Shown piece after piece: positions 1-64,000 of a stretch of 64,000 bases of DNA; position 1 is the stretch's first letter; each line of letters opens with the position of its first letter. Under the pieces are notes generated by a model. The model was given only the letters and a program-made list of their open reading frames with translations. It was not told where the DNA came from and did no database searches. The stretch is from Chromohalobacter moromii (lineage in GTDB: Bacteria > Pseudomonadota > Gammaproteobacteria > Pseudomonadales > Halomonadaceae): NCBI RefSeq assembly GCF_023091865.1, contig NZ_JAHXDI010000001.1:682001-746000 (forward strand). The letters run 5' to 3'. A program made the translations under genes and the position numbers.

Positions 1-895
1 CGCGAGAAAGCCCTGTGGATTCCGCCGACAGAGTGAAGCTTCCGTTGACCGTGCCGGCAAAAAGGCGTTGAGACGGTTCGGTGGCCTTGAGGATGTTGGA
101 GACGTCGAAATCGTCTTGGGGAGACTTACGCTCGATCAAGTAGCCTTCACGTGCATTTTTCATGACACGCAGTGCGAGCAGGTCGCCTTCCTGATCGAGC
201 TTGTAATCGAACGAGCGCCCGACACGCCAGCGGGTCAAAGCGCTCTTGTCGGGAATGCTGTCCAGAATGTGCATGACATCGCTGTATCCCAGGCCCAGGG
301 TACGCTCCGCCGTCAAGGCGAACGTATCGCCTTTCTGTACCGTATAGGTTTCCCATTCCGGCACGAATTCCTGCTGTGTAGCGATCTCGCGCTCAAGATC
401 GGGGGGGCCGTCCTCGTCGTGCAATTCCGTCGGGTCGATGGAAAAGTCTTCGTAGGACGTTCCGCCTAATGTTGCATCGTCGAGCTCGTCCTCGGAGAGA
501 AGTCCAGGTAACTGGATGGCCACGTGAAGGGCATCGGCGGCGAGGTAAGGAGGAGCTGCGTGCGCCTTGAAAGCGGGCGCCTCGGCCACGGTGTCATCAG
601 CCGCATGCGCCTTGTCGACGAAGTCGACATCGACGATTTCCTGAGCCTTGAGCTCACTCAGCGGAATGTCGTGCGTGGTGACGGTTTCCAGGGTGTCGAG
701 GGCATTGCTCGCCAGCGAAGGAGACGACGAACGAGAAGTGTCGACGTCCTGAGTGATCTGGTGAGTGGCTGAATTGCCACCATTATCGTCGATGACGGTA
801 ACGATTTTGTGCGCGCCCAGCACGGTCACCATGGTGGCGACCGGTAACAGAATTAATTTATGTGTGCGGGGCAGCGAATGAAGAATCCGCAGCAT
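1..895 (-). CDS. mepM: M23-family murein endopeptidase, MepM/YebA-like (3' end outside window)
   Basis: Reading the minus strand from the ATG at 895 gives an open frame that runs off the left edge after about 298 codons. The N-terminus has a short positively charged stretch followed by a hydrophobic segment (LILLPVATMVTVLGA), which fits a membrane anchor or signal. A low-complexity acidic linker follows, then a LysM/OapA-like module starting near the residues YTVQKGDTFALTAE. This order is typical of the gammaproteobacterial cell-wall endopeptidases MepM/YebA, whose zinc-binding M23 (LytM) domain lies at the C-terminus and would be beyond the window. The catalytic domain is therefore not seen, and the family call rests on the N-terminal architecture. 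In E. coli MepM cuts D-Ala-mDAP crosslinks during murein growth. The frame continues without a stop to base 1. Confidence 0.7.
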   Translation of the reverse strand, partial: MLRILHSLPRTHKLILLPVATMVTVLGAHKIVTVIDDNGGNSATHQITQDVDTSRSSSPSLASNALDTLETVTTHDIPLSELKAQEIVDVDFVDKAHAADDTVAEAPAFKAHAAPPYLAADALHVAIQLPGLLSEDELDDATLGGTSYEDFSIDPTELHDEDGPPDLEREIATQQEFVPEWETYTVQKGDTFALTAERTLGLGYSDVMHILDSIPDKSALTRWRVGRSFDYKLDQEGDLLALRVMKNAREGYLIERKSPQDDFDVSNILKATEPSQRLFAGTVNGSFTLSAESTGLSR

Positions 896-992
896 GATGA
901 ATAGAAGCCGTATACGTGAACGTTAAATAAATAAAAGGCATCGAAACGATAACTCATGCTAAATGAAATGCCTATCCTGTTCATGCATACAG

Positions 993-1025
993 TATAGGCA
1001 AGCCGATGTTATCCGCTTGCCTATA
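993..1025. repeat. Perfect 11-bp inverted repeat in the mepM upstream region
   Basis: The arms tataggcaagc (993-1003) and gcttgcctata (1015-1025) are exact reverse complements around an 11-base loop. It lies between the end of the pirin gene (1085) and the mepM start (895), both on the minus strand. There is no T-run on either side, so it looks more like an operator or a processed hairpin than an intrinsic terminator. It is about 100 bp upstream of mepM. Confidence 0.5.
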
Positions 1026-1084
1026 ACGTGGCTATGTTGGTAGTCCTTTACCGGTGCCACGCGATGTACCGTAGCGACATGACT

Positions 1085-1933
1085 TTAGTCGGTCAAGCTG
1101 CCGTCTCGATAGGCCTGCATGGCGGCCTCGAGCTCGTCGCGTGAATTCATCACGAAAGGTCCATAGTGAGCGATGGGCTCGCGATGCGGAGTGCCACGCA
1201 AGAGTAAGGCACCGGCCTTACCGTCAGCTTCCAGAGTGAGCGTATCGCCTTCCTCCAGTACTGCGAGATGACCAGTATTTACCACTTGGTTACCAATCTT
1301 TACCGTCCCTAAATAGGTATATACCAGCAGAGTCTCGTCACCGAGCTGCGTCAGCGACACGGTGCCCGATTCGACCCGCACATCGGCGACGCCGGCATTA
1401 CCCGCCAAGGCATCGAGAGGGCCGTCGACGCTGGCCGTGGCGTTTTGCCAGCGACCGCCGAGAGCGATCAAGTGCGCGGCTTGCCCTTCAAGGTGTGGCA
1501 TGTCCCGCGCGCGTATATCGCGGTAAGTGGCTGTGCTTAGTTTGTCGCGTGCCGGCAGGTTGATCCACAACTGAAAGGCGTGGAGTCCTTGGCTGTCGGT
1601 CAGCGGCATCTCGGAATGAATCATCCCGCGTCCGGTGTGCATCCATTGCGCATCGCCGGCATGAATGGTGCTGCTGTGGCCGAGGTGGTCTTCGTGCGTT
1701 AGCCCCCCGTGAATGACATAGGTGAGCGTCTGCATGCCTCGGTGTGGGTGCGGAGGAAAGCCTCCGATATAGTCATCGGGACGATCGGAGCCCAGTTCGT
1801 CGAGCATGAGGAACGGATCGAGCCCACCCTCGAAGTCGTGGAGGCGTTTGATCTTGACGCCATCGCCATCCTGGCTTGGGTGGCTGGGGCGAATGTGTTT
1901 GATCTGGCGGTCAGTCCGCGTCGTATGTGTCAT
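1085..1933 (-). CDS. Pirin family protein (YhaK/YhhW-type quercetinase-like cupin)
   Basis: A 282-residue bicupin of the pirin family. The N-terminal cupin is clear: the segments GGFPPHPHRGMQTLTYV and HTGRGMIHSE carry the conserved His and Glu metal ligands of pirins, so a mononuclear iron site is expected. Bacterial pirins such as YhhW have quercetin dioxygenase activity and are often tied to quinone or oxidative stress. The start at 1933 was chosen because AAGAGGG lies just upstream; a longer in-frame start at 1996 would run into the divergent regulator's promoter. The gene is divergent from the LysR gene at 2027, which is probably its regulator. The grouping of pirin, LysR and glutathionyl-hydroquinone reductase resembles E. 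coli yhaK-yhaJ-yqjG. Confidence 0.88.
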   Translation of the reverse strand: MTHTTRTDRQIKHIRPSHPSQDGDGVKIKRLHDFEGGLDPFLMLDELGSDRPDDYIGGFPPHPHRGMQTLTYVIHGGLTHEDHLGHSSTIHAGDAQWMHTGRGMIHSEMPLTDSQGLHAFQLWINLPARDKLSTATYRDIRARDMPHLEGQAAHLIALGGRWQNATASVDGPLDALAGNAGVADVRVESGTVSLTQLGDETLLVYTYLGTVKIGNQVVNTGHLAVLEEGDTLTLEADGKAGALLLRGTPHREPIAHYGPFVMNSRDELEAAMQAYRDGSLTD

Positions 1934-2026
1934 GGTGAGCCCTCTTGATGACCATGCCTGGCATTCTAGTTCGTATTTTTCGAAAATTAATCGCATATTT
2001 TTGCTCCTAACCTTCGGGATAATCGA

Positions 2027-2941
2027 ATGGTCAATGTCACGTTAGCGCAATGGAGAATGCTCGCCGCCGTGGTCGATCATGGTGGTTTCGCGCGTGCCGC
2101 CGAAGCCGTGCACAAGAGTCCTTCCACGCTCAATCACGCGGTACACAAGCTTGAAGAGCAGTTAGGCGTCCAGGTGCTGGAACCCGTGGGGCGCCAGGTG
2201 CGATTGACCGAGGCGGGCGACATGTTGCTACGTCGTGCCCGGCAATTGCTGGAAAGCGCCGAGGCTCTGGAAGATGTCGCCGGACGCTTGGGCGAGGGGC
2301 TCGAAGCCGAGGTGGTGATCGCCGTCGATCAGATCTTTCCGCCGGATGCCTTGGCGCATGCGTTGGACAGTGTCTCGCGCCACTATCCCCATGTTCGCGT
2401 GCAATTGCATGAAACCGTACTCAATGGCGGTGTCGAGATGCTCTACGATGGACGAGCGGACCTGGTGGTGTCTGGCATCGCCGCCCAGGGGTTTCTGGGC
2501 GAGCCATTGGTCAACGTGGAGTTTTTGGCTGTCTCGCATCCCGAGCATCCCCTGCAGCATCTGGGGCGTGAACTCGACCTGCGCGATCTGGAGCAGCATC
2601 GTCAGTTGGTGGTGCGAGATTCGGCGCTACATCAGTCGATGGATGCCGGGTGGCTCAAGGCCGAGCAGCGCTGGACCTTGAGTCACCTGGTGACGTCGTT
2701 CGACATGCTGTGCCGTGGGTTGGGGTTCGCCTGGATGCCGACGACCCGCATTCGCGAGGCATTGCGTATGGGGACGCTTGTCCCCTTGCCTCTGGCGCTC
2801 GGGGGGCGTCGCGAAACGCCGATGCAGTTAATCTTTCGCGACCGGGACCGCGCCGGGCCTGCCACGCGGGCGTTGGCGGCGGCCCTGCACGAAGCCGTGG
2901 CCGATTGCTGTGATGAACATTCGATAGAAACGAATGATTAG
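2027..2941 (+). CDS. LysR family transcriptional regulator (YhaJ-like)
   Basis: 304 residues, the usual LysR length. Residues 1-60 form the winged helix-turn-helix (FARAAEAVHKSPSTLNHAV is the recognition region), and the rest is a periplasmic-binding-protein-like co-inducer domain. The gene is transcribed away from the pirin gene with about 90 bp between the starts, the classical arrangement for a LysR regulator and its target. The glutathionyl-hydroquinone reductase gene follows on the same strand 115 bp downstream. E. coli YhaJ controls yhaK and yqjF and responds to aromatic or quinone-like compounds; assigning the same role here is inference from gene order. Confidence 0.85.
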   Translation: MVNVTLAQWRMLAAVVDHGGFARAAEAVHKSPSTLNHAVHKLEEQLGVQVLEPVGRQVRLTEAGDMLLRRARQLLESAEALEDVAGRLGEGLEAEVVIAVDQIFPPDALAHALDSVSRHYPHVRVQLHETVLNGGVEMLYDGRADLVVSGIAAQGFLGEPLVNVEFLAVSHPEHPLQHLGRELDLRDLEQHRQLVVRDSALHQSMDAGWLKAEQRWTLSHLVTSFDMLCRGLGFAWMPTTRIREALRMGTLVPLPLALGGRRETPMQLIFRDRDRAGPATRALAAALHEAVADCCDEHSIETND

Positions 2942-3056
2942 GGCGCTTTAATGCGCTTGAGCATCGAATCAATCGTCCTATGCTGAGCGGCATCGAGAGT
3001 GGCCAGACGCCGGCCACCCGCTCAATAAGCGTCAGGATCGGTTTAGGAGAGCAGAT

Positions 3057-4058
3057 ATGGGACTGTTGATCGAAGGACGTTGGCACGACCAGTGGTATGA
3101 CACCAAGAAGCACGGCGGTGAATTCGTTCGCGAGTCCGCCCAGTTGCGTGACTGGGTGACGCCGGACGGTACGCCGGGACCGCAAGGCCAGCCGGGTATC
3201 GCGGCCGAGGCGGGGCGCTTCCATCTGTATGTGTCGCTGGCGTGCCCGTGGGCGCATCGCACCCTGATCATGCGCAAGCTCAAGGGGCTCGAGGACTTGG
3301 TCGGTGTATCACATACCAGTCCGCTGATGCTGGAGCAGGGCTGGTCCTACGCCACCGATGAAGGCTCGAGTGGCGATCCGCTCAATGGTGTCGACTACCA
3401 CCACCAGCTCTATACGCTGACCGATGCGCATTATACAGGGCGCGTGACGGTGCCGGCGCTGTGGGACAAGCGTGAGGAACGTATCGTCAACAATGAGTCC
3501 GCCGATTTGGTGCGCATGCTGGGCGGGGCATTCGATGACTTGACCGGCAACCGGCTGGATCTTTACCCGGTAGATCTCCGCGAGACCATCGATGCCGTCA
3601 ACGCCGATGTCTATGACCACATCAACAATGGTGTTTACAAGGCCGGCTTCGCCACGCAGCAGGCGGTCTACGAGAAACACGTCACGGCGTTGTTCGAGGC
3701 ACTCGAGCGGCTCGAGTCACGGCTCGACACCCAGCGCTATCTTGCCGGTGAGTGGCTGACCGAGGCGGACATTCGGCTATTCACCACGTTGATCCGCTTC
3801 GACGCCGTCTATCACGGACACTTCAAGTGCAATCTCCGGCGTATCGAAGATTATCCCAATTTGTCGAATTATCTGCGCGAGCTCTATCAATGGCCAGGCA
3901 TTGCCGAGACGGTGAATTTCGATCACATCAAGCGCCATTACTATTATAGCCACGACACCATCAACCCCACGCGCATCGTTCCCAAGGGGCCGGTACTGGC
4001 GCTGGAACGTCCCCATGACCGCGAGCGGTTGCCGGGGCGGGGCATTCGTGGTGCTTAG
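3057..4058 (+). CDS. yqjG: Glutathionyl-hydroquinone reductase (Xi-class GST, YqjG/PcpF-like)
   Basis: 333 residues, matching the roughly 330-residue Xi-class glutathione transferases. The active-site motif ACPWAHR near residues 61-67 contains the catalytic cysteine that distinguishes this class from ordinary GSTs. The segment WDKREERIVNNESADLVRML holds the family's glutathione-binding residues, and the C-terminal all-helical domain includes the conserved ADIRLFTTLIRFD. The enzyme reduces glutathionyl-hydroquinones back to hydroquinones in the cytoplasm. An AGGAG site lies just before the ATG. It probably works with the upstream pirin and LysR genes in quinone detoxification. Confidence 0.92.
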   Translation: MGLLIEGRWHDQWYDTKKHGGEFVRESAQLRDWVTPDGTPGPQGQPGIAAEAGRFHLYVSLACPWAHRTLIMRKLKGLEDLVGVSHTSPLMLEQGWSYATDEGSSGDPLNGVDYHHQLYTLTDAHYTGRVTVPALWDKREERIVNNESADLVRMLGGAFDDLTGNRLDLYPVDLRETIDAVNADVYDHINNGVYKAGFATQQAVYEKHVTALFEALERLESRLDTQRYLAGEWLTEADIRLFTTLIRFDAVYHGHFKCNLRRIEDYPNLSNYLRELYQWPGIAETVNFDHIKRHYYYSHDTINPTRIVPKGPVLALERPHDRERLPGRGIRGA

Positions 4059-4067
4059 ATCGATGTA

Positions 4068-4526
4068 TCAGCGTCGCTGCTGGGCGCGTGTCAGCCAGCG
4101 ATCGAGCGCATTTGCGAAGGTGCGTCGTTCGACGTCGCCATAAGGTTTGGGGCCGCCGGTATGCTCGCCGCTGGCGCGCAGGGTTTCCATGAAGTCACGC
4201 ATCTGTACCTGGGCGCGAATACTGTCGCGGGTCAGCGTTTCGCCACGATTGGTGATGACCTCGGCCTCGCGCGCCAACGCGGCTTCCGCCAGTGGTAGGT
4301 CGGCGGTGACAACGAGATCGCCCGGCGCCACTCGGTCGACGATGGCGTCGTCGGCGGCATCGAAGCCACCGGGGACGGCCAGCGCGCTGACCCAGGCCGA
4401 GGGCGGCAAGGGCAGGCGGTGATTGGCGACGAAGCGTGTCGGCGTTTGAGTGCGCTCGGCGGCACGTACGATGACTTCGCGGGCATGACGCGGACACGCG
4501 TCGGCGTCGATCCACAACGTCGGCAT
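4068..4526 (-). CDS. yaiI: YaiI/YqxD family protein (DUF188, PIN-like)
   Basis: 152 residues, the normal size for the UPF0178/DUF188 family. The N-terminal IDADACP motif and the later segment GDLVVTADLPLAEAAL carry the conserved acidic residues expected of a PIN-like nuclease fold; the motif TNRGETLT is also typical. The biochemical function of the family is not established. A GAGGAAG site precedes the ATG at 4526. The gene converges on the yqjG-like gene with a 9-bp gap and is divergent from the helicase gene. Confidence 0.88.
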   Translation of the reverse strand: MPTLWIDADACPRHAREVIVRAAERTQTPTRFVANHRLPLPPSAWVSALAVPGGFDAADDAIVDRVAPGDLVVTADLPLAEAALAREAEVITNRGETLTRDSIRAQVQMRDFMETLRASGEHTGGPKPYGDVERRTFANALDRWLTRAQQRR

Positions 4527-4921
4527 GGGGAGACTTCCTCGATAATCGAATAGAGCTTGATGTACGAATAAGATTGGGCAAAGCCATTAGTCGATGGTAG
4601 TATGCCATCTCCTCGCATGTGTTGACCCCTCCATCCTGTATTCGTCCCTGTGCGATGTGCCTTCCACCCAACGTGGATAGAGCCTAAAGGACGTTTCTGC
4701 GCAAGGCGCATTGCCCGCTCGCTTCGAGCCGGCCGTGAGAGCGCTTGCCGCATCGATGGCGCGCCACGACGCGTAAGGTCGCCACAGCTGCCGCATATGC
4801 GGCAGGACGCAGGTGCTGCGACCGGCGCCTTTTGTTTCGATGCCCCAGGCCGAGCGGCCGATGGGCAATGAAGGCGCCTTGAATTTTTCCGCCGGTTCGC
4901 TCCGGCTATCCAAGGTGTGAC
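4527..4921 (+). promoter_or_regulatory. Long structured leader of the DEAD-box helicase gene
   Basis: This 395-bp gap has no convincing reading frame. A weak promoter candidate is TTGGGC (4574-4579) and TAGTAT (4598-4603) with 18-bp spacing, which would give a leader of roughly 310 nt. Within the leader are a perfect 18-bp palindrome (4788-4805) and a nested stem: GGCGCCTT (4824-4831) with AAGGCGCC (4871-4878), TGCCC (4841-4845) with GGGCA (4863-4867), and GGCC (4848-4851) with GGCC (4856-4859). The outer stem is followed by TTGAATTTTT, so it resembles an intrinsic terminator or attenuator 44 nt before the start codon. Long structured leaders are known for cold-inducible helicase genes such as csdA; regulation here is inferred. 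Confidence 0.5.
4788..4805. repeat. Perfect 18-bp palindrome in the helicase leader
   Basis: The sequence ctgccgcatatgcggcag reads the same on both strands. As RNA it would form a 7- to 8-bp hairpin with a tiny loop; as DNA it could be an operator. It lies 117 bp upstream of the helicase ATG. Confidence 0.6.
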
Positions 4922-6631
4922 ATGACCACGACTCCCGCTGCCTCGCCGACTTTCGCCGAGCTTTCGCTGCCGTCTGTTCTTCTTTCTACGCTCGAATCAT
5001 TGGGATATGAGACGCCCTCACTGATTCAGTCTAAAACCATTCCCGCGCTGCTTGAAGGGCGCGATGTGCTGGGTCAAGCCCAGACCGGTACTGGCAAGAC
5101 CGCTGCTTTTGCCTTGCCGCTGCTGTCGCGTCTTGACCTCAAGCGTCGTGAGCCGCAAGTGCTGGTGCTTGCGCCGACGCGTGAGCTGGCACAGCAGGTT
5201 GCCGCTTCTTTCGTCCAGTACGGCCGTGATCTCAAGGGGCTTGAGGTTCTCAGCCTGTGTGGTGGCCAAGAGTATCGCGAACAACTCAGTGGATTACGCC
5301 GTGGCGCCCAGGTCATCGTGGGCACGCCGGGACGCGTGATCGACCACCTCAATCGTGGCAGCCTTAAACTCGACGGCCTCAATGCGTTGGTGCTCGACGA
5401 GGCCGACGAAATGCTGCGCATGGGCTTCATCGATGACGTCAAGCGTGTGGTCTCCGACACGCCGAAAGAGGCGCAGCGCGTATTTTTCTCCGCGACCTTG
5501 CCCAACGAAATCTCGCGCATCGTCGATCATTACCTGGTCGATCCGCTCAGGATCATGATCGAAACCAAGACCAAGACGGCCGAAGGCATCGAGCAGCGCT
5601 TGGTGCGTATCGAAGGTGGCGCCAAGCTGGAGGCGCTATCGCGCTTGCTCGAGGTAGAGCCGGTGGACGCCGCTATTGCCTTTGTGCGCACACGTGCCGC
5701 CTGCACCACGCTGGTCGAGCAATTGTTGGCGCGTGGTGTGAACGCGGCGGCGCTGTCCGGCGACCTGGATCAAAGCCTGCGCGAGCGGACCGTCGATCGC
5801 CTCAAGCGTGGCAAGGTCGATGTCCTCATCGCCACCGACGTCGCCGCGCGCGGTCTCGACGTGCCGCGTATCACGCACGTTTTCAACTACGACCTGCCGC
5901 AAGACGGCGAGGCGTATACCCACCGCATCGGGCGGACGGGGCGCGCTGGGCGCAAGGGCGTGGCGATTACCTTCGCTGGTGGCCGCGAGCAGCGCCGCGT
6001 ACGTGATATGGAGCGTGTGACCGGTCAACAGATGCAGGAAGTCGAACTGCCCGATGAGTCCGTCATCCGTGCCCATCGCGACAAGCTGTTTCGTGAGCGC
6101 GTGCTGAAGACGCTGGAGCAAGGCAGCGACTATCAGCGTGAGTTGATCGAAGGCTTGGCCGACGACGGCTATGATCCCGTGGATCTGGCTTGTGCCATGG
6201 CCAGCATGGCGCGTTCCGGTGAGGCCCCCATCGGTCGCTTGCCGAAGCCGGGTGAGCGTCGCCCCGCTCGCCAGGGAGGCGGTCGCGACGAAAAACCCAA
6301 TCGTCGTGATCGTGGCCCGAGCGCTGGTATGACGCGTTACCGCGTGTCAGTGGGTCACAAGGATGGCGTCAAGCCCGGCCAATTGGTGGGTGCATTGGCC
6401 AATGAAGGCGGCATCGACGGTGGCAAAATCGGCCGTATCGACATCCGCAATGCCTTCTCTGTGGTCGAATTGCCGAGTACGCTGCCGACCGCTGTGCTGT
6501 CGCGTATCGGCCAAGCGCGTGTCGCCGGCCGTCCGCTGGAGATTGCCGAAGATCACGGCTCGACGGAGCGTGCCCCGCGGCGTCAACGTGAAAACGGAGA
6601 CGCTCCTCAGCGGAAGCGCTCGCAAGCGTGA
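4922..6631 (+). CDS. deaD: ATP-dependent RNA helicase DeaD/CsdA
   Basis: 569 residues with all DEAD-box motifs in order: AQTGTGKT (53-60), PTRELAQQ (85-92), DEAD (159-162), SAT (190-192) and HRIGRTGRAGR near 332. The C-terminal region after residue 450 holds the DbpA-type RNA-binding domain (from about MTRYRVSVGHKDG to RPLEIAED), as in CsdA and DbpA. CsdA unwinds structured RNA, assists 50S assembly and mRNA decay in the cold. The basic Arg/Gln-rich tail fits RNA binding. The gene stands alone between a long leader and a strong terminator. Confidence 0.93.
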   Translation: MTTTPAASPTFAELSLPSVLLSTLESLGYETPSLIQSKTIPALLEGRDVLGQAQTGTGKTAAFALPLLSRLDLKRREPQVLVLAPTRELAQQVAASFVQYGRDLKGLEVLSLCGGQEYREQLSGLRRGAQVIVGTPGRVIDHLNRGSLKLDGLNALVLDEADEMLRMGFIDDVKRVVSDTPKEAQRVFFSATLPNEISRIVDHYLVDPLRIMIETKTKTAEGIEQRLVRIEGGAKLEALSRLLEVEPVDAAIAFVRTRAACTTLVEQLLARGVNAAALSGDLDQSLRERTVDRLKRGKVDVLIATDVAARGLDVPRITHVFNYDLPQDGEAYTHRIGRTGRAGRKGVAITFAGGREQRRVRDMERVTGQQMQEVELPDESVIRAHRDKLFRERVLKTLEQGSDYQRELIEGLADDGYDPVDLACAMASMARSGEAPIGRLPKPGERRPARQGGGRDEKPNRRDRGPSAGMTRYRVSVGHKDGVKPGQLVGALANEGGIDGGKIGRIDIRNAFSVVELPSTLPTAVLSRIGQARVAGRPLEIAEDHGSTERAPRRQRENGDAPQRKRSQA

Positions 6632-6684
6632 TCTAGCCGCTAGCGGCTCACGCGCGCCGCTCGTCAGGTGACGAGCGGCCATGA

Positions 6685-6723
6685 AAAACGCCCCATGGCA
6701 ATGTTGCTGCCATGGGGCGTTTT
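6685..6723. terminator. Bidirectional intrinsic terminator between deaD and the dehydrogenase gene
   Basis: Perfect 16-bp arms aaaacgccccatggca (6685-6700) and its complement (6708-6723) enclose a 7-base loop. The A-run at one end and T-run at the other make it work on both strands, suiting the convergent genes. Confidence 0.9.
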
Positions 6724-6776
6724 GCGTTGCTGATGGCTCTTGTCCGGAAGGGCTCAGGCACATCAGGAGGGAATGT

Positions 6777-8354
6777 TTATCCCTCGCGCTTGCCGTCGAC
6801 GAGACGCTTCAGGCTGAGGCTGTTCGCTTCCTTGAGGGCCTCGGGAAGCAGCGAATCGGACAGGTTCTGATAGCACACCGGACGCAGGAAGCGGAAGATC
6901 GCGGCGCTGCCTACGGAGGTGGTGCGTGAATCGGTCGTGGCCGGGAAGGGACCACCGTGGACCATGGTATGAGAGACCTCGACACCAGTCGGCCAGCCGT
7001 TGGCCATGATGCGACCCGCCTTGCGTTCCAGCGTGGGCAGTAGGCGTGCGGCGGCGTCGGTGTCGCCTTCGTCCATCTGCAGGGTAGCGGTCAGTTGGCC
7101 TTCCAGTGCTTCGGCCACACGCTTCATCTCGTCCATGTCGCTACAGATCACGACCAGAGACGTGGCGCCGAACACTTCTTCCTGCAGCGATTCATCGGCC
7201 AGCACATCGGCGCCTTGCGTGGTGAAGAGGCCGGCTTGGCACTGGTTTTCGCCTTCGCCGGTAAGGCCACGGCCCACTTCGTTCACCTTGGCATTGCCCG
7301 CCAGCTTGGCGACGCTCTGCTCGTAGGCTGAATGGATTCCGGGCGTCAGCATGGTATTCGCAGGCGTCTCCTTGAGCGCCTTGCCGGCTTCTTCGATGAA
7401 GCTATCCAGTGCCGGGCTCTTGAGACCGATCACTAGGCCAGGGTTAGTGCAGAACTGGCCTGCGCCCATGGAAAGAGAGCCGACGAAGGCTTGGGCGAGA
7501 TCGGTACCGCGTGCTTCAAGCGCTTTGGGCATCAAGAATACGGGGTTGATGCTGCTCATCTCGGCATAGACCGGGATCGGCTCGGGGCGCGATTGCGCGG
7601 CTTGTTGCAGCGCCAAGCCACCCTTGCGCGAGCCGGTGAAACCGACCGCCTTGATGTTGGGATGCTTGACCAGCGAGGTACCCACTTCGTAACCGGCATC
7701 GAAGAGCATGGAGAACACGCCTTCAGGCATGTTGCACTTCTTGGCGGCGCTTTGGATGGCACGTGCCACTAGCTCGGAGGTGCCGGGGTGCGCCGAGTGT
7801 GCCTTGACGATCACCGGGCAGCCCGATGCCAATGCAGAAGCGGTGTCACCGCCGGCCACGGAGAAGGCTAGCGGGAAGTTGCTGGCGCCGAAGACCGCGA
7901 CGGGTCCTAGAGGAATGTGACGCTGGCGAAGATCAGGGCGCGGCATGGGCGTGCGTTCCGGCAGCGCCGGATCGACACGGACATCGAGCCATTCGCCGGC
8001 ACGGACGACACCCGCGAAAAGGCGTAGCTGGTTGCAGGTACGTCCACGCTCGCCTTCCAGGCGTGCGACCGGCAGGCCACTTTCGCTCATGGCACGTTCG
8101 ATCAGGCCACCGCCCAAGTGTTCGATTTCCTCGGCGATGGTCTCCAGAAACTTGGCCCGTTCCTCCAGAGAGGTTTCGCGATACGCATCGAAGGCGTCCC
8201 AAGCGAGCTGACAGGCGCGCTCGACCTGCTTGCTATCGGCACTGGGAAACTCGGGGGGCAAAGTCTCACCATTGGCAGGGTCAACCGCCTGGAAGCTAGT
8301 GCCGGGGCCGGCTGCGATGTCTTGTCCGATGATCTGTTTGCCTTCCAATATCAT
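6777..8354 (-). CDS. 2-oxoglutarate semialdehyde (2,5-dioxopentanoate) dehydrogenase
   Basis: 525-residue NAD(P)+-dependent aldehyde dehydrogenase of the KGSADH type. Visible landmarks are the nucleotide-binding segment FGASNFPLAFSVAGGDTASAL, the general-base Glu in YAEMSSINPVF, and the catalytic Cys in MGAGQFCTNPG near residue 302. It oxidises 2-oxoglutarate semialdehyde to 2-oxoglutarate, the last step of oxidative pentose and aldarate pathways, feeding the TCA cycle. It lies downstream of the XylX-like dehydratase gene on the same strand (207-bp gap), next to two sugar-acid dehydratases, which supports this substrate over other aldehydes. An AGGAGG site precedes the ATG. It corresponds to Caulobacter XylA in the Weimberg pathway. 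Confidence 0.88.
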   Translation of the reverse strand: MILEGKQIIGQDIAAGPGTSFQAVDPANGETLPPEFPSADSKQVERACQLAWDAFDAYRETSLEERAKFLETIAEEIEHLGGGLIERAMSESGLPVARLEGERGRTCNQLRLFAGVVRAGEWLDVRVDPALPERTPMPRPDLRQRHIPLGPVAVFGASNFPLAFSVAGGDTASALASGCPVIVKAHSAHPGTSELVARAIQSAAKKCNMPEGVFSMLFDAGYEVGTSLVKHPNIKAVGFTGSRKGGLALQQAAQSRPEPIPVYAEMSSINPVFLMPKALEARGTDLAQAFVGSLSMGAGQFCTNPGLVIGLKSPALDSFIEEAGKALKETPANTMLTPGIHSAYEQSVAKLAGNAKVNEVGRGLTGEGENQCQAGLFTTQGADVLADESLQEEVFGATSLVVICSDMDEMKRVAEALEGQLTATLQMDEGDTDAAARLLPTLERKAGRIMANGWPTGVEVSHTMVHGGPFPATTDSRTTSVGSAAIFRFLRPVCYQNLSDSLLPEALKEANSLSLKRLVDGKREG

Positions 8355-8561
8355 GCTTGCCTCCTGGCATTGATGGGCATATATGAGACATGGCGACGCT
8401 GAGCGCTAGAGTCAAGGGGCGTTAAGTCGCACCGATGTTGCGGCGTGACCCCGTGGCGTCGCGTGCGCCTCCCATGTCATCGAGAGTACTGTTTTGAGTG
8501 GATGCCATGGCCAGGCACAAATCTTCAGTGGCAGGCCATGTTGGTGTTGAAAAGCCGACCG

Positions 8562-9731
8562 TCAAGCGCCGGGACGCTGTCGTACGAGATAATTCAGCAG
8601 AGCGCCGCTACCGAACTGCCAGGGCCGAATGCGGTCGCTGGTGTCGACGCGATTGACCAGCGCCCCGAGTGTGGGCGTGGCGATGGTCACCACATCTTCG
8701 AGGTGGTGAGTGAAGCCACTACCTTGGGTATCACGGTCCTGGGTCGGGGCGAATAAGGTTCCCAGGAACAGCATGAAGCCGTCCGGGTACTGGTGATGCG
8801 CCCCCAGTGTTTGGTCGACGAGATCGAGCGGGTCGCGACTGATTTGATTCATCGAGCTCACCGCATCTAGGTGAAAACCATCCTCGCCGCGGACATCCAG
8901 GGTGACTTCCAGGGCGCGGACACTGTCGATGTCGAAGTCGTCATCGAACAGGCGCACGAAGGGGCCGATGGCGCAGGAGGCGTTGTTATCCTTGGCCTTG
9001 CCCAGCAACAGAGCACTCCGTCCTTCGACATCGCGTAGGTTGACATCGTTGCCGAGCGTGGCGCCACGTACTTGGCCGCGCGAGTCCACCGCCAGCACGA
9101 CTTCAGGCTCGGGGTTGTTCCACTTCGAGGCCGGGTGAATCCCGACCCGGTGACCCAGGCCCACCGCCGACATGGGTTGCGACTTGGTGAACACTTCGGC
9201 GTCGGGGCCGATGCCGACTTCCAGGTATTGCGACCAAACGTCGAGCTCCACCAGCTTGGCCTTTAGGGCCTCGGCCTCGGCAGATCCCGGCGTTAGCCGG
9301 GAAAGGTCGTCGCCGATCAGCGAGGTGACGGTGTCGCGCAATGCCGCGGCCTTCTGGCTATCGCCACGCGCCTGTTCCTCGATCACTCGCTCCAGCATCG
9401 ATGACGCGAACGTTACCCCACAGGCCTTGATCGCCTGCAAATCGCAGGGCGCTAGAAGATGCCAGGTGGCGGGGTCGCCCTCGGCGTCGAGCGAGGCCTC
9501 CAGGCAATTGCTAACCGTGAGGAGAGGTGCATCCGGTGCTTGGGCGATGCGTGTTGCTAGATCGTCGAACTCCAGCAGGGCGCTGAACGTGGGAGCCAGC
9601 GCGCTGATATCGTGCAGCATGCCGTCACGTACGGTGACCAGGCGGGGACCTTGCGCATCGGGGTCCCATACGCGGCCGATCAAGCTATCGTTGCCGGCAT
9701 CCTGGGGGAGAAACGGGTGAAATTCATTCAT
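8562..9731 (-). CDS. xylX: 2-keto-3-deoxy-pentonate dehydratase, FAH fold (XylX/KdaD-like)
   Basis: 389 residues, close to Caulobacter XylX, with a fumarylacetoacetase-like C-terminal domain. The segments NNPEPEVVLAVDSRG and GNDVNLRDVEGR supply the acidic metal ligands of the FAH superfamily. Enzymes of this branch dehydrate 2-keto-3-deoxy-D-xylonate (or -arabinonate) to 2-oxoglutarate semialdehyde, which is exactly the substrate of the next gene's product. It is divergent from the IlvD/EDD dehydratase at 10101, and the shared 369-bp promoter region contains a paired GntR-type operator. The stereospecificity (xylose, arabinose or both) cannot be told from the sequence. Confidence 0.82.
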   Translation of the reverse strand: MNEFHPFLPQDAGNDSLIGRVWDPDAQGPRLVTVRDGMLHDISALAPTFSALLEFDDLATRIAQAPDAPLLTVSNCLEASLDAEGDPATWHLLAPCDLQAIKACGVTFASSMLERVIEEQARGDSQKAAALRDTVTSLIGDDLSRLTPGSAEAEALKAKLVELDVWSQYLEVGIGPDAEVFTKSQPMSAVGLGHRVGIHPASKWNNPEPEVVLAVDSRGQVRGATLGNDVNLRDVEGRSALLLGKAKDNNASCAIGPFVRLFDDDFDIDSVRALEVTLDVRGEDGFHLDAVSSMNQISRDPLDLVDQTLGAHHQYPDGFMLFLGTLFAPTQDRDTQGSGFTHHLEDVVTIATPTLGALVNRVDTSDRIRPWQFGSGALLNYLVRQRPGA

Positions 9732-10100
9732 GGGAGCGCCCTTGGATTCGTCGCATCAGGCGGTAAATGTTGAACATAGTGCTTACATGTTCAACATAGA
9801 CTTTGGTATACCCATTGCAATCTACCCCAGGCACCCTGGCTGCCGGTATGGGGGGTAATCGACGCCGCAATTTCAACGTTCGTTAGATAAAAATGCCCTT
9901 TAATCAGTACCCTGACGGCGCTTTTCGTCATTGTGCCTCAGTCTCGATGTCTGTTCCTGAAGAGGGTGGAAAAAGCGCGATATTATTTTTGATATTTTTT
10001 TTTACATCAAAGAAGGTCTTTTTTGACATTATCCGGTTATTGAAAGGGGCGTTTATGGTGTTGGCAACGCGAATGCGAATGCCACGAGAAGGAGCCCCTG
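9732..10100. promoter_or_regulatory. Divergent promoter region of the pentonate genes
   Basis: 369 bp without a credible gene. The xylX-proximal end carries the paired operator at 9767-9797. The stretch 9960-10050 is markedly AT-rich, with runs of T and A, and probably contains the promoter for the dehydratase at 10101, whose start is preceded by AAGGAG. I could not fix the -10/-35 boxes with confidence. Confidence 0.6.
9767..9797. promoter_or_regulatory. Paired operator for the GntR/FCD regulator, xylX side
   Basis: Two 11-bp sites, ATGTTGAACAT (9767-9777) and ATGTTCAACAT (9787-9797), are each self-complementary around one central base and are exact reverse complements of each other. Centre-to-centre distance is 20 bp, two helical turns. 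The position, 36 bp or more upstream of the xylX start, suits repression of xylX. Confidence 0.8.
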
Positions 10101-11846
10101 ATGAGCCAGTCCCCCCGCCGACTGCGCAGTGCCGAGTGGTTCGGCACTGCCGACAAGAACGGCTTCATGTATCGCAGTTGGATGAAGAACCAGGGCATTC
10201 CCGACCATGAATTCCAGGGTAAACCGATCATCGGCATCTGTAATACCTGGTCGGAGCTCACCCCCTGCAACGCGCATTTCCGCAAGCTCGCCGAACACGT
10301 CAAGAAAGGGGTGCTCGAGGCTGGCGGTTACCCGGTCGAGTTTCCGGTGTTCTCTAACGGTGAGTCCAACCTGCGTCCCACCGCGATGTTCACCCGCAAC
10401 CTGGCGAGCATGGATGTCGAGGAGGCGATTCGCGGCAACCCGCTCGATGCCGTGATTCTGCTGGTGGGCTGCGACAAGACCACGCCGGCGCTGCTGATGG
10501 GCGCGGCGAGCTGCGATATTCCCACTCTTGTGGTCACTGGCGGCCCGATGCTCAACGGCAAGCACGAGGGCAAGGACATTGGCTCGGGAACCGTCGTCTG
10601 GCAGCTCTCCGAGGAGGTGAAAGCCGGCAAGATATCGCTGCATGACTTCATGGCCGCCGAAGCAGGCATGTCGCGCTCCGCCGGTACCTGCAACACCATG
10701 GGGACCGCCTCGACCATGGCCTGCATGGCCGAATCGCTGGGTACCTCGTTGCCCCACAATGCGGCGATACCGGCCGTCGATTCGCGCCGCTATGTACTGG
10801 CGCACCTGTCCGGCAATCGTATCGTCGAGATGGTCCACGAGGATCTCAAACTCTCCAAGGTGCTGACCAAGCAAGCCTTCGAGAACGCTATTCGCACCAA
10901 CGCGGCCATCGGTGGCTCGACCAATGCGGTCATTCACTTGCAAGCCATCGCCGGACGCATCGGGGTCGACCTGACGCTGGATGACTGGACGCGCATCGGA
11001 CGCGGCACGCCGACCATCGTCGACCTGCAGCCTTCGGGTCGCTACCTGATGGAAGAGTTCTACTATGCCGGCGGCTTGCCCGCCGTGTTGCGGCGCCTTG
11101 GCGAGGCCGACCGGCTGCCGCACAAGGATGCTCTGACCATCAACGGCAAGACGCTGTGGGAGAACGTCCAGGACGCGCCGCTTTACAACGACGCCGTGAT
11201 TCGCCCCCTCGACACGCCATTGCGCGAGGACGGCGGCATGTGCGTGATGCGCGGTAATCTCGCGCCCAACGGTGCCGTCCTCAAGCCTTCCGCGGCGACC
11301 CCCGAGCTGATGATGCACCGTGGCCGTGCCGTGGTCTTCGAGAATTTCGATGACTACAAGGCGCGCATCAACGATCCCGATCTCGATGTCACCGCCGACG
11401 ACATTCTGGTGATGAAAAACTGCGGGCCACGCGGTTATCACGGCATGGCCGAGGTCGGCAACATGGGGCTGCCGTCCAAGCTGCTCGAGCAGGGCATTAC
11501 CGACATGGTGCGCATTTCCGATGCGCGTATGAGCGGTACCGCCTACGGTACCGTGGTTCTCCACGTGGCGCCGGAAGCCGCTGCCGGAGGGCCGCTCGCG
11601 GCGGTCCGTAATGGCGACCTGATCGCCCTCGATGCCTACGCCGGCACGTTGCATCTGGAGGTCGACGATGCCGAACTGACTGCGCGCCTGGCTGAGTCTG
11701 ATCCCACCGCTGAGTCGACCCAAATCGCCAGTACCGGCGGCTATCGCCAGCTCTACATCGAGCATGTACTGCAGGCCGATCGAGGCTGCGATTTCGACTT
11801 CCTGGTCGGCTGTCGCGGCGCAGAGGTACCGCGGCACTCGCACTGA
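10101..11846 (+). CDS. IlvD/EDD family sugar-acid dehydratase, probably L-arabinonate dehydratase
   Basis: 581 residues with the three cysteines of the [2Fe-2S]-containing pentonate dehydratases: Cys56 in LTPCNAH, Cys124 in GCDKTTPA and Cys197 in TCNTMGTAS. Mg2+-binding acidic residues sit beside these motifs. The N-terminus (RSAEWFGTADKNGFMYRSW) resembles the Rhizobium/Azospirillum L-arabinonate dehydratases more than the Caulobacter-type xylonate dehydratase, so the substrate call is by resemblance and not proven. The product, a 2-keto-3-deoxy-pentonate, would be the substrate of the divergent XylX-like enzyme. AAGGAG precedes the ATG, and a hairpin terminator follows at 11883. Confidence 0.8.
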   Translation: MSQSPRRLRSAEWFGTADKNGFMYRSWMKNQGIPDHEFQGKPIIGICNTWSELTPCNAHFRKLAEHVKKGVLEAGGYPVEFPVFSNGESNLRPTAMFTRNLASMDVEEAIRGNPLDAVILLVGCDKTTPALLMGAASCDIPTLVVTGGPMLNGKHEGKDIGSGTVVWQLSEEVKAGKISLHDFMAAEAGMSRSAGTCNTMGTASTMACMAESLGTSLPHNAAIPAVDSRRYVLAHLSGNRIVEMVHEDLKLSKVLTKQAFENAIRTNAAIGGSTNAVIHLQAIAGRIGVDLTLDDWTRIGRGTPTIVDLQPSGRYLMEEFYYAGGLPAVLRRLGEADRLPHKDALTINGKTLWENVQDAPLYNDAVIRPLDTPLREDGGMCVMRGNLAPNGAVLKPSAATPELMMHRGRAVVFENFDDYKARINDPDLDVTADDILVMKNCGPRGYHGMAEVGNMGLPSKLLEQGITDMVRISDARMSGTAYGTVVLHVAPEAAAGGPLAAVRNGDLIALDAYAGTLHLEVDDAELTARLAESDPTAESTQIASTGGYRQLYIEHVLQADRGCDFDFLVGCRGAEVPRHSH

Positions 11847-11882
11847 GGGCTTGGACTAACGAAAAAGAGCGTACGCAAAACG

Positions 11883-11909
11883 AGAAGGCGGCCCATCGGG
11901 CCGCCTTCT
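11883..11909 (+). terminator. Hairpin terminator after the first dehydratase gene
   Basis: 12-bp arms agaaggcggccc (11883-11894) and their complement (11898-11909) with a 3-base loop. The T-tract is short, so efficiency is uncertain. Confidence 0.65.
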
Positions 11910-11961
11910 TGCGTTGCGGCATTGCTCAGCGCGGACAAGCGGCGTCTCTACACCTATCGGA

Positions 11962-11994
11962 GTATGTTGAACATACTCGCAATATGTTTGACTT
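11962..11994. promoter_or_regulatory. Operator pair for the GntR/FCD regulator upstream of xylD
   Basis: GTATGTTGAACATAC (11962-11976) is a 15-bp palindrome containing the same ATGTTGAACAT core as at xylX. A degenerate second copy, ATGTTTGACTT (11984-11994, 8 of 11 matches), is centred 20 bp away, the same spacing as at xylX. It is about 40 bp upstream of the xylD start. Confidence 0.75.
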
Positions 11995-12033
11995 ACATAG
12001 GAGCCGATTGTTCTTTCGAGAGGAGATAACCCG

Positions 12034-13842
12034 ATGTCCGCCGACAATCGCCGCATGACCCCCGATCAACTGCGTTCGCGCTGGTGGTTCGACAACCCCG
12101 AGCATCCGGGAACCACCGCGCTGTGCATCGAGCGTTACATGAATTACGGCTTGACGCTGGAGGAGCTCAAGAGCGGCAAGCCGATCATCGGCATCGCGCA
12201 GTCGGGCTCCGACTTGACGCCTTGCAATCGTCATCACATCGATCTGGTGAAACGCGTCAAGGATGGCATCCGCGCCGCCGGGGGCGTGCCGTTCGAGTTT
12301 CCCCTGCATCCCATCCATGAAAACGTGCGTCGGCCGACGGCAGCGCTGGATCGCAACCTCGCGTACCTAGGGCTGGTGGAGGTCCTGCATGGTTACCCGC
12401 TAGACGGTGTGGTGCTAACCACTGGCTGTGATAAGACCACGCCCGCCTGCCTCATGGCAGCGGCGACCGCGAATATTCCGGCGATCGTGCTCTCCGGCGG
12501 CCCCATGCTCAATGGCTGGCGCGGCACCCAGGAACGTGTGGGCTCGGGTACCATCATCTGGGAACTCCGCAAGCGTCTCGCGGCGGGGGATATCGGCTAC
12601 GAGGAATTCCTGTCCCGCGCCACCGATTCGGCGCCTTCAGTGGGCCACTGCAACACCATGGGCACCGCCTCGACGATGAACTCCATGGCCGAAGCGTTGG
12701 GCATGAGCCTGCCCGGCTCGGCGATGATTCCGGCGCCCTACAAGGAACGCTCGATGGTCGCCTATCAAACCGGGACGCGCATCGTCGACATGGTATGGGA
12801 AGACCTGCGTCCGTTGGATATCATCACCCGAGAGGCCTGCGAGAATGCCATCGTGGTGTGTTCGGCGCTAGGCGGTTCTTCCAACGCGCCGGTGCATATC
12901 AACGCCATCGCTCGTCACGCGGGGATCGAGCTGACCAACGACGATTGGCAACGCCTTGGGCATGAGATTCCGCTGCTTGCCAACGTGATGCCGGCAGGGA
13001 TCTATCTTTCCGAGGAGTTCCACCGGGCCGGTGGCGTGCCCGCGGTGCTCAGCGAGTTGATCAAAGCGGGACGTCTGCATGGCGATGTGCCGACGGTCAA
13101 TGGCAAGACATTGGCGGAGAATACGGCCGGGCGTGAAACCCTGGACGACGATATCATTCGCCGCTATGACAATCCGCTGGTGGAAGAGGCCGGCTTCATC
13201 AATCTCAAGGGCAACCTGTTCGATTCGGCGTTAATGAAGACCAGCGTGATCGCCAGCGACTTCCGGCAGCGTTTCCTGAGTCAGGCCGATGATCTGGATG
13301 CTTTCGAAGGCAAGGTGGCGGTATTCGACGGCTCCGAAGATTATCATGCACGCATCGACGACCCGTCACTCGAGATCGACGAGAAGACCATCCTGATCAT
13401 GCGCGGTGCCGGACCAATCGGCCATCCGGGCAGTGCCGAGGTCGTCAACATGCAGCCGCCAGAGGCGTTGATACGTCAAGGTATCGAATCGCTGCCGTGC
13501 ATCGGTGACGGTCGTCAGTCGGGGACCTCGGGCTCGCCCTCGATCCTCAATGCGGCACCTGAAGCTGCCGTGGGCGGCGGCTTGGCACTACTGGAAACGG
13601 GGGATCGAATTCGTATCGACCTCAAGCGCGGCGAAGCCAATCTGCTGGTCGATGACGCCGAGTTGTTACGGCGTCGCCAGGCGCTGGAGTCGCGTGGCGG
13701 TTATATTTACCCGGTGGACCAGACGCCTTGGCAGGAAATTCAACGCGGCATGGTCGAGCAGCTCGATCGTGGCATGACGCTAGGCCCTGCCACTAAGTAC
13801 CGCGACGTCGCGCGTAAGAGCCCGCCCCGCGACAATCACTGA
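12034..13842 (+). CDS. xylD: D-xylonate dehydratase, IlvD/EDD family (XylD-like)
   Basis: 602 residues, the length of Caulobacter XylD and longer than the neighbouring paralogue. The Fe-S cysteines are Cys64 (LTPCNRH), Cys132 (GCDKTTPA) and Cys206 (HCNTMGTAS). It would convert D-xylonate to 2-keto-3-deoxy-D-xylonate. Two such paralogues beside one XylX and one semialdehyde dehydrogenase suggest that D- and L-pentonates enter the same lower pathway. GAGAGGAG lies upstream of the ATG, preceded by the GntR operator pair. Galactonate or another sugar acid cannot be excluded as substrate. Confidence 0.8.
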
Positions 13843-13866
13843 GTACTTGATGCTAAGCACTTGACC

Positions 13867-13905
13867 AGACAAACCGGGCGTCGCCATGCGACGCCCGGTT
13901 TGTCT
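13867..13905. terminator. Bidirectional terminator between xylD and the GntR gene
   Basis: 17-bp perfect arms starting agacaaaccgggcg (13867-13883 and 13889-13905) with a 5-base loop, located between convergent genes. The T-content is modest on both sides. Confidence 0.8.
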
Positions 13906-13929
13906 GTCGAGTGTCAGAGGTAGCGCTTG

Positions 13930-14697
13930 TCAGCTTTCGGACAACAGCTCGGCGCTATGCCCAAGAGGCGTGTCGGGGATTTCCAACCCCAAGGCGCTGG
14001 CGGTGCCAGCGAGTACGGCCTGTGAGGCGCGAAAGGCATCGCGTGGCCGGCGTGCGCGAATGCTTTCCATCAGCAACCGGTGGCGCTCCAGGCTCTCCGC
14101 CGGGTCGCTGGCGCTGACGTTCGAGGTCTCGATCAATAGCAATATCGAGGGACGCAGAATGTGCGAGAGCTGTGACCAGACGATATTGTGCGTGGCCTTG
14201 AAGATAGCCACATGGAAGGCGATGTCATAGTCGCTATGCAAGCGGCCGTCACGGTTGGAAGAGGGGTCGTCGAGGTCACTGCCCATGCCGTTGAAGGCCT
14301 CCTCGATGGCGACCAAGTCATGCGCCGTCGCGTGCTTGGCGGCGGTCATGGCGACATAGGGCTCCACGTCCAGACGAAAGGCCAGGATCTCACGCTGCAC
14401 GCCGGGGTTGGGCGCGGCGTAGCGCGTCATCCACTCGGTGACTTGAGCATCGAGAATGTTCCACTCCGGATACTCGCGGACCTTCGAACCGTGTCCGGAA
14501 ATGCGTTCGATGATTCCGGCGTCGACCAACTGGCGTAGATCGCTGCGGACCGCCGAGCGATTGAGAGCGAAGCGCGCGCATAGATCGATCTCGCGGGGCA
14601 CGAAATCCCCGGGTTGGTATTCGCCGGAGAAGATCTCCTTTGCCAGCGCCTCGGCGACGCTGGGACGTTTTCGGGATGGGGTTTGCTTGCTCTTCAC
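13930..14697 (-). CDS. GntR family regulator with FCD domain, pentonate regulon
   Basis: 255 residues from a GTG start at 14697; the frame is open much further upstream but that part overlaps the argE-like gene and has no protein character. Residues about 10-75 form the winged HTH (FVPREIDLCARFALNRSAVRSDLRQLVDAGII), and the FCD effector domain follows, with the likely metal ligands in DYDIAFHVAIFKATHN and the later ERHRLL. FCD regulators bind sugar acids and similar carboxylates. The nearby operators with core ATGTTSAACAT, including one just upstream of this gene, point to repression of the pentonate genes and autoregulation. An ATG at 14745 is possible but would lie inside the operator. Confidence 0.85.
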   Translation of the reverse strand: MKSKQTPSRKRPSVAEALAKEIFSGEYQPGDFVPREIDLCARFALNRSAVRSDLRQLVDAGIIERISGHGSKVREYPEWNILDAQVTEWMTRYAAPNPGVQREILAFRLDVEPYVAMTAAKHATAHDLVAIEEAFNGMGSDLDDPSSNRDGRLHSDYDIAFHVAIFKATHNIVWSQLSHILRPSILLLIETSNVSASDPAESLERHRLLMESIRARRPRDAFRASQAVLAGTASALGLEIPDTPLGHSAELLSES

Positions 14698-14734
14698 GTG
14701 ACATCGTTCCGAATCATTTCGTTCACGCTGGCAT

Positions 14735-14752
14735 ATGTCGAACATTTCGACA
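14735..14752. promoter_or_regulatory. Operator upstream of the GntR regulator gene
   Basis: ATGTCGAACAT (14735-14745) matches the pentonate operator core with one change. It overlaps a perfect 7-bp inverted repeat, TGTCGAA (14736-14742) and TTCGACA (14746-14752). The position 38 bp before the GTG start fits autoregulation. Confidence 0.6.
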
Positions 14753-14795
14753 AGGCGCCGATGGTAGAGGTCCTCTCGGTGGAGATGTTGCGATG

Positions 14796-15956
14796 CTAGT
14801 CGGCGCTTGCCATGCGCTTCCCAAGCGCCGCCATGAAGGCATCCGCTGCCTCGAGCTGGGCGACGTCCAGATATTCGTCGGGTTGATGTGCCTGAGCGAT
14901 GCTGCCGGGGCCGCAAATCACCGTGGATAGGCCGGCGCGTTGAAATTGCCCCGCTTCGGTGGCATAGGCCACGGCTTGGTTGTCGGCGGCGCCGAGCAGC
15001 GACTGGCATAGTGCCACCGCCGCTTGGTTGTCGCGGTCGGCCAGGGCGGGCACGGTCTCGGTGAGGTGGTCGGTATGGATGGCGATCTGCGGCGCGCGTG
15101 GGCGCAAGTCGTGTACCAATGAATCGGCGTAGTGCTGGAAACGCTCGAACAAGGCTTCGAAACCGTCCGTTGGTAGATGGCGGATCTCCCAGTCGAAATG
15201 GCACTCGCGCGCCATGATGTTGATCGCCGTACCGCCCTGGATCTTGCCCACGTGGAGACTGGAGTGGGGGACGTTGAAGAGCGGATCGACACGCCCCTCG
15301 CTGACAAGTTCCGCCATGATGTCTTCGATGCGGGTCACCAGGCGGGCGGCCACGTGGACGGCGGATACACCCTGGCGCACCTGGCTTGAATGCGCTTCGC
15401 GACCGGTCACCGTGGTACGCAGGTTAGTGATGCCCTTCTGGGCCACCACCGGCGCCATCAGCGTGGGCTCGCCGACGATGACCGCCGCTGGCGTCGGTGC
15501 ATCGGCCATCAAGCGTTCGATCAAGCGCGGCGCGCCCAGGCAACCGACTTCCTCGTCGTAGGAAAACGCCAGGTAGATGGGTCGCTGCAAGTCGAGCGTT
15601 TGCCACTGCGGTACTTGTGCCAGTGCGCTGGCGATGAATCCCTTCATGTCGCAACTGCCACGTCCGTAGAGGCGGCCGTCGTCTTTTTCGATCAGCGTGA
15701 AAGGGTCGCTGCTCCAGGGCTGACCGTCCACCGGTACCACGTCGGTATGCCCGGACAGCACCACGCCGCCCGCGACCTTGGGGCCGATGCGGGCCAGCAG
15801 ATTGGCCTTGCTGCCGTCATCGTTGTCGATGCGGGTACAGGGCACGTCGTGCTCGGCGAGATAACGTTCGATGAAGGCGATCAATTCCAGGTTGGAGTGA
15901 CGCGAGACGGTATCGAAGCCAACCAAGTGCTCGAGTAGGGCGGTGGTGTTGGGCAT
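14796..15956 (-). CDS. argE: Acetylornithine deacetylase / ArgE-type M20 metallopeptidase
   Basis: 386 residues, the usual ArgE length. M20 zinc motifs are intact: [11 protein letters not shown] with the first His and catalytic Asp, RGSCDMKGF with the bridging Asp, [11 protein letters not shown] with the general-base Glu pair, and HQPDEYLD with the last His. The segment [18 protein letters not shown] is the dimerisation/lid region. It hydrolyses N-acetyl-L-ornithine in arginine synthesis; related M20 enzymes act on other N-acyl amino acids, so specificity is likely but not certain. GGAGG precedes the ATG. It follows the regulator gene but points away from the pentonate genes and is probably unrelated. 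Confidence 0.85.
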
Positions 15957-16064
15957 GGCGACCTCCAGCGGATGTTTTGCGCCAGCCTAGCACGTCACTT
16001 TGACGGTGGCGCGAGCGTGCGCCATCTTGAAAGCGTCCATACATCCAGTCAGGAGAGTACCCTC

Positions 16065-16670
16065 GTGAGCAAGATTCTCGTCCTTTATTACTCCAGTTAC
16101 GGGCACATCGAAACATTGGCCAATGCCGTCGCCGAAGGCGCACGCGGCGTGGCCGGCACTCAGGTGGATCTGTATCGCGTGGCCGAACTCGTGCCCGCTG
16201 ACGTCGCCGAAAAATCTGGCTACAAGGCGGACAGCACTGCCGCCGTGCTGGATGACCCCAGCCTACTGGCCGAGTACGATGCGATTCTCGTCGGTACGCC
16301 CACGCGCTTCGGCAACATGGCCTCGCAGATGCGCAATTTCTGGGACAAGACGGGCGGTCTCTGGGCGCAAGGCAAACTGATTGGCAAGCTGGGCGGTGCC
16401 TTCACTTCTACCGCCAGCCAGCACGGCGGGCAGGAAACCACACTGACCTCGATTCACACTACCTTGCTTCACCACGGCATGGCGATCGTCGGTGTGCCGT
16501 ACTCCTGCGCGGCGCTGAGCGAGCTCAATGACGTCTCCGGTGGCACGCCTTACGGCGCGACAACCATCGCCGGTGGCGACGGCAGCCGCCAACCCAGCGA
16601 AAATGAACTCACCATCGCCCGCTTTCAGGGCCAGCACACCGCTGAAATGGCCGCCAAACTCGCCGGCTGA
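16065..16670 (+). CDS. wrbA: NAD(P)H:quinone oxidoreductase, WrbA type
   Basis: 201 residues starting at GTG 16065, chosen because AGGAG (16051-16055) lies 9 bp upstream and because WrbA proteins begin with the flavodoxin strand [17 protein letters not shown]-binding segments [18 protein letters not shown] and [13 protein letters not shown] are present. The enzyme makes two-electron reductions of quinones in the cytoplasm, avoiding semiquinones. It is divergent from the argE-like gene with about 100 bp between starts and ends in a bidirectional terminator. Confidence 0.93.
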
Positions 16671-16676
16671 GCCCCG

Positions 16677-16692
16677 TTCGAAGCGCTTCGAA
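16677..16692. repeat. 16-bp palindrome after wrbA
   Basis: ttcgaagcgcttcgaa is fully self-complementary and sits 7 bp past the wrbA stop, just before the terminator. Confidence 0.4.
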
Positions 16693-16699
16693 AGACGCC

Positions 16700-16729
16700 A
16701 AAACGCCGTGCCTTAGTGCACGGCGTTTT
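16700..16729. terminator. Bidirectional intrinsic terminator between wrbA and the hydrolase gene
   Basis: 12-bp arms aaaacgccgtgc (16700-16711) and gcacggcgtttt (16718-16729) with a 6-base loop, between convergent genes. Confidence 0.9.
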
Positions 16730-16741
16730 AGTGTCGGAGAT

Positions 16742-16770
16742 ATGTACACGAAGCGCGTTTTTTCGACACG
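16742..16770. repeat. 29-bp repeat copy 1 (partner at 18018-18047)
   Basis: The 29 bases beginning atgtacacgaagcgcg and ending ttcgacacg match 18018-18047 in the same orientation with only a few substitutions and one extra base in the second copy. The two copies bracket the hydrolase gene at a distance of about 1.28 kb. Confidence 0.6.
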
Positions 16771-16797
16771 TCGCCTAAGTATTTAACCCACCCTCTA

Positions 16798-17778
16798 CTA
16801 CGGGGCAGGTGCTTTTTGCCCGTTCAGCGCCTGGATGGCGGCGACGGCGGCATCGATAGCGTCGGGATCGAGTATCAGGCCGATGTGGTCGATGTCGGGG
16901 AGTTGATCGACCGCTACGTCGCTGCCGGCGTTTTGAAACACAGTAGCGAACTGACCGGCACGAAAGATTTGGTCATCCTCGCCCACCAGCACCCGCATCG
17001 GGTGATTCGTCGCGCGTAGGGCGGCTCGGTAATCGGCTTTCGGCCGGTAATTCTGGGCCAGGTCGTACGAGTAGGCTGGTGTCAGGTCGGCACTTTCGTC
17101 GACGGCATAGCGGACCACAGGCAGATGATTGAAGGCGTCGATACCGAGACGATTCAATAACATGATGGCGATGTAACGCGGTAATCCGACGCGGGTCCAA
17201 CCGCCGCTATCGGCCCGATACGTCGATGCCTCCTGACTGATGAACGGCGACAGTAGCAGGTAGTTGGAAAACAGCTGCTGGCGTTGACCACCGGCCACCC
17301 TGAGCGCGAATCCACCACCGGAAGAGAAACCCACGAGCGTGGTGGGCGTGACCGGCTCAATGGTCTGCATGAAATCTTCCAGATCATCCTCGAGTTGTCC
17401 CACGTAGGCGATGTCGCCGTTGGTGCCGGAGGAACCGTGTCCGCGAACATCCAGCGTGTATGCGGTATACCCGGCGGCGGCGAAAGCCTTGGCCAGCGGA
17501 TGCATGCTGCGGCTGTCAGCGGCGGAGCCGTGGAGCAGCACCACACTGCCGTGTGATGTGTCTGCAGAAGATGCGTAACGGCGAAACGCGAGAGGCGTGC
17601 CATCTCGCGCCTGGTAGGTGCTGAGTGCTGGTAAGTCGCTATCGTCGAGTGCCCTGAATGGCGCATTGATGCCTTCCAGGGTCGGCGGCCGGGATGGGCC
17701 GCCGAAGATCAGCGCCAAGGCGGTAGCGCTCACCAGCCCCACGCTGATCAGCAAGAGTAAGCCAATGGCGAATTTCAT
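16798..17778 (-). CDS. Membrane-anchored or exported alpha/beta hydrolase
   Basis: 326 residues from ATG 17778, preceded by GAGGTG; an in-frame GTG two codons upstream is possible. Residues 1-24 form a hydrophobic segment with a short basic start and no clear cleavage site, so it is likely a membrane anchor or signal. The hydrolase core has the oxyanion segment VVLLHGSAADS, the nucleophile elbow GFSSGG with Ser152, an acid in VGEDDQIF and a His in DIDHIG. It belongs to the lysophospholipase-like group, but the substrate is unknown. The gene is flanked by two copies of a 29-bp repeat. Confidence 0.75.
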   Translation of the reverse strand: MKFAIGLLLLISVGLVSATALALIFGGPSRPPTLEGINAPFRALDDSDLPALSTYQARDGTPLAFRRYASSADTSHGSVVLLHGSAADSRSMHPLAKAFAAAGYTAYTLDVRGHGSSGTNGDIAYVGQLEDDLEDFMQTIEPVTPTTLVGFSSGGGFALRVAGGQRQQLFSNYLLLSPFISQEASTYRADSGGWTRVGLPRYIAIMLLNRLGIDAFNHLPVVRYAVDESADLTPAYSYDLAQNYRPKADYRAALRATNHPMRVLVGEDDQIFRAGQFATVFQNAGSDVAVDQLPDIDHIGLILDPDAIDAAVAAIQALNGQKAPAP

Positions 17779-18017
17779 GGGCACCTCGTGTCAGGTTTTC
17801 CGGGCTTTTTATATCACCACGCATTGCGTCATCACCAGCGTGGGCGATTCGCGGATAGGATATCGATCAGCTCAGTGACGCGGATACCGTCTTCGTTGGC
17901 GGCAGGGTCGTTGATGGCAAAATAGTACGCAATGCCTGGCTACCGAGGGATGGCCTCTCAATGGCACTCTATGGGAAGCAAGTTGATATGTTCACGGCAT
18001 CGACACATGTTGAGGGC

Positions 18018-18047
18018 ATGTACACGGAACGCGATTTTTTCGACATG
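18018..18047. repeat. 30-bp repeat copy 2 within an 11-bp hairpin
   Basis: This copy (starting atgtacacggaacgcg, ending ttcgacatg) is nearly the same as 16742-16770. It is enclosed in an 11-bp perfect inverted repeat, tgagggcatgt (18011-18021) and acatgccctca (18043-18053), which lies between the upstream region and the Shine-Dalgarno site of the gene at 18068. Confidence 0.6.
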
Positions 18048-18067
18048 CCCTCACTACAAGGAGATAT

Positions 18068-18556
18068 ATGCCCAGTTTCCATACTCGCTCGTTGTGCGAA
18101 GCGCTGTTGGGTATTGCGGGGATCTGGTTGCTGGTCAGGACGCTCTCAAACCAGGCCACGTCTCTTTATATTGTCTGGTCCAGTTCGTCGGTAGCTCAAG
18201 AGGCGGATGCACCGAATATGCTCGCCATCCAGGGTGTGCATTTCTTCGTCAGTGTGCTGCTTGGAGCGGGGCTTCTCCTGGCGCGTAAGCCGATCAGTCG
18301 ATGGTTAACATCCTCTGAGGAGGAAGTCTCAGCCTCGTCGGCCACTCTGATGGCCGTGGGGACTGCCTTGATTGGCATCGGTTATCTGGCGTCGGGTCTG
18401 GTCACGCTGGGCACGCATTATGCGCGACTGGAAACGCTGGGCGCCGCCAGTCCAGACAGTCTCTGGCGTGGTGGTCTTTCCGCGAGTATCGGGATCATAC
18501 TGTTCGCCAGCTCCGTCGGTATCGGCCGTCTTTGGCGGCGGCTTCGGGCGTTATGA
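18068..18556 (+). CDS. Small integral membrane protein of unknown function
   Basis: 162 residues with four probable membrane helices, around residues 8-24, 53-71, 92-114 and 138-152. No family motif was recognised. A very good AAGGAGAT site sits 8 bases before the ATG, which supports real translation. The gene is alone: it follows a hydrolase gene on the other strand and converges on sbcC, with an intrinsic terminator after it. The 289-bp upstream region holds a hairpin with a repeat copy (18018-18047) directly in the expected 5' UTR. Confidence 0.65.
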   Translation: MPSFHTRSLCEALLGIAGIWLLVRTLSNQATSLYIVWSSSSVAQEADAPNMLAIQGVHFFVSVLLGAGLLLARKPISRWLTSSEEEVSASSATLMAVGTALIGIGYLASGLVTLGTHYARLETLGAASPDSLWRGGLSASIGIILFASSVGIGRLWRRLRAL

Positions 18557-18566
18557 TACTGAGCCG

Positions 18567-18598
18567 AGGACGGCGGAGGTAGCCGTCCTTTATTTATT
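18567..18598 (+). terminator. Intrinsic terminator after the small membrane protein gene
   Basis: 8-bp stem aggacggc (18567-18574) and gccgtcct (18582-18589), 7-base loop, then a T-rich tail ttatttatt. Confidence 0.8.
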
Positions 18599-18631
18599 GA
18601 GAATTCATATTTCCTAGTTACTCAATATTGC

Positions 18632-21600
18632 CTAGGTACTCACCAACCTCGCGCGACTCGTGCCATTGCCCAGCGGCTCGACTTGTATCTGCACCGGGAT
18701 GCGTTCGTGCATTTCCTGCACGTGGGATATCACGCCGACGCGGCGGCCCAGTGCTTGCAGGCCGTCGAGGGCGTCCATGGCGAGCGCCAGGGATTGCGGG
18801 TCGAGGCTGCCGAAGCCTTCGTCGATGAACAGTGATTCGATGACGAGTTCGCCGGAGGCCATGGAGGCGAGTCCCAGCGCCAGCGCCAGCGAAACGAGGA
18901 AGGTTTCGCCGCCGGAGAGTGAATGCACCGAGCGGCGCTCGTCGCCCATATCGCGGTCCTCCACCAGCAGACCCAGCTCGCTGCCACCGCGAATCAGCTT
19001 GTAACGGCGACTCAACCCCATCAGGTGCGTGTTGGCGTGCTCCAGCAATTGCTCCAGGTTGTAGGCCTGCGCGATGCGCCGAAAGACCTTGCCGTCCGCG
19101 GAACCGATCAGTTCGCTGATGCAGCCCCAGCGGCGGTACTCGGCGCGCGCGGCGTCGAGTTCGGCTTGCCCTTCGCGTTGGCGCTGACGCTTGCGGTCGT
19201 CATCGCGCAGGGCGTGCAGGGCGTCGTCGCGACGTGCCTGGGAGGCATCATGGCGTGGTGCCAGGGCGTCACGTTTGGTGTCGAGCGCCTCTCGACGCCG
19301 CTCGATTCGGGCGTCGACCGCCTCGCTCAATAGCGCCTCCGCGTGCGCATCGTGCTCGGTCAAGGCCTGGTCGCGGCGATGCGCGATGAGGGCCTGGCGG
19401 CGTTCGGCGAGGGTGGCGGCGGTCTGCTGGCGAGCCTGCTCGGCCTGAGTCAGTTCCCGTTCCCTGCGTTCAGTGGCATCGTCGGTTTCGTCGAGTAGCC
19501 GCTGCAAGGTGGCGTCGTCCAGCCCGGGATGCGCTTGGCGCCAGGCATCCAGCTCACGGGTGAGGGTGTCGAGTTCCTGCTTGAGCCGGGCGAGTTGCTC
19601 GGCTTCATAGTGCGATTGTTGGGCAAGCCGTTGGGTTTCCCGCTCACTGTCATGGCATTTGGCAAGTGCCGTATCCCGTGCCTGGCGTGCGGTGGCCTGG
19701 CGCGTATCGAGCTGCTGCTGCCAGGCGTCCGGCGAGGCATGCTCGCCGAGCAAGGCCTTGAGCCGGGCGGCGATGTCGTCCCGCTCGCGGCGTAGCGGAG
19801 GCAGGCGCGCATCGAGTTCTGTGAGTTCCTCGTCGAGTCGTGTGCGCTGGGTGTCGAGTTGCGCCAGTGTCAGCTCGCTCTGGCGCAATGCCTCGTCGAG
19901 CGGTGCCAGTTCGGTCTCGGCGCGGGCAAGGGCCTGAAGCGTTTCCTCGTGTTGCGCGCGCTGGGCGTCGCTTGTCTGGCGTTGCTCGGTTAGCCAGGTG
20001 TCGCGCCGGTCGTGATCGATGCCGGCAAGCTCGGCGTGTAGCGGATGTTCGTCGAGCGCCTGGTGCGCCTCTTGGTGGCGCTTATTGGCATCCGCACCGT
20101 CCTGGCGTTGTTGCGTGAGCGAAGCCTCGAGTGCGCGGTATTGGCCCAGCAGTTCGTCGCGCTGTTGCTGGGCGTGGTCGCGTTGTCGCTGGGCATCCGC
20201 TAACTGGCGGTCTTCGTCCGCTTGCTGCGCGGCAAGTTGGGCGGCTTCAGGTGTCTGCGGCGGCTGGTGGCGCCAAGGATGCTCGAAACCGCCGCACACC
20301 GGGCAGGGCTGGCCTTCCTCGAGGGCGTCGCGCAGGTGCGTGACACTCTCGCTGCGCACCGCGCGACCGCGTTCGACGAATTCCAGCACGCTGCGATAGT
20401 GGCGCTCACGCTCATCGAGACGTTGACGTGCGGCCTGGCCTTGGGCGATCAATGCCTCGAGGCGCTTTGCATCTTGCGTTAGGCGCTCATTGAGTGTGCG
20501 CCGGGTGTGGTCGGCACGATAGGTGGTCTGCCAGCGGCTTTGCAGCTCGCCGAGTGCCAAGTGACGCTGGGCGGCGAGATCATGCGCGCGCTGTACGGCC
20601 TGGCGGGCGTCCTCGACGCGGGCGTGCTCGCCCATCAACTGGCGTAGGGTGGCCTGCCAGTCATCACGCTGGCGGCGCTGGCGTTGCTGTGTCGCGTGGG
20701 CTTCCTGATAGCGCGTGGTCAGCGTCTGCGCTTCGCGGCGATGCGTAGCGTGGGCGTTGTCGAGCTCGGCCAACTGATGCTCGCGTGTCGCCAGTTGCTG
20801 CGCCTGCTCGCGGGCTTGATGCAGTTGAGGCTCGGCCGTGCGGCGTGCCGCGTCGGCGTCTTGAAGGGTCCGTTCGGCCGTGGCGTGGGTCTGTTTGGCC
20901 TGCTGCAGTGTGGTCTCGGCCTGCGCCAGGGCCTCACGCGTATCGGCATGCGTCGCTTCGAGCCTCGATATCTCGCCGGGAAGTGCGGTCTGACGTGCCA
21001 GGCGATGGCGTTGCGGTGCGATCAGGCGCTGCCAGTCACGGTCGGCGCGGGCCGGGGCCAGCGTTTGCCAATGCGTCTCGGCATCGTGGTGCTCGCGTTG
21101 CCCTTGGGCGTGAGCATCGCGAAGCTTGGCATCCGTGGCGTGCCACTGCGCCTGTGTTTCCAGGCGCTTGGCATGGCGTTGCACGGTGTCGAGCTCGGCT
21201 TGAGCGGTCTCGGCGGTCTTTTCGAGCGCGGCGCGAGCCTCGGCCTCGGCGGGCAGGTCGTCGGCGAGCTTGGCGTTCAGCGCCTCGACGGCGTGCTTTG
21301 CTTGGTTGGCGCGGCGATAGGCGGCGACCGAGATCTCGGAGTACTCGGCGGTACCGGTGAGGCGCTCGAGCAGGTCGCTGCGCTCGTTGTCGTCGGCCTT
21401 GAGGAAGGCGGCGAACTCACTCTGGGCCAGCAGCACGGCGCGGGTGAATTGCTCGAAGCTGAGGCCCAGGCGCTCGGGCAGCAGGCGGTCGAACTCGCGT
21501 TTCTGGGTGGTCAACAGGCGGTCGCTATCCAAGTCGGTGAGCGACTGCTCGATTTTCTGCAATTTGCCATCGGCCTTCTCGCGGGCGCGGCGCACGGCCC

Positions 21601-21937
21601 AGCGGGCGCGATAGCGGCGGCCATCGCGGCCCAAGAAATCGACCTCGGCATGGCCGCTGGCAGTGCCTCGGCGCAATAGCGTACGCGGATCGGCGGTATT
21701 GAGGGTGGCGTCGCCCACGTCGGGCAGCGGGGCGTTCTGGCCCGGCGCCTGGCGCAGTCGGGGCGTGCTGCCGTAGAGCGCCAAGCACAATGCATCGAGC
21801 AAGGTGCTCTTGCCGGCGCCGGTGGGACCGGTGATGGCGAACAGGCCGGCCTCCGCGAGCGGCGCGGCGGTGAAGTCGAGTTCCAATGGGCCGGGGATCG
21901 AGGCCAGGTTGGTCAGGCGCAGGGCGAGGATCTTCAT
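18632..21937 (-). CDS. sbcC: Nuclease SbcCD subunit C (SMC-like ATPase)
   Basis: 1101 residues from ATG 21937. Walker A GPTGAGKST is near residue 36; the middle is a long coiled coil rich in Gln, Ala, Arg and Glu, interrupted near residue 545 by the zinc hook CPVCGG; the C-terminal ATPase lobe has the signature SLSGGETFLVSLALAL and Walker B LFIDEGFGSLD. SbcCD is a Rad50-Mre11-type nuclease that opens DNA hairpins and processes blocked ends. The start codon overlaps the sbcD stop by 4 bases (ATGA). A much longer open frame upstream to 22228 is antisense-free but overlaps sbcD and was not used. Confidence 0.95.
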   Translation of the reverse strand: MKILALRLTNLASIPGPLELDFTAAPLAEAGLFAITGPTGAGKSTLLDALCLALYGSTPRLRQAPGQNAPLPDVGDATLNTADPRTLLRRGTASGHAEVDFLGRDGRRYRARWAVRRAREKADGKLQKIEQSLTDLDSDRLLTTQKREFDRLLPERLGLSFEQFTRAVLLAQSEFAAFLKADDNERSDLLERLTGTAEYSEISVAAYRRANQAKHAVEALNAKLADDLPAEAEARAALEKTAETAQAELDTVQRHAKRLETQAQWHATDAKLRDAHAQGQREHHDAETHWQTLAPARADRDWQRLIAPQRHRLARQTALPGEISRLEATHADTREALAQAETTLQQAKQTHATAERTLQDADAARRTAEPQLHQAREQAQQLATREHQLAELDNAHATHRREAQTLTTRYQEAHATQQRQRRQRDDWQATLRQLMGEHARVEDARQAVQRAHDLAAQRHLALGELQSRWQTTYRADHTRRTLNERLTQDAKRLEALIAQGQAARQRLDERERHYRSVLEFVERGRAVRSESVTHLRDALEEGQPCPVCGGFEHPWRHQPPQTPEAAQLAAQQADEDRQLADAQRQRDHAQQQRDELLGQYRALEASLTQQRQDGADANKRHQEAHQALDEHPLHAELAGIDHDRRDTWLTEQRQTSDAQRAQHEETLQALARAETELAPLDEALRQSELTLAQLDTQRTRLDEELTELDARLPPLRRERDDIAARLKALLGEHASPDAWQQQLDTRQATARQARDTALAKCHDSERETQRLAQQSHYEAEQLARLKQELDTLTRELDAWRQAHPGLDDATLQRLLDETDDATERRERELTQAEQARQQTAATLAERRQALIAHRRDQALTEHDAHAEALLSEAVDARIERRREALDTKRDALAPRHDASQARRDDALHALRDDDRKRQRQREGQAELDAARAEYRRWGCISELIGSADGKVFRRIAQAYNLEQLLEHANTHLMGLSRRYKLIRGGSELGLLVEDRDMGDERRSVHSLSGGETFLVSLALALGLASMASGELVIESLFIDEGFGSLDPQSLALAMDALDGLQALGRRVGVISHVQEMHERIPVQIQVEPLGNGTSRARLVST

Positions 21938-23217
21938 GTCGTTGTTTCCTCGTCGTCGAGCACGTCCTGATGTAGCCGGTCGAAGTCGGCGAGCACGTCG
22001 TCGGCGGGCGGCTCGCCCCAGCGCGCTTGCCAGGTGCGCTCGAACAGCTTGCGTGGGCCGAGCGCCGCCAGGTCGATGCGCGCGGGCGCGTCCTCGGCAG
22101 CGACTCTCGGCAGGCGACGTTCCAGACGCAGCAGGCGCAATTGCTTGCCGTCGAGCGCTGCGTCTATACGGGCACGCAGGTCGGGCATCGGGGCGTCGAG
22201 TTCGACGCGTACCTCGAGCCAGGGCCAACGTTCTCTAGGGAGATCTCGTCCCTGATCTGTCGATAGCTCGGGCGTATCTTCCAGGGCGTCCAGCTCGGCG
22301 AGTACGTCATCCAGTGGCGCCGGGCCGAGCCGATGCATGGCCACCGGACGTGGTACGGGTAGGCTCTCGACATCGTGCAAGGCGTCGCCGTCGAGCGTGA
22401 CTTCGACGACCTGATGGGGATAGGCCACTTCGCTGAAGTCCAACGGCAATGGACTGCCGCTGTAGCGGATGCGCGTCTCGCCGACCTGCTGGGCGCGGTG
22501 CAGGTGACCCAGCGCCACATAAGCGATGTCGGAGGGGAACAACGAGGCCGGGATCGATTCTTCGCCGCCGATGACGATGGGCCGCTCGCTGGCCTCGGAG
22601 ACCGCGGCGCCGTGCAGATGAGCATGACTCATGGCAATGAGCGCCTGGCCGGGGACGCGACGTTCGCGCGCTGCGTCGATGAGCTGTTGGTGAACGCGCG
22701 TGATGCCAGCGACATAGGTATTGCGCGAGGCGTCGTCGGTCTCGTCGCCGTTCGTCGCTGTGCCGCCGGTGACCTCGGCGGGCCTCAAGAAGGGCAGCGC
22801 CAGGCACCAGGCGCGAATCTGGCCCTCGGCATCGGTCAGCGGTACCAAAAGACGCGAGGCGTCGAGTCGTCCATCGTCGAGCCAACTCACTCGGCCCAGG
22901 GCGTGGGTGTTGAGGCGCTGCATCAGTGGCGCGGGCAATTCGATACGGTTGCCGCTGTCGTGGTTGCCGGCGATCATGACGATGGTCAGTTGCGGTAAAC
23001 GCTGATGTGCCTCGACGATGAAGTCGTAGAGCAGCTCCTGGGCGCGCAACGATGGATTGACGACATCGAAGACATCGCCTGCGATGAGCAAAGCGTCCGG
23101 GCGTCGCGCGTCGAGAGTCGCCAATAGCCAGTCGAGGAACGCGCGTTGCTCGGTGTGGCGCTCTTGCCCGTGGAAGGTCTGGCCGAGATGCCAGTCCGCT
23201 GTGTGGATGAGTTTCAC
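21934..23217 (-). CDS. sbcD: Nuclease SbcCD subunit D (Mre11-like exonuclease)
   Basis: 427 residues from a GTG at 23217, with AGGAG 6 bases upstream. Metallophosphoesterase motifs are in order: ADWHLGQ, GDVFD, GNHD near residue 86, and SHAHLHG and GHLHRAQ further on, binding two Mn2+ ions. The C-terminal part carries the SbcC-interacting region. It supplies the 3'-5' exonuclease and hairpin endonuclease activity of SbcCD. It forms a two-gene operon with sbcC and is divergent from the endonuclease V gene, so two DNA repair functions share one intergenic region. Confidence 0.95.
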   Translation of the reverse strand: MKLIHTADWHLGQTFHGQERHTEQRAFLDWLLATLDARRPDALLIAGDVFDVVNPSLRAQELLYDFIVEAHQRLPQLTIVMIAGNHDSGNRIELPAPLMQRLNTHALGRVSWLDDGRLDASRLLVPLTDAEGQIRAWCLALPFLRPAEVTGGTATNGDETDDASRNTYVAGITRVHQQLIDAARERRVPGQALIAMSHAHLHGAAVSEASERPIVIGGEESIPASLFPSDIAYVALGHLHRAQQVGETRIRYSGSPLPLDFSEVAYPHQVVEVTLDGDALHDVESLPVPRPVAMHRLGPAPLDDVLAELDALEDTPELSTDQGRDLPRERWPWLEVRVELDAPMPDLRARIDAALDGKQLRLLRLERRLPRVAAEDAPARIDLAALGPRKLFERTWQARWGEPPADDVLADFDRLHQDVLDDEETTT

Positions 23218-23309
23218 GCAGATCTCCTATACCGGAGCGTCAGTCTACCGGTTGCGGGAGGGCGGCCCAATGGGGCACTGACAAGGAGAACGAAGCACAA
23301 GGAGGCGGT

Positions 23310-24023
23310 ATGACTCATCATGAAGACCTGCATGCTTGGACGCTGACCCCCGAGGAGGCCGTGGCACTGCAGCGTCGCTTGGCACCGCGCGTGGTCAGGC
23401 ACGGAAAGCCGGATGCGGTGAGCTGCATCGCGGGCGTGGATATCGGCTTCGAGGATGGCGGCGAGACGACGCGTGCGGCGGTGGTGGTGCTGGAGTGGCC
23501 GTCGCTTACGGTACGCGAGTCGGTGGTCCACCGCGAACCCACGCGCATGCCCTACATTCCCGGCTTGCTATCGTTTCGCGAGATTCCCGCCGCGCTGGGC
23601 GCCTTCGCACGGTTGGAAGCACACCCCGATCTGGTGATGGTCGACGGCCAGGGTATCGCGCATCCACGGCGTCTCGGCGTGGCCTCGCACCTGGGCCTAT
23701 GGCTCGATCTGCCGACGATCGGCGTGGCCAAGAAGGTGCTTTGCGGTCGTCACGGCGAAGTACCGGCCATGCGCGGTGAATGGACGCCGCTCACCGACCG
23801 TCGCCGCACCGAGGACCCCGCCGACGTCGAGGTCGATGCCGAGGGACGCGTGGTCATCGGCGCAATGCTGCGTTCCCGCGAGAACGTCAAGCCGGTGATC
23901 GTCTCTCTCGGGCATCGGCTGGATCAGGACTCCGCGCTGGAATGGGCGATTGCCTGCCTGGGCAAGACCAAGCTGCCCGAACCGACCCGGCTGGCGGATC
24001 GGTTGGCGTCGCGCAAGGGCTAA
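23310..24023 (+). CDS. nfi: Endonuclease V (deoxyinosine 3' endonuclease)
   Basis: 237 residues. The active-site elements are present: GVDIGFE with the first catalytic Asp, the PYIPGLLSFRE wedge motif with the catalytic Glu, VDGQGIAHPRRLG with another catalytic Asp, and GVAKK. The enzyme nicks the second phosphodiester bond 3' to deoxyinosine. AGGAGG precedes the ATG. The stop codon overlaps that of the convergent MocR gene, so there is no intergenic space for a terminator. Confidence 0.95.
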   Translation: MTHHEDLHAWTLTPEEAVALQRRLAPRVVRHGKPDAVSCIAGVDIGFEDGGETTRAAVVVLEWPSLTVRESVVHREPTRMPYIPGLLSFREIPAALGAFARLEAHPDLVMVDGQGIAHPRRLGVASHLGLWLDLPTIGVAKKVLCGRHGEVPAMRGEWTPLTDRRRTEDPADVEVDAEGRVVIGAMLRSRENVKPVIVSLGHRLDQDSALEWAIACLGKTKLPEPTRLADRLASRKG

Positions 24024-25522
24024 ACAGGGCCATGGCTGATGGAGTGTCCTGTCAGTGAAAGCCACGTTTCGCTAAGCCAACGCCCGGCACGCTCTATCTC
24101 GGCCTCCGTCGCGCCGGCATAGCCGAGGACCAGCCCCGGCTGGCCGGGCGCTTGCAAATAAAAGCCGGATAGCGGCGATAGCCGCAGGCCTGCTTGCTTG
24201 CCCTGGTGGACCAGTTCGTTTTCCAGTTCATGGCTTTCCAGATACGCGACCAGGTGCATTCCCGCATGGCCGGACGAGAGTTCTAGCCCGTTGGAAACCG
24301 CCGGCGCCAGCGCCTGGCGAAGCGCTGACTGGCGGTGTCGGTAGCACCTGCGCATGCGCGCTACATGGCGCGAGAAATGACCCTCGCCGATAAAGTCGGC
24401 CAGCGCCGCCTGAGCGACATATTGCCCTTCTCGGTGCAGGCGAGCGTTGATGCGCTGGAAGCTTGCCACCAGCGAGGGCGGCAGCACCAGATACCCCAGC
24501 CGTAGCCCCGGATAGAGAACCTTACTGAAGGTGCCTACATAGATTACCGGGGCGTTATCCATCAACCCCTGAAGCGAGGCGATCGGCGCGCTGGTATAGC
24601 GGAACTCGCTGTCGTAGTCGTCCTCGATGATCCAGGCGCCATGCCGCTGGGCGAGCGCCAGCAGCGCCGCGCGACGTGACATCGGCAGAGTCGCGCCGCA
24701 GGGGTACTGGTGCGATGGCGTCACGTAGATCAACTTGGGAGATGGTGTCTCGGAGGGAAGCGAGGCGGCATTCAGGCCTTCATCGTCGACCGGTACCGGC
24801 TGCAGGGCCAGTCCAGCCGAGGCGAAGCAGGCTTGCGCGCCGCCGTAGCCGGGCTCCTCCATCCAGACGCTATCCCCGACGTCGGCAAGCAGTCGTGCGA
24901 TCAGCTCGAAGCCCTGCTGCGCACCCTGGGTGATCAGGATCTGCTCCGGCCGGCAGCGCACCGAGCGCGCTAGACGCAGATAATCGCACAGCACCTCGCG
25001 TAGCGTGCTGACGCCTCCCACATTTTGGTAATCGAACCATTCCACCGGGGCTCGCTGCTGATGGCGTCTAAGCAAGCGCTGCCAGCGTTCCCGGGGAAAA
25101 CGATCCAGCGCCGGAACGCCGGGCGCGAAGGCGGTATGACGTTCGCTCGAAGGCGCCGTGAATTCGAGAAGGCGTTCGCCGCGTTGCGAGAGCGCCACGG
25201 ATAGCGGTTCTGGCGCTTCGAGGCGCTGCTGTGTTCCCCACTGCCAATCGGCAACGAAAACCCCGGCACCGGGACGCGATACCAGAAAGCCCTCAGCGAT
25301 GAGACGGTCGACCGCGCTCAGCACGGTATTGCGGCCCATACCCAGGCTGGCGGCCAATTGCCGGGACGAGGGCAGGGCGCTCCCCGGAGGGAGCCGGCCC
25401 TGCTGGATGCCGCCGCGCAGGGCATCATAAAGACGCTGGCTGAGCGTGCGGTCGTCCGGCTCGGCCAGTTGAAGATTCAATGCCTCTTGAATCCAGAGAC
25501 GGTGGGCATTCGGATCGGTCAC
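24020..25522 (-). CDS. MocR/PdxR-type regulator (GntR HTH fused to aminotransferase-like domain)
   Basis: 500 residues from a GTG at 25522, chosen because GAGGAA sits 4-5 bases upstream; a TTG further up is less likely. Residues about 20-85 are the GntR winged HTH (ALPSSRQLAASLGMGRNTVLSAV). The rest is a fold-type I aminotransferase-like domain, with the PLP lysine in GTFSKVLYPGLRLGY near residue 333. Such regulators sense PLP or amine/amino-acid aldimines. The gene is divergent from the GNAT and PaiB genes, with 91 bp between starts, so those two are the likely targets; pdx genes are not nearby. Confidence 0.88.
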   Translation of the reverse strand: MTDPNAHRLWIQEALNLQLAEPDDRTLSQRLYDALRGGIQQGRLPPGSALPSSRQLAASLGMGRNTVLSAVDRLIAEGFLVSRPGAGVFVADWQWGTQQRLEAPEPLSVALSQRGERLLEFTAPSSERHTAFAPGVPALDRFPRERWQRLLRRHQQRAPVEWFDYQNVGGVSTLREVLCDYLRLARSVRCRPEQILITQGAQQGFELIARLLADVGDSVWMEEPGYGGAQACFASAGLALQPVPVDDEGLNAASLPSETPSPKLIYVTPSHQYPCGATLPMSRRAALLALAQRHGAWIIEDDYDSEFRYTSAPIASLQGLMDNAPVIYVGTFSKVLYPGLRLGYLVLPPSLVASFQRINARLHREGQYVAQAALADFIGEGHFSRHVARMRRCYRHRQSALRQALAPAVSNGLELSSGHAGMHLVAYLESHELENELVHQGKQAGLRLSPLSGFYLQAPGQPGLVLGYAGATEAEIERAGRWLSETWLSLTGHSISHGPV

Positions 25523-25613
25523 TGGTTCCTCGCATATCGGCAATATTGGTTCTTCTTGGGGAACCGTTATGTCGCCAGACTAATGCTTCGTCATATCCTG
25601 AGGAAAGTCCTCC
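25523..25613. promoter_or_regulatory. Divergent MocR/GNAT promoter region
   Basis: Short shared promoter region. It contains GGTTC and GAACC arms separated by 8 bases around 25551-25565. The Shine-Dalgarno GAGGA (25600-25604) of the GNAT gene can pair with TCCTC (25608-25612) directly before the ATG, a tiny hairpin that could dampen translation. Confidence 0.4.
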
Positions 25614-26369
25614 ATGAGCCAAGCCTATAACGCTTACGGACAGCCGATCGGCTCGAACCTCGACCGCTGGCAAGCGCCGTCAAAACCCAGTGCCGAATGC
25701 CTGGCAGGGCGTTTCTGCCGACTGGAACCGCTGGATGCCGCCCGTCACGCCGAGGCCCTGTGGCAGGCGTGGCAGGTGCCGGCCCCGGAGATCGACAACG
25801 ACACCGAGGGACGCGCCCGCTGGACCTATCTGGGCGGTCGCCCCTTCGACGACGAGGCTGGTTGCCGGGCCTGGCTGGCGCGTATGGGCGCGGACTGCGA
25901 GTTGCTTTGCTATGCCGTGGTCGACCTCGCCGATGAGACGGCGGTGGGCATGGCGGCTTATCTCAATATCGTGCCGGTCGATGGTCGCATCGAGATCGGC
26001 CATATCAGCTTCTCGCCCCGCATGGCACGCACGCCGATATCCAGTGAGGCACTGATGCTGATGATGGCGCACGCCTTCGATATGGGATATCGGCGTCTCG
26101 AATGGAAGTGCGATGCCCTGAACGCACCTTCGCGCCGCGCCGCCGAGCGGCTCGGTTTTCGCTTCGAGGGTGTCTTCCGTCAGCATCGAGTCGTGGCCGG
26201 GAACAATCGTGACACGGCATGGTTCTCGGTCCTAGATGGCGAGTGGCCGGCGGTTCGCGAGTGCCACCGCCGCTGGCTGGCCCCCGAGAACTTCGATGCC
26301 ACGGGCCGCCAGCATCGTTCGCTCACGTCGATGACGGCCGCCCTGCGTCACGATCCTTTTCCCTCCTGA
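25614..26369 (+). CDS. GNAT family N-acetyltransferase (RimJ/RimL-like)
   Basis: 251 residues. The GNAT core runs from about residue 30 to 205, with the conserved tail segment ALNAPSRRAAERLGFRFEGVFRQH that marks RimJ/RimL-type enzymes and the acetyl-CoA region around EIGHISFSPRMARTPISSEA. The substrate (amine, amino acid, peptide N-terminus or antibiotic) cannot be read from the sequence. It is followed 10 bp later by a PaiB gene, and the pair recalls Bacillus paiAB, where PaiA is a polyamine acetyltransferase, although this GNAT is of a different subfamily. Confidence 0.85.
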   Translation: MSQAYNAYGQPIGSNLDRWQAPSKPSAECLAGRFCRLEPLDAARHAEALWQAWQVPAPEIDNDTEGRARWTYLGGRPFDDEAGCRAWLARMGADCELLCYAVVDLADETAVGMAAYLNIVPVDGRIEIGHISFSPRMARTPISSEALMLMMAHAFDMGYRRLEWKCDALNAPSRRAAERLGFRFEGVFRQHRVVAGNNRDTAWFSVLDGEWPAVRECHRRWLAPENFDATGRQHRSLTSMTAALRHDPFPS

Positions 26370-26379
26370 GAGTCGAGCC

Positions 26380-27036
26380 ATGTATCAGCCGCCCCAGTTT
26401 TGCATCGACAGTCGCACCGAATGCCAGCGGATCATCGAGGCTGCTCCCTTCGCCACGCTTGTGACCCGTGATGCATCCGGCGAGCTAAGCGCCGATCACT
26501 TGCCACTTTTGCTGGCACCGGCGGAGGACGAGTGCGCATCGGATATCCTGCTTGGCCATATCGCGCGTGCCAACCCGCTTGCCAGGAGAATCGAAAACCC
26601 CTTGGGGAGCATCGAAGCACTGGCGATCTTTCATGGTCCTCAGGCCTACATCACGCCGAGCTGGTACCCGGCCAAGCGTGAACACGGCAAGGTGGTGCCG
26701 ACCTGGAATTATCAGGTGGTGCACGTGCATGGCCGGCTACGCCTGATCGACGATCCACACTGGCTTCGCGAGATGGTGACCACCCTCACCGAGCGCTTCG
26801 AAGGCGAGCGGGAGAGGCCTTGGCGGGTAAGCGATGCCCCCGACGATTATATCGCCGCGATGTGCCGCGCCATCGTCGGGATTGAGATCACCGTCGACCG
26901 CCTCGAAGGCAAGCGCAAGGCGAGCCAGCACAAGTCGCTCGACGAACGCCGAGCCATTCATCAGGGGTTGCAAGATGAATATGGCTACGGGGAGCAAGAG
27001 GCCGCCTGCCTTGGCGGTGTCACACCCGAGGATTGA
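26380..27036 (+). CDS. PaiB-type FMN-binding split-barrel protein
   Basis: 218 residues, typical of the PaiB family. The conserved segment ITPSWYPAKREHGKVVPTWNYQVVHVHG and the N-terminal APFATLVTRD are the family hallmarks; the fold is an FMN-binding split barrel. PaiB was first described as a negative regulator of sporulation and degradative enzymes in Bacillus, but its biochemical role is not settled. It is almost certainly co-transcribed with the GNAT gene (10-bp gap) and probably under the divergent MocR regulator. Confidence 0.88.
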   Translation: MYQPPQFCIDSRTECQRIIEAAPFATLVTRDASGELSADHLPLLLAPAEDECASDILLGHIARANPLARRIENPLGSIEALAIFHGPQAYITPSWYPAKREHGKVVPTWNYQVVHVHGRLRLIDDPHWLREMVTTLTERFEGERERPWRVSDAPDDYIAAMCRAIVGIEITVDRLEGKRKASQHKSLDERRAIHQGLQDEYGYGEQEAACLGGVTPED

Positions 27037-27060
27037 GCGTCGGTATGGCGCCGTCAACGC

Positions 27061-27951
27061 CTAGACGATATCCAGGGGCGGCTTGCGCGACGGCGCGGGA
27101 AAGGTGGCGTCCAGCCTTGCGAGACTGGCGTCGTCCAACGCGAGCCGCATGGCGGCGGCATTGGCTTCGACGTGTGCGGGCTGTACGGCCTTGGGGATGG
27201 CGATGACATCGCGTTGCCCGTCGGGCGCGGGGCGGGTCGCCCAGGCCAGCAGCACCTGGGCAGGGCTGACGCCGAGCGCGTCGGCGATAGCGCGAACCTC
27301 TGGGTGGTCGAGTTCTCGACCGCCTTGGGCCAAGGGGCAGTAGGCCATGGCCGGCAGGCCGCGTTCACGCTGCCAGGGCAGCAGACTGTGCTCGATGCCG
27401 CGCGAGCCGAGATGGTAGAGCACCTGGTTGACGGTGCAGCGGTCGCCACCGGGAACGGCCTGCAGGGCTTGCATCTCGTCGACGTCGAAGTTGGAGACGC
27501 CGTAGCGACGTATCTTGCCTTGGGCTTGCAGGTGCTCGAACGCTTCCAGCGTTTCTTCCAAGGGCACGTTGCCGGGCCAATGCAGCAGATACATATCCAG
27601 ATAGTCGGTGCCCAGGCGTTGCAGGCTGCGCTCGCAGGCGGCGACGGCGTCGTGACGGCCGGCGTTCCACGGGTAGACCTTGGAGACCACGAAGGCCTCG
27701 TCGCGACGCCCGCGCAGGGCCTCGCCGACGATTTCCTCGGCGCCACCGTCGGCGTACATCTCGGCGGTGTCGATCAGTGTCATCCCTAGATCGAGGCCGT
27801 ATTGCAGGGCATGGATCTCGTCGCGGCGCGGGGCACGGTTCTCGCCCATGTGCCAACTGCCCTGGCCGATGGCGGGCAGGGCGACGGCGGGTTCACGCTC
27901 GGTGGCGTCAAGCGTGACGCGGGGAATGTCGTTGGCGGGGGACGTGGTCAT
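27061..27951 (-). CDS. Aldo/keto reductase
   Basis: 296 residues. The catalytic tetrad is complete: Asp and Tyr in DTAEMYADG, Lys in VVSKVYPWN and His in LLHWPG. NADPH-binding residues lie in the C-terminal segment VIAIPKAVQPAHVEAN. It resembles the YeaE/MORG group that reduces methylglyoxal and similar aldehydes; the substrate is inferred only at family level. It converges on paiB with a 24-bp gap and is divergent from the DUF1415 gene. Confidence 0.9.
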   Translation of the reverse strand: MTTSPANDIPRVTLDATEREPAVALPAIGQGSWHMGENRAPRRDEIHALQYGLDLGMTLIDTAEMYADGGAEEIVGEALRGRRDEAFVVSKVYPWNAGRHDAVAACERSLQRLGTDYLDMYLLHWPGNVPLEETLEAFEHLQAQGKIRRYGVSNFDVDEMQALQAVPGGDRCTVNQVLYHLGSRGIEHSLLPWQRERGLPAMAYCPLAQGGRELDHPEVRAIADALGVSPAQVLLAWATRPAPDGQRDVIAIPKAVQPAHVEANAAAMRLALDDASLARLDATFPAPSRKPPLDIV

Positions 27952-28071
27952 GGGGGAGCCTCCCTGGCAAGTCTGGCATGGATGTGGGCTAGCCTTCAGG
28001 GTGCGCCGATACGGCGGGATGCGACAAGTCCGTTATACTGGCAGCTCTTTCTCGTTTCAGGATCGATTCAT

Positions 28072-28641
28072 ATGTCCGAGCGTCCCCTGGATGCCGATGT
28101 CATCGCCATGACCCGCGCCTGGGTGGCGAACTTCGTCGTGGCGCACGACGTTTGTCCCTTTGCTGGCCGCGAGGTGCGCCGTGACAGCCTGCGTTATGTC
28201 GTGGCGAACGATGATGACCCCGAACATCTTCTGCATACCTTGATCGAGGAATGTCATCGTCTGGATGCTGAGCCGGCCATCGAGACCACGCTGATGATCC
28301 TGCCGGAAGGGGTGGCCGACTTCGACGATTATCTGGATCTGCTAGGTGTCGCCGATGCGTTGCTCGAGGCGGAGGGCTATATGGGGGTTTACCAGTTGGC
28401 GAGCTTTCATCCCGACTATGTCTTTGAGGGCGTAGCGGCCGACGATCCTGCCAATTACACCAATCGGTCGCCGTGGCCGATGTGGCATCTGCTGCGCGAG
28501 TCCAGCGTCGAGGCGGCCGTGGCGGCATACCCGGACCCCGAGTCGATTCCCGAGATCAATGTCGCGGCCTTGCGTGAAATCGGCAGTGCCGCGCTGGCCG
28601 AGCAGTGGGCGGCGTGTCGTCGTGTGCGGGCGAGAGACTAA
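28072..28641 (+). CDS. DUF1415 family protein
   Basis: 189 residues from ATG 28072 (AGGA 9 bases upstream); a longer open frame starts earlier but overlaps the divergent reductase gene. Recognisable family segments are VCPFAGRE near residue 25, LMILPEG and YQLASFHPDYVFEG followed by NRSPWPMWHLLRE. The conserved Cys, His and Asp residues hint at a metal or redox function, but no activity is established for DUF1415. Confidence 0.85.
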   Translation: MSERPLDADVIAMTRAWVANFVVAHDVCPFAGREVRRDSLRYVVANDDDPEHLLHTLIEECHRLDAEPAIETTLMILPEGVADFDDYLDLLGVADALLEAEGYMGVYQLASFHPDYVFEGVAADDPANYTNRSPWPMWHLLRESSVEAAVAAYPDPESIPEINVAALREIGSAALAEQWAACRRVRARD

Positions 28642-28724
28642 TCACTGGCCCCTTGAAGTCCACGACATCACCCATATGGACTATGGTGTAGGGGCATGAC
28701 GCCCACTCACGAAAGGAGGCACGA

Positions 28725-29156
28725 ATGAGTATCGAGAAAACCGGTTCCGCCCATTGGCAAGGCAGTCTCAAGCGTGGCAAGGGGACGGTCTCTACCCAAA
28801 GCGGTGCACTCAAGGACAATCCCTATGGTTTCAACACGCGCTTCGAAGGCGAGCCGGGCACCAACCCCGAGGAATTGATCGCGGCGTCCCACGCCAGTTG
28901 TTATTCGATGGCGCTGTCGATGATCTTGGGAGAAGCTGGCCATGATCCTGACGATGTGCGTACCGAGGCAACTGTGACGCTGGATCAGGACGACAGCGGT
29001 TTCAAGATCACCAAGGTGCATCTCGTCACCCGCGCCAAGGTGCCGGGCATCGATCAGTCGAGCTTCGACGACGCCGCCCAGAAAGCCAAGGAAGGTTGCC
29101 CGATCTCGCGTGTGCTCAATGCCGAGATCACGCTGGACGCAACGCTGGAAAGCTGA
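28725..29156 (+). CDS. osmC: OsmC-type hydroperoxide reductase
   Basis: 143 residues, the typical OsmC size. The two redox cysteines are Cys59 (SHASCYSMAL) and Cys125 (EGCPISR), and the family residues Arg39 and Glu50 are present. OsmC proteins reduce organic hydroperoxides, using lipoyl-containing partners in characterised cases. AAAGGAGG lies upstream of the ATG, and a terminator follows. In enterobacteria osmC is induced by osmotic stress, but no such control site could be identified here. Confidence 0.92.
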   Translation: MSIEKTGSAHWQGSLKRGKGTVSTQSGALKDNPYGFNTRFEGEPGTNPEELIAASHASCYSMALSMILGEAGHDPDDVRTEATVTLDQDDSGFKITKVHLVTRAKVPGIDQSSFDDAAQKAKEGCPISRVLNAEITLDATLES

Positions 29157-29173
29157 TCAGTATCGATTCTCCG

Positions 29174-29197
29174 GGGCCGGCCTTGTGCCGGCCCTTT
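29174..29197 (+). terminator. Intrinsic terminator after osmC
   Basis: 8-bp stem gggccggc (29174-29181) and gccggccc (29187-29194), 5-base loop, followed by TTT. Confidence 0.75.
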
Positions 29198-29377
29198 ACA
29201 TAGGCCTCTTACCTTAGCGTCGTTGGTGCTTGACAACGTCGCCGATGCAGTCTTTCCGCGAATCTGTTAGCCTCCTATACGCTCGTCGGTCGGTACCTCC
29301 CGCCTTGTTTGGGTGCCGCGACGCTGGACGCTGACATAACATAACCAACGATCATTCGACGGAAGATTTCATTCATC

Positions 29378-30685
29378 ATGGCTACTTCGCAAGAGACCGA
29401 TGCGGCTTCGTCGCGCCCGCTGAATCGCCGCGACGTCAAGGTGCTGTCGCTGTCTGCCCTGGGCGGTGCACTGGAGTTTTACGATTTCATCATCTTCGTG
29501 TATTTCGCGACGGTGGTGGGGCAGTTGTTCTTTCCCCCTGAGATGCCCGAATGGCTACGCCAGATTCAGACGTTCGGGATCTTCGCCGCCGGCTATCTGG
29601 CTCGCCCATTGGGTGGCATCATCATGGCGCACTTCGGCGACTTGCTGGGGCGCAAGAAGATGTTCACCTTGTCGATCTTCCTGATGGCGTTGCCGACGCT
29701 GCTGATCGGTGTGATGCCGACCTACGACACCTTGGGCTATGCGGCGCCCCTGCTGCTGGTGGCGCTGCGTATCCTGCAGGGCGCCGCGGTGGGCGGGGAA
29801 GTCCCTGGCGCCTGGGTCTTCGTCACTGAGCACGTCAAGCGTCGTCACGTGGGCTTTGCCTGCGGGACACTATCCGCTGGCCTGGTATCGGGCATTCTCA
29901 TCGGCTCGCTGATGTCGGCGTTCATCAAGACCACCTACAGTGATGCGGAGTTGGCCGCGTACGCCTGGCGGATTCCGTTTCTGATCGGTGGCGTGTTCGG
30001 GTTGGTGGCCGTGTACCTGCGGCGCTGGCTGCACGAGACGCCGGTGTTCGCCGAGATGCAGGCGAAGAAGGCGCTGGCCGAAGAGCTACCGGTCAAGAGC
30101 GTGCTTCGCAATCATTTGCCGAGCGTAGTGCTGTCGATGGGCGTGACCTGGATTCTGACTGCCGCCGTCGTGGTGGTCATCCTGATGACACCGAGCCTTC
30201 TGCAAAGCCGCTACGGACTGGATGCCTCGCTGGCCAATGTTTATGCCATCCTCGGCGTGCTGGTCGGATGCCTAGCCTCAGGGTGGAGCGCGGACCGCTT
30301 CGGTAGCGGCCCCACCATCATGCTCTGGGGATTGCTGCTGGCGATTAGCTACTGGGCGATGATGACCACCGTCGGGACGCATCCCGAGTGGCTGACGCCG
30401 CTTTACATCCTGTGCGGCTTCGCCGTGGGCATCGTCGGCGTGGTACCGACGATTGCCGTCAAGTCGTTTCCGGCGATGGTGCGCTTCACTGGGCTGTCGT
30501 TTTCCTATAACGTCGCCTACGCCATCTTCGGCGGCTTTACCCCCATCGTCGTCTCGGTATTGATGACCGTACATCCTCTGTTTCCGGCGGTTTATGTTGC
30601 CGGGCTAGGCGGATTGGGCATCGTCATCGGGTTTTATCTGATGCGTGCGACGAGTGGTCGGCGGCTGGCGGTCATGGCCTCATGA
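29378..30685 (+). CDS. MFS transporter, metabolite:H+ symporter type
   Basis: 435 residues with about 12 membrane helices. The signature loop HFGDLLGRKKMF between helices 2 and 3 and the segment RILQGAAVGGEVPGAWVFVTEHV with the following helix are characteristic of the metabolite:H+ symporter family (citrate, alpha-ketoglutarate and proline/betaine carriers). The substrate cannot be fixed. The gene is alone, with a 183-bp upstream region after the osmC terminator and its own terminator. In a halophile a compatible-solute or carboxylate substrate is plausible, but this is a guess. Confidence 0.85.
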   Translation: MATSQETDAASSRPLNRRDVKVLSLSALGGALEFYDFIIFVYFATVVGQLFFPPEMPEWLRQIQTFGIFAAGYLARPLGGIIMAHFGDLLGRKKMFTLSIFLMALPTLLIGVMPTYDTLGYAAPLLLVALRILQGAAVGGEVPGAWVFVTEHVKRRHVGFACGTLSAGLVSGILIGSLMSAFIKTTYSDAELAAYAWRIPFLIGGVFGLVAVYLRRWLHETPVFAEMQAKKALAEELPVKSVLRNHLPSVVLSMGVTWILTAAVVVVILMTPSLLQSRYGLDASLANVYAILGVLVGCLASGWSADRFGSGPTIMLWGLLLAISYWAMMTTVGTHPEWLTPLYILCGFAVGIVGVVPTIAVKSFPAMVRFTGLSFSYNVAYAIFGGFTPIVVSVLMTVHPLFPAVYVAGLGGLGIVIGFYLMRATSGRRLAVMAS

Positions 30686-30724
30686 ACCGCTGAGACGTAC
30701 GCCACGAAAGCCGCACGCAGACCG

Positions 30725-30752
30725 CGACGCCCCGCCATCATGCGGGGCGTCG
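30725..30752. terminator. Bidirectional hairpin terminator after the MFS gene
   Basis: 11-bp arms cgacgccccgc (30725-30735) and gcggggcgtcg (30742-30752) between convergent genes; no strong T-tract. Confidence 0.7.
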
Positions 30753-30782
30753 TCGTGTGGGGAGGTCAGCGCTGTAAAGCGC

Positions 30783-31451
30783 TCAATGCTGGCGTGCGGC
30801 ATCGACGAGGCCTCGGATCAGGCGCTGTTGGGGACGATTGAAGAGCAGGAATTCGGGATGCCACTGGACACCGATGAGGTACGGATGGGTTGGCGCCTCG
30901 ATGGCCTGGATCAAGTCGTCGCGATCGCGCGCTACGACCTCCAGTGCATCGCCGAGCCGATCCACTGCCTGGTGATGCAGGCTGTTGACGCGACAGCGCG
31001 AGACGCCAAGCAGGGTATGCAAGCGGCTTCCGGTAGCGATGTCGACATGCTTGCGAGGCAGCACGGTGCGCTGGCGGCGCACATGATCGTAGGTGGTATA
31101 AATATCGCCGATCAGGGTGCCGCCGCAGTGCACGTTGATGATCTGCGCGCCTCGGCAGATCCCCAGCACGGGCAACTGCTGGGGCAGAAAGCGCTCGAGC
31201 AGAGCGAGTTCCAGTCGGTCGCGTGCCGGGTCGACGCGCACGTCGAGTCGCATTTCTCCGCCGTAGAGCTGAGCGCCGATGTCGTCGCCACCGCCGATCA
31301 TCAAGCCCGCGAGCCCCTCGGGAATCTCGCGCGAGGGCGAGAGCCGCACCGGTTGACCGCCGGCACGCCACACGGCAAGCCGGTCACATGCCCATGCCAG
31401 AAAGCTCTTGTGGTCCGAGGTGGTGATGCCGATCAGCGGTCGTGAACTCAT
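30783..31451 (-). CDS. Class I glutamine amidotransferase, PuuD-like (peptidase C26)
   Basis: 222 residues from ATG 31451, which overlaps the stop of the upstream gene as ATGA. Cys99 in LGICRGAQ, His198 and Glu200 in WHPEF form the intact catalytic triad; the oxyanion region is MIGGGDDIGAQLYGG. It resembles gamma-glutamyl-GABA hydrolase PuuD. The neighbour is an amidoligase, not puuA, so it more likely hydrolyses or transfers a gamma-glutamyl group in that protein's pathway. An open frame of 314 codons extends upstream but only overlaps the amidoligase gene. Confidence 0.85.
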   Translation of the reverse strand: MSSRPLIGITTSDHKSFLAWACDRLAVWRAGGQPVRLSPSREIPEGLAGLMIGGGDDIGAQLYGGEMRLDVRVDPARDRLELALLERFLPQQLPVLGICRGAQIINVHCGGTLIGDIYTTYDHVRRQRTVLPRKHVDIATGSRLHTLLGVSRCRVNSLHHQAVDRLGDALEVVARDRDDLIQAIEAPTHPYLIGVQWHPEFLLFNRPQQRLIRGLVDAARQH

Positions 31452-32452
31452 TTCTCGACCCAGCGTTTCAGTTTGTCCCGCCAGTGGCCCATCGTCGATT
31501 GCGTATGGTGGGCGCGATAAGCCTGCATCTGAGTACGCAGGCTGTGTGGGTCGGCGGCCAGTCGTTCGACCGTTACCCAGCGGTTCCACTCCGTGACGCT
31601 GCCCCAGTCGAGCGTGTCGAGCTGGGCGTTGGGCAGGCGAAAGTGAAAGGTAGGGCGCGGCTTGACCAGGCTTTCCTGAAGCAAGGGATGCGCGGCCTCG
31701 GGCGCGAGATGGGCGAACAAGGGGCACATGTCGAGTTCGCGATTACGCGTCGGGTTGTCGCGCAGGTAGTCGCTGATCAACTGCGCCTGCGTCGGTGCGT
31801 AATCGGGGTCGAGAACCTTCAAGGCATAGGCCTTGGGAAACGGATTGGTATGCGGCAGTATCTCGCGCGTGATGTCGACCCGGATCTGATCGCGCAGCCA
31901 GGCGGCGAGGATGATATAGGCCTGCAGATGCGCGAGGACGCTCGGCGTATCGGTCGCGGGGACTTCGGGATTGAGATGCAGCCCGAAACCATAGAAGACG
32001 CTGGCATCGGTACCTTCTGCGCCATGCCGCCGCAAGGCTTCGAAAAGCCGGTCGAACTCGCCGAGTTCCGACCAGGGAATCGGCGGTGAGACGATTTCGG
32101 TTGGCACCAGGCCGGCGACCATTTCGCCGAGCCACTCGCGCGAGCGTTGATGGAACTCCACGCGCCATTCGCGCCCCGCTGACGCTGCCTGCCCGGGCGC
32201 CATCCCGTTCGCTTTCATGACCGCGTCGTCAGGGTGGACGTACTTGCTGTCCAGCTCGATGGTGAACTTGCCCCAGGGCGTGCCCTCGACACTCATGCGG
32301 TGGGGGCTCCTGCGCACAATGTCGCCACCGAAGCAGTCGGTGACCAACCGTGCGGCGGTGTCGGGCATGATGCCGGCGAATTCGATTTCCACGCCGACCC
32401 GCCGTGGGCGTCCCTCGGCGGTATTCGGGTAGGGAGGCGGCAATGGCTGCAC
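31448..32452 (-). CDS. Amidoligase family protein (glutamine-synthetase-like COOH-NH2 ligase)
   Basis: About 334 residues from the GTG at 32452, chosen because AGGAG lies 6 bases upstream; an ATG at 32500 would add 16 residues but has a weaker ribosome site. The N-terminal GVEIEFAG and the later FTIELDSKYV provide the paired Glu/Asp residues expected of the GS-like active site in amidoligases. Comparative work on this family predicted ATP-dependent amide bond formation in peptide or amino-acid conjugates, often next to a class I GATase, exactly as here. The substrate and product are unknown. The pair is translationally coupled. Confidence 0.8.
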   Translation of the reverse strand: MQPLPPPYPNTAEGRPRRVGVEIEFAGIMPDTAARLVTDCFGGDIVRRSPHRMSVEGTPWGKFTIELDSKYVHPDDAVMKANGMAPGQAASAGREWRVEFHQRSREWLGEMVAGLVPTEIVSPPIPWSELGEFDRLFEALRRHGAEGTDASVFYGFGLHLNPEVPATDTPSVLAHLQAYIILAAWLRDQIRVDITREILPHTNPFPKAYALKVLDPDYAPTQAQLISDYLRDNPTRNRELDMCPLFAHLAPEAAHPLLQESLVKPRPTFHFRLPNAQLDTLDWGSVTEWNRWVTVERLAADPHSLRTQMQAYRAHHTQSTMGHWRDKLKRWVEK

Positions 32453-32540
32453 GGATGACTCCTCGCGGAATTCGCGGTGCCGGTGAATGAAAGGGCACAT
32501 GAGCCTGATAGGTTAACATTGCCGATGGGCGAAGACGTAA

Positions 32541-32557
32541 CCCGGCGCCTAGCCGGG
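32541..32557 (-). terminator. Hairpin after bioA
   Basis: cccggc (32541-32546) and gccggg (32552-32557) with a 5-base loop, between bioA and the amidoligase gene. Few Ts follow on the minus strand, so this is a weak call. Confidence 0.45.
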
Positions 32558-32586
32558 GTATGTGGATATTGAGGTGGGCAGCGGTC

Positions 32587-33879
32587 TCATCGCGGGCTCG
32601 AGGTTGTGTGGCACTCGAAAAACCAATGCTTCATGGCATCGGTAATTTGGCGCAAGTCGTACTTTGAGGTGATGTAGGCCGGCATGGTGTATAGCCAGCG
32701 ACCGAAGGGACGCAACCACACGCCCCGGGATCGGGCGAAGTCGGCCACGCCTTTGAGTGCCTCGGCATCGTGGACCTCGATCACCGCAGTGGCGCCCAGC
32801 ACGCGCACGTCGGCCACGTCCGGATGCGCACGCAGCGCCGCATCGTCGAGCAGTTCCTCGCGCAGCACGCCGTTGAGCGACTGGATGCGGCCTAGGTAGT
32901 CGTCCTCCTCGAACACCGCCAGGCTTTCCAGCGCGACGCGACAGGCCAGCGGGTTACCCATGAAGGTGGGGCCGTGCATGAAGGCGTGAAGCTCGCTGTC
33001 GCCGATGAAGGCGTTGTGGACGCAGTCGGTGGCCAGGGTCGCTGCATGGCCCAGGTAGCCGCCGGTGAGACCCTTGGAGAGCACCATGATGTCCGGCGTC
33101 ACGTCGGCGTGGTCGGCGGCGAACATCCTGCCGGTGCGGCCGAAGCCAGTGGCCACCTCGTCGAAGATCATCAGCACGTCGAATTCGTCGCACAGCTCCC
33201 GGGCGCCACGCAGGTAGTGGGGCGACGTCATGTTGAGCCCGCCGGCCGCCTGCAGCAGCGGTTCCATCAGCAGCGCGCCGATCTCGTCGTGATGAGCTTC
33301 CAGTACGGCGCGCAGGGCGTCGAGATCGGCCTGGACCTCATCCTTGCCGGCCTCGAAGCCGGCGGTAGGCGCCGGCGCGAAGTGATGCTGCGGCAGAAAG
33401 CCGGCGAACAGCGAATGCATGCCTTCCTCGGGATCGCACACCGCCATGCAGCCGGCGGTGTCACCGTGATAGGCCTTCATCAGCGTCAGCATACGGTGCT
33501 TGGCCGGCTTACCGCGTAGATAGTGGTACTGCACCGCCATCTTCATGGCCACTTCCATGCCCACCGAACCGCTGTCGGAGAAGAACACGTGGTTCAAGCC
33601 TTCCGGCGTGACGCGCACCAGTTCGCGGGCCAGGCGGTCGGCCGGCGCGTGGGTCAGGCCGCCGAGCATCACGTGGCAGAGTTCATCGGCCTGTTGCTGG
33701 ATGGCGCGCACCAGGCGGGGATGACGATAGCCGTGGATCATGCACCACCAGGAACAGGTGGCGTCGAGCAGCGACTCGCCGGTGTCCAGGGTGAAGCGCG
33801 GCCCGTCGCCGCCGACCACCTTGGGGGCGGGGGCTTGGGTCTTGAGGTGCGCGTAAGGATGCCAGACGGGAGATGTCAT
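32587..33879 (-). CDS. bioA: Adenosylmethionine-8-amino-7-oxononanoate aminotransferase
   Basis: 430 residues from ATG 33879, preceded by GAGGAA. Fold-type I aminotransferase; the PLP lysine is in VLSKGLTGG near residue 269, and the preceding IFDEVATGFGRTG is the class III signature. The N-terminal HPYAHLKTQ and the segment CSWWCMIHGYRHP are typical of BioA. It converts KAPA to DAPA using S-adenosylmethionine as amino donor. It is the last gene of a complete bioB-F-H-C-D-A operon. Confidence 0.96.
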   Translation of the reverse strand: MTSPVWHPYAHLKTQAPAPKVVGGDGPRFTLDTGESLLDATCSWWCMIHGYRHPRLVRAIQQQADELCHVMLGGLTHAPADRLARELVRVTPEGLNHVFFSDSGSVGMEVAMKMAVQYHYLRGKPAKHRMLTLMKAYHGDTAGCMAVCDPEEGMHSLFAGFLPQHHFAPAPTAGFEAGKDEVQADLDALRAVLEAHHDEIGALLMEPLLQAAGGLNMTSPHYLRGARELCDEFDVLMIFDEVATGFGRTGRMFAADHADVTPDIMVLSKGLTGGYLGHAATLATDCVHNAFIGDSELHAFMHGPTFMGNPLACRVALESLAVFEEDDYLGRIQSLNGVLREELLDDAALRAHPDVADVRVLGATAVIEVHDAEALKGVADFARSRGVWLRPFGRWLYTMPAYITSKYDLRQITDAMKHWFFECHTTSSPR

Positions 33880-33927
33880 CGGGGTTCCTCGCATGTGGGG
33901 TGCGTATCGGGGCGCGTGGGTTGGACG

Positions 33928-34641
33928 TCACGCATCGCCGGGCAGCGTCAGGTAGTCGGCGGCGGCAAGGGCGCGCGCATCCGGCGTGTCGGCGGCCAGG
34001 CGCGGCACGATGCCCAGGCAGGGAGCCTCCAGCGTGCGTTCGAGGGTCGCCAGGTTGTCGCGATAGCAGGCGTCGTCGGCGACCTCGTCGAAGGACAGGC
34101 CCGGGTCGATCAGGTTGCCCACCCAGCCGGCCAGAGTCAGACCGTCGGCGCGGATCGCCTCGGCGCTGAGCCGGGCGTGGTTCAGGCAGCCGAGCTCGAG
34201 CCCGACGACCAGGATCACCGGCAGTTCGAGGCGCACTGCCAGGCCGGCGAGATCCTCGTCGTCGTTGAGGGGCACGCGCCAGCCGCCGGCGCCCTCGATC
34301 AGCGTCAGATCGCGTTTCTCGGCCAACGGTTCGGCGACGTGCGCGACCAGGGCATCGAGGGTGGGTATCTCGCCGGCCCGGCGGGCGGCCAGGTGAGGTG
34401 CGATGGCCGGTTCATAGGTGTAAGGGTTGATGGTGGCGTAGGGCGTGGTCGGCATGCTCTGGGCCTGCAGCGTCAGGGCGTCGATGTTGCGCAGCCCTTC
34501 GGCGGTAGACTCGCAGCCGGAGGCCACGGGCTTGAGCCCCAGGGTGGTCAGTCCATGGCGGCGGGCCAGCGCTAGCAGGCCGCTGGCCACGAAGGTCTTG
34601 CCGGCGTCGGTGTCGGTGCCGGTCACGAAGTAGGCGGTCAT
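33928..34641 (-). CDS. bioD: Dethiobiotin synthetase
   Basis: 237 residues. The P-loop GTDTDAGKT spans residues 8-16; LKPVASGCE carries the substrate-binding Lys and IEGAGGWRVPL the Mg-binding Glu. It closes the ureido ring of dethiobiotin from DAPA, CO2 and ATP. It begins one base after the bioC stop codon, so translation is tightly linked. Confidence 0.96.
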   Translation of the reverse strand: MTAYFVTGTDTDAGKTFVASGLLALARRHGLTTLGLKPVASGCESTAEGLRNIDALTLQAQSMPTTPYATINPYTYEPAIAPHLAARRAGEIPTLDALVAHVAEPLAEKRDLTLIEGAGGWRVPLNDDEDLAGLAVRLELPVILVVGLELGCLNHARLSAEAIRADGLTLAGWVGNLIDPGLSFDEVADDACYRDNLATLERTLEAPCLGIVPRLAADTPDARALAAADYLTLPGDA

Positions 34642-34642
34642 G

Positions 34643-35446
34643 TCAGCGTTCCAGATCGAGCGTCAGAAGGTGGTAGGAGACGGGCAGGCCGGCGTCGGTG
34701 CGCAGCGTCTCGAAGCGCCGGGCGGCGCGGGCCACGTCGGCGCGCGAGAGCCGCGCCCCGCTGCGGGCCACTTGGGCGCCCACCCCCTTGATGGAGGCCA
34801 TCACCGCGGCGAGGTCGGGATAATGGAAGCGCTCGAGACGCGCCGTGACCTCGACCCGGCGGAAGCCGGCTGCGTAGGCGGCACGGCGGTGGCGGGCCGC
34901 GTCGCGAAATTCGAGCAGCGCGGCCGGGCGTTCCCAGGCCCGGCCGACCTCGTCCAGCGTGCCCGGCGCCAGGGTGTTGATCAGCACGCGGCCGCCCGGT
35001 CTCGACACGCGGCGGATCTCGGCGAGCACCGCGTCCAGGTCCGGGCACCACTGGATGGCCAGGTTGGAGACCACGAGGTCGAGGCTCGCACTGGGTAGCG
35101 GCAGGTCGGCGGCGTCGCCGCATAGCCAGCGGATCGCGCCGGGGTGGCGTCGACGCGCTTCGGCGAGCATGCCCGGCGCCAGGTCCAGGCCGCTGACCGT
35201 GCAGGCGGCGTCGTAATGCGTTGCCAGCGCAGCGGTCAGGTCGCCGGGGCCGCAGCCCAGATCCAGCACATCGCGAGCGTGATCGGGCAATCGCTCGAGC
35301 AGTCGCTTGCCCATGGCGTGCTGGGCGGTGGCGCGGCGGGCGTAATGCGGTGCGGCTCGGGAAAAGGCATGCGCGACCCGGGTGCGCCAGTCGCGCGCCC
35401 GGGCATCGGTACCCGCATCGAGGCCGTGGCATGGCAGCGCGGTCAT
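34643..35446 (-). CDS. bioC: Malonyl-ACP O-methyltransferase
   Basis: 267 residues, class I SAM-dependent methyltransferase. Motif I is DLGCGPGDLT near residue 62; the post-motif LDLAPGMLAEARRRHP and NLAIQWCPDLD fit BioC. It methylates the malonyl carboxylate so that the fatty acid machinery can build the pimeloyl chain. Its ATG overlaps the bioH stop (ATGA). Confidence 0.93.
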   Translation of the reverse strand: MTALPCHGLDAGTDARARDWRTRVAHAFSRAAPHYARRATAQHAMGKRLLERLPDHARDVLDLGCGPGDLTAALATHYDAACTVSGLDLAPGMLAEARRRHPGAIRWLCGDAADLPLPSASLDLVVSNLAIQWCPDLDAVLAEIRRVSRPGGRVLINTLAPGTLDEVGRAWERPAALLEFRDAARHRRAAYAAGFRRVEVTARLERFHYPDLAAVMASIKGVGAQVARSGARLSRADVARAARRFETLRTDAGLPVSYHLLTLDLER

Positions 35447-36198
35447 GGCGTCGTCTCCAGGGAGGCCTCGGCGAGTGACTGTGCCGGCGCCACGGCGATG
35501 GCGGCCAGTGCACGGGTGAGTCGCAGCGGTTGACTGATCGGCGGGCAGTGGCCGGCCACGGGCAGGCGGTAGTCGGCCCGTTCGCGGACCGCCGGGGCCA
35601 GCAGCGGGTCGTACTCGCCGGCCAGCCGATGCACCGGGCAGGGCGGCGTGGCCAGGCGCTGGGTATTGTCGATCTCCGCGAGATGCGCGAGCCCCGCGGC
35701 CAGGGTGGCGGCATCGGCGTTGATCTCGTCGCCGAGCAGGGTGCGCAGCCTTCGATGGGCGGCCCGAGGTGACGGCTCGCCGCCGAGCTGCCAGCGCATG
35801 AAGTGGGCGTGGGTCGCCACCGGATCGCGCCGGAAGGCTTGGCGAAAGCGGGCCAGAGCGGTCGGGCTGACGCCCTCGGGATGCGGGAAGCGTTCTCCCA
35901 TGCCGAGCAGCACCAGCGCGCGGGGCGCGGGCAGCCGATCGAGCAGAGCGCCGGCCAGCAGGCCCCCCAGCGACCAGCCGACCCAGACGGCGTCACGCGG
36001 CAGATCATCGGCCATGGCCTCGGCCAGGGCGTCCAGCGAGGCAGGGTTATCGAGCGCGGCGTGTGCGCCGTAGCCGGGCCAGTCTGGCGTCATGACCTCG
36101 AGCCCGGCCGGCAAGTGATCGTCCAGCGCCTGCCACAGGCGAGCGTCGCAGCCCCAGCCGGAAAGCAGTACCAGTCGCGGCGTTGCCGACTCGCTCAT
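35443..36198 (-). CDS. bioH: Pimeloyl-ACP methyl ester carboxylesterase
   Basis: 251 residues from ATG 36198, overlapping the bioF stop. Alpha/beta hydrolase with the nucleophile elbow GWSLGG, an N-terminal LSGWGCDARLW typical of BioH, an acid in LAGEYDPLLAP and the catalytic His in VAGHCPPIS. It removes the methyl group added by BioC to release pimeloyl-ACP. Its place in the operon between bioF and bioC supports BioH over the alternative esterases BioG, BioK and BioV. Confidence 0.9.
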   Translation of the reverse strand: MSESATPRLVLLSGWGCDARLWQALDDHLPAGLEVMTPDWPGYGAHAALDNPASLDALAEAMADDLPRDAVWVGWSLGGLLAGALLDRLPAPRALVLLGMGERFPHPEGVSPTALARFRQAFRRDPVATHAHFMRWQLGGEPSPRAAHRRLRTLLGDEINADAATLAAGLAHLAEIDNTQRLATPPCPVHRLAGEYDPLLAPAVRERADYRLPVAGHCPPISQPLRLTRALAAIAVAPAQSLAEASLETTP

Positions 36199-37355
36199 GC
36201 GACTTCCTCCCGCTGGCAAGCGGCCAACCCGTCGAGTAGGGCGTCCAGGGCATCGTCGCCGTGGGCGGCGGAGAGCGTGATACGTAGCCGCGCCTCGCCC
36301 TTGGGGACCGTGGGCGCGCGGATGGCGCCGACACGCAATCCCGCCCGGGCCAAGCGCTCGGCCCAGCGCATGACGCGGGCGTTGTCGCCCAGCACAAGGG
36401 GCTGAATGGGCGTCCGAGAGCCGGTCAACGGCAAGCCGAGCGTCACAGTTTCGCGCCGAAAGCGCGCGATGCGTTCATGCAGCCGGGCGCGGCGCTCGGG
36501 TTCGCGCGCGAGCACATCCAGGGCGGCCAGGGTGGCCGCCACCACGCCGGGCGGCTGGGCGGTGGTGTAGACGTAGGGACGGGCAAACTGGATCAAGTGG
36601 TCGATCAGTGCCTCGTCGCCGGCCACGAAGGCGCCGGCGCTGCCCAGTGCCTTGCCGAGCGTGCCGACCAGAACCGGCACCTCACGACGATCATGGGCGC
36701 GCCCCACGCAACCGTCGCCGACCTCGCCGAGCACGCCGAGACCATGGGCGTCGTCGATCATCAGCCAGGCCCCGTGGCGACGCGCGGTCGCGGCGAGCTC
36801 TCCCACCTCGGCCACGTCGCCGTCCATGCTGAACACGCCGTCGCTGACCACCAGCGTCGGCGTGTCGTCAGGGGCGCGGGCGAGCAGGCGCTCCAGATCC
36901 TCGAGGTCGCGATGATGGAAACGCCGTGAGGTCGCGCCGGCGAGCCTTGCGCCATCGATCAGCGAGGCGTGGTTCAGGCGATCCTGGAACACGCGCGTAT
37001 GGCGGTCGCACAGCGCCTGCAGGACGCCGAGGTTGGCCATGTAGCCGGTGGAGAACAGTAGCGCCCGGGGGCGTCCGGTCAAGTCGGCCAGATGTCGCTC
37101 GAGGCGTTCGTGGATCTCCAAATGCCCGGAGACCAGGTGCGATGCCTTGGCCCCGGCTCCCAGGCGTCTCGCGGCCTCGGCCTGAGCCTCGGCCAAGCGC
37201 GGGTCGTCGGCCAGGCCCAGATAATCGTTGCCGGCGAAGTCGGTGAAGGGCGCGACATCGCTCAGCGTGGGGCGTTGTCGCCAGCCGCCGTCGGCACGAC
37301 GCTGTTCCGCGGCCTTCGCCAGCCGTGTCGACCAGGGATCCGTATGCGAGCCCAT
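36195..37355 (-). CDS. bioF: 8-amino-7-oxononanoate synthase
   Basis: 386 residues, alpha-oxoamine synthase family. DDAHGLGVLG holds the PLP-interacting Asp and His, and the PLP lysine is in GTLGKALGSAG near residue 236. The HLVSGHLEIHERLE segment is typical of BioF. It condenses pimeloyl-ACP with alanine. Three bases separate it from bioB. Confidence 0.96.
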   Translation of the reverse strand: MGSHTDPWSTRLAKAAEQRRADGGWRQRPTLSDVAPFTDFAGNDYLGLADDPRLAEAQAEAARRLGAGAKASHLVSGHLEIHERLERHLADLTGRPRALLFSTGYMANLGVLQALCDRHTRVFQDRLNHASLIDGARLAGATSRRFHHRDLEDLERLLARAPDDTPTLVVSDGVFSMDGDVAEVGELAATARRHGAWLMIDDAHGLGVLGEVGDGCVGRAHDRREVPVLVGTLGKALGSAGAFVAGDEALIDHLIQFARPYVYTTAQPPGVVAATLAALDVLAREPERRARLHERIARFRRETVTLGLPLTGSRTPIQPLVLGDNARVMRWAERLARAGLRVGAIRAPTVPKGEARLRITLSAAHGDDALDALLDGLAACQREEVA

Positions 37356-37358
37356 GAC

Positions 37359-38471
37359 TCAGCCCGGGGTAGCGTCGTAGAAAAGAGCGTCGTCGCGTTG
37401 GCGCTGAATGGCATGGGCCAGCGTGATTTCGGCTTGTTCGTCGTCGCTGCGGGCGTCGCGCGCATTCGGATCGATAGGCTCAGGATGCAGGCCGAGCTTA
37501 TCGAACAGTGCCCGGTCGCGTTCCACCTGGGGATTGCCGGTGGTCAGCAGGGTGTCGCCGTAGAAGATCGAGTTGGCGCCGGCCAGGAAGGCCAGGGCCT
37601 GGGTCGACTCGTCCATCTGCTCGCGGCCGGCGGACAGGCGCACGTGGCTTTTGGGCATCAGGATGCGGGCCACGGCGATGGCGCGAATGAACTCCAGCGG
37701 GTCCATGTCCTCGACGTTTTCCATCGGGGTGCCCGGCACCTTGACCAGCATGTTGATCGGCACCGACTCGGGGTGCGGCTCCAGACGTACCAACTGCTGG
37801 AGCAGGGCAGCGCGGTCACGGGGCGCCTCGCCCATGCCCAGGATGCCGCCGGAACAGACCTTCATGCCGGCCTCGCGCACGTTGGCCAGGGTATCCAGGC
37901 GGTCGGCGTAGGTGCGGGTGGTAATGATCTCGCCATAGTACTCCGGCGAGGTATCCAGGTTGTGGTTGTAATAGTCGAGCCCGGCCTCGGCGAGGCGCTT
38001 GGCCTGATCGACGTCGACCATGCCCAACGTCATGCAGGTTTCCAGTCCCAGCGCTTTGACTTGGCCGACCATCTCCGCCACCACGCGCAGGTCCTTCTCT
38101 TGCGGGCTGCGCCAGGCGGCGCCCATGCAGAAACGGCTGGCGCCGGCTTCCTTGGCGGCACGGGCCTGCTCCACAACCTTCTCGATCTCGAGCAGCTTTT
38201 CCTTGCCGAGCCCGGTGTTGTAGTGCCCGGATTGCGGGCAGTACTTGCAGTCTTCGGGGCAGGCGCCGGTCTTGATCGAGAGTAGGGTGGAGACCTGCAC
38301 GGCGTTGGGATCGAAATGTGCTTTGTGCACCTGCTGGGCACGGAAAAGCAGATCGTTGAAGGGCAGCGCGAACAGCGCTTCGATCTCCTCCAGGGACCAG
38401 TCGTGACGCATCGGCGGTCGAGAGGCTGACGACGAATCGGCCCAAGTAGGGTCGCGGGGCGGGGCAGACAT
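37359..38471 (-). CDS. bioB: Biotin synthase
   Basis: 370 residues, radical SAM enzyme. The [4Fe-4S] cysteines are Cys71, Cys75 and Cys78 in ACPEDCKYC; cysteines of the second cluster lie in the middle of the chain ([15 protein letters not shown]), and the Arg ligand is near RLSAGRE. It inserts sulfur into dethiobiotin. First gene of the operon; BirA-like sites lie upstream. Confidence 0.97.
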
Positions 38472-38485
38472 GATGTTCTCGCTCT

Positions 38486-38571
38486 TAGTTAACTTGTGGA
38501 ATTAAAAAAGTTGACCAAGAGGGTACGAGGCTGCGGCGATATGTCAACCTGTCTATTATTTTAGGTTGACC
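38486..38571 (-). promoter_or_regulatory. bioB promoter with BirA-like operators
   Basis: TGTCAACC (38542-38549), 14 bases and GGTTGAC (38564-38570) form an inverted repeat close to the gammaproteobacterial BirA box (TTGTAAACC-N14/16-GGTTTACAA, from memory). Read on the bioB strand, one half contains TTGACA, a perfect -35 hexamer. A second, weaker inverted repeat, ttagttaactt (38486-38496) with aagttgaccaa (38508-38518), lies between it and the bioB start. Control by BirA with biotinyl-AMP is inferred. Confidence 0.65.
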
Positions 38572-38704
38572 GCCTGGTGGCTCGTGGTGTCTGAAGTGCT
38601 GACCGCGAGACGTGTCGGTTGTCTTCCGTCCGCCCCGGGCTCGGGGCGGCCCTCGCGATGGTGTAAGATGCCGCTGGACGCCACCTCGACCGCCGGGAGC
38701 CTGC

Positions 38705-41700
38705 ATGTTCAGCGTCATACACGCCAATCACCTCGAGGACCTGGGGACGCTCGCGCTCGATGTCATTCGGCGCCATCGTCAACCGCCGCTGGTGCCGGAA
38801 ACCTTCCTCGTGCAATCCAACGGCATGGCGCAGTGGCTGCGCATGACCTTGGCCGAGGCCGATGGCATCGCCGCCTCGGTGGACTTTCCGCTGCCTTCCA
38901 GCTTCGTGTGGCGCGCCTATCGCGCGGTGCTGGGTGACGACATCCCCGAGCAGTCCCCGTTCGACAAGACACCCCTGGCCTGGCGGTTGATGGCGTTGCT
39001 GGAACGTTGCCTCGATCCCGAGACGTCTCCCGACGACCCGACATGCTATGCGCCGCTGCGCGACTATCTTCAGGGCGAGGCACTGGAAGCGAGTCCCTTG
39101 CCGGGCGCCGCAGAAGAAGCGCGCGAGCGGCGCCGTTGGCATCTGGCGGTGCGCCTCGCCGACCTCTTCGATCAATACCTGATCTACCGCCCCGAATGGA
39201 TCGAGGCCTGGGAACGAGGCGAACACGCGCCCGCGGACCTGCCCGACGACCAACGCTGGCAGCCGGCGCTGTGGCGCGCGCTGATCGAGGATGCCCCGGC
39301 GCAGGCGCGTGAGCATCATCGCGCGCGTCTGCACCGGCGTTTTCTCGATGCTGCCCGGCAGCTTCGCGAGCGGCCTCGCGACGTGCCGCCCCGCGTCTTC
39401 GTGTTCGGAATCTCGGCGTTGCCGGCGCAAACGCTGGAGGCCTTGCACGCGCTCTCCGGCGTGGTCGACGTGTTCCTGATGATCGCCAACCCTTGTCGTC
39501 ATTACTGGGGGGACATCGTCTCCGACCGCGATGCCATCAAGCGCGCCGGACGGTTATCGGCCCAGGCTCGCCATGAACAGGAAGCACGGCATCCCGAGGC
39601 GCCGTGGCTGGCCGAACTCGACGAGGAGGCCCTGCATTTGCATGCCAACCCGTTATTGGCGGGGTGGGGCACGCAGGGACGTGACTTCATCGTGGGTCTC
39701 TACGATTTCGAAAGCGACCGCGGATTCGATCTGGAAACCGACGTCTTCCGCGACATGGCGCCCGAGCAGTCGTCGACATTGCTTCAGCAGTTGCAGCAGG
39801 ACGTGCTCGAGCTGGTGCACCCTGGCGAGCGGACCCGACAGGAAGGCGGGCCGAGAACGATCGCCGAGGACGACGACTCCCTGGCCCTGGTCAGCGCTCA
39901 CTCACCGCTGCGCGAAGTAGAGATCCTGCACGACCGCTTGCTGGCGGCCTTTGAAGACGCTGAAGCGGCGGGCGAACCGCTGCGGCCTCGCGACATCGTG
40001 GTTATGGTGCCGGAGATCGACCGCTACGCGCCCTGCATCGAGGCGGTCTTCGGCCAGTTGCCGCCGTCGCATCCCCGGCACATCCCCTTCACCATCGCCG
40101 ACCAGGTAGCCAGCGAGGCGGACCCGCTCATGGTGCTGGCCTTGCTGTTGCTCGACTTGCCGGAGCGCCGGCTGACCGTCAGCGAGGTACTCGATGCCCT
40201 GGAAGTGCCCGCCTTTCGCGCGCGTTTCGCCATCGACGAGGCCGAGCTCGAACGGCTGCGCCAATGGCTGGCAGGCAGCGGCGTGCGCTGGGGGCTGAGT
40301 GCCGAGCACCGTCAGGCACTTGGGTTTCCGGCGCTGGGCGAGAACAGCTGGCGCTTCGGGCTGTCGCGCATGCTGCTCGGCTACGCCGTGGGCGAACCGC
40401 CATCTGTCGCATCTCGGGGCGAAAGTGATGACTCACTGGGGCGCACGCCGAGTTGGGACTTCCAGGGGGTCGTGCCGTATGCCGAGGTGGGCGGTCTGGA
40501 GGCCGATCTGGCGGGGCGTGTGGCGGCCCTGCTCGATACCTTGGAAACGCAGTGCGCGGCCCTGAGTGAGCGGTTGCCTCCCGAGGCATGGCTGGGGCGT
40601 TTGCAGACGTTGTTCACGGCGTGTCTGAGTCCCACCACGACGGAGGAGCATGATGTCGTGGCGCGCCTCGATGCGGCGCTGGGGCGTTGGTCGCAGCAAT
40701 GTCGACAGGCCGGTTTCGAGGCCCCGGTGGGACTCGGTGTGGTGCGTGATGCGCTACGTGCCGAATTGGACGAAGGCGGCCTCGCGCAGCGCTTCCTGGC
40801 CGGCAAGGTGAATTTCGCCACCTTGATGCCGATGCGCGCGATTCCCTTTCGCCATGTCTATCTGCTGGGCATGAATGACGGCGATTATCCCCGCGTGCGT
40901 CAGCCCCAGGACTTCGACTTGATGGCGACGCGGCCGCGTCCCGGTGATCGTTCGCGGCGTGACGATGATCGTTACCTGATGCTCGAGGCCATGCTATCGG
41001 CGCGCGAACGCCTGACGCTTTCCTGGGTGGGGCGCGACGTGCGCGACAATACCCCGCGCCCACCGTCGGTGCTGATTGGCGAGTTGCTCGATACCATCGA
41101 ACAAGGCTGGGACGCGCCGGCGAGCGATGCCGCCGACCGTGCCACGCGCCTCGCGCAGCGCCTGATCGAGACACATCCTCTGCAGCCGTTCTCGCGACGC
41201 TACTTCGAACGCGACGACCCGCGCTTCACCTATGAGTCGAGTTGGGAGGCGCTGTATATGGCATCCGAGCGTGACGAATCCGGGCCACCCCATGCCGCCA
41301 CGGCGGTCGAGTTGCCTAGTGAACCGCTCGGGTTGGGTGATCTACAACGCGTACTGCGTCGGCCTTGGACGGTTTATCTCGGGCGCCTGGGCGTACATTT
41401 CGCCGACGCCCATGTGCCCGATGAGGACAACGAACCGTTCGCTCCGGATGGCCTGGAAGATCATGGTCTCAAGCGCGAGCTGCTCGAGGGTGCTCGCGAG
41501 GGTGTGTCGCTGACCGCCGTCGCCGAGCGGCTGCGCATGGCCGGGCGCTTGCCGACGGCCGGTTTCGGCGAGGCATTGATCGAACCGCGTCTGGCGCGCC
41601 TGTCGCGTCAGGTGGAAAGCTGGCGCCGCGAGGTGGCCGAATGCGTCGCGTCGCCGCCGCCGCTGGTGCGTTATGTCGATGGTCACGACAAAGCATTGAC

Positions 41701-42325
41701 ACTCGAAGCGCGTCTCGACGGGCTTTTCGCCGCGCCCGAAGAGGCCACGGCGCCCTGGCGGCTGGTGACGCTGGAGCCAGGACACTATGGGCACCTCAAG
41801 GTCGAGGGTGAAGGTCCTTATCGCCATGTTGGCAAGTTGCATCGATTGTATGCTGGTTATCTGCGCTGGCTGCTCGCCAACGCCACGTTGGAGGCGTCGT
41901 GTGCCTGGACGGCGATCTTCGAGGATCGCTGCCTGAGCCTTCCGGGCCTCGACAAGGCCAGCGCCGCAGGCGAGCTCGACGGCTTGCTGGCGGCTTGGGC
42001 GCGTGCCTATCGGGCGCCGTGGCCAGCCATCGATGAGATCGCCAAGGAGGTCTGGAAACGTTTGCCGCGTGCCGATTGGGCGCCGTTGATGGCAGGCGAG
42101 GTGCCGGAGGCTGGCCTGCGTGAGGCGCTCATCGCGCGTTATGAGACCGATGCCTTCGCCGGTCCGGCGGCGCTGCGTAACAGCGACGGCGCCCTAGGCC
42201 AGCTGTGGCCCGATTTTGCCACCTTCGAGGCAGCGGGCGGCATCGCTGCCTCGCTCAACCAGTATGCGCCGCTCATGAACATGCTGGCGCGGATCACCCA
42301 ACGGGTACACGGAGGTCGTTCATGA
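38705..42325 (+). CDS. recC: Exodeoxyribonuclease V gamma subunit
   Basis: 1206 residues from ATG 38705, where GGGAG lies 6 bases upstream and the family's N-terminus (FSVIHANHLEDL) begins. RecC has degenerate helicase and nuclease domains; the segment ETFLVQSNGMAQWLRM and the later FRHVYLLGMNDGDYPR are conserved in RecC. In the RecBCD complex it holds RecB and RecD, splits the duplex and scans for Chi. It is divergent from bioB and overlaps recB by 4 bases. Confidence 0.95.
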   Translation: MFSVIHANHLEDLGTLALDVIRRHRQPPLVPETFLVQSNGMAQWLRMTLAEADGIAASVDFPLPSSFVWRAYRAVLGDDIPEQSPFDKTPLAWRLMALLERCLDPETSPDDPTCYAPLRDYLQGEALEASPLPGAAEEARERRRWHLAVRLADLFDQYLIYRPEWIEAWERGEHAPADLPDDQRWQPALWRALIEDAPAQAREHHRARLHRRFLDAARQLRERPRDVPPRVFVFGISALPAQTLEALHALSGVVDVFLMIANPCRHYWGDIVSDRDAIKRAGRLSAQARHEQEARHPEAPWLAELDEEALHLHANPLLAGWGTQGRDFIVGLYDFESDRGFDLETDVFRDMAPEQSSTLLQQLQQDVLELVHPGERTRQEGGPRTIAEDDDSLALVSAHSPLREVEILHDRLLAAFEDAEAAGEPLRPRDIVVMVPEIDRYAPCIEAVFGQLPPSHPRHIPFTIADQVASEADPLMVLALLLLDLPERRLTVSEVLDALEVPAFRARFAIDEAELERLRQWLAGSGVRWGLSAEHRQALGFPALGENSWRFGLSRMLLGYAVGEPPSVASRGESDDSLGRTPSWDFQGVVPYAEVGGLEADLAGRVAALLDTLETQCAALSERLPPEAWLGRLQTLFTACLSPTTTEEHDVVARLDAALGRWSQQCRQAGFEAPVGLGVVRDALRAELDEGGLAQRFLAGKVNFATLMPMRAIPFRHVYLLGMNDGDYPRVRQPQDFDLMATRPRPGDRSRRDDDRYLMLEAMLSARERLTLSWVGRDVRDNTPRPPSVLIGELLDTIEQGWDAPASDAADRATRLAQRLIETHPLQPFSRRYFERDDPRFTYESSWEALYMASERDESGPPHAATAVELPSEPLGLGDLQRVLRRPWTVYLGRLGVHFADAHVPDEDNEPFAPDGLEDHGLKRELLEGAREGVSLTAVAERLRMAGRLPTAGFGEALIEPRLARLSRQVESWRREVAECVASPPPLVRYVDGHDKALTLEARLDGLFAAPEEATAPWRLVTLEPGHYGHLKVEGEGPYRHVGKLHRLYAGYLRWLLANATLEASCAWTAIFEDRCLSLPGLDKASAAGELDGLLAAWARAYRAPWPAIDEIAKEVWKRLPRADWAPLMAGEVPEAGLREALIARYETDAFAGPAALRNSDGALGQLWPDFATFEAAGGIAASLNQYAPLMNMLARITQRVHGGRS

Positions 42326-45300
42326 CATCGCCTGGTCATGCCACTGCGCCGGCCGTTGAGCCCTTGGTACTCGAGACCCTGCCGCTGACCGGCCATCACC
42401 TGATCGAGGCCAGTGCGGGCACCGGCAAGACCTTCACCCTGGCGGCGCTCTACGTGCGTCTGGTGCTCGGTCCGTTGCCCGGGCGCGAAGAGCACGATTT
42501 CCCGCGCCCGCTATTGCCGCCGGAAATTCTCGTGGTGACCTTTACCGAAGCCGCCACCGCCGAGCTACGTGGGCGTATTCGTGCACGGCTCAAGGAGGCC
42601 CGAGACTGGTTGCTGGCGTCGCAGGAGGCGCGTGACGACAAGGTGCTCGCGGCGCTGTTGGGGCCCTTGGTCGAGGCCGGTGACGAGGCCTTGGCCGGAG
42701 CCGCCAAGCGCCTCGACCAGGCCGCGAGACTGATGGACGAGGCGGCGATCTTCACCATCCATGGTTTTTGCCAGCGCATGCTGACGCGCCACGCTTTCGA
42801 TGCCGGCGCGCGTTTCGGCGCCGAGCTGCTGCAAGACGGCTCGGGCTTGTTGACGCGGGTCGTGGAGGACTATTGGCGTTGCCATTTTTATCCCCTCGCC
42901 GCGCACTGGCAGCGCGAAATACGCCGCCGCTGGGAGGGGCCGGAGGCGCTGAGCCGTGCGTTGACACCGTTGCTCAAGGAAGGGCGGGCGCAGCCACTGT
43001 GGTGGGATGGCGAGCCTATCCAGGCGCCCGCGTCGCTGCCCGCGTTGTTGGAGAGCGCAGAGCGCTCGTTGGCCGCGCGCAGTGAACTGGAAGCGCGGCT
43101 GCGACAGGCGTGGGATCGCGACGCCATTGCGGCCTGCTTGCAAGACGCCTTCGAGCGTGGCGCCCTCAACAAGCGTAGTTATAAGTCGGAAGAGCTCGAG
43201 ACACGCCTGGCGGCATTCGAGCAGTGGCTGACGACACTTGAAACGGGCAGCGATGACGATACGACCGACAGCCAAGGACGCTTCTGGCTGAGCCAGGCCA
43301 AGCTCGAGGGGGCCACCAAGAAGGGCCACGACACCCCCGCGCATGCCTTCTTCGCGCTGCTCGACGAGCTGGCCGAGGCCGCCACACCCTTCGATCAGTT
43401 GGCGCCGCAAGTGCTGGCCCATGCTCGCGATACGGTGGCGGCGATGTTCGCCGCGGAGAAGCGTCGCCAGGGATTGTGGGAATTCGGTGATCTGCTGCGG
43501 GACCTGGATGTCGCGCTCGACCCCGACACGGCCCCCGAAGCCGCCTTGCGCCTCGCGGGACGTATTCGTCAGGCACTGCCGGTGGCGCTGATCGACGAGT
43601 TTCAGGACACCGACCCGCTGCAGTACCGCATCTTCTCGCGCATTTACCGGGCGCCCGAGGTGGAGATCACGACCACCTTGCTGATGATCGGCGATCCCAA
43701 GCAGGCGATCTACGCCTTTCGCGGCGCCGATATCGACACCTATCTAGCGGCACGGCGCGACACTCCGAGCCGCTTCACGTTGGCGCGCAACTTTCGCTCT
43801 AGCCAGGCCATGGTCGAGGCGGTCAACACGCTCTTCGTGCGCCATCCCGAACCCTTCGGCAGCGATGAGATTCCCTTCATCGAGGTCGAGGCTCAGGGGA
43901 AATCGACGCGTCTGGTGGATGCCGATGGGCACGACATGGCGGCGCTCGGCGCCTGGTGGCCGGACGAGGAGCGTCACACCAAGGCGGATTACCAGGCCCG
44001 CATGGCAAGCGCCGCGCGTGCCGAGGTCCAGCGGATGCTCGAGGGTGGTGCTTATTTTGTAGATAACAGCTCCGACGCTGCCAGCGGCGCCCGGCGTCCG
44101 GTACGTCCCGCGGACATTGCGATTCTGGTGCGCAAGGGCGCCGAGGCTTTGGCGGTACGTCGCGCGCTGGCCGAGGGTGGCATTCGCAGCGTCTATCTCA
44201 GTGAGCGTACCAGCGTCTTCGATACGCCGTTGGCCTTCGAGCTGTTGCAGCTGTTCGAGGCGGTTGCGCAGCCGCGCCAGGACGCTCGCCTCAAGGCAGC
44301 GCTGGCGACGCGCCTGTTGTGCGACACGCCAGCGACGCTGGAAGCGTTGCTCGCCGATGAGCTGGCGTGGGAGCGTGAAGTCGAGCGTTTCGCCGACTAT
44401 CATCGCCAATGGCAGCGGCGTGGCGTGCTGCCCATGCTGCGTGCGGTGATGCGCGATTTCCGGGTCGCCGAACGCTTGGGACAGCGCGACGATGGTGAGC
44501 GTGCGCTGACCGACCTGTTGCATCTGGGGGAGCTGGCGCAGACGGTGTCGGCGCGGCTCGACGGCGAGCATGCGCTGTTGCGCTGGTGGCATCGCGCGCT
44601 CCTCGAAGGGGCGGCCGAGCTCGATGCCGAGGCCGTCAGTCAGCGCCTGGAAAGCGACGAGGATCTGGTCAAGGTCATCACCATCCACAAGGCGAAGGGC
44701 CTCGAGTATCCCATCGTGCTGTTGCCGTTCGTCTGCGATTATCGTCCGGCGGCCCCGGACCGCAATACCGGCCTGCTCGAATGGCGCGATCCGCAACAGG
44801 GACGGGTCTGGATGCACGGTGCCGACGACACGCAACTGGCGGCCGCCGAGCAGGCGCGGTTGGACGAGGATGTACGCCTGCTCTATGTCGCACTCACGCG
44901 GGCCGCGCATGCCTGTCGCTTGGGCGTCGCCCCATTGGGGCGCGGGCGCGGCGCGTCGACCTGCCTACACGAAACGGCGTTGGGCCGGTTGCTGGGTTGT
45001 CAGGCCGATGACGACGGCCATGCTTTGCGTGAACGTCTGGCGGCGGCGCTGAACGTCGAAGACCTGCCCGCGCCGCCCGCGCATCGCCTGCGGCTTGGCG
45101 ACACTGCTCCGGAAGTGGCGCCGGCGCGACGTTTTACGGGAGGCATCGACGATGATTGGTGGATCGCCTCGTATTCGGCGTTGATCGTCGACGCGCGTCT
45201 CGAGACTGGCACTGGCACTGGCACGCAGGCGCTGCCCTGGGATGCCCCGGCGACACTGGATGTCGAGGTCAGTCGCGAGCGCGATCCGGTGCCGCGTCCC

Positions 45301-46110
45301 GCCGCACGTACGCTGCGTGATTTTCCGCGCGGCCCGCGTCCAGGGACCTTTCTGCATGGCCTGCTGGAAGCGGTGGACTTCGACCGTCTGAGTGAACCGA
45401 CTTATCGCGATGAATTGCAGCGTCTGGTCAGCACGCGTCTGCATCTCGGCGGCTTCGACGCCGAGTGGGCGCCGGTATTGCTCGATTGGTTGTGCCAGGC
45501 GCTGCCGGCGCCGTTCGCCGGCCATCAGGGCGCGGTGATCCGTCTCGATGGACTGGCCGCCTGGCGTGCCGAGCTGGAGTTCTGGTTGCCCGCCGAGGAT
45601 GCCTGGAGTACGCCGCTGGATGCGCTGGTTTGCGCATTGGAGCCCTTGCCGACGCCGCGCCCCCGACTGGCGCCGCGCAAGCTCAATGGCATGCTCAAGG
45701 GCTTCATCGATCTGGTGTTCGAGGCCGAGGACGGTCGCTGGTACGTCCTCGACTGGAAGTCCAATCATCTCGGCGATGCCCTGGCCGACTATCACCACGA
45801 GGGGCTGGCCGAGGCCATGGTCGCGCATCGCTACGATCTTCAGTACGTGTTGTACGTGTTGGCATTGCACCGCCTGTTGACGGCGCGTCTCGAGGATTAC
45901 GATTACGACACTCACATGGGGGGCGCCTGTTACGTGTTTCTACGCGGCTTCGATGGCACGCCGGATCATGGCGTCTTTCATCGACGCCCCGAGCGGCGCT
46001 TGATCGAGGCCCTGGATGCCTGGCTCGCCGGCGATGGGGCGCCCGTCGAGGCGCTGCGTCGCGAATACGGCGTCGCTGTGCCTGAGACCGTTTCGGGAGA
46101 GGCTTTATGA
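42322..46110 (+). CDS. recB: Exodeoxyribonuclease V beta subunit
   Basis: 1262 residues from ATG 42322. UvrD-type helicase with Walker A ASAGTGKT (30-37), LIDEFQDTDPLQYRIF as Walker B, GDPKQAIYAFRGAD as motif III, and TIHKAKGLEYP and LLYVALTRA as motifs V and VI. The C-terminal nuclease domain has GFIDLVFEAEDGRWYVLDWKSN with the catalytic Asp and Lys near residues 1130-1145. It is the slow 3'-5' helicase and the only nuclease of RecBCD. ATGA overlaps on both ends couple it to recC and recD. Confidence 0.96.
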   Translation: MTSPGHATAPAVEPLVLETLPLTGHHLIEASAGTGKTFTLAALYVRLVLGPLPGREEHDFPRPLLPPEILVVTFTEAATAELRGRIRARLKEARDWLLASQEARDDKVLAALLGPLVEAGDEALAGAAKRLDQAARLMDEAAIFTIHGFCQRMLTRHAFDAGARFGAELLQDGSGLLTRVVEDYWRCHFYPLAAHWQREIRRRWEGPEALSRALTPLLKEGRAQPLWWDGEPIQAPASLPALLESAERSLAARSELEARLRQAWDRDAIAACLQDAFERGALNKRSYKSEELETRLAAFEQWLTTLETGSDDDTTDSQGRFWLSQAKLEGATKKGHDTPAHAFFALLDELAEAATPFDQLAPQVLAHARDTVAAMFAAEKRRQGLWEFGDLLRDLDVALDPDTAPEAALRLAGRIRQALPVALIDEFQDTDPLQYRIFSRIYRAPEVEITTTLLMIGDPKQAIYAFRGADIDTYLAARRDTPSRFTLARNFRSSQAMVEAVNTLFVRHPEPFGSDEIPFIEVEAQGKSTRLVDADGHDMAALGAWWPDEERHTKADYQARMASAARAEVQRMLEGGAYFVDNSSDAASGARRPVRPADIAILVRKGAEALAVRRALAEGGIRSVYLSERTSVFDTPLAFELLQLFEAVAQPRQDARLKAALATRLLCDTPATLEALLADELAWEREVERFADYHRQWQRRGVLPMLRAVMRDFRVAERLGQRDDGERALTDLLHLGELAQTVSARLDGEHALLRWWHRALLEGAAELDAEAVSQRLESDEDLVKVITIHKAKGLEYPIVLLPFVCDYRPAAPDRNTGLLEWRDPQQGRVWMHGADDTQLAAAEQARLDEDVRLLYVALTRAAHACRLGVAPLGRGRGASTCLHETALGRLLGCQADDDGHALRERLAAALNVEDLPAPPAHRLRLGDTAPEVAPARRFTGGIDDDWWIASYSALIVDARLETGTGTGTQALPWDAPATLDVEVSRERDPVPRPAARTLRDFPRGPRPGTFLHGLLEAVDFDRLSEPTYRDELQRLVSTRLHLGGFDAEWAPVLLDWLCQALPAPFAGHQGAVIRLDGLAAWRAELEFWLPAEDAWSTPLDALVCALEPLPTPRPRLAPRKLNGMLKGFIDLVFEAEDGRWYVLDWKSNHLGDALADYHHEGLAEAMVAHRYDLQYVLYVLALHRLLTARLEDYDYDTHMGGACYVFLRGFDGTPDHGVFHRRPERRLIEALDAWLAGDGAPVEALRREYGVAVPETVSGEAL

Positions 46111-48074
46111 GCGACGCACAGTATTCCTTGATCCTGGAGGCGACGCCGCCTTCGCGCACGCGATTGTTCGAGAGCCTGACGTGGTGGGAGGCGCTGGGCT
46201 GGCTGCGTGCGCTGGATGCTCACTTCGTGCGCTTTCTCGCCGAGCACGACGCCCAGGCACCGGCCGAGGTCCTGCTGGCGGCGGCGCTCGCCAGCCATCA
46301 ACTGGGACGAGGCCATGTCTGCCTGGCGTTGTCGCGTGCCTTGGCAGCGCCGCGAGACGTGCTGTCGCTGCCGCCGCTGGAAGAAAGCGCGCCACAGGCC
46401 GAGGTGCCGCTTCCCGTGGACTTCCTTCAGGGATTGGATAGTGCTACCTGGGCGTCGCGATTGGCTGCGTCGCCATTGGTGGCGCCGCCCGGGCCGGGTA
46501 CCACGCCGTTAGTGCTGGAGGGCGAGCGATTGTATCTACGCCGCTACTGGTCGGCCGAACGAGCAGTGGCGGCGCATCTCGGTGAGCGTCTGGGGCGGCC
46601 TCTGCCGGTGGAGGCGTCGTTGGCCGACCCTTTGGCGCGGCTTTTTGCCGCGAACGCCACGCACGACGATACGCCGGATTGGCAGAAGGTGGCGTGCACG
46701 CTGGCGCTGCGTAACCGACTGACGATCATTTCCGGCGGCCCCGGCACCGGCAAGACCACGACCGTGACGCGGCTTTTGGCATTGCTTCAGACGCAGGCGC
46801 TGTCGTCGGCGGAGGCGACTAACGGTCTGCGTATCCAACTGGCCGCGCCCACCGGCAAGGCGGCGGCACGCTTGTCCGAGTCGATCGCTGGCGCGGTGCA
46901 GGATCTCGACGTCGGCGATGACGTCAAGGCGGCCTTGCCACGCGAGGCGTTGACGTTGCATCGCTTGCTGGGCGCGCGACCGGATACGCGTCGTTTTCGC
47001 CATCACGCCGGGCACCCGCTGAGTCTCGACCTGTTGGTGGTGGACGAAGCCTCGATGGTGGATCTGGAGTTGATGGCCGCGCTACTCGAGGCCATGCCGC
47101 CCGAGGCGCGTCTGATTCTGCTTGGCGACAAGGATCAGCTCGCCTCGGTGGAAGCCGGCTCGGTGCTTGGCGATCTTTGCGCCAATGCCCTGGATCAGGG
47201 CTATTCGCCTCATGCCTGTGACGTTCTCGAGCGGCTGGCGGGAATCTCGATGACACCCGATGCCGCGTGCTCGCCGCTGGCCGATCACGTGGTCATGCTG
47301 CGCAAGAGCTATCGCTTCGATGCGCATAGCGGCATCGGTGCCCTGGCGGCGGCGACCAATGCCGGCGACGTCGCGGCGTTTCGCCGTGCGTGGGACGCAG
47401 GTTACGCGGATATCGACTGGCTGGCGGCGGCGCATGATCGGGCGGCCATTGAGCGTGCCGCGCTGGCCGGCTATCGCGCTCTTTACCGGCGTATCGCGGC
47501 AGGCACCACGGCGGTAGAGGTGCTGGAACGGCTAGGGGACTTCCAGGTGCTGTGTGCGCTCAAACGTGGCCCCTGGGGCGTCGAGGGGCTCAACGCGCGT
47601 ATCGCCACACGTCTTTGGCGGGAAGGTTTCATCGACGATCACCAGGGTTGGTACGCCGGGCGCCCGGTGATGGTAACGCGTAACGATCCACAACTGGGGC
47701 TTTATAACGGTGACATCGGTATCGTCTTGCCCGACCCCGAGGCGCAGCAGCGTCTGCGGGTGTTTTTTGCGACCGCTGATGGCGCGCGGGCGGTGTTGCC
47801 TTCGCGTCTTGAGGCCTGCGAGACGGTGTTCGCGATGACGGTACATAAATCGCAGGGCTCCGAGTTCGACCACGTGCTGTTCGTACTGCCTGAGCACGCC
47901 ACCCCGATTCTGACTCGCGAGCTGGTGTATACCGGTATTACCCGCGCCAAGCGCCGGTTGACGTTGGCCGGCGGCGACGCGCGGGTCATGGACAGCGCGC
48001 TGCACCGACGCGTGGTACGTGACAGCGGCTTCGCCGACTGGGTGGCGGCATTGGAAGAGGAGGAGACATCATGA
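46107..48074 (+). CDS. recD: Exodeoxyribonuclease V alpha subunit
   Basis: 655 residues, SF1B helicase. Walker A GGPGTGKTTT is near residue 210, LLVVDEASMVDLELM is Walker B, LLGDKDQLASVEAGSVLGDL motif III, and TVHKSQGSEFDHVLFVLP and TGITRAKRRLTL the last motifs. It is the fast 5'-3' motor of RecBCD. Its stop overlaps the start of a creatininase-family gene (ATGA), which is unusual for a rec operon. Confidence 0.96.
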   Translation: MSDAQYSLILEATPPSRTRLFESLTWWEALGWLRALDAHFVRFLAEHDAQAPAEVLLAAALASHQLGRGHVCLALSRALAAPRDVLSLPPLEESAPQAEVPLPVDFLQGLDSATWASRLAASPLVAPPGPGTTPLVLEGERLYLRRYWSAERAVAAHLGERLGRPLPVEASLADPLARLFAANATHDDTPDWQKVACTLALRNRLTIISGGPGTGKTTTVTRLLALLQTQALSSAEATNGLRIQLAAPTGKAAARLSESIAGAVQDLDVGDDVKAALPREALTLHRLLGARPDTRRFRHHAGHPLSLDLLVVDEASMVDLELMAALLEAMPPEARLILLGDKDQLASVEAGSVLGDLCANALDQGYSPHACDVLERLAGISMTPDAACSPLADHVVMLRKSYRFDAHSGIGALAAATNAGDVAAFRRAWDAGYADIDWLAAAHDRAAIERAALAGYRALYRRIAAGTTAVEVLERLGDFQVLCALKRGPWGVEGLNARIATRLWREGFIDDHQGWYAGRPVMVTRNDPQLGLYNGDIGIVLPDPEAQQRLRVFFATADGARAVLPSRLEACETVFAMTVHKSQGSEFDHVLFVLPEHATPILTRELVYTGITRAKRRLTLAGGDARVMDSALHRRVVRDSGFADWVAALEEEETS

Positions 48075-48901
48075 ATGCTTCATCGCTTGAACATGCCGCG
48101 ATCGGTGGCATCGACTGGGCGTCGCTGAGCAGCCCCGAGTTGGCTCGGCACGTAGGCCCGGAGAGCGTGGCTTTATTGCCGCTGGGGGCCATTGAACAGC
48201 ACGGTGCGCACCTGCCGCTGTCGACCGATGTGGATATCGCCGACGGCCTGGTGGCGGCGGCTCGTACCCGCGTGGCACGCGACCTCGAGTTACTGGTACT
48301 GCCGACGGTGGCGGTGGGGGCGAGCATGGAGCATGGCGATTTCGCGGGCACCTTGAGTCTGACGCCGGAGATTGCCATTGCGCACTTGGTAGAGATCGGC
48401 GCCAGCGTGGCGCGCGCCGGGGTCCGCCGCCTGGTGCTGTTCAATAGCCATGGCGGCAATAAGGCGGTGGTCGATTTAGCGGCACTCAAGTTACGTGAGC
48501 GCCATGGCTTGCTGGTGGTCAAAGCGAATTACTTTCGCTTTGCGCCGCCCGACGACGCGCTGCCCGCCGAAGAATTGCGCCACGGGCTGCATGGTGGCGC
48601 GTTGGAAACCGCGATGATGATGCATCTTGCGCCACACAAGATACGCCAGGCCGAACTCGATGAGGCAGTCTCGCTAGGGGCTCATCAGGAACGCGCCGGG
48701 CGCACGCTACTCCCCGAGGGCGATGCTGGATTCGCCTGGATGGCGCAGGATCTGCACCCCAGCGGCGTGGTAGGCAACGCAACGCTGGCCACGCCGATCC
48801 TGGGAGAACGGTTGGTCGCGCATTTCGCTGGGCGTCTGGCGAGCGTGATCGAGGAAGCGCGCTGCTTTGATCTCGCCCAGCTACGCGAACAAGGCCCTTA
48901 G
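48071..48901 (+). CDS. Creatininase family protein (ArfB/MftE-like amidohydrolase)
   Basis: 276 residues. The metal ligands are intact: Glu42 and His44 in GAIEQHGAHLPL, Asp53 in STDVD, His127 in FNSHGGN, and a late Glu in LHGGALETAMM. Known members are creatininase, the mycofactocin peptidase MftE and the archaeal deformylase ArfB of flavin/F420 synthesis. The gene starts inside the recD stop codon and is probably translated from the recBCD message, yet it stands next to GTP cyclohydrolase II and a RibD-type reductase, which makes an ArfB-like role on a formamido-pyrimidine attractive. This function is inference; the substrate is unknown. Confidence 0.83.
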   Translation: MNASSLEHAAIGGIDWASLSSPELARHVGPESVALLPLGAIEQHGAHLPLSTDVDIADGLVAAARTRVARDLELLVLPTVAVGASMEHGDFAGTLSLTPEIAIAHLVEIGASVARAGVRRLVLFNSHGGNKAVVDLAALKLRERHGLLVVKANYFRFAPPDDALPAEELRHGLHGGALETAMMMHLAPHKIRQAELDEAVSLGAHQERAGRTLLPEGDAGFAWMAQDLHPSGVVGNATLATPILGERLVAHFAGRLASVIEEARCFDLAQLREQGP

Positions 48902-48951
48902 GATGAGTGGCGCGCCGGCATGGCGCGCGTCACCTTATTAGAGCGAGTTCA

Positions 48952-50103
48952 TTAGAGCGAGCCTGACGTATCGCGGCGCGGGACGCGCCTGTCGCTGGCG
49001 TCGGGGCTTTCGAGCAGGTCCTCCAGCCAGTGTCCGGCGCGTTCGGCCTTGGCGCTCAGGTAGCGTCGATTGTGCTCGTTGAGTTGGCCGTAGCAAGCTT
49101 CGCGGCCCACCACGTCGATGCCGCCGAGGCTCATGGCCGCGATCTTTTCGGGGTTGTTGGTCAAAAGCGCGATACGCGTGACATCGAGCTCGGCCAGCAT
49201 CTGCAACGCTGCGCGGTACTGCCGTTCGTCCTCGCCGAATCCCAGCACCTGATCGGCATCGACGGTATCCAGTCCGGCATCCTGCAGGCCATAGGCACGC
49301 AGCTTGTTGGCCAGGCCGATGCCGCGCCCTTCCTGGGCGAGATACAATAAGATACCGCCGCCACGTTCGCTAATGGCCGCCACGCTGGTGCGTAACTGTT
49401 CGCCACAATCGCAGCGCAGGCTACCGAACAAATCGCCTGTCAGGCAGGCCGAATGCAAGCGTACCGGCACGGCATCCGTCCAGTCGGCGGGATCGCCGAC
49501 GAGTACTGCCAGATGCTCGCGGAGGCCGTCGCTTTCACGGAACAGCACGAAGCGGGCGTGTTCGGCATTGGCGAGGGGCACGTCGGCTTCACTGATACGC
49601 TTGAGCGAGGTCATATCGCCTTCGCCATAGCGTTGCACGTCGTCGAGTGCCACACCGAGCAGAGTACCGTCGTCGATGAGCGCGGCCAGTGCCTCGCGCT
49701 GGGTGGCATCGACCCGGGCGCTGAGCGCGGCGGGGACCAGCAGGCCGCGTCGCATCAAGCCCAACGCGGCTGTCTCGGCAGCGGATGCGGGTTCGGGCGC
49801 ATTGGCGTTCGGAGGCTCGGCCATGGCGGCCATGGCCCAGGCGACGATATCGCGGGCACGGTGATGTCTGCCCAGGGGGAGGTGTACTGCGTCGGCGTCA
49901 TCGGGAGCGATTGCGCCCAGTCGGGCGAGACGATGCTTGGTGATCACCAGGCTTGGCGCATGGCCGGCCGTATTGGCAAGCTCAGCCAGAGCGGTGTCGT
50001 CGATGCCTTCCAATGGCTGGATCAAGATGTCTTCTTGCGGGGTTCGCAGCACGACCGGCAGGCCGCGGCGCAAGTCGAAGATTGCACGTTCTACCTGTCT
50101 CAT
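48952..50103 (-). CDS. ribA: GTP cyclohydrolase II with N-terminal extension
   Basis: 383 residues. The C-terminal half is a canonical GTP cyclohydrolase II: zinc ligands Cys220, Cys231 and Cys233 in CLTGDLFGSLRCDC, the GTP-binding YLAQEGRGIGLANKLRAYGLQ, and LLTNNPEKI near the end. Residues 1-170 form an additional domain that looks like a degraded relative of the DHBP synthase-type N-terminus; its key motifs were not recognised. The enzyme opens GTP to the diamino-pyrimidinone that starts flavin synthesis. Its position away from other rib genes and beside a lone RibD-type reductase suggests a dedicated second copy. AAGGAGAGG lies before the ATG. Confidence 0.88.
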   Translation of the reverse strand: MRQVERAIFDLRRGLPVVLRTPQEDILIQPLEGIDDTALAELANTAGHAPSLVITKHRLARLGAIAPDDADAVHLPLGRHHRARDIVAWAMAAMAEPPNANAPEPASAAETAALGLMRRGLLVPAALSARVDATQREALAALIDDGTLLGVALDDVQRYGEGDMTSLKRISEADVPLANAEHARFVLFRESDGLREHLAVLVGDPADWTDAVPVRLHSACLTGDLFGSLRCDCGEQLRTSVAAISERGGGILLYLAQEGRGIGLANKLRAYGLQDAGLDTVDADQVLGFGEDERQYRAALQMLAELDVTRIALLTNNPEKIAAMSLGGIDVVGREACYGQLNEHNRRYLSAKAERAGHWLEDLLESPDASDRRVPRRDTSGSL

Positions 50104-50145
50104 GAGCCTCTCCTTGGTTTTTGCGCGTCGTAATGCTTCGATGAC

Positions 50146-50157
50146 GTGTCATGACAC
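50146..50157. promoter_or_regulatory. 12-bp palindrome between ribA-like and RibD-like genes
   Basis: GTGTCATGACAC is self-complementary and lies in the 83-bp divergent promoter between the two starts (50103 and 50187). A regulator acting on both genes is possible. Confidence 0.4.
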
Positions 50158-50186
50158 TTTCGTTGGCACACGGCACTGGAGACCGT

Positions 50187-51032
50187 ATGAGCCCTGCGAC
50201 ACTCGATGTGGCGCTGGCCTGGCAAGGTATTCGCGAGGCTCGACGCCAGAACTGGGACGCCCATGCGGCGTTGACGCTGGCAGCCGGCCGGTTGCGAATC
50301 TGGCGCGGCGGCGCCTGGCAGGCCGACGCCCCGGTCACGGCGGAGGCGGCGGCACTGCTCGATAGCCTGCTGCCGAGCAGCGCCACGCCCGGGCGTTTCG
50401 TCATCGCGCAACTCGGGCAGAGCCTCGATGGACGTATCGCCACGGTCACTGGGGCCTCGCACTATGTCACTGGCGAGGCGAGCCGTGTGCATCTGCATCG
50501 CCTTCGCGCGCTGGTCGATGCCGTGGTCATCGGGGCGGGCACGGCTTGTGCCGACGACCCGCAACTCACCGTGCGGCATGTGACGGGGGACAACCCGGTA
50601 CGCGTGATTCTCGATCCCAACGGTCGCGTGCCCGCGACCAGTGGCGTACTTCAGCGCGGCGACGCCCCGACGTTGCATATCACCCGGCATCCGTTGCCGC
50701 GCGAAACCCTGGGCGCCCATGTCGAATCGCTGGTGCCCGACGGCGCGGCCGATCTGACGCCGTCCGCGATGCTCGACACCCTGGCGGCACGCGGGCTTCG
50801 ACGCGTGCTCATCGAAGGCGGCGGACAGACCGTGTCGCGCTTCCTGGCGGATGGTCAGCTCGACCGTTTGCATGTGGTCGTGGCACCGTTGCTGATCGGT
50901 TCGGGGCGCCCAGCGGTTAGCTTGGCCGAGATCGAGACCCTCGATGCCGCTCTGCGTCCGCCATGTCGCACGTTTGCGATGGGCGACGACACGCTGTTCG
51001 ATCTGGCGCTGCGTCCCGGTCACGTGGGGTAA
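50187..51032 (+). CDS. RibD C-terminal-domain reductase (no deaminase domain)
   Basis: 281 residues from ATG 50187 (TGGAG 6 bases upstream). From about residue 70 on it matches the RibD reductase domain: FVIAQLGQSLDGRIA, then SHYVTGEASRVHLHRLRALVDAVVIGAGTACADDPQLTVR, and LIEGGGQTVSRFL. The first 65 residues lack the zinc deaminase motifs of full RibD. Such stand-alone reductases include archaeal ArfC and fungal Rib7, which reduce the ribosylamino-pyrimidine before deamination. The stop codon abuts a MITE-like element. Confidence 0.85.
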   Translation: MSPATLDVALAWQGIREARRQNWDAHAALTLAAGRLRIWRGGAWQADAPVTAEAAALLDSLLPSSATPGRFVIAQLGQSLDGRIATVTGASHYVTGEASRVHLHRLRALVDAVVIGAGTACADDPQLTVRHVTGDNPVRVILDPNGRVPATSGVLQRGDAPTLHITRHPLPRETLGAHVESLVPDGAADLTPSAMLDTLAARGLRRVLIEGGGQTVSRFLADGQLDRLHVVVAPLLIGSGRPAVSLAEIETLDAALRPPCRTFAMGDDTLFDLALRPGHVG

Positions 51033-51173
51033 GAGGGTGTTTACAAAACAGGCGAACGATGGCAAGACAAGGCAAAATTGGCCGAAAACACGGAGTTTAC
51101 ATGGGGTAAATGAGTCTTTTGAGGCCGATTTTAACGCCGGATTGTCGAGTGCAGGCCTTTTGTAAATACCCTC
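51033..51173. mobile_element. MITE-like element with 16-bp terminal inverted repeats
   Basis: The left end gagggtgtttacaaaa (51033-51048) and the right end (51158-51173) match in 15 of 16 positions as inverted repeats. The 109 bp between them have no reading frame of note but include the partial palindrome gtttacatggggtaaat. The whole 141-bp unit fills the space between two convergent stop codons. No clear target duplication is visible; no transposase is present, so mobilisation would need one in trans. The type is familiar in gammaproteobacterial genomes, but the exact family was not identified. Confidence 0.65.
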
Positions 51174-51177
51174 TGCG

Positions 51178-52158
51178 TTATCGCGCATGGCAGCCTCCTC
51201 CGCTCTTGCTCGTTAGCGGGGCGCCTGTCGAGGTGTCACGGTCTCGACGCTGACGACGCCGGCGGCAGAGCATCCAGGCACCTGGCAGACTCGAGATCAG
51301 CACGATGACCCCGTAGATCAGCGAAATGGCCACGCCCTGGGCGGGCTCGAGCCCGGCGCCCATCCACACCAGTGCGGCGGCACTCTCACGGAGCCCCCAA
51401 CCGGCTATCGAGAGGGGAATCGCCATGACCATCAGCACCGGTGGAATCAAGGGCAACAGGGTGGCGAGGTCGATATCGGCCCCTACGGCACGGGCGGTGA
51501 TGGCATAGATCGTGATGTAGCTTGCCACGACACCCAGGGAGCTGAGGCATTGCCAGAGCCACATACGCGAGGCGACCAGGGCGGTGCCGAGATCGTCCAA
51601 TGTGTGATGCAGCCAGGCCGGCGGGTGGCGATACCCCCAGACTCCTAGCCCGCCCAGCACGATAACCCCTGTCGTCAGCGCCCCGGGGGCATTACCCAGC
51701 CGGGCAAGGCCACCGAGCACGCTATCGCGCAAGGTCGGTGAAGCTAGCAGTCCCATTATGGCGATCAGTGCCAGCATCAGTTGGCCGGAGAGGCGTTCGA
51801 TGATGACGGCGCGCCATGCCCGTGGTCGGTCCACGCTCGATCGGGCATGGCGCCAGGCTCGCGAGGCATCGCCCATTACCCCGCCCGGCAGTACTTGGTT
51901 GAGAAAGGTCGCCATGTAGTATTCCGCCACGGCACGACGTAGCGGCAGCGTTAGCCCCATGCGCCGGGCGGTCAGTCGCCAGCGCCAGGCGGAGAGCACG
52001 ACCTGGGGCACGCTGAGGGCCAATGCCAGCAATAGCCAGCCCGGGGCGGGGGCGACGAAAGCGTCGCGTAGTGCCTGGGCATCCAGTCGCCAGGCGAGCA
52101 GGCCGATCAAGGCGCCGCTGACACCCAGGCGCAGCCACATGGCGTTAGCGCGGGTCAT
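51178..52158 (-). CDS. Lysylphosphatidylglycerol synthase TM-region (UPF0104/flippase-like) membrane protein
   Basis: 326 residues from ATG 52158, which overlaps the methyltransferase gene by 14 bases (GGAG 8 bases upstream). About eight membrane helices; the segments RRAVAEYYMATFLNQVLPGGVMGDASRAW and SIAGWGLRESAAALVW are the hallmarks of the UPF0104/AglD-like family, whose TM region occurs with and without catalytic domains. Members are suspected lipid or polyprenyl-glycan transporters. It is the last gene of a chain from the PTPS-like gene through glycosyltransferase and methyltransferase. Confidence 0.82.
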   Translation of the reverse strand: MTRANAMWLRLGVSGALIGLLAWRLDAQALRDAFVAPAPGWLLLALALSVPQVVLSAWRWRLTARRMGLTLPLRRAVAEYYMATFLNQVLPGGVMGDASRAWRHARSSVDRPRAWRAVIIERLSGQLMLALIAIMGLLASPTLRDSVLGGLARLGNAPGALTTGVIVLGGLGVWGYRHPPAWLHHTLDDLGTALVASRMWLWQCLSSLGVVASYITIYAITARAVGADIDLATLLPLIPPVLMVMAIPLSIAGWGLRESAAALVWMGAGLEPAQGVAISLIYGVIVLISSLPGAWMLCRRRRQRRDRDTSTGAPLTSKSGGGCHAR

Positions 52159-53011
52159 GGTCCGGCTCCGGTGCGGCGAACACATCGCGATGACCGACGT
52201 AGAGGTCGACCTGGCCTTGATCCAGCGCTTCGCGGCGACGTCGCCACCAGCGGTCGATACGTGCGCGTTCTTCCGGCGCCTGTTCGCGGGCGGCCTCGGC
52301 CCAGCCGTCGAGCAAGCTCAGGGCCAGAGGGCGTTGGGCGGGGCCCAGTCGCCAAGGACTCGGGGCATCGACGAGCCGGAAACCCCGGTCGCCGAAGGCA
52401 GTGGCGAGCGCCTGAGGGGCGGCCGTGCCCAAGGCAGGCCCGAAGCCCTTGTCGCGGCGCTGATGCGCGGCCAGGGTGGCGAACAACCAAGCATCGTCGC
52501 GATCGGTAGCATCGGCGTCGTTGGTACAAAAGCGCGTATCGCCCTCCACGCTTAGGGTGATCAGGGCGGCGCAGCGATGAACCGCACAGGCGTCGGCGAG
52601 GGCCTCGACCCAGGTGGCGCTGACCAGATCGCACAGCGCCGAGGCGGTGACCAGATCGACGTTTGTCAGCCAATCTGCCGCCAAGGCGTTCAGATCGTGT
52701 TGCTGGGTGGTCAGGCGAATCGGCATGCCGTCCATGTCGCGAAGCGGTTGGCAGCGTCCCAAGGCATGCTCCAGCAGATCGGCGTCATGATCGACGAGCC
52801 GCCATGTCTGAGGCCCGGGAAGACGCGGTGTGAGATAGCGCACGTTGGCACCGCTGCCGCTGCCCAGATCGACGAGTCGTGCTTCGCGTGCCTGGCAGTG
52901 TGCGGCAAGCCAGTCGCCGGCGGCCTGCAAGGGAGCCGTGGCGCGAGCGTCGTGGTCGGCCTGCTCGCGCATCGCCAGCCAAGACTCGCTGAACGTACCG
53001 GCGGCGTTCAT
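52145..53011 (-). CDS. SAM-dependent methyltransferase-like protein
   Basis: 288 residues from ATG 53011, overlapping the GT4 stop (ATGA). Motif I is VDLGSGSGANVRYL near residue 47, followed by WRLVDHDADLL as the SAM ribose-binding acid. LVTASALCDLVSATW is the post-motif region. Overall it is a class I fold; the methyl acceptor is unknown. Its strict coupling to the glycosyltransferase suggests modification of the same product. Confidence 0.78.
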   Translation of the reverse strand: MNAAGTFSESWLAMREQADHDARATAPLQAAGDWLAAHCQAREARLVDLGSGSGANVRYLTPRLPGPQTWRLVDHDADLLEHALGRCQPLRDMDGMPIRLTTQQHDLNALAADWLTNVDLVTASALCDLVSATWVEALADACAVHRCAALITLSVEGDTRFCTNDADATDRDDAWLFATLAAHQRRDKGFGPALGTAAPQALATAFGDRGFRLVDAPSPWRLGPAQRPLALSLLDGWAEAAREQAPEERARIDRWWRRRREALDQGQVDLYVGHRDVFAAPEPDHDPR

Positions 53012-54057
53012 GCGGCGCCTCGTTGCAAAGCGGCGGCGAAGGCCGAACCGACCTGCGACCAGTCGCGCTGCGAGGCTCGTGCACGCTCGGCGCCTTCGCG
53101 CCATGCCTGACGCTTGCGCGGGTCACCGAGCATCTCGCGCAGGGCGTCGGCAAGCGCAGCGACATCGCCGGCGGGCACCTTCAGGCCGGCCTCGTCGGGC
53201 AGGGTATGCGCCAGCGCCCCTCCGGTCGTGGTGATCACGGGCAAGGCATGTGCCAAGGCCTCGCTGACGACCATGCCGTAGCCTTCGTAATGCGAGGGCA
53301 GCACGAAGATGTCGCTGGTGTGATAAGCCTCGCTGAGGGCGTCGGCAGGCCGCTCGCCGAGCAAGTGGACGCGTTCTTCAAGGCCATGGGCGGCGATACG
53401 TGCCTGGACATGCTCGACATGCGCCGGTGCCCGATCCAGACCACCGATGCAATCGCATGTCCAGGGCAGGTCGGTCAGCGTGGCCAGCGCTTCGACGAGC
53501 ACATCATGCCCCTTGCGCGGAGTGACCGTAGCCACGCACAAAAGGCGAGGCACCTCAGCATTGCCACGTGCCGGCGCGGCGCGCATCACGCCGGGTTCGA
53601 CCACATGCAAGCGTTCGGCCGTCACACCGAAATCGGCGAGGCGGCGAGCGGTGAACGCACTGGTGACGATGACATCGCGCACGGCCGACAGCGCCCGGGT
53701 TTCGCTGATCGTGAAACGTTCGCGTTCGGCGTCACCAAGACCGGTTTCGTCGGCGAGCGGATGGTGAACCAGGGCGGTGAGCGTCAAGCGCTGGGCATGG
53801 GGTTCAAGTACGTCGGGCAACCCACCCATCGCGAGTCCGTCGATAATGACATGGGCGCCTTCGGGCTGGGCCGCCAAGGCGTTTTCCAGTGCCTTTTTTG
53901 CCGTGGCGTCGGGGGCGGGAAAACGCCCCTCGAGGCCGATGACCTCGACCGACCAGCCGTGTTCGCGCAGGGCCGTGACGACGCGCGCATCGTAAATGTA
54001 GCCGCCGGTCAACTGATCGGGATCGCCGGCCACGATCAATGTCAGCACTTCGCTCAT
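53008..54057 (-). CDS. GT4-family glycosyltransferase
   Basis: 349 residues, GT-B fold. The N-terminal Rossmann half starts with [20 protein letters not shown]; the C-terminal half has [20 protein letters not shown] and the donor-binding [19 protein letters not shown] with the family's E-x7-E. The acceptor and sugar donor are unknown. It starts in the stop codon of the PTPS-like gene (ATGA), so the pterin-type protein and the transferase are made together. Confidence 0.88.
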
Positions 54058-54452
54058 ATCGCGCCCTCGTAACTGGCCCAGGCGATATGCGACTCATGTA
54101 GCGTGACACTGAGGGCCGTCAGGCCATGCCCGGTCTCGCCGAGTTCGCCCTGGCGAATGGCGTGGGCGAGCCGCTCGAAAATCACCTTGGCCATGAACTC
54201 GGTGGTGGTGTTGCGCCCCTGGAACTCGGGAACCTCGTCGAGGTTGTTGAAATTGAGCTCGCTCAGCACGCGGGAAAGTGTCTGGCTGGCCAGGCCGATG
54301 TCGACGATCAAGTCGTCACGGTCGAGTTCGGGGCGCTTGAAGGCGACATCGACCACATAGGTAGCGCCGTGCAAACGTTGCGCGGGGCCGAATATCTCGC
54401 CGTTGAAGCTGTGCGCGATCATGAAATGATCTCGAACCGTTAGGCTGAACAT
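54054..54452 (-). CDS. 6-pyruvoyltetrahydropterin synthase-like protein with altered active site
   Basis: 132 residues from ATG 54452 (AAAGGAG upstream). The T-fold PTPS/QueD family is recognisable by [25 protein letters not shown] and [13 protein letters not shown]. Compared with E. coli QueD, the catalytic Cys27 position is Ala24, the zinc His33 of the HGH motif is Ala30, and the Asp-His pair of LDH is Asn67-Phe68; His14, His28 and Glu120 remain. It probably cannot do QueD chemistry and may bind or modify another pterin-like ligand, or serve as a scaffold. Upstream is a GCCGGT-N9-ACCGGT inverted repeat (54474-54494). Confidence 0.82.
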
Positions 54453-54473
54453 CCGTGTGGCTCCTTTTGTATT

Positions 54474-54494
54474 GCCGGTATGTGTATGACCGGT
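54474..54494. promoter_or_regulatory. Inverted repeat upstream of the PTPS-like gene
   Basis: gccggt (54474-54479), 9 bases, accggt (54489-54494). It lies in the 80-bp gap between the MDR gene's stop and the PTPS-like start, a possible operator or weak hairpin. Confidence 0.35.
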
Positions 54495-54532
54495 TATGCG
54501 TTTTATGTGGGCGTCGTCGCATAGTGGCAGCG

Positions 54533-55510
54533 TCAGGCATAGCGTATGCGATGGCACAGTGGCGGGCGATCCGCGTCGCTCAGCCGTGCCAACGCGGCGG
54601 GTAGGTCAAGGAAGTCGCTTTCGCCGTCGATCAAAGCATCGAGGCGGGCATCGCGTAGTAGCGTTAGGGCCAGTTGTAGACGCTGAGCATGGCTGCGCCG
54701 CGCGCGTCTTGCTGGCGAGACACCGCCGACCTGGCTGGCACGCAGCGTTAACCGCTGCGAGTGGAAAGCCTCGCCGAGGGGCAATGTTACCTCGTCGCGT
54801 CCAAACCAACTCAGTTCGATGATTTCTGCTTCGTATCCCGCCAGTTCAAGGGCGCTGCGCAGGCCATGCGGGTTGCCGCTGGCATTGATCACGATGTCTT
54901 GTTCCTCCTCGGCATCGTGCGGGTGGCGAAACGGCAAGCCCAACGCGGCGGCCAATTCGGCCTTACCGGCATCGATGTCGAGCAGTTGCACGCGAACACC
55001 AGCCGTTTGTTGGCATAACCAGGCGACCAGGTTGCCGACCACGCCGGCGCCGATGACGCTGATCCGGTCGCCGACGCGTGGGGCGGCGTCCCACAAAGCG
55101 TTGACGGCGGTTTCCATGTTGGCCGCGAGGACCGCACGTGTGGCGGGAAGATCCTCGGGTAAGGGCACGACGGCCTCGATGGGAACGACGTAACGTGTCT
55201 GGTGAGGATAAAGACAGAAGACTTCGCGACCACACCAAGCCTCCGGCCCCTCTTCGACCACGCCGACGTTGGCATAGCCATATTTTACCGGCCCCGGGAA
55301 ATCCCCTTCTTGAAAAGGCGCGCGCATGCGGGTGTATTCGCTCTCCGGGACCTTGCCTTGAAAAACCAGGCTTTCGGTGCCGCGGCTGACGGCGCTGTAG
55401 CGTGTTCTGACCAACAGCTCATGCGTCTGGCGGCTAGGCAAGGCGTGCTGTCTAATTTCACCGTGCCCCGGTGCCTGTATCCAAAAGGCTTGGGCGTTCG
55501 TTGCGAGCAT
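54533..55510 (-). CDS. MDR-superfamily dehydrogenase lacking zinc ligands
   Basis: 325 residues. The MDR core is visible: the N-terminal [15 protein letters not shown] where alcohol dehydrogenases have the zinc-binding Cys-Gly-Thr, and the cofactor-binding [16 protein letters not shown] near residue 150. The catalytic Cys is replaced by Arg and the structural four-cysteine lobe is missing, so no zinc is expected. The RGTE motif recalls the BchC-like branch. It is the first gene of the minus-strand chain MDR-PTPS-GT4-methyltransferase-UPF0104. AAGGAG precedes the ATG. Confidence 0.8.
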
Positions 55511-55689
55511 GGCAAATCTCCTTATTCACCTTGAGTATCGTCCATGACACCATTCATGTACAGGTATTGTACATAGAGGCGTTTGTGTACCATTTTATTT
55601 TGAGTATTGAGTGCTATCAGCGTAGTGAAAATCGCGCTGTTTATTGGGCCTTCTGCCATAGTTAGACGCAGACGTTGGGGAGAAAGGTC
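55511..55689. promoter_or_regulatory. Divergent promoter region with paired TGTACA motifs
   Basis: AT-rich region between the MDR gene and the CDP-alcohol phosphatidyltransferase gene. TGTACA (55557-55562) and TGTACA (55568-55573) form an ATGTAC-N7-GTACAT inverted repeat, with a further GTGTACC nearby. Such pairs remind one of MerR-family (CarH/LitR-like) operators, but this is from memory and weak. It likely drives both directions of the cluster. Confidence 0.4.
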
Positions 55690-56442
55690 ATGCGTGACAC
55701 ATCACACCACGCCACTGGTCGCAGAGCATCGTGGGTACATGGGTTGCCGGCGGTATTGGAACTACTGTTGGGCTTGTGCCTGGTGGGGCTGTTGGTGGAA
55801 ACCCTCCAGTGGCATTTGGCGGCGCCCCCTGGGCTTGGCTGGACGGTAGGGGGCGTGTATCTGGCGATGGCGGTCATGATCGTATGGGGGTGGCCAGTAG
55901 CATTGCGTTGGCTGGGCTGGGCCAATCGTGTGACCTTGCTGCGTGGGGTATTGATCGCACTGCTGGCCGGTAGTATGGCGTTTCCCGCCTTTATGCAGCG
56001 TCATGCGCTGGAAATGGTTGGGTTGGCATTGTTGGCCTTGTGCTTGGATGGCATCGACGGCTGGGTAGCACGACGTACGCATTCCGCCACGGCCTTCGGT
56101 GCCCGGTTTGACATGGAGCTGGATGCCTTCTTCATCGCAGTGTTGTGCTGCGCGCTCGTGGTGCTCGACAAGCTGGGCGGTTGGGTGCTGTTATGCGGGG
56201 CGCTGCGATATGTCTTCGTCGCGGCAGGATATGCATGGACATGGTTGCGGTGGCCGTTGCCGTCGAGTTTACGCCGTAAGGTGATTTGCGTGTGGCAGGT
56301 GATCAGCCTTCTGGCGGCGTTACTGCCTTGGGTACCGCCCTTCTGGGCCACTTGGAGTGTGGGCCTGGCGCTGGTATTGCTGTGGTACTCGTTCATGAGT
56401 GATGTTGCGTGGCTATATCGCCGCCGACGCATGTGTGTCTGA
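55690..56442 (+). CDS. CDP-alcohol phosphatidyltransferase
   Basis: 250 residues from ATG 55690, preceded by GGAGAAAGG. The complete family motif D-G-x2-D-G-x2-A-R-x8-G-x3-D-x3-D runs from LDGIDGWVARR to FGARFDMELD (about residues 120-146), with six or so membrane helices. It transfers a phosphatidyl or similar group from a CDP-activated lipid to an alcohol. The acceptor is unknown; the enzyme is divergent from the PTPS/GT4 chain and may link the product to a lipid. Confidence 0.85.
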   Translation: MRDTSHHATGRRASWVHGLPAVLELLLGLCLVGLLVETLQWHLAAPPGLGWTVGGVYLAMAVMIVWGWPVALRWLGWANRVTLLRGVLIALLAGSMAFPAFMQRHALEMVGLALLALCLDGIDGWVARRTHSATAFGARFDMELDAFFIAVLCCALVVLDKLGGWVLLCGALRYVFVAAGYAWTWLRWPLPSSLRRKVICVWQVISLLAALLPWVPPFWATWSVGLALVLLWYSFMSDVAWLYRRRRMCV

Positions 56443-56525
56443 CAGTGGGCTCACGATCTCGGAGAGATTAGGGCTCCAGCGACGGCTAAATGTAATGATT
56501 CAGCTCATACGCTTGATCGGCCCGT

Positions 56526-57338
56526 CTAGTGGTGCTCTTCAAGATGATTCAGGTGGTTGATGAACTGCGTGAAAATTTCCGCCTGAGTGGAGGTGTTCAG
56601 TCGCGTATGGATGTTCTTGCGATGCACCTTTACGGTACCGACGCTGATTTTTAGGTGGTCGGCAATCGCTTGAGAAGAAAAACCCCGCAGGATGAGGTCG
56701 GTAATTTCCCGTTCACGCTGCGTCAGCACGCCACTGGCGAAAGTGCGCAGCGCGCGCTTCATGGGGCCGTCGGAACGGCCGTATTGCAGGAACTCGTCGG
56801 ACTGGATCTGCCAGAACTGGCGCATGAGCGCGCTGATGACCGGGTGAAACTCTTGTAGGGCATTCAACTCGGTGCGCGAAATGCTTTCTAGTGAGGCTTT
56901 TCGCCCGAGCGTGATGGCGCAGGTCACTTCGTCATCGAGACGGATCAAGAGATTGATTTCATCCACCAGCCCGAAGTTCTGGTAGCAGGTTTGATAGTAC
57001 TCAGTGCTCTTGAAGGAATCCGGCATGATGTCGGCAAGTCGTACGATGCCGGGGGAGGCAGTGTCCTTGATGGCGTGGAAAAGCGGGTCGAGTACATAGG
57101 CATGATTGATGTACTGGCGCAGAGTATCGCTCTGCTCCGCCGGATCGGAAGGATGGACGAGAATCGGTCGCAGCGATTTTTTGTAGGTCAGTAGCAAAAT
57201 CGTGTCGAAGAAACACAGAGTCGACAGGAAGGCCTCCAGCATCGCCGGAAAACTGCGCAGTCGCTGATGCTCGATGAGTACGGCCAAGTTTTTCTGCCAA
57301 CTTTCATTGGTCTGTATCTGATTGACGCGATCTCTCAT
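56526..57338 (-). CDS. LuxR family transcriptional regulator
   Basis: 270 residues. The C-terminal LuxR/GerE HTH is clear from about 203 to 262 (LTQREREITDLILRGFSSQAIADHLKISVGTVKVHRKNIHTRL). The N-terminal 180 residues are not a typical autoinducer or receiver domain; they contain several acidic and aromatic patches and may sense a small molecule. It is divergent from the glutamine synthetase-like gene and 228 bp away, pointing to control of the polyamine genes. Confidence 0.85.
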   Translation of the reverse strand: MRDRVNQIQTNESWQKNLAVLIEHQRLRSFPAMLEAFLSTLCFFDTILLLTYKKSLRPILVHPSDPAEQSDTLRQYINHAYVLDPLFHAIKDTASPGIVRLADIMPDSFKSTEYYQTCYQNFGLVDEINLLIRLDDEVTCAITLGRKASLESISRTELNALQEFHPVISALMRQFWQIQSDEFLQYGRSDGPMKRALRTFASGVLTQREREITDLILRGFSSQAIADHLKISVGTVKVHRKNIHTRLNTSTQAEIFTQFINHLNHLEEHH

Positions 57339-57566
57339 CGCTTGTCCTTGCTCGTGTACGCCGCCGGCAGGGCGTTATCGGGAATTTCCCCAAGGCTAAG
57401 CTAGATGGTGGGCTGGCACCAGTCCGGCGCGCCTTCGGGCCATGCGGCAGGCAGAGATAAATGACGTCTTACACCGACCGGATACCCCTGGGGTGATAGA
57501 TACACCGCTATCTGGATGGGATATCTTGATGCTCTGATTTTCGAAAAGCATTCAAGAGTCACGCGT
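57339..57566. promoter_or_regulatory. Divergent region with ACCCCTGGGGT palindrome
   Basis: The 228-bp gap between the LuxR gene and the GS-like gene. The 11-bp palindrome ACCCCTGGGGT (57484-57494), contained in TACCCCT-GGGGTGATA, is a good candidate site for a LuxR-HTH protein, which often bind TACCNNT-type heptamers. It lies about 75 bp upstream of the GS-like start. Confidence 0.5.
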
Positions 57567-58916
57567 ATGGCGACGCATAACAAACAGGACAAGACCCGCG
57601 ATCTGGATCTCTTCATCACGGATTTGAACGGGAACTTACGCGGCAAGCGCCTGCCTGCCAGCGGTTTGAAAAAGGTTCGCAAGGAAGGGCTCAAGCTGCC
57701 GCGTTCGGTGGTGGGATTTGATTTCTGGGGCGCCGATGTTCTGGCCAATGGGCTGGTATTCGAGACCGGTGACAGTGATGGTGTTTGCATGCCTGTCAGC
57801 CAAGAGCCGATTCCTGTGCCCTGGTCGGAGGCGCCGCGTGACCAGATGTTGGCGATGATGTTCAATCCCGATGGCACGCCCTTCGAGGCCGATCCTCGGC
57901 AGGTGCTAAAGCGCATGGTGGATCGCTTCGCCGAAAAGGGGCTGACACCGGTGATGGCCACCGAACTCGAGTTTTACCTGATGGATGCCGAGTCGGAAAG
58001 CGTCCAGCGGCCGATTCCGCCGGGACTGGCCGATGGTAAAGGGCGTCGCCTCGCCAATGCGGAAGGTTATTCCGTTGAGGAAATGGATGGCTTCGAGGCC
58101 TTCTTCGCGGATATCCGCGCGGCTTGCCAGGCACAGGGGATCGGCGCCGACACCATCATTGCCGAGATGGGCCCCGGGCAGTTCGAGGTGAACCTCAACC
58201 ACGTGGCCGATCCGCTGAATGCGGGCGATCAGGCGATTCTCTTCAAGCGTCTCGTACGTGGTGTTTCCCGTCGCCACGGTTATTCGGCGACCTTCATGGC
58301 CAAGCCTTACGTCGAGGAAAGCGGCAACGGCTTTCACACGCATTTCAGCCTGCTCGACCGCGACGGTCACAATGTCTTCGATGACGGCACCGAGCAGGGC
58401 AGTGATCTATTGCGCCATGCCATCGCCGGGCTGATGCAGTTGATGCCGGAGAGTATGCTGGTGTTCGCGCCGCATCTGAACTCCTATCGTCGCTTCATGC
58501 CGGGCGCCCATGCTCCGACCCATGCTAGCTGGGGCTACGAGAACCGGACGGTGGCCCTGCGTGTGCCGGAAAGCCCTAATCAGGCGCGGCGGATCGAACA
58601 TCGGGTGGCCGGTGCGGATGCCAATCCGTATCTGGTATTGGCATCCATTCTCGCCGGTGCGCTGCATGGCATGGAAAACGCACTCGAGCCGGATGCCCTG
58701 GTGGAAGGTGATGCTTACGCCGAAGAGAATCCCCAATATCCGTTGCCTTGTGAATGGCAGGACGCCATCTCTCGCTTCGAGCAGAGCGAGAAACTCAGGG
58801 AATACCTGAGCGACGAGTTCGTGCGTGTCTACGCGCATGCCAAATGTCAGGAGCGCCGCCTTTTGAACGAGCGCATCTCCGATGTTGAATATGAGGCCTA
58901 TCTGGGATTGCTCTGA
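57567..58916 (+). CDS. Glutamine synthetase family protein, gamma-glutamylpolyamine synthetase-like
   Basis: 449 residues from ATG 57567; an earlier ATG at 57516 is possible but homologues begin near DLDLFITDLNGNLRGK. GS-fold residues are present: ATELEFYL with metal-binding Glu, EMGPGQFEVNLNH, NGFHTHFSL with the ATP-contacting His, and GYENRTVALRVP with the Arg pair. It belongs to the PuuA-like branch that glutamylates putrescine or other amines at the expense of ATP. Neighbours (GATase, agmatine deiminase, class III aminotransferase) support a polyamine substrate. Confidence 0.85.
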   Translation: MATHNKQDKTRDLDLFITDLNGNLRGKRLPASGLKKVRKEGLKLPRSVVGFDFWGADVLANGLVFETGDSDGVCMPVSQEPIPVPWSEAPRDQMLAMMFNPDGTPFEADPRQVLKRMVDRFAEKGLTPVMATELEFYLMDAESESVQRPIPPGLADGKGRRLANAEGYSVEEMDGFEAFFADIRAACQAQGIGADTIIAEMGPGQFEVNLNHVADPLNAGDQAILFKRLVRGVSRRHGYSATFMAKPYVEESGNGFHTHFSLLDRDGHNVFDDGTEQGSDLLRHAIAGLMQLMPESMLVFAPHLNSYRRFMPGAHAPTHASWGYENRTVALRVPESPNQARRIEHRVAGADANPYLVLASILAGALHGMENALEPDALVEGDAYAEENPQYPLPCEWQDAISRFEQSEKLREYLSDEFVRVYAHAKCQERRLLNERISDVEYEAYLGLL

Positions 58917-58957
58917 CCCCGGCCAGGCCTGATAAGACCGTGAGCGAGGAATCAGTC

Positions 58958-59689
58958 ATGACGCTGAAAGTCGGCATACTGGCCACCGGCACGACGCCGG
59001 ACAACCTGATCGAAATGTATGGTTCCTACGCCGACATGTTCGTTCGTTTGTTCGGGCAAGCCGGTTATGCCTTTACCTTCATTACCTTCGATGTCCGGGA
59101 CGATATCTTTCCCGAATCAGCCGATGCCTGTGATGCCTGGATCATCACCGGCTCGAAGTCCAGCGTCTGCGACAAGACACCCTGGATGGCACGGTTGAAA
59201 GCCCTGATCCTGGAAATCTACGACACCGGACGTCCGATCGTGGGCATTTGCTTCGGCCACCAGATCGTGGCGGAAGCCTTCGGCGCCGACGTTAACCAGT
59301 ACCCGCAAGGCTGGGGCGTGGGACTGCATACCTATCGACTGGAGAAGAGCGTGCCGGAACTGAGCGCCCTGGATGGCCGATTCACGCTGAATGCAGTGCA
59401 TCAGGATCAGGTGCTGAGCAAACCGGAGCAGGCTGAGGTCATCGCCTCTTCGGCGTTCTGCCCGTTTGCGGCCCTTCAGTACGACGACCGCATCCTGACC
59501 CTCCAGGCGCATCCAGAGTTCGACGTGGCGTTCGAAACGCGGTTGCTTCAGTCACGTCGCGACGCCCCGATTCCGTCGACGGCGACCGACCCGGCGCTGG
59601 TCGCGCTCGACGAGGCGTCGGCGCAGACGGATTCGCTGCAGGTCGCCCACTGGATGGCCGAGTTCCTGCAGCAGGGGCGACGTCGTTGA
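58958..59689 (+). CDS. Class I glutamine amidotransferase
   Basis: 243 residues from ATG 58958, with AGGA 9 bases upstream; a GTG at 58940 lacks a site. Catalytic Cys in GICFGHQIV and His in LQAHPEFD; the third residue Glu is in the same AHPEF segment. It resembles GMP-synthase-type GATases rather than PuuD. It follows the GS-like gene by 41 bp and probably removes or transfers gamma-glutamyl groups in the same route. Confidence 0.85.
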   Translation: MTLKVGILATGTTPDNLIEMYGSYADMFVRLFGQAGYAFTFITFDVRDDIFPESADACDAWIITGSKSSVCDKTPWMARLKALILEIYDTGRPIVGICFGHQIVAEAFGADVNQYPQGWGVGLHTYRLEKSVPELSALDGRFTLNAVHQDQVLSKPEQAEVIASSAFCPFAALQYDDRILTLQAHPEFDVAFETRLLQSRRDAPIPSTATDPALVALDEASAQTDSLQVAHWMAEFLQQGRRR

Positions 59690-59750
59690 GCGTGCTCACG
59701 CGTTATCTGAAAACGCTCGGCTTGCCCATACAACGCTCGATGTGGCCATT

Positions 59751-59791
59751 CGGGATCAGGCGGGCCATGTCGCGATAGCCCGATGATCCCG
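59751..59791. terminator. Two-tier hairpin between GATase and agmatine deiminase genes
   Basis: CGGGATCA (59751-59758) pairs with TGATCCCG (59784-59791), and CGGGC (59761-59765) with GCCCG (59778-59782). It sits between convergent genes; no T-run follows, so termination is uncertain. Confidence 0.5.
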
Positions 59792-59807
59792 AAAGCCCGT
59801 GCAACGC

Positions 59808-60920
59808 TCAGACACGCGGCTGCTGTTGGGTGATGCAGTGGATGTTGCCGCCGCCGAGCAGGACCTCGCGGGCATCGACGGCGACCACTCGGCGGTCTGG
59901 AAACAAGTTCTCGAGAATGGCGCGAGCCTCGTCGTCATGTGCCGGGTCGAGCCTGGGCATCACCACCACCGAGTTGCCGATGTAGAAATTGACGTAGGAG
60001 GCGGCCATGCGGTCGCCCGGTTGCCGTGGACGCGAACTGCTCAGACGGTCGACGCCGCTGGCTTCGGTCTCGGCGATGGTCAGCGGGCCGGGCATCGGTA
60101 GCTTGTGCACGGTCAGCCGCCGCCCCCTGGCATCGGTGGCCGCCTCGAGAATCCCCAGAGCCTCGCGAGAGATGGCATGTTGCGGATCGCTATCGTCATC
60201 GGTCCAGGTCAGGGCCACTTCGCCGGGGGCGACGAAGCAGCACAGGTTGTCGACGTGGCCGTCGGTCTCGTCCTGGAAACAGCCCCGCGGCAGCCAGATG
60301 ATCTTTTCGACACCCAGGTAGGCACACAACAGCCGTTCGATCTCGGGCTTGTCGAGATCGGGATTGCGATTGGGGTTGAGCAGGCATTCCTCGGTAGTGA
60401 TCAGGGTCCCCTCGCCATCGACGTGGATGGCCCCCCCTTCGACCACCAGCGGGGTGATGAAGCGTTCGATACCGAGTACCTCGGCGATCTTCTGGCGGAT
60501 GCGACGATCCTTGTCCCAGGGAAAGTAGAGCCCACCGTTGAGTCCGCCCCAGGCGTTGAATTCCCAGTCGACCATGGCCAGGCGACCATCCGGATGGGTC
60601 AGGAAGGTCGGCCCGACATCGCGCATCCAGGCGTCGTTACTGGAAAGCTCGATCACTCGGATGTGGCTCGGCAACTGGTTGCGGGCGTTCTCGTATTGAT
60701 CGTCGTTGACGCCGACGAATACCGTCTCGCTCTCGGCGATCGCCCGGGCCACGGCGACGAACGCCGCCTGGGCCGGCTTGGCGCCATAGCGCCAGTTGTC
60801 GGGACGCTGTGGCCAGAGCATCCAGCAGGCGTCGTGCGCGGCGAACTCGGCGGGCATGCAAAAACCGCGTTCTGCCGGGGTGGCGGTGCGACGCTCCGTC
60901 GCGATGTCTGTGTCGTTCAT
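59808..60920 (-). CDS. aguA: Agmatine deiminase
   Basis: 370 residues from ATG 60920 (GAGG 8 bases upstream). Family landmarks are WPQRPDNWR near the N-terminus, NDAWMRDVGPTF, the acidic VEGGAIHVDGEGT and the catalytic Cys in GGGNIHCITQQ near the C-terminus. It hydrolyses agmatine to N-carbamoylputrescine and ammonia. The AguB amidase that would finish the conversion to putrescine is not in the window. It is downstream of, and almost touching, the NhaC-type antiporter gene (8-bp gap). Confidence 0.95.
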   Translation of the reverse strand: MNDTDIATERRTATPAERGFCMPAEFAAHDACWMLWPQRPDNWRYGAKPAQAAFVAVARAIAESETVFVGVNDDQYENARNQLPSHIRVIELSSNDAWMRDVGPTFLTHPDGRLAMVDWEFNAWGGLNGGLYFPWDKDRRIRQKIAEVLGIERFITPLVVEGGAIHVDGEGTLITTEECLLNPNRNPDLDKPEIERLLCAYLGVEKIIWLPRGCFQDETDGHVDNLCCFVAPGEVALTWTDDDSDPQHAISREALGILEAATDARGRRLTVHKLPMPGPLTIAETEASGVDRLSSSRPRQPGDRMAASYVNFYIGNSVVVMPRLDPAHDDEARAILENLFPDRRVVAVDAREVLLGGGNIHCITQQQPRV

Positions 60921-60928
60921 GACGAACC

Positions 60929-62275
60929 TCAAAGATAACCTGCCGCCAGAAATACCAGCATGGCAAGGAAGGCGGCAATAAGCGCATAGGGAAGCTGGGT
61001 CAGGGCATGGGCCATGGGCGTGCAGCCGCTACCTTGGGCCGACAGCACAGTGGAGTCGCCGTAGAAACAGGCATGGCTGCCGAAGGCGCTGGCCGAGATC
61101 AATGCGCCGATCACCAATGGCATCTCGGCGTGAACGCTGCTCGCCAGCGGCAGAACGATCGGCATCGCTACGGCGAACAGCCCCCAGAACGAGCCAGTGG
61201 CAAAGGCCAGGAACGCCATGGTGACGAAGCTCACTGCCGGCAACAACTGAGCCGTCATCAGCGGTTGCAGCGTCTGGATCACGTATTCGGTGAGTCCCAG
61301 CCCATCGTTGACTTCCTTGAGCGTGAAGCCGGCGACCAGCGTGCCCAACGGCATGAGCATCGATTTGAAGCCATCGAGCGCGGTATCGAAGGTGGCGTGA
61401 AAGCTCATCAGGCGCTGGCTGAAGATCAGTACCAGTGTCACGGCCAGGGCCACGATCACGCCGCGCAGTATGTCGATATCGAAATACCAGGTGAAGAAGA
61501 TCAGGCTGGCGATGGGCAGCAGGAAATTGAGCAGGTGCGGGCGGTGCTGGCCTTTGTCTTCGGTCTCCAGGGCGTTTTCCTCGGCGCCGTTGGGCATCAC
61601 CTGGCCGCCGCTGGCGCGCAGTTCGGCCGTCTTCATGGGACCGATGGCGGGAATCCAGCCCAGCGCGACCAGCGGGACTACCGCGGCGGCAATCCAGGCG
61701 TAGAACATGTAGGGGATCGCCTCGATGTAAAGTCCCATGCCGCTGCCGGTCACATCGTTTTCCTCGAGCAGTCCGGCGAAGAACACGGCCCAGGTCGAGA
61801 AGGGGACCAGGATGCAGATCGGCGCGGCGGTGGAGTCGACGATGTAGGCGAGCATCTCTCGCGAGACCTTGAAGCGGTCGGTGATCTTCTTCATCGAGGC
61901 GCTGATCGCCAGGGCGTTGAGATAGTCGTCGACGAAGATGGCCAGACCGAGGAGCCAGGTGGTCAGCAGTCCCTGGCGCCGGCCGTGGATGCGACGGGTC
62001 ATGACGTCGCCGAAGGTCAGCACGCCACCGGTACGCACCAGTAGCGCGATTAGGCTGCCGAACAGCCCGCAGACCAGGATGATCCATGTCACGGTGTCGT
62101 TGCCGAGCACCGTGAGCAACGTGTCGGAAGCCTGGGTCACCACGCTGGTCGGATCGATCATCAACATGCCGACCAGGGCGCCGGTCATCAGCGACTCGAT
62201 GGTGCGGCGGGTGACGATGGCCATGATCAGCACAATCAGGGTGGGGAACAGGCTCCAGAGTCCGTAAGTGTCCAT
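60929..62275 (-). CDS. NhaC-family Na+/H+ antiporter or amine antiporter
   Basis: 448 residues from ATG 62275, about 11 membrane helices. Recognisable NhaC-family segments are LGLAIFVDDYLNALAISASM with the membrane-embedded Asp pair, DSTAAPICILVPFSTW and GDSTVLSAQGSGCTP near the C-terminus. Annotated members exchange Na+ and H+; in this operon, between aguA and a polyamine-type aminotransferase, transport of agmatine, putrescine or another amine is equally possible. The predicted start is preceded by AAAGAG. Confidence 0.85.
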   Translation of the reverse strand: MDTYGLWSLFPTLIVLIMAIVTRRTIESLMTGALVGMLMIDPTSVVTQASDTLLTVLGNDTVTWIILVCGLFGSLIALLVRTGGVLTFGDVMTRRIHGRRQGLLTTWLLGLAIFVDDYLNALAISASMKKITDRFKVSREMLAYIVDSTAAPICILVPFSTWAVFFAGLLEENDVTGSGMGLYIEAIPYMFYAWIAAAVVPLVALGWIPAIGPMKTAELRASGGQVMPNGAEENALETEDKGQHRPHLLNFLLPIASLIFFTWYFDIDILRGVIVALAVTLVLIFSQRLMSFHATFDTALDGFKSMLMPLGTLVAGFTLKEVNDGLGLTEYVIQTLQPLMTAQLLPAVSFVTMAFLAFATGSFWGLFAVAMPIVLPLASSVHAEMPLVIGALISASAFGSHACFYGDSTVLSAQGSGCTPMAHALTQLPYALIAAFLAMLVFLAAGYL

Positions 62276-62455
62276 GTCATACTCTTTTGTGATTGTGGTG
62301 TCGGGGATCGAGCCCGTGGTTGGACCTCGGCAGGCCGCCCTGTTCGAAGGCGCGTTAAACCCTTCCATGGGCGCTATATTCGCCCCCATGGCGAATGCCC
62401 TTCTGACGGACGACCTGCCACGGCTGCTCCCATCGGGCAGGTCGTGAAGGCGCTT
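62276..62455 (-). terminator. Gap with hairpins between aminotransferase and antiporter genes
   Basis: 180 bp. The clearest element is a 10-bp perfect stem acgacctgcc (62410-62419) and ggcaggtcgt (62436-62445); a second imperfect hairpin lies around ccatgggcg (62365-62373) and its partner near 62381-62391. With no T-run, it may be an attenuator or processing site as well as a weak terminator. Confidence 0.45.
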
Positions 62456-63853
62456 TTACAGGTAGCCGTCGGCCTTGAGGGTCGCTGTCGTGGCGGTCAG
62501 CGCGGCGTCGAGGATATCCACCACGCGGTCGACGGTTTCCCGCGTCCAGATCAGCGGGGGCGACACGATGTTGAGGTGTCCGACCGGGCGAATGATCAGA
62601 CCGCGCTGCTGTGCCTCGAAGGCGACTCGGTCGCCCACGCGTGCCTCCACCGGGAAGAGCGCCTTGGTCTGCTTGTCGGCGACGTTTTCGAGACACATCA
62701 TGAAATGGCTGCCGCGCACGTCGCCCACCGTGGCGTGTTGCGACAACGATGCCAGGCGTTCCTCGAGATAGGGGCCCACCTCGCGCACGTTTTCGCAGAT
62801 CCCCTCGCGCTCGATGATCTCGATATTCTTGAGTGCCGCCGCGCAGCTCACCGGGTGCCCGGAATAGGTGAAGCCGGTGCTCAGTACGCCACCCGGTCCC
62901 TGCGGGATGGACAGCACGTCGTAGAGCGCGTCGGAGATCAGCGTCGCGCCCAGCGGCGCATAGCCGGACGACAGCCCCTTGGCGCAGTTGATGATATCGG
63001 GTTGGGTCTCGTACATCGCCTCGGAGGCGAAGAAGTGCCCCAGGCGACCGAAACCGGTCACGACCTCGTCGGCGATGTAAAGGATGTCGTTGGCGCGACA
63101 CACCGCCTGCATGCGCTTGTGATAGTCCCTCGGTGCCACCAGCACGCCGCCGGCGCCCATGATCGGCTCGGCGATGAAGGCGGCGATGTTGTCGGCGCCG
63201 ATCTCGGCGACGGTGTCCTCGAACTCCCGGACCAGTTGGTCGCAGTAGTCGGCCTCGCTCATCCCGTCGGGGCGCCGATAGCAATTGGCCTCGCTCAGAT
63301 GAGTGACCAGGTGATCGAGGGTGTCGAAGTCCCAGTTGTTGCTGGCGATGCCGGTCAGGGTGGAGGCGAGGTAGGTGGTGCCGTGGTAGGCGTTGTTGCG
63401 TGAAATGATGCGCTTCTTGGCCGGCTTGCCGAGGCGGTTGAAGTAGTAATGCACCAGGCGGATGGTGGCGTCGTTGGCCGTCGAGCCGCCGCAGCTGTAG
63501 AAGACGTGGTTGAGGTGCGCGGGGGCGAGCTCGGCCAGCCTGGCGGAAAGCTCGGCGGCCGGGGCGTTGGACAGGTTGTTGAAGGTCGAGAAGTAGGCCA
63601 TGCGGGTGGCCTGATCGGCCATCGCCTCGCCGATCTCGCGGCGGCCGTGACCGACGTTGACGCACCACAGCCCGGCGATGCCGTCGATGAAACGGTTGCC
63701 CTTGGCATCCTGGACGTAGATGCCGTCGCTGTCGGTGATCAGGTCGCAGCCCCCCTCGTGAAAGGTGCTGAAGTCGGTGAACGGGTGGATGAAGTGATCC
63801 TTGTCTTTCTGCCACAGCGCTTGGGCATCGTGGGCACGGGTCTCGATGGTCAT
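62456..63853 (-). CDS. Class III aminotransferase, probably polyamine- or omega-amino-acid:pyruvate type
   Basis: 465 residues from ATG 63853. Fold-type I, with the class III signature ADEVVTGFGRLGHFFA and the PLP lysine in NCAKGLSSGYAPLGA. The N-terminal GLWCVNVGHGRREIGEAMADQ and FYSCGGSTANDATIRL are typical of the SpuC/omega-amino acid transaminase group, which takes putrescine or related diamines with pyruvate. Context supports an amine substrate; exact specificity is unknown. The promoter at 63971-63990 has a TACCCCT-type site on the minus strand. Confidence 0.85.
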   Translation of the reverse strand: MTIETRAHDAQALWQKDKDHFIHPFTDFSTFHEGGCDLITDSDGIYVQDAKGNRFIDGIAGLWCVNVGHGRREIGEAMADQATRMAYFSTFNNLSNAPAAELSARLAELAPAHLNHVFYSCGGSTANDATIRLVHYYFNRLGKPAKKRIISRNNAYHGTTYLASTLTGIASNNWDFDTLDHLVTHLSEANCYRRPDGMSEADYCDQLVREFEDTVAEIGADNIAAFIAEPIMGAGGVLVAPRDYHKRMQAVCRANDILYIADEVVTGFGRLGHFFASEAMYETQPDIINCAKGLSSGYAPLGATLISDALYDVLSIPQGPGGVLSTGFTYSGHPVSCAAALKNIEIIEREGICENVREVGPYLEERLASLSQHATVGDVRGSHFMMCLENVADKQTKALFPVEARVGDRVAFEAQQRGLIIRPVGHLNIVSPPLIWTRETVDRVVDILDAALTATTATLKADGYL

Positions 63854-63970
63854 GGTGTCGTCTCGCACGTTGAAAGCGGTCAGTGCCGGGATGGGTGGCC
63901 GCGATGAGTCGTCGTTGTGATACGTCGTTGCGTTCGCAAAGAGACTAGCGAGGAAGGGTAGGGCGGGAAT

Positions 63971-63990
63971 ATATCCTGATAGGGGTATAT
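63971..63990. promoter_or_regulatory. Candidate LuxR-type site upstream of the aminotransferase gene
   Basis: atatcctgataggggtatat includes TACCCCT on the minus strand (63981-63987) within an imperfect palindrome. The same heptamer occurs at 57483-57489 before the GS-like gene, so a shared regulator is possible. The window ends 10 bp later. Confidence 0.4.
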
Positions 63991-64000
63991 CGCAACGACC

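Follow-up and report, generated by a model that had tools for sequence, protein, structure and literature searches.

The window, the whole stretch of 64,000 nucleotides that was analysed, carries nine adjacent genes between positions 48071 and 56442. The initial annotation had listed the same set, and all nine were found in place, with their family names upheld by Pfam and NCBIfam profiles and, for the methyltransferase, by a fold match. The genes and one operator-like element are as follows:

48071..48901, plus strand: creatininase-family amidohydrolase (PF02633, 217 bits), a proposed formamidase on the product of GTP cyclohydrolase II (GCHII)
48952..50103, minus strand: GCHII, here RibA2 (GTP_cyclohydro2, 183 bits)
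50151..51032, plus strand: stand-alone RibD_C reductase without deaminase domain (RibD_C, 144 bits)
51178..52185, minus strand: UPF0104/LPG_synthase_TM membrane protein, a proposed flippase (140 bits)
52145..53011, minus strand: SAM methyltransferase (MT)
53008..54057, minus strand: GT4 glycosyltransferase with an EX7E motif (GT4, 108 bits)
54054..54452, minus strand: PTPS-IV T-fold protein with an FGPAQ motif (PTPS, 90 bits)
54533..55510, minus strand: BchC-like medium-chain dehydrogenase/reductase, MDR (weak profile matches)
55557..55591, no strand: TGTACA-N5-TGTACA-N12-TGTACC, an operator-like element between the divergent mdr and cdp genes
55675..56442, plus strand: CDP-alcohol phosphatidyltransferase (CDP-OH_P_transf, 61 bits; intact DGx2ARx8Gx3Dx3D motif)

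Four of five minus-strand genes (51178-54452) had been described as overlapping or abutting; the unit was corrected to five genes including the MDR, in the order MDR-PTPS-GT4-MT-UPF0104 from 55510 to 51178. A gap of 80 bp lies downstream of the MDR gene, and the PTPS/GT4 and GT4/MT pairs overlap by 4 bp each. The methyltransferase frame opens at 53104, but its true start is probably 53011 because of the ATGA overlap with the GT4 stop. The GCHII gene, also on the minus strand, is set apart from the five-gene unit by the plus-strand RibD gene, and the recD and creatininase genes overlap by 4 bp.

The comparison set comprised the best 80 of at least 584 matched loci, from 33 genus-level groups and four phyla; 13 loci shorter than 18 kb were dropped, leaving 67 full-length loci for the counts. 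The PTPS, MDR and methyltransferase genes were each present in 67/67 full loci, followed by GT4 (66/67), the CDP-alcohol transferase (63/67), UPF0104 (60/67), creatininase and GCHII (49/67 each) and the RibD reductase (44/67). Genes flanking the cluster in the window, used as a control, were found in 8 (recD), 1 (luxR) and 1 (glnA) of the 80 loci, all of them Halomonadaceae, and a family scan of the 80 loci revealed no further gene family equally widespread. The expectation that the set would stay together in relatives was thus borne out, and a real conserved cluster, beyond chance, is supported. The cluster was also found in 14 stretches of a phylum sample, from 11 genera, and in 6 of the 7 loci inspected from 28 matched plasmid records, one of them haloarchaeal. 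One Streptomyces plasmid carried PTPS-IV alone, and one Rhodobacteraceae plasmid carried the cluster without GT4.

The window CDP-alcohol transferase has the exact motif, and 80 of the 81 copies in the family match it when slight variation is allowed. Membrane lipid genes had been counted as part of the cluster, which holds for most of the nearest loci but not as a constant feature: they are absent locally from 11 of the 14 phylum-sample stretches, and no CDP-alcohol gene of this family was found genome-wide at E <= 1e-12 in 11 of 15 genomes tested, namely Xenophilus and ten genomes from other classes of the phylum (taken as Alphaproteobacteria). The lipid module is therefore optional to the cluster.

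These absences favour a soluble glycosylated pterin of the cyanopterin or limipterin type, with a photoprotective or cofactor function, in which the CDP-alcohol and UPF0104 genes would be merely frequent neighbours. Pteridine glycosyltransferase activity is known, with tetrahydrobiopterin as the acceptor in Chlorobium, according to the available part of PMC5683033, and the likeness to such cyanobacterial and Chlorobium systems is the sugar on a pteridine. This alternative is nevertheless unlikely, given the frequency of both lipid genes in the full loci, the intact catalytic motif, and the presence of GCHII and RibD parts, with no GTP cyclohydrolase I noticed when the conserved families were inspected visually. 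We know of no GCHII/RibD/CDP-alcohol set in the cyanobacterial or Chlorobium systems.

The window RibA2 has an N-terminal extension of ~165 residues ahead of its GCHII domain, and retains the three Cys and the Tyr that we take to be the zinc ligands and the catalytic residue of GTP cyclohydrolase II. At the Tyr position, 36 of the 59 cluster GCHII copies had Tyr, 17 had Met, 3 had His, and one each had Gln, Ile or a gap. The Ile copy, from Halomonas locus L074, which has a creatininase, did not enter the Fisher test; the gap belongs to L121, whose GCHII matched only as a fragment. Met in place of Tyr presumably marks a FAPy-forming GCHII of the SCO6655 type, to which the Tyr-bearing window copy does not belong. 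Creatininase was present with 21/21 of the Met-, His- and Gln-type copies, all actinobacterial, and with 27/36 of the Tyr-type copies; the Tyr loci lacking it were seven of alphaproteobacterial type and two from Actinoplanes. A strict rule tying the formamidase to GCHII copies that lack the Tyr therefore fails, and the same count runs counter to the pathway proposed below, since a Tyr-type GCHII should need no formamidase.

Across the 67 full loci, GCHII and creatininase were both present in 47, both absent in 16 and found one alone in 4, a co-occurrence that suggests a role of the creatininase in formylpyrimidine deformylation. Residues E42, H44, D53, H127 and E179 of this protein, presumably its metal site, were invariant in nine aligned sequences. 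The ArfB model of NCBIfam gave 26.7 bits against a cut-off of 180; BrbF/ArfB formamidases deformylate 2-amino-5-formylamino-6-ribosylaminopyrimidinone phosphate. The cluster GCHII copies have at least two origins: a single origin was rejected (AU p 4.6e-45), but only when the Actinoplanes copies were included, and it was not rejected for the main actinobacterial and proteobacterial copies (AU p 0.063). Both results come from quick trees, after dropping 19 near-duplicate or short rows and, for the AU test, 9 more long-branch rows.

The RibD part of the window scored 117 bits with the bacterial RibD model of NCBIfam and 112 bits with the archaeal diamino reductase model, both under cut-off; the slight edge of the former counts against the pathway proposed below. 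Its top two solved relatives were 6p8c, the nearest, named as a 2,5-diamino-pyrimidinone phosphate reductase, and 2azn, both stand-alone RibD_C proteins without a deaminase, like the window protein. Stand-alone diaminopyrimidinone phosphate reductases serve riboflavin; we take the substrate of 2azn to be the diamino form, although its database name is that of a uracil-type reductase. Only 6 of the 27 actinobacterial full loci have a local RibD reductase, which also runs counter to the proposed pathway.

A second riboflavin supply module, like that proposed for secreted flavins in Sinorhizobium, would account for the GCHII, the RibD reductase and a creatininase-family enzyme resembling, in its proposed activity, the riboflavin formamidase BrbF of Sinorhizobium and Brucella, which deformylates an opened-GTP intermediate (PMC9478397). 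BrbF differs in having MarR and CobW genes as its neighbours and a role in riboflavin supply. As a tentative point against this reading, Metdi4691 of Methylobacterium, a distant creatininase homologue in clade III of the BrbF tree, did not rescue a riboflavin auxotroph (PMC9478397). The genome holds three PF00925 places, the cluster copy plus two more GCHII-type genes (a separate ribA and a RibBA-like gene), and two RibD_C places, the second being a full RibD of 389 residues with a deaminase motif visible in its translation. Riboflavin is thus not the obvious role of the cluster, in which the GCHII is one of three such genes and the RibD part a second copy, and the case in which the ribA-like gene would be the sole GCHII, plainly serving riboflavin, does not apply. 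Moreover, the PTPS, MDR, GT4 and methyltransferase genes, for which we know of no flavin role, are kept in 16/67 full loci without GCHII and creatininase. A riboflavin module is accordingly very improbable.

The cluster PTPS matched 3d7j, the solved structure of Streptomyces SCO6650, by profile (E 6.5e-60, 204 bits) and by fold (62% identity, TM 0.95), and FGPAQ, the mark of PTPS-IV, was invariant in two alignments, A1 and A2, of 15 rows each. Glu120, His14 and His28 were found in 102/102 sequences. At positions whose roles we assume from classical PTPS, the third zinc His and the catalytic Cys were each replaced by Ala in 101/102, Asp was kept at the catalytic Asp position in 3/102, and His at the catalytic His position in 0/102. 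In short, HGH became HGA, Cys became Ala and Asp-His mostly became Asn-Tyr/Phe, so the three zinc His with Cys, Asp and His of classical PTPS/QueD are not all there; a haloarchaeal PTPS retains an HSH motif. The label "PTPS-like" was right as to family but does not describe a normal PTPS, as the anchor Glu is still there but two catalytic residues, Cys and His, and one of the zinc-binding His are gone. An ordinary PTPS role in queuosine, folate or tetrahydrobiopterin synthesis, in line with the annotation of PTPS-IV as 6-carboxytetrahydropterin synthase in the seven plasmid records, or the F420 role to which the available part of PMC5041015 ties archaeal PTPS-IV as unpublished data, is hardly credible in view of these losses and because visual inspection of the conserved families turned up no que, fol or F420 genes.

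Two other members of the cluster were recognised less directly. The window MDR matched PF00107 at 19.7 bits (cut-off 31.8), showed no Pfam match to ADH_N, and had BchC as its best NCBIfam model (45.5 bits, cut-off 291). The methyltransferase fell under the Pfam cut-off, and its model (pLDDT 90.7) matched SAM methyltransferase folds with E down to 3.8e-12 and TM of about 0.4-0.6.

The N12 form of the TGTACA element had three near-matches in the 3.47 Mb genome and 0 in a backward control. They lie in the mdr/cdp region, at the operon of a CarH-like gene and a photolyase, and inside an open frame, the last being discounted. The N5 form, with at most one mismatch, was found in the mdr/cdp region, between two PAS chemotaxis genes and at one more place; its backward control also gave three, so only the N12 form and its conserved place were used as evidence. 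A clear form of the element is confined to Chromohalobacter and Salinicola (L048 excepted); a few Halomonas have a weaker one. In the same genome, the CarH-like MerR gene is followed by photolyase-SnoaL-SDR-amine oxidase-DUF1365-CMAS genes. Its product has CarH 5c8d as best PDB match and a MerR domain of 65 bits, but it falls under the curated cut-off (107.9 bits against 400), and the B12-binding photosensor part that CarH/LitR regulators carry beside the MerR domain is degenerate in it (PF02310 19.6, cut-off 32.1; PF02607 16.8, cut-off 23). No BLUF gene was found in the genome, and the sole PF02607 hit, a 1268-residue frame, was taken as MetH by its length. The N12 element shared by the cluster and the CarH/LitR-like photolyase operon suggests light control of the mdr/cdp region.

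From this gene content we infer, with slightly less than even confidence, that the cluster makes a GTP-derived, ribityl-bearing, glycosylated and methylated envelope compound, lipid-linked in some lineages and under CarH/LitR-like control. RibA2 would open GTP, and the creatininase-family enzyme would remove the formyl group, or complete its removal, to give 2,5-diamino-6-ribosylamino-pyrimidinone phosphate. In the next step the ribose could be converted to ribityl by the stand-alone RibD reductase, leaving the ring undeaminated, so that the product would retain the 2-amino-4-oxo ring of guanine and bear a ribityl (sugar-alcohol) phosphate chain. PTPS-IV, a T-fold with a pterin-anchoring Glu that has lost the classical zinc/Cys-His chemistry, may carry out ring closure or side-chain redox jointly with the BchC-like dehydrogenase. 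A sugar would come from GT4 and a methyl group from the methyltransferase. In lineages having these genes, the CDP-alcohol transferase would couple the ribityl-phosphate to lipid and UPF0104 would translocate the resulting product over the membrane. Most likely this product would be a 2-aminopyrimidine or pterin ribityl glycoconjugate, with a lipid link in those lineages that have the CDP-alcohol gene. It would be placed at the cell envelope beside cytochrome b561 or YceI, probably with a redox or photoprotective function, and in Halomonadaceae a CarH/LitR-like regulator responding to light or singlet oxygen may govern its production. The nine genes look like an assembly line for a vitamin-like, possibly light-induced molecule. 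A more specific version is a rather speculative extension: a new and widely distributed class of redox cofactor, built on a glycosylated ribityl-pterin or aminopyrimidine and anchored in the membrane, whose synthesis light or singlet oxygen would induce and which would have cytochrome b561 as electron partner in bacterial and haloarchaeal envelopes.

The cluster had been called an orphan. A literature search gave no match for the gene set, but the cluster is not wholly orphan, because 3d7j has been solved and a 2017 network paper placed PTPS-IV (COG0720; SCO6650, 3d7j), the family of the window protein, next to PF00925 and RibD_C (PMC5445326, in the part available). That part labels PF00925 as GTP cyclohydrolase I/FolE2, whereas the Pfam name is GTP cyclohydrolase II, and for PTPS-IV it gives no pathway, product, lipid, glycosyl or methyl module, redox partner or light element. 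The set looks cofactor-like and biosynthetic and recurs in at least four bacterial phyla, with a haloarchaeal relative; no product for it was found in the literature. The proposed reading predicts a GTP-derived intermediate, mutant effects, a light response and a product in the lipid fraction. If true, it would assign a function to 3d7j, a solved structure that has none so far, and to the PTPS-IV proteins that the inspected records label 6-carboxytetrahydropterin synthase; at least 584 relatives were matched.

Other lineages have cytochrome b561 or YceI genes as additional members of the cluster: a YceI gene adjoins the CDP-alcohol gene in 22 of 102 sources (one distant YceI, in L115, excluded), and a cytochrome b561 gene was found in 9 of the 102.

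The nine cluster genes (48071-56442) lie between recD and a luxR-type gene in the gene map of the window, with families assigned by Pfam and NCBIfam profile matches. Their order after recD is as follows:

First, plus strand, creatininase-family gene
Second, minus strand, GTP cyclohydrolase II (GCHII) gene RibA2
Third, plus strand, RibD_C reductase gene
After RibD_C, all minus strand, UPF0104, methyltransferase (MT), GT4 glycosyltransferase, PTPS-like and medium-chain dehydrogenase/reductase (MDR) genes
Last, plus strand, CDP-alcohol transferase gene

The methyltransferase is weak in Pfam, and fold comparison supports its assignment. The MDR, PTPS, GT4, MT and UPF0104 genes form a single reading unit, with 4-bp overlaps at PTPS/GT4 and GT4/MT. 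Among the best 80 loci, the closest named one is from Chromohalobacter sp. 11-W (98% for PTPS). Beyond the cluster, 56526-60932 holds the LuxR-type gene (Pfam GerE) followed by three genes named on inspection of their translated sequences (glutamine-synthetase-like, class I amidotransferase-like and agmatine-deiminase-like), and G+C drops to about 56-58% at 55000-58000.

The genes, described as an orphan cluster in the initial annotation, form a conserved unit far wider than could be known from this DNA alone. Across the genome of the window and its relatives, 58 in all, 25 have the PTPS protein, and in loci of about 3.4 kb it is adjoined by MDR and GT4 in all 25 and by MT in 24. A profile scan of genome contigs with the PTPS alignment matched at least 595 stretches, at least 584 of them relatives; locus counts were taken from the best 80 of these relatives, and therefore cover the nearest 80 and are biased to close kin. 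These 80 loci represent 33 genus-level groups (21 Pseudomonadota, 9 Actinomycetota, 2 Gemmatimonadota and 1 Acidobacteriota). As a control, the 80 loci were compared with the genes flanking the cluster in the window: recD occurs in 8, luxR in 1 and glnA in 1, in Halomonadaceae every time. In a wider phylum sample, PTPS-IV was present in 19 of 299 genomes, own included (E <= 1e-15), and stretches of about 20 kb were compared from 14 of the 19, covering 11 genera. Seven of 28 matched plasmid records were also sampled.

Cluster families in full loci (at least 18 kb, n = 67), phylum-sample stretches (n = 14) and plasmids (n = 7)
PTPS: 67, 14, 7
MDR: 67, 14, 6
MT: 67, 12, 6
GT4: 66, 14, 5
CDP-alcohol: 63, 3, 4
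UPF0104: 60, 3, 2
Creatininase: 49, 1, 1
GCHII: 49, 6, 1
RibD reductase: 44, 13, 5

Unsupervised ORF comparison of the best 80 loci revealed no additional family of similar spread, the next most widespread being an FkbM methyltransferase (20/80), a family at about 19 kb (17/80), YceI (15/80) and a family-2 glycosyltransferase (14/80). The FkbM methyltransferase and family-2 glycosyltransferase genes lie past the creatininase end in Halomonas/Vreelandella-type loci (L055, 16221-19078, and kin), and in a Methylosinus locus (L141, 6079-7881) a gene annotated MdoH (glucan glucosyltransferase) adjoins MDR. On a haloarchaeal plasmid (L139), relatives of the creatininase, CDP-alcohol, MDR, PTPS, GT4 and MT genes lie inside 10 kb. 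A Streptomyces anthocyanicus plasmid (L143) carries PTPS-IV (9001-9426) without any cluster partner; MEKHLA and cupin genes adjoin it.

The excerpted text of PMC5445326 describes a neighbourhood linking these families and gives no pathway. Within the openly licensed literature, where absence is weak evidence, no other paper linking these families was found, nor any on the gene set as a whole; the SCO6650-SCO6655 locus names appeared in a single metabolic-model paper.

The window PTPS-like protein has the FGPAQ motif that, according to excerpts of PMC5445326 and PMC5041015, marks PTPS-IV. Its closest structure, by both fold and sequence, is SCO6650 (3d7j). Residue positions were taken from alignment to the PTPS family profile, with catalytic and zinc roles as in classical PTPS enzymes. 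Across 102 PTPS-IV sequences, the catalytic Cys and third zinc His positions are each Ala in 101, the catalytic Asp position is Asp in just 3 and the catalytic His position is His in none, while zinc His14 and His28 and the anchor Glu120 are kept in all 102. The exception at the zinc motif is the haloarchaeal cluster protein (L139, 8971-9375), which retains HSH, unlike bacterial PTPS-IV. The SCO6650 structure paper reportedly found both zinc and PTPS activity absent.

The ribA-like gene is not the sole GCHII. The genome contains two further PF00925 genes; in one, a RibBA-like frame, the zinc Cys is missing from the GCHII half as aligned. There is also a 389-residue RibD, in whose translation a deaminase motif is seen; therefore the cluster set need not be the source of riboflavin. 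The GCHII and creatininase genes go together in the full loci (both 47/67, neither 16/67, one alone 4/67), and a tree and a tree test indicate that GCHII of the cluster arose at least twice. The catalytic Tyr is retained in 36 of 59 copies; Met (17), His (3) or Gln (1) takes its place in actinobacterial copies, one Halomonas copy has Ile, and one copy is only a fragment. All 21 loci with Met, His or Gln contain creatininase versus 27 of 36 Tyr-type loci (Fisher p 0.019, with lineages not independent), the nine without it being two Actinoplanes and seven of alphaproteobacterial type. Met at this place is characteristic of SCO6655, whose reaction ends at the formyl intermediate. In Sinorhizobium, a creatininase-family formamidase acts on that intermediate, according to an excerpt of PMC9478397. 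The cluster RibD part lacks the deaminase domain in Pfam, and its best solved relative is 6p8c, named 2,5-diamino-pyrimidinone phosphate reductase; therefore the intermediate should keep its 2-amino group, which may be what the PTPS anchor Glu binds. NCBIfam scored this part at 117 bits for bacterial RibD versus 112 for the archaeal reductase.

At the back end, GT4 has the EX7E motif and the CDP-alcohol enzyme the full catalytic motif. Weak database relatives of the latter include enzymes that use a polyol phosphate as acceptor, and this would fit ribityl phosphate as substrate. The lipid module is an optional part of the cluster. Genome-wide (E <= 1e-12), the cluster-family CDP-alcohol gene was not found in 10 genomes of other Pseudomonadota classes, taken to be Alphaproteobacteria, nor in Xenophilus. 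In Granulosicoccus it lies about 11 kb away from the cluster, and in Endozoicomonas and one Rhodospirillaceae genome (counted under two handles) it is likewise outside. The pyrimidine- or pterin-derived, perhaps membrane-bound glycoconjugate first proposed as product appears broadly correct once PTPS is given a different role and the lipid module is treated as optional.

Redox partners and light control are new leads beyond the initial annotation. A YceI gene adjoins the CDP-alcohol gene in 22 of 102 sources, and a cytochrome b561 gene lies inside or next to the cluster in 9, five times in the MT-RibD interval; one YceI and two cytochrome proteins were confirmed in Pfam. The window cluster has neither, and these neighbours point to membrane redox work.

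The divergent mdr/cdp region of the window contains TGTACA-N5-TGTACA-N12-TGTACC, and the N5 form occurs at this single place in the window at up to 1 mismatch. Exact N5 sites were found in 18 of 185 loci, some being the same place counted twice: the sites come from this genome, nine others of its genus and five places in genomes of the genus Salinicola. They always precede mdr, with variable spacers in Salinicola, and one Salinicola locus (L048) has no N5 element. At up to 2 mismatches, 101 upstream regions, which include kin and are not independent, gave 15 N5, 8 N12 and 7 N23 spacings versus 0.4, 0.25 and 0.2 at random, with N10 (6 versus 0.1) and N21 (4 versus 0.25) also raised. Across the whole genome, the N5 form at up to 1 mismatch occurs at 3 places, as does its backward control; the N12 form occurs at 3 places, against 0 for its backward control. 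The N12 places are the mdr/cdp region, the interior of an open frame and a 330-residue CarH-like MerR gene, where the longest ORF has its opening codons within reach of the element's overlap and the likelier ATG (with AGGAGG) lies about 60 bp past the element. Downstream of this CarH/LitR-like MerR gene are photolyase, SnoaL-like, SDR, amine oxidase, DUF1365 and cyclopropane-synthase genes (contig C5 of this genome, 54000-73000), a set that matches the light-responsive LitR cluster. In the 102 cluster sources, relatives of photolyase and LitR were looked for and not found. For two or three genera, light control of the cluster is therefore a promising lead. The second exact TGTACA-N5-TGTACA of the genome (contig C1, 422485-422501; about 7986 in stretch L190) has a gene for a PAS-domain chemotaxis receptor on either side.
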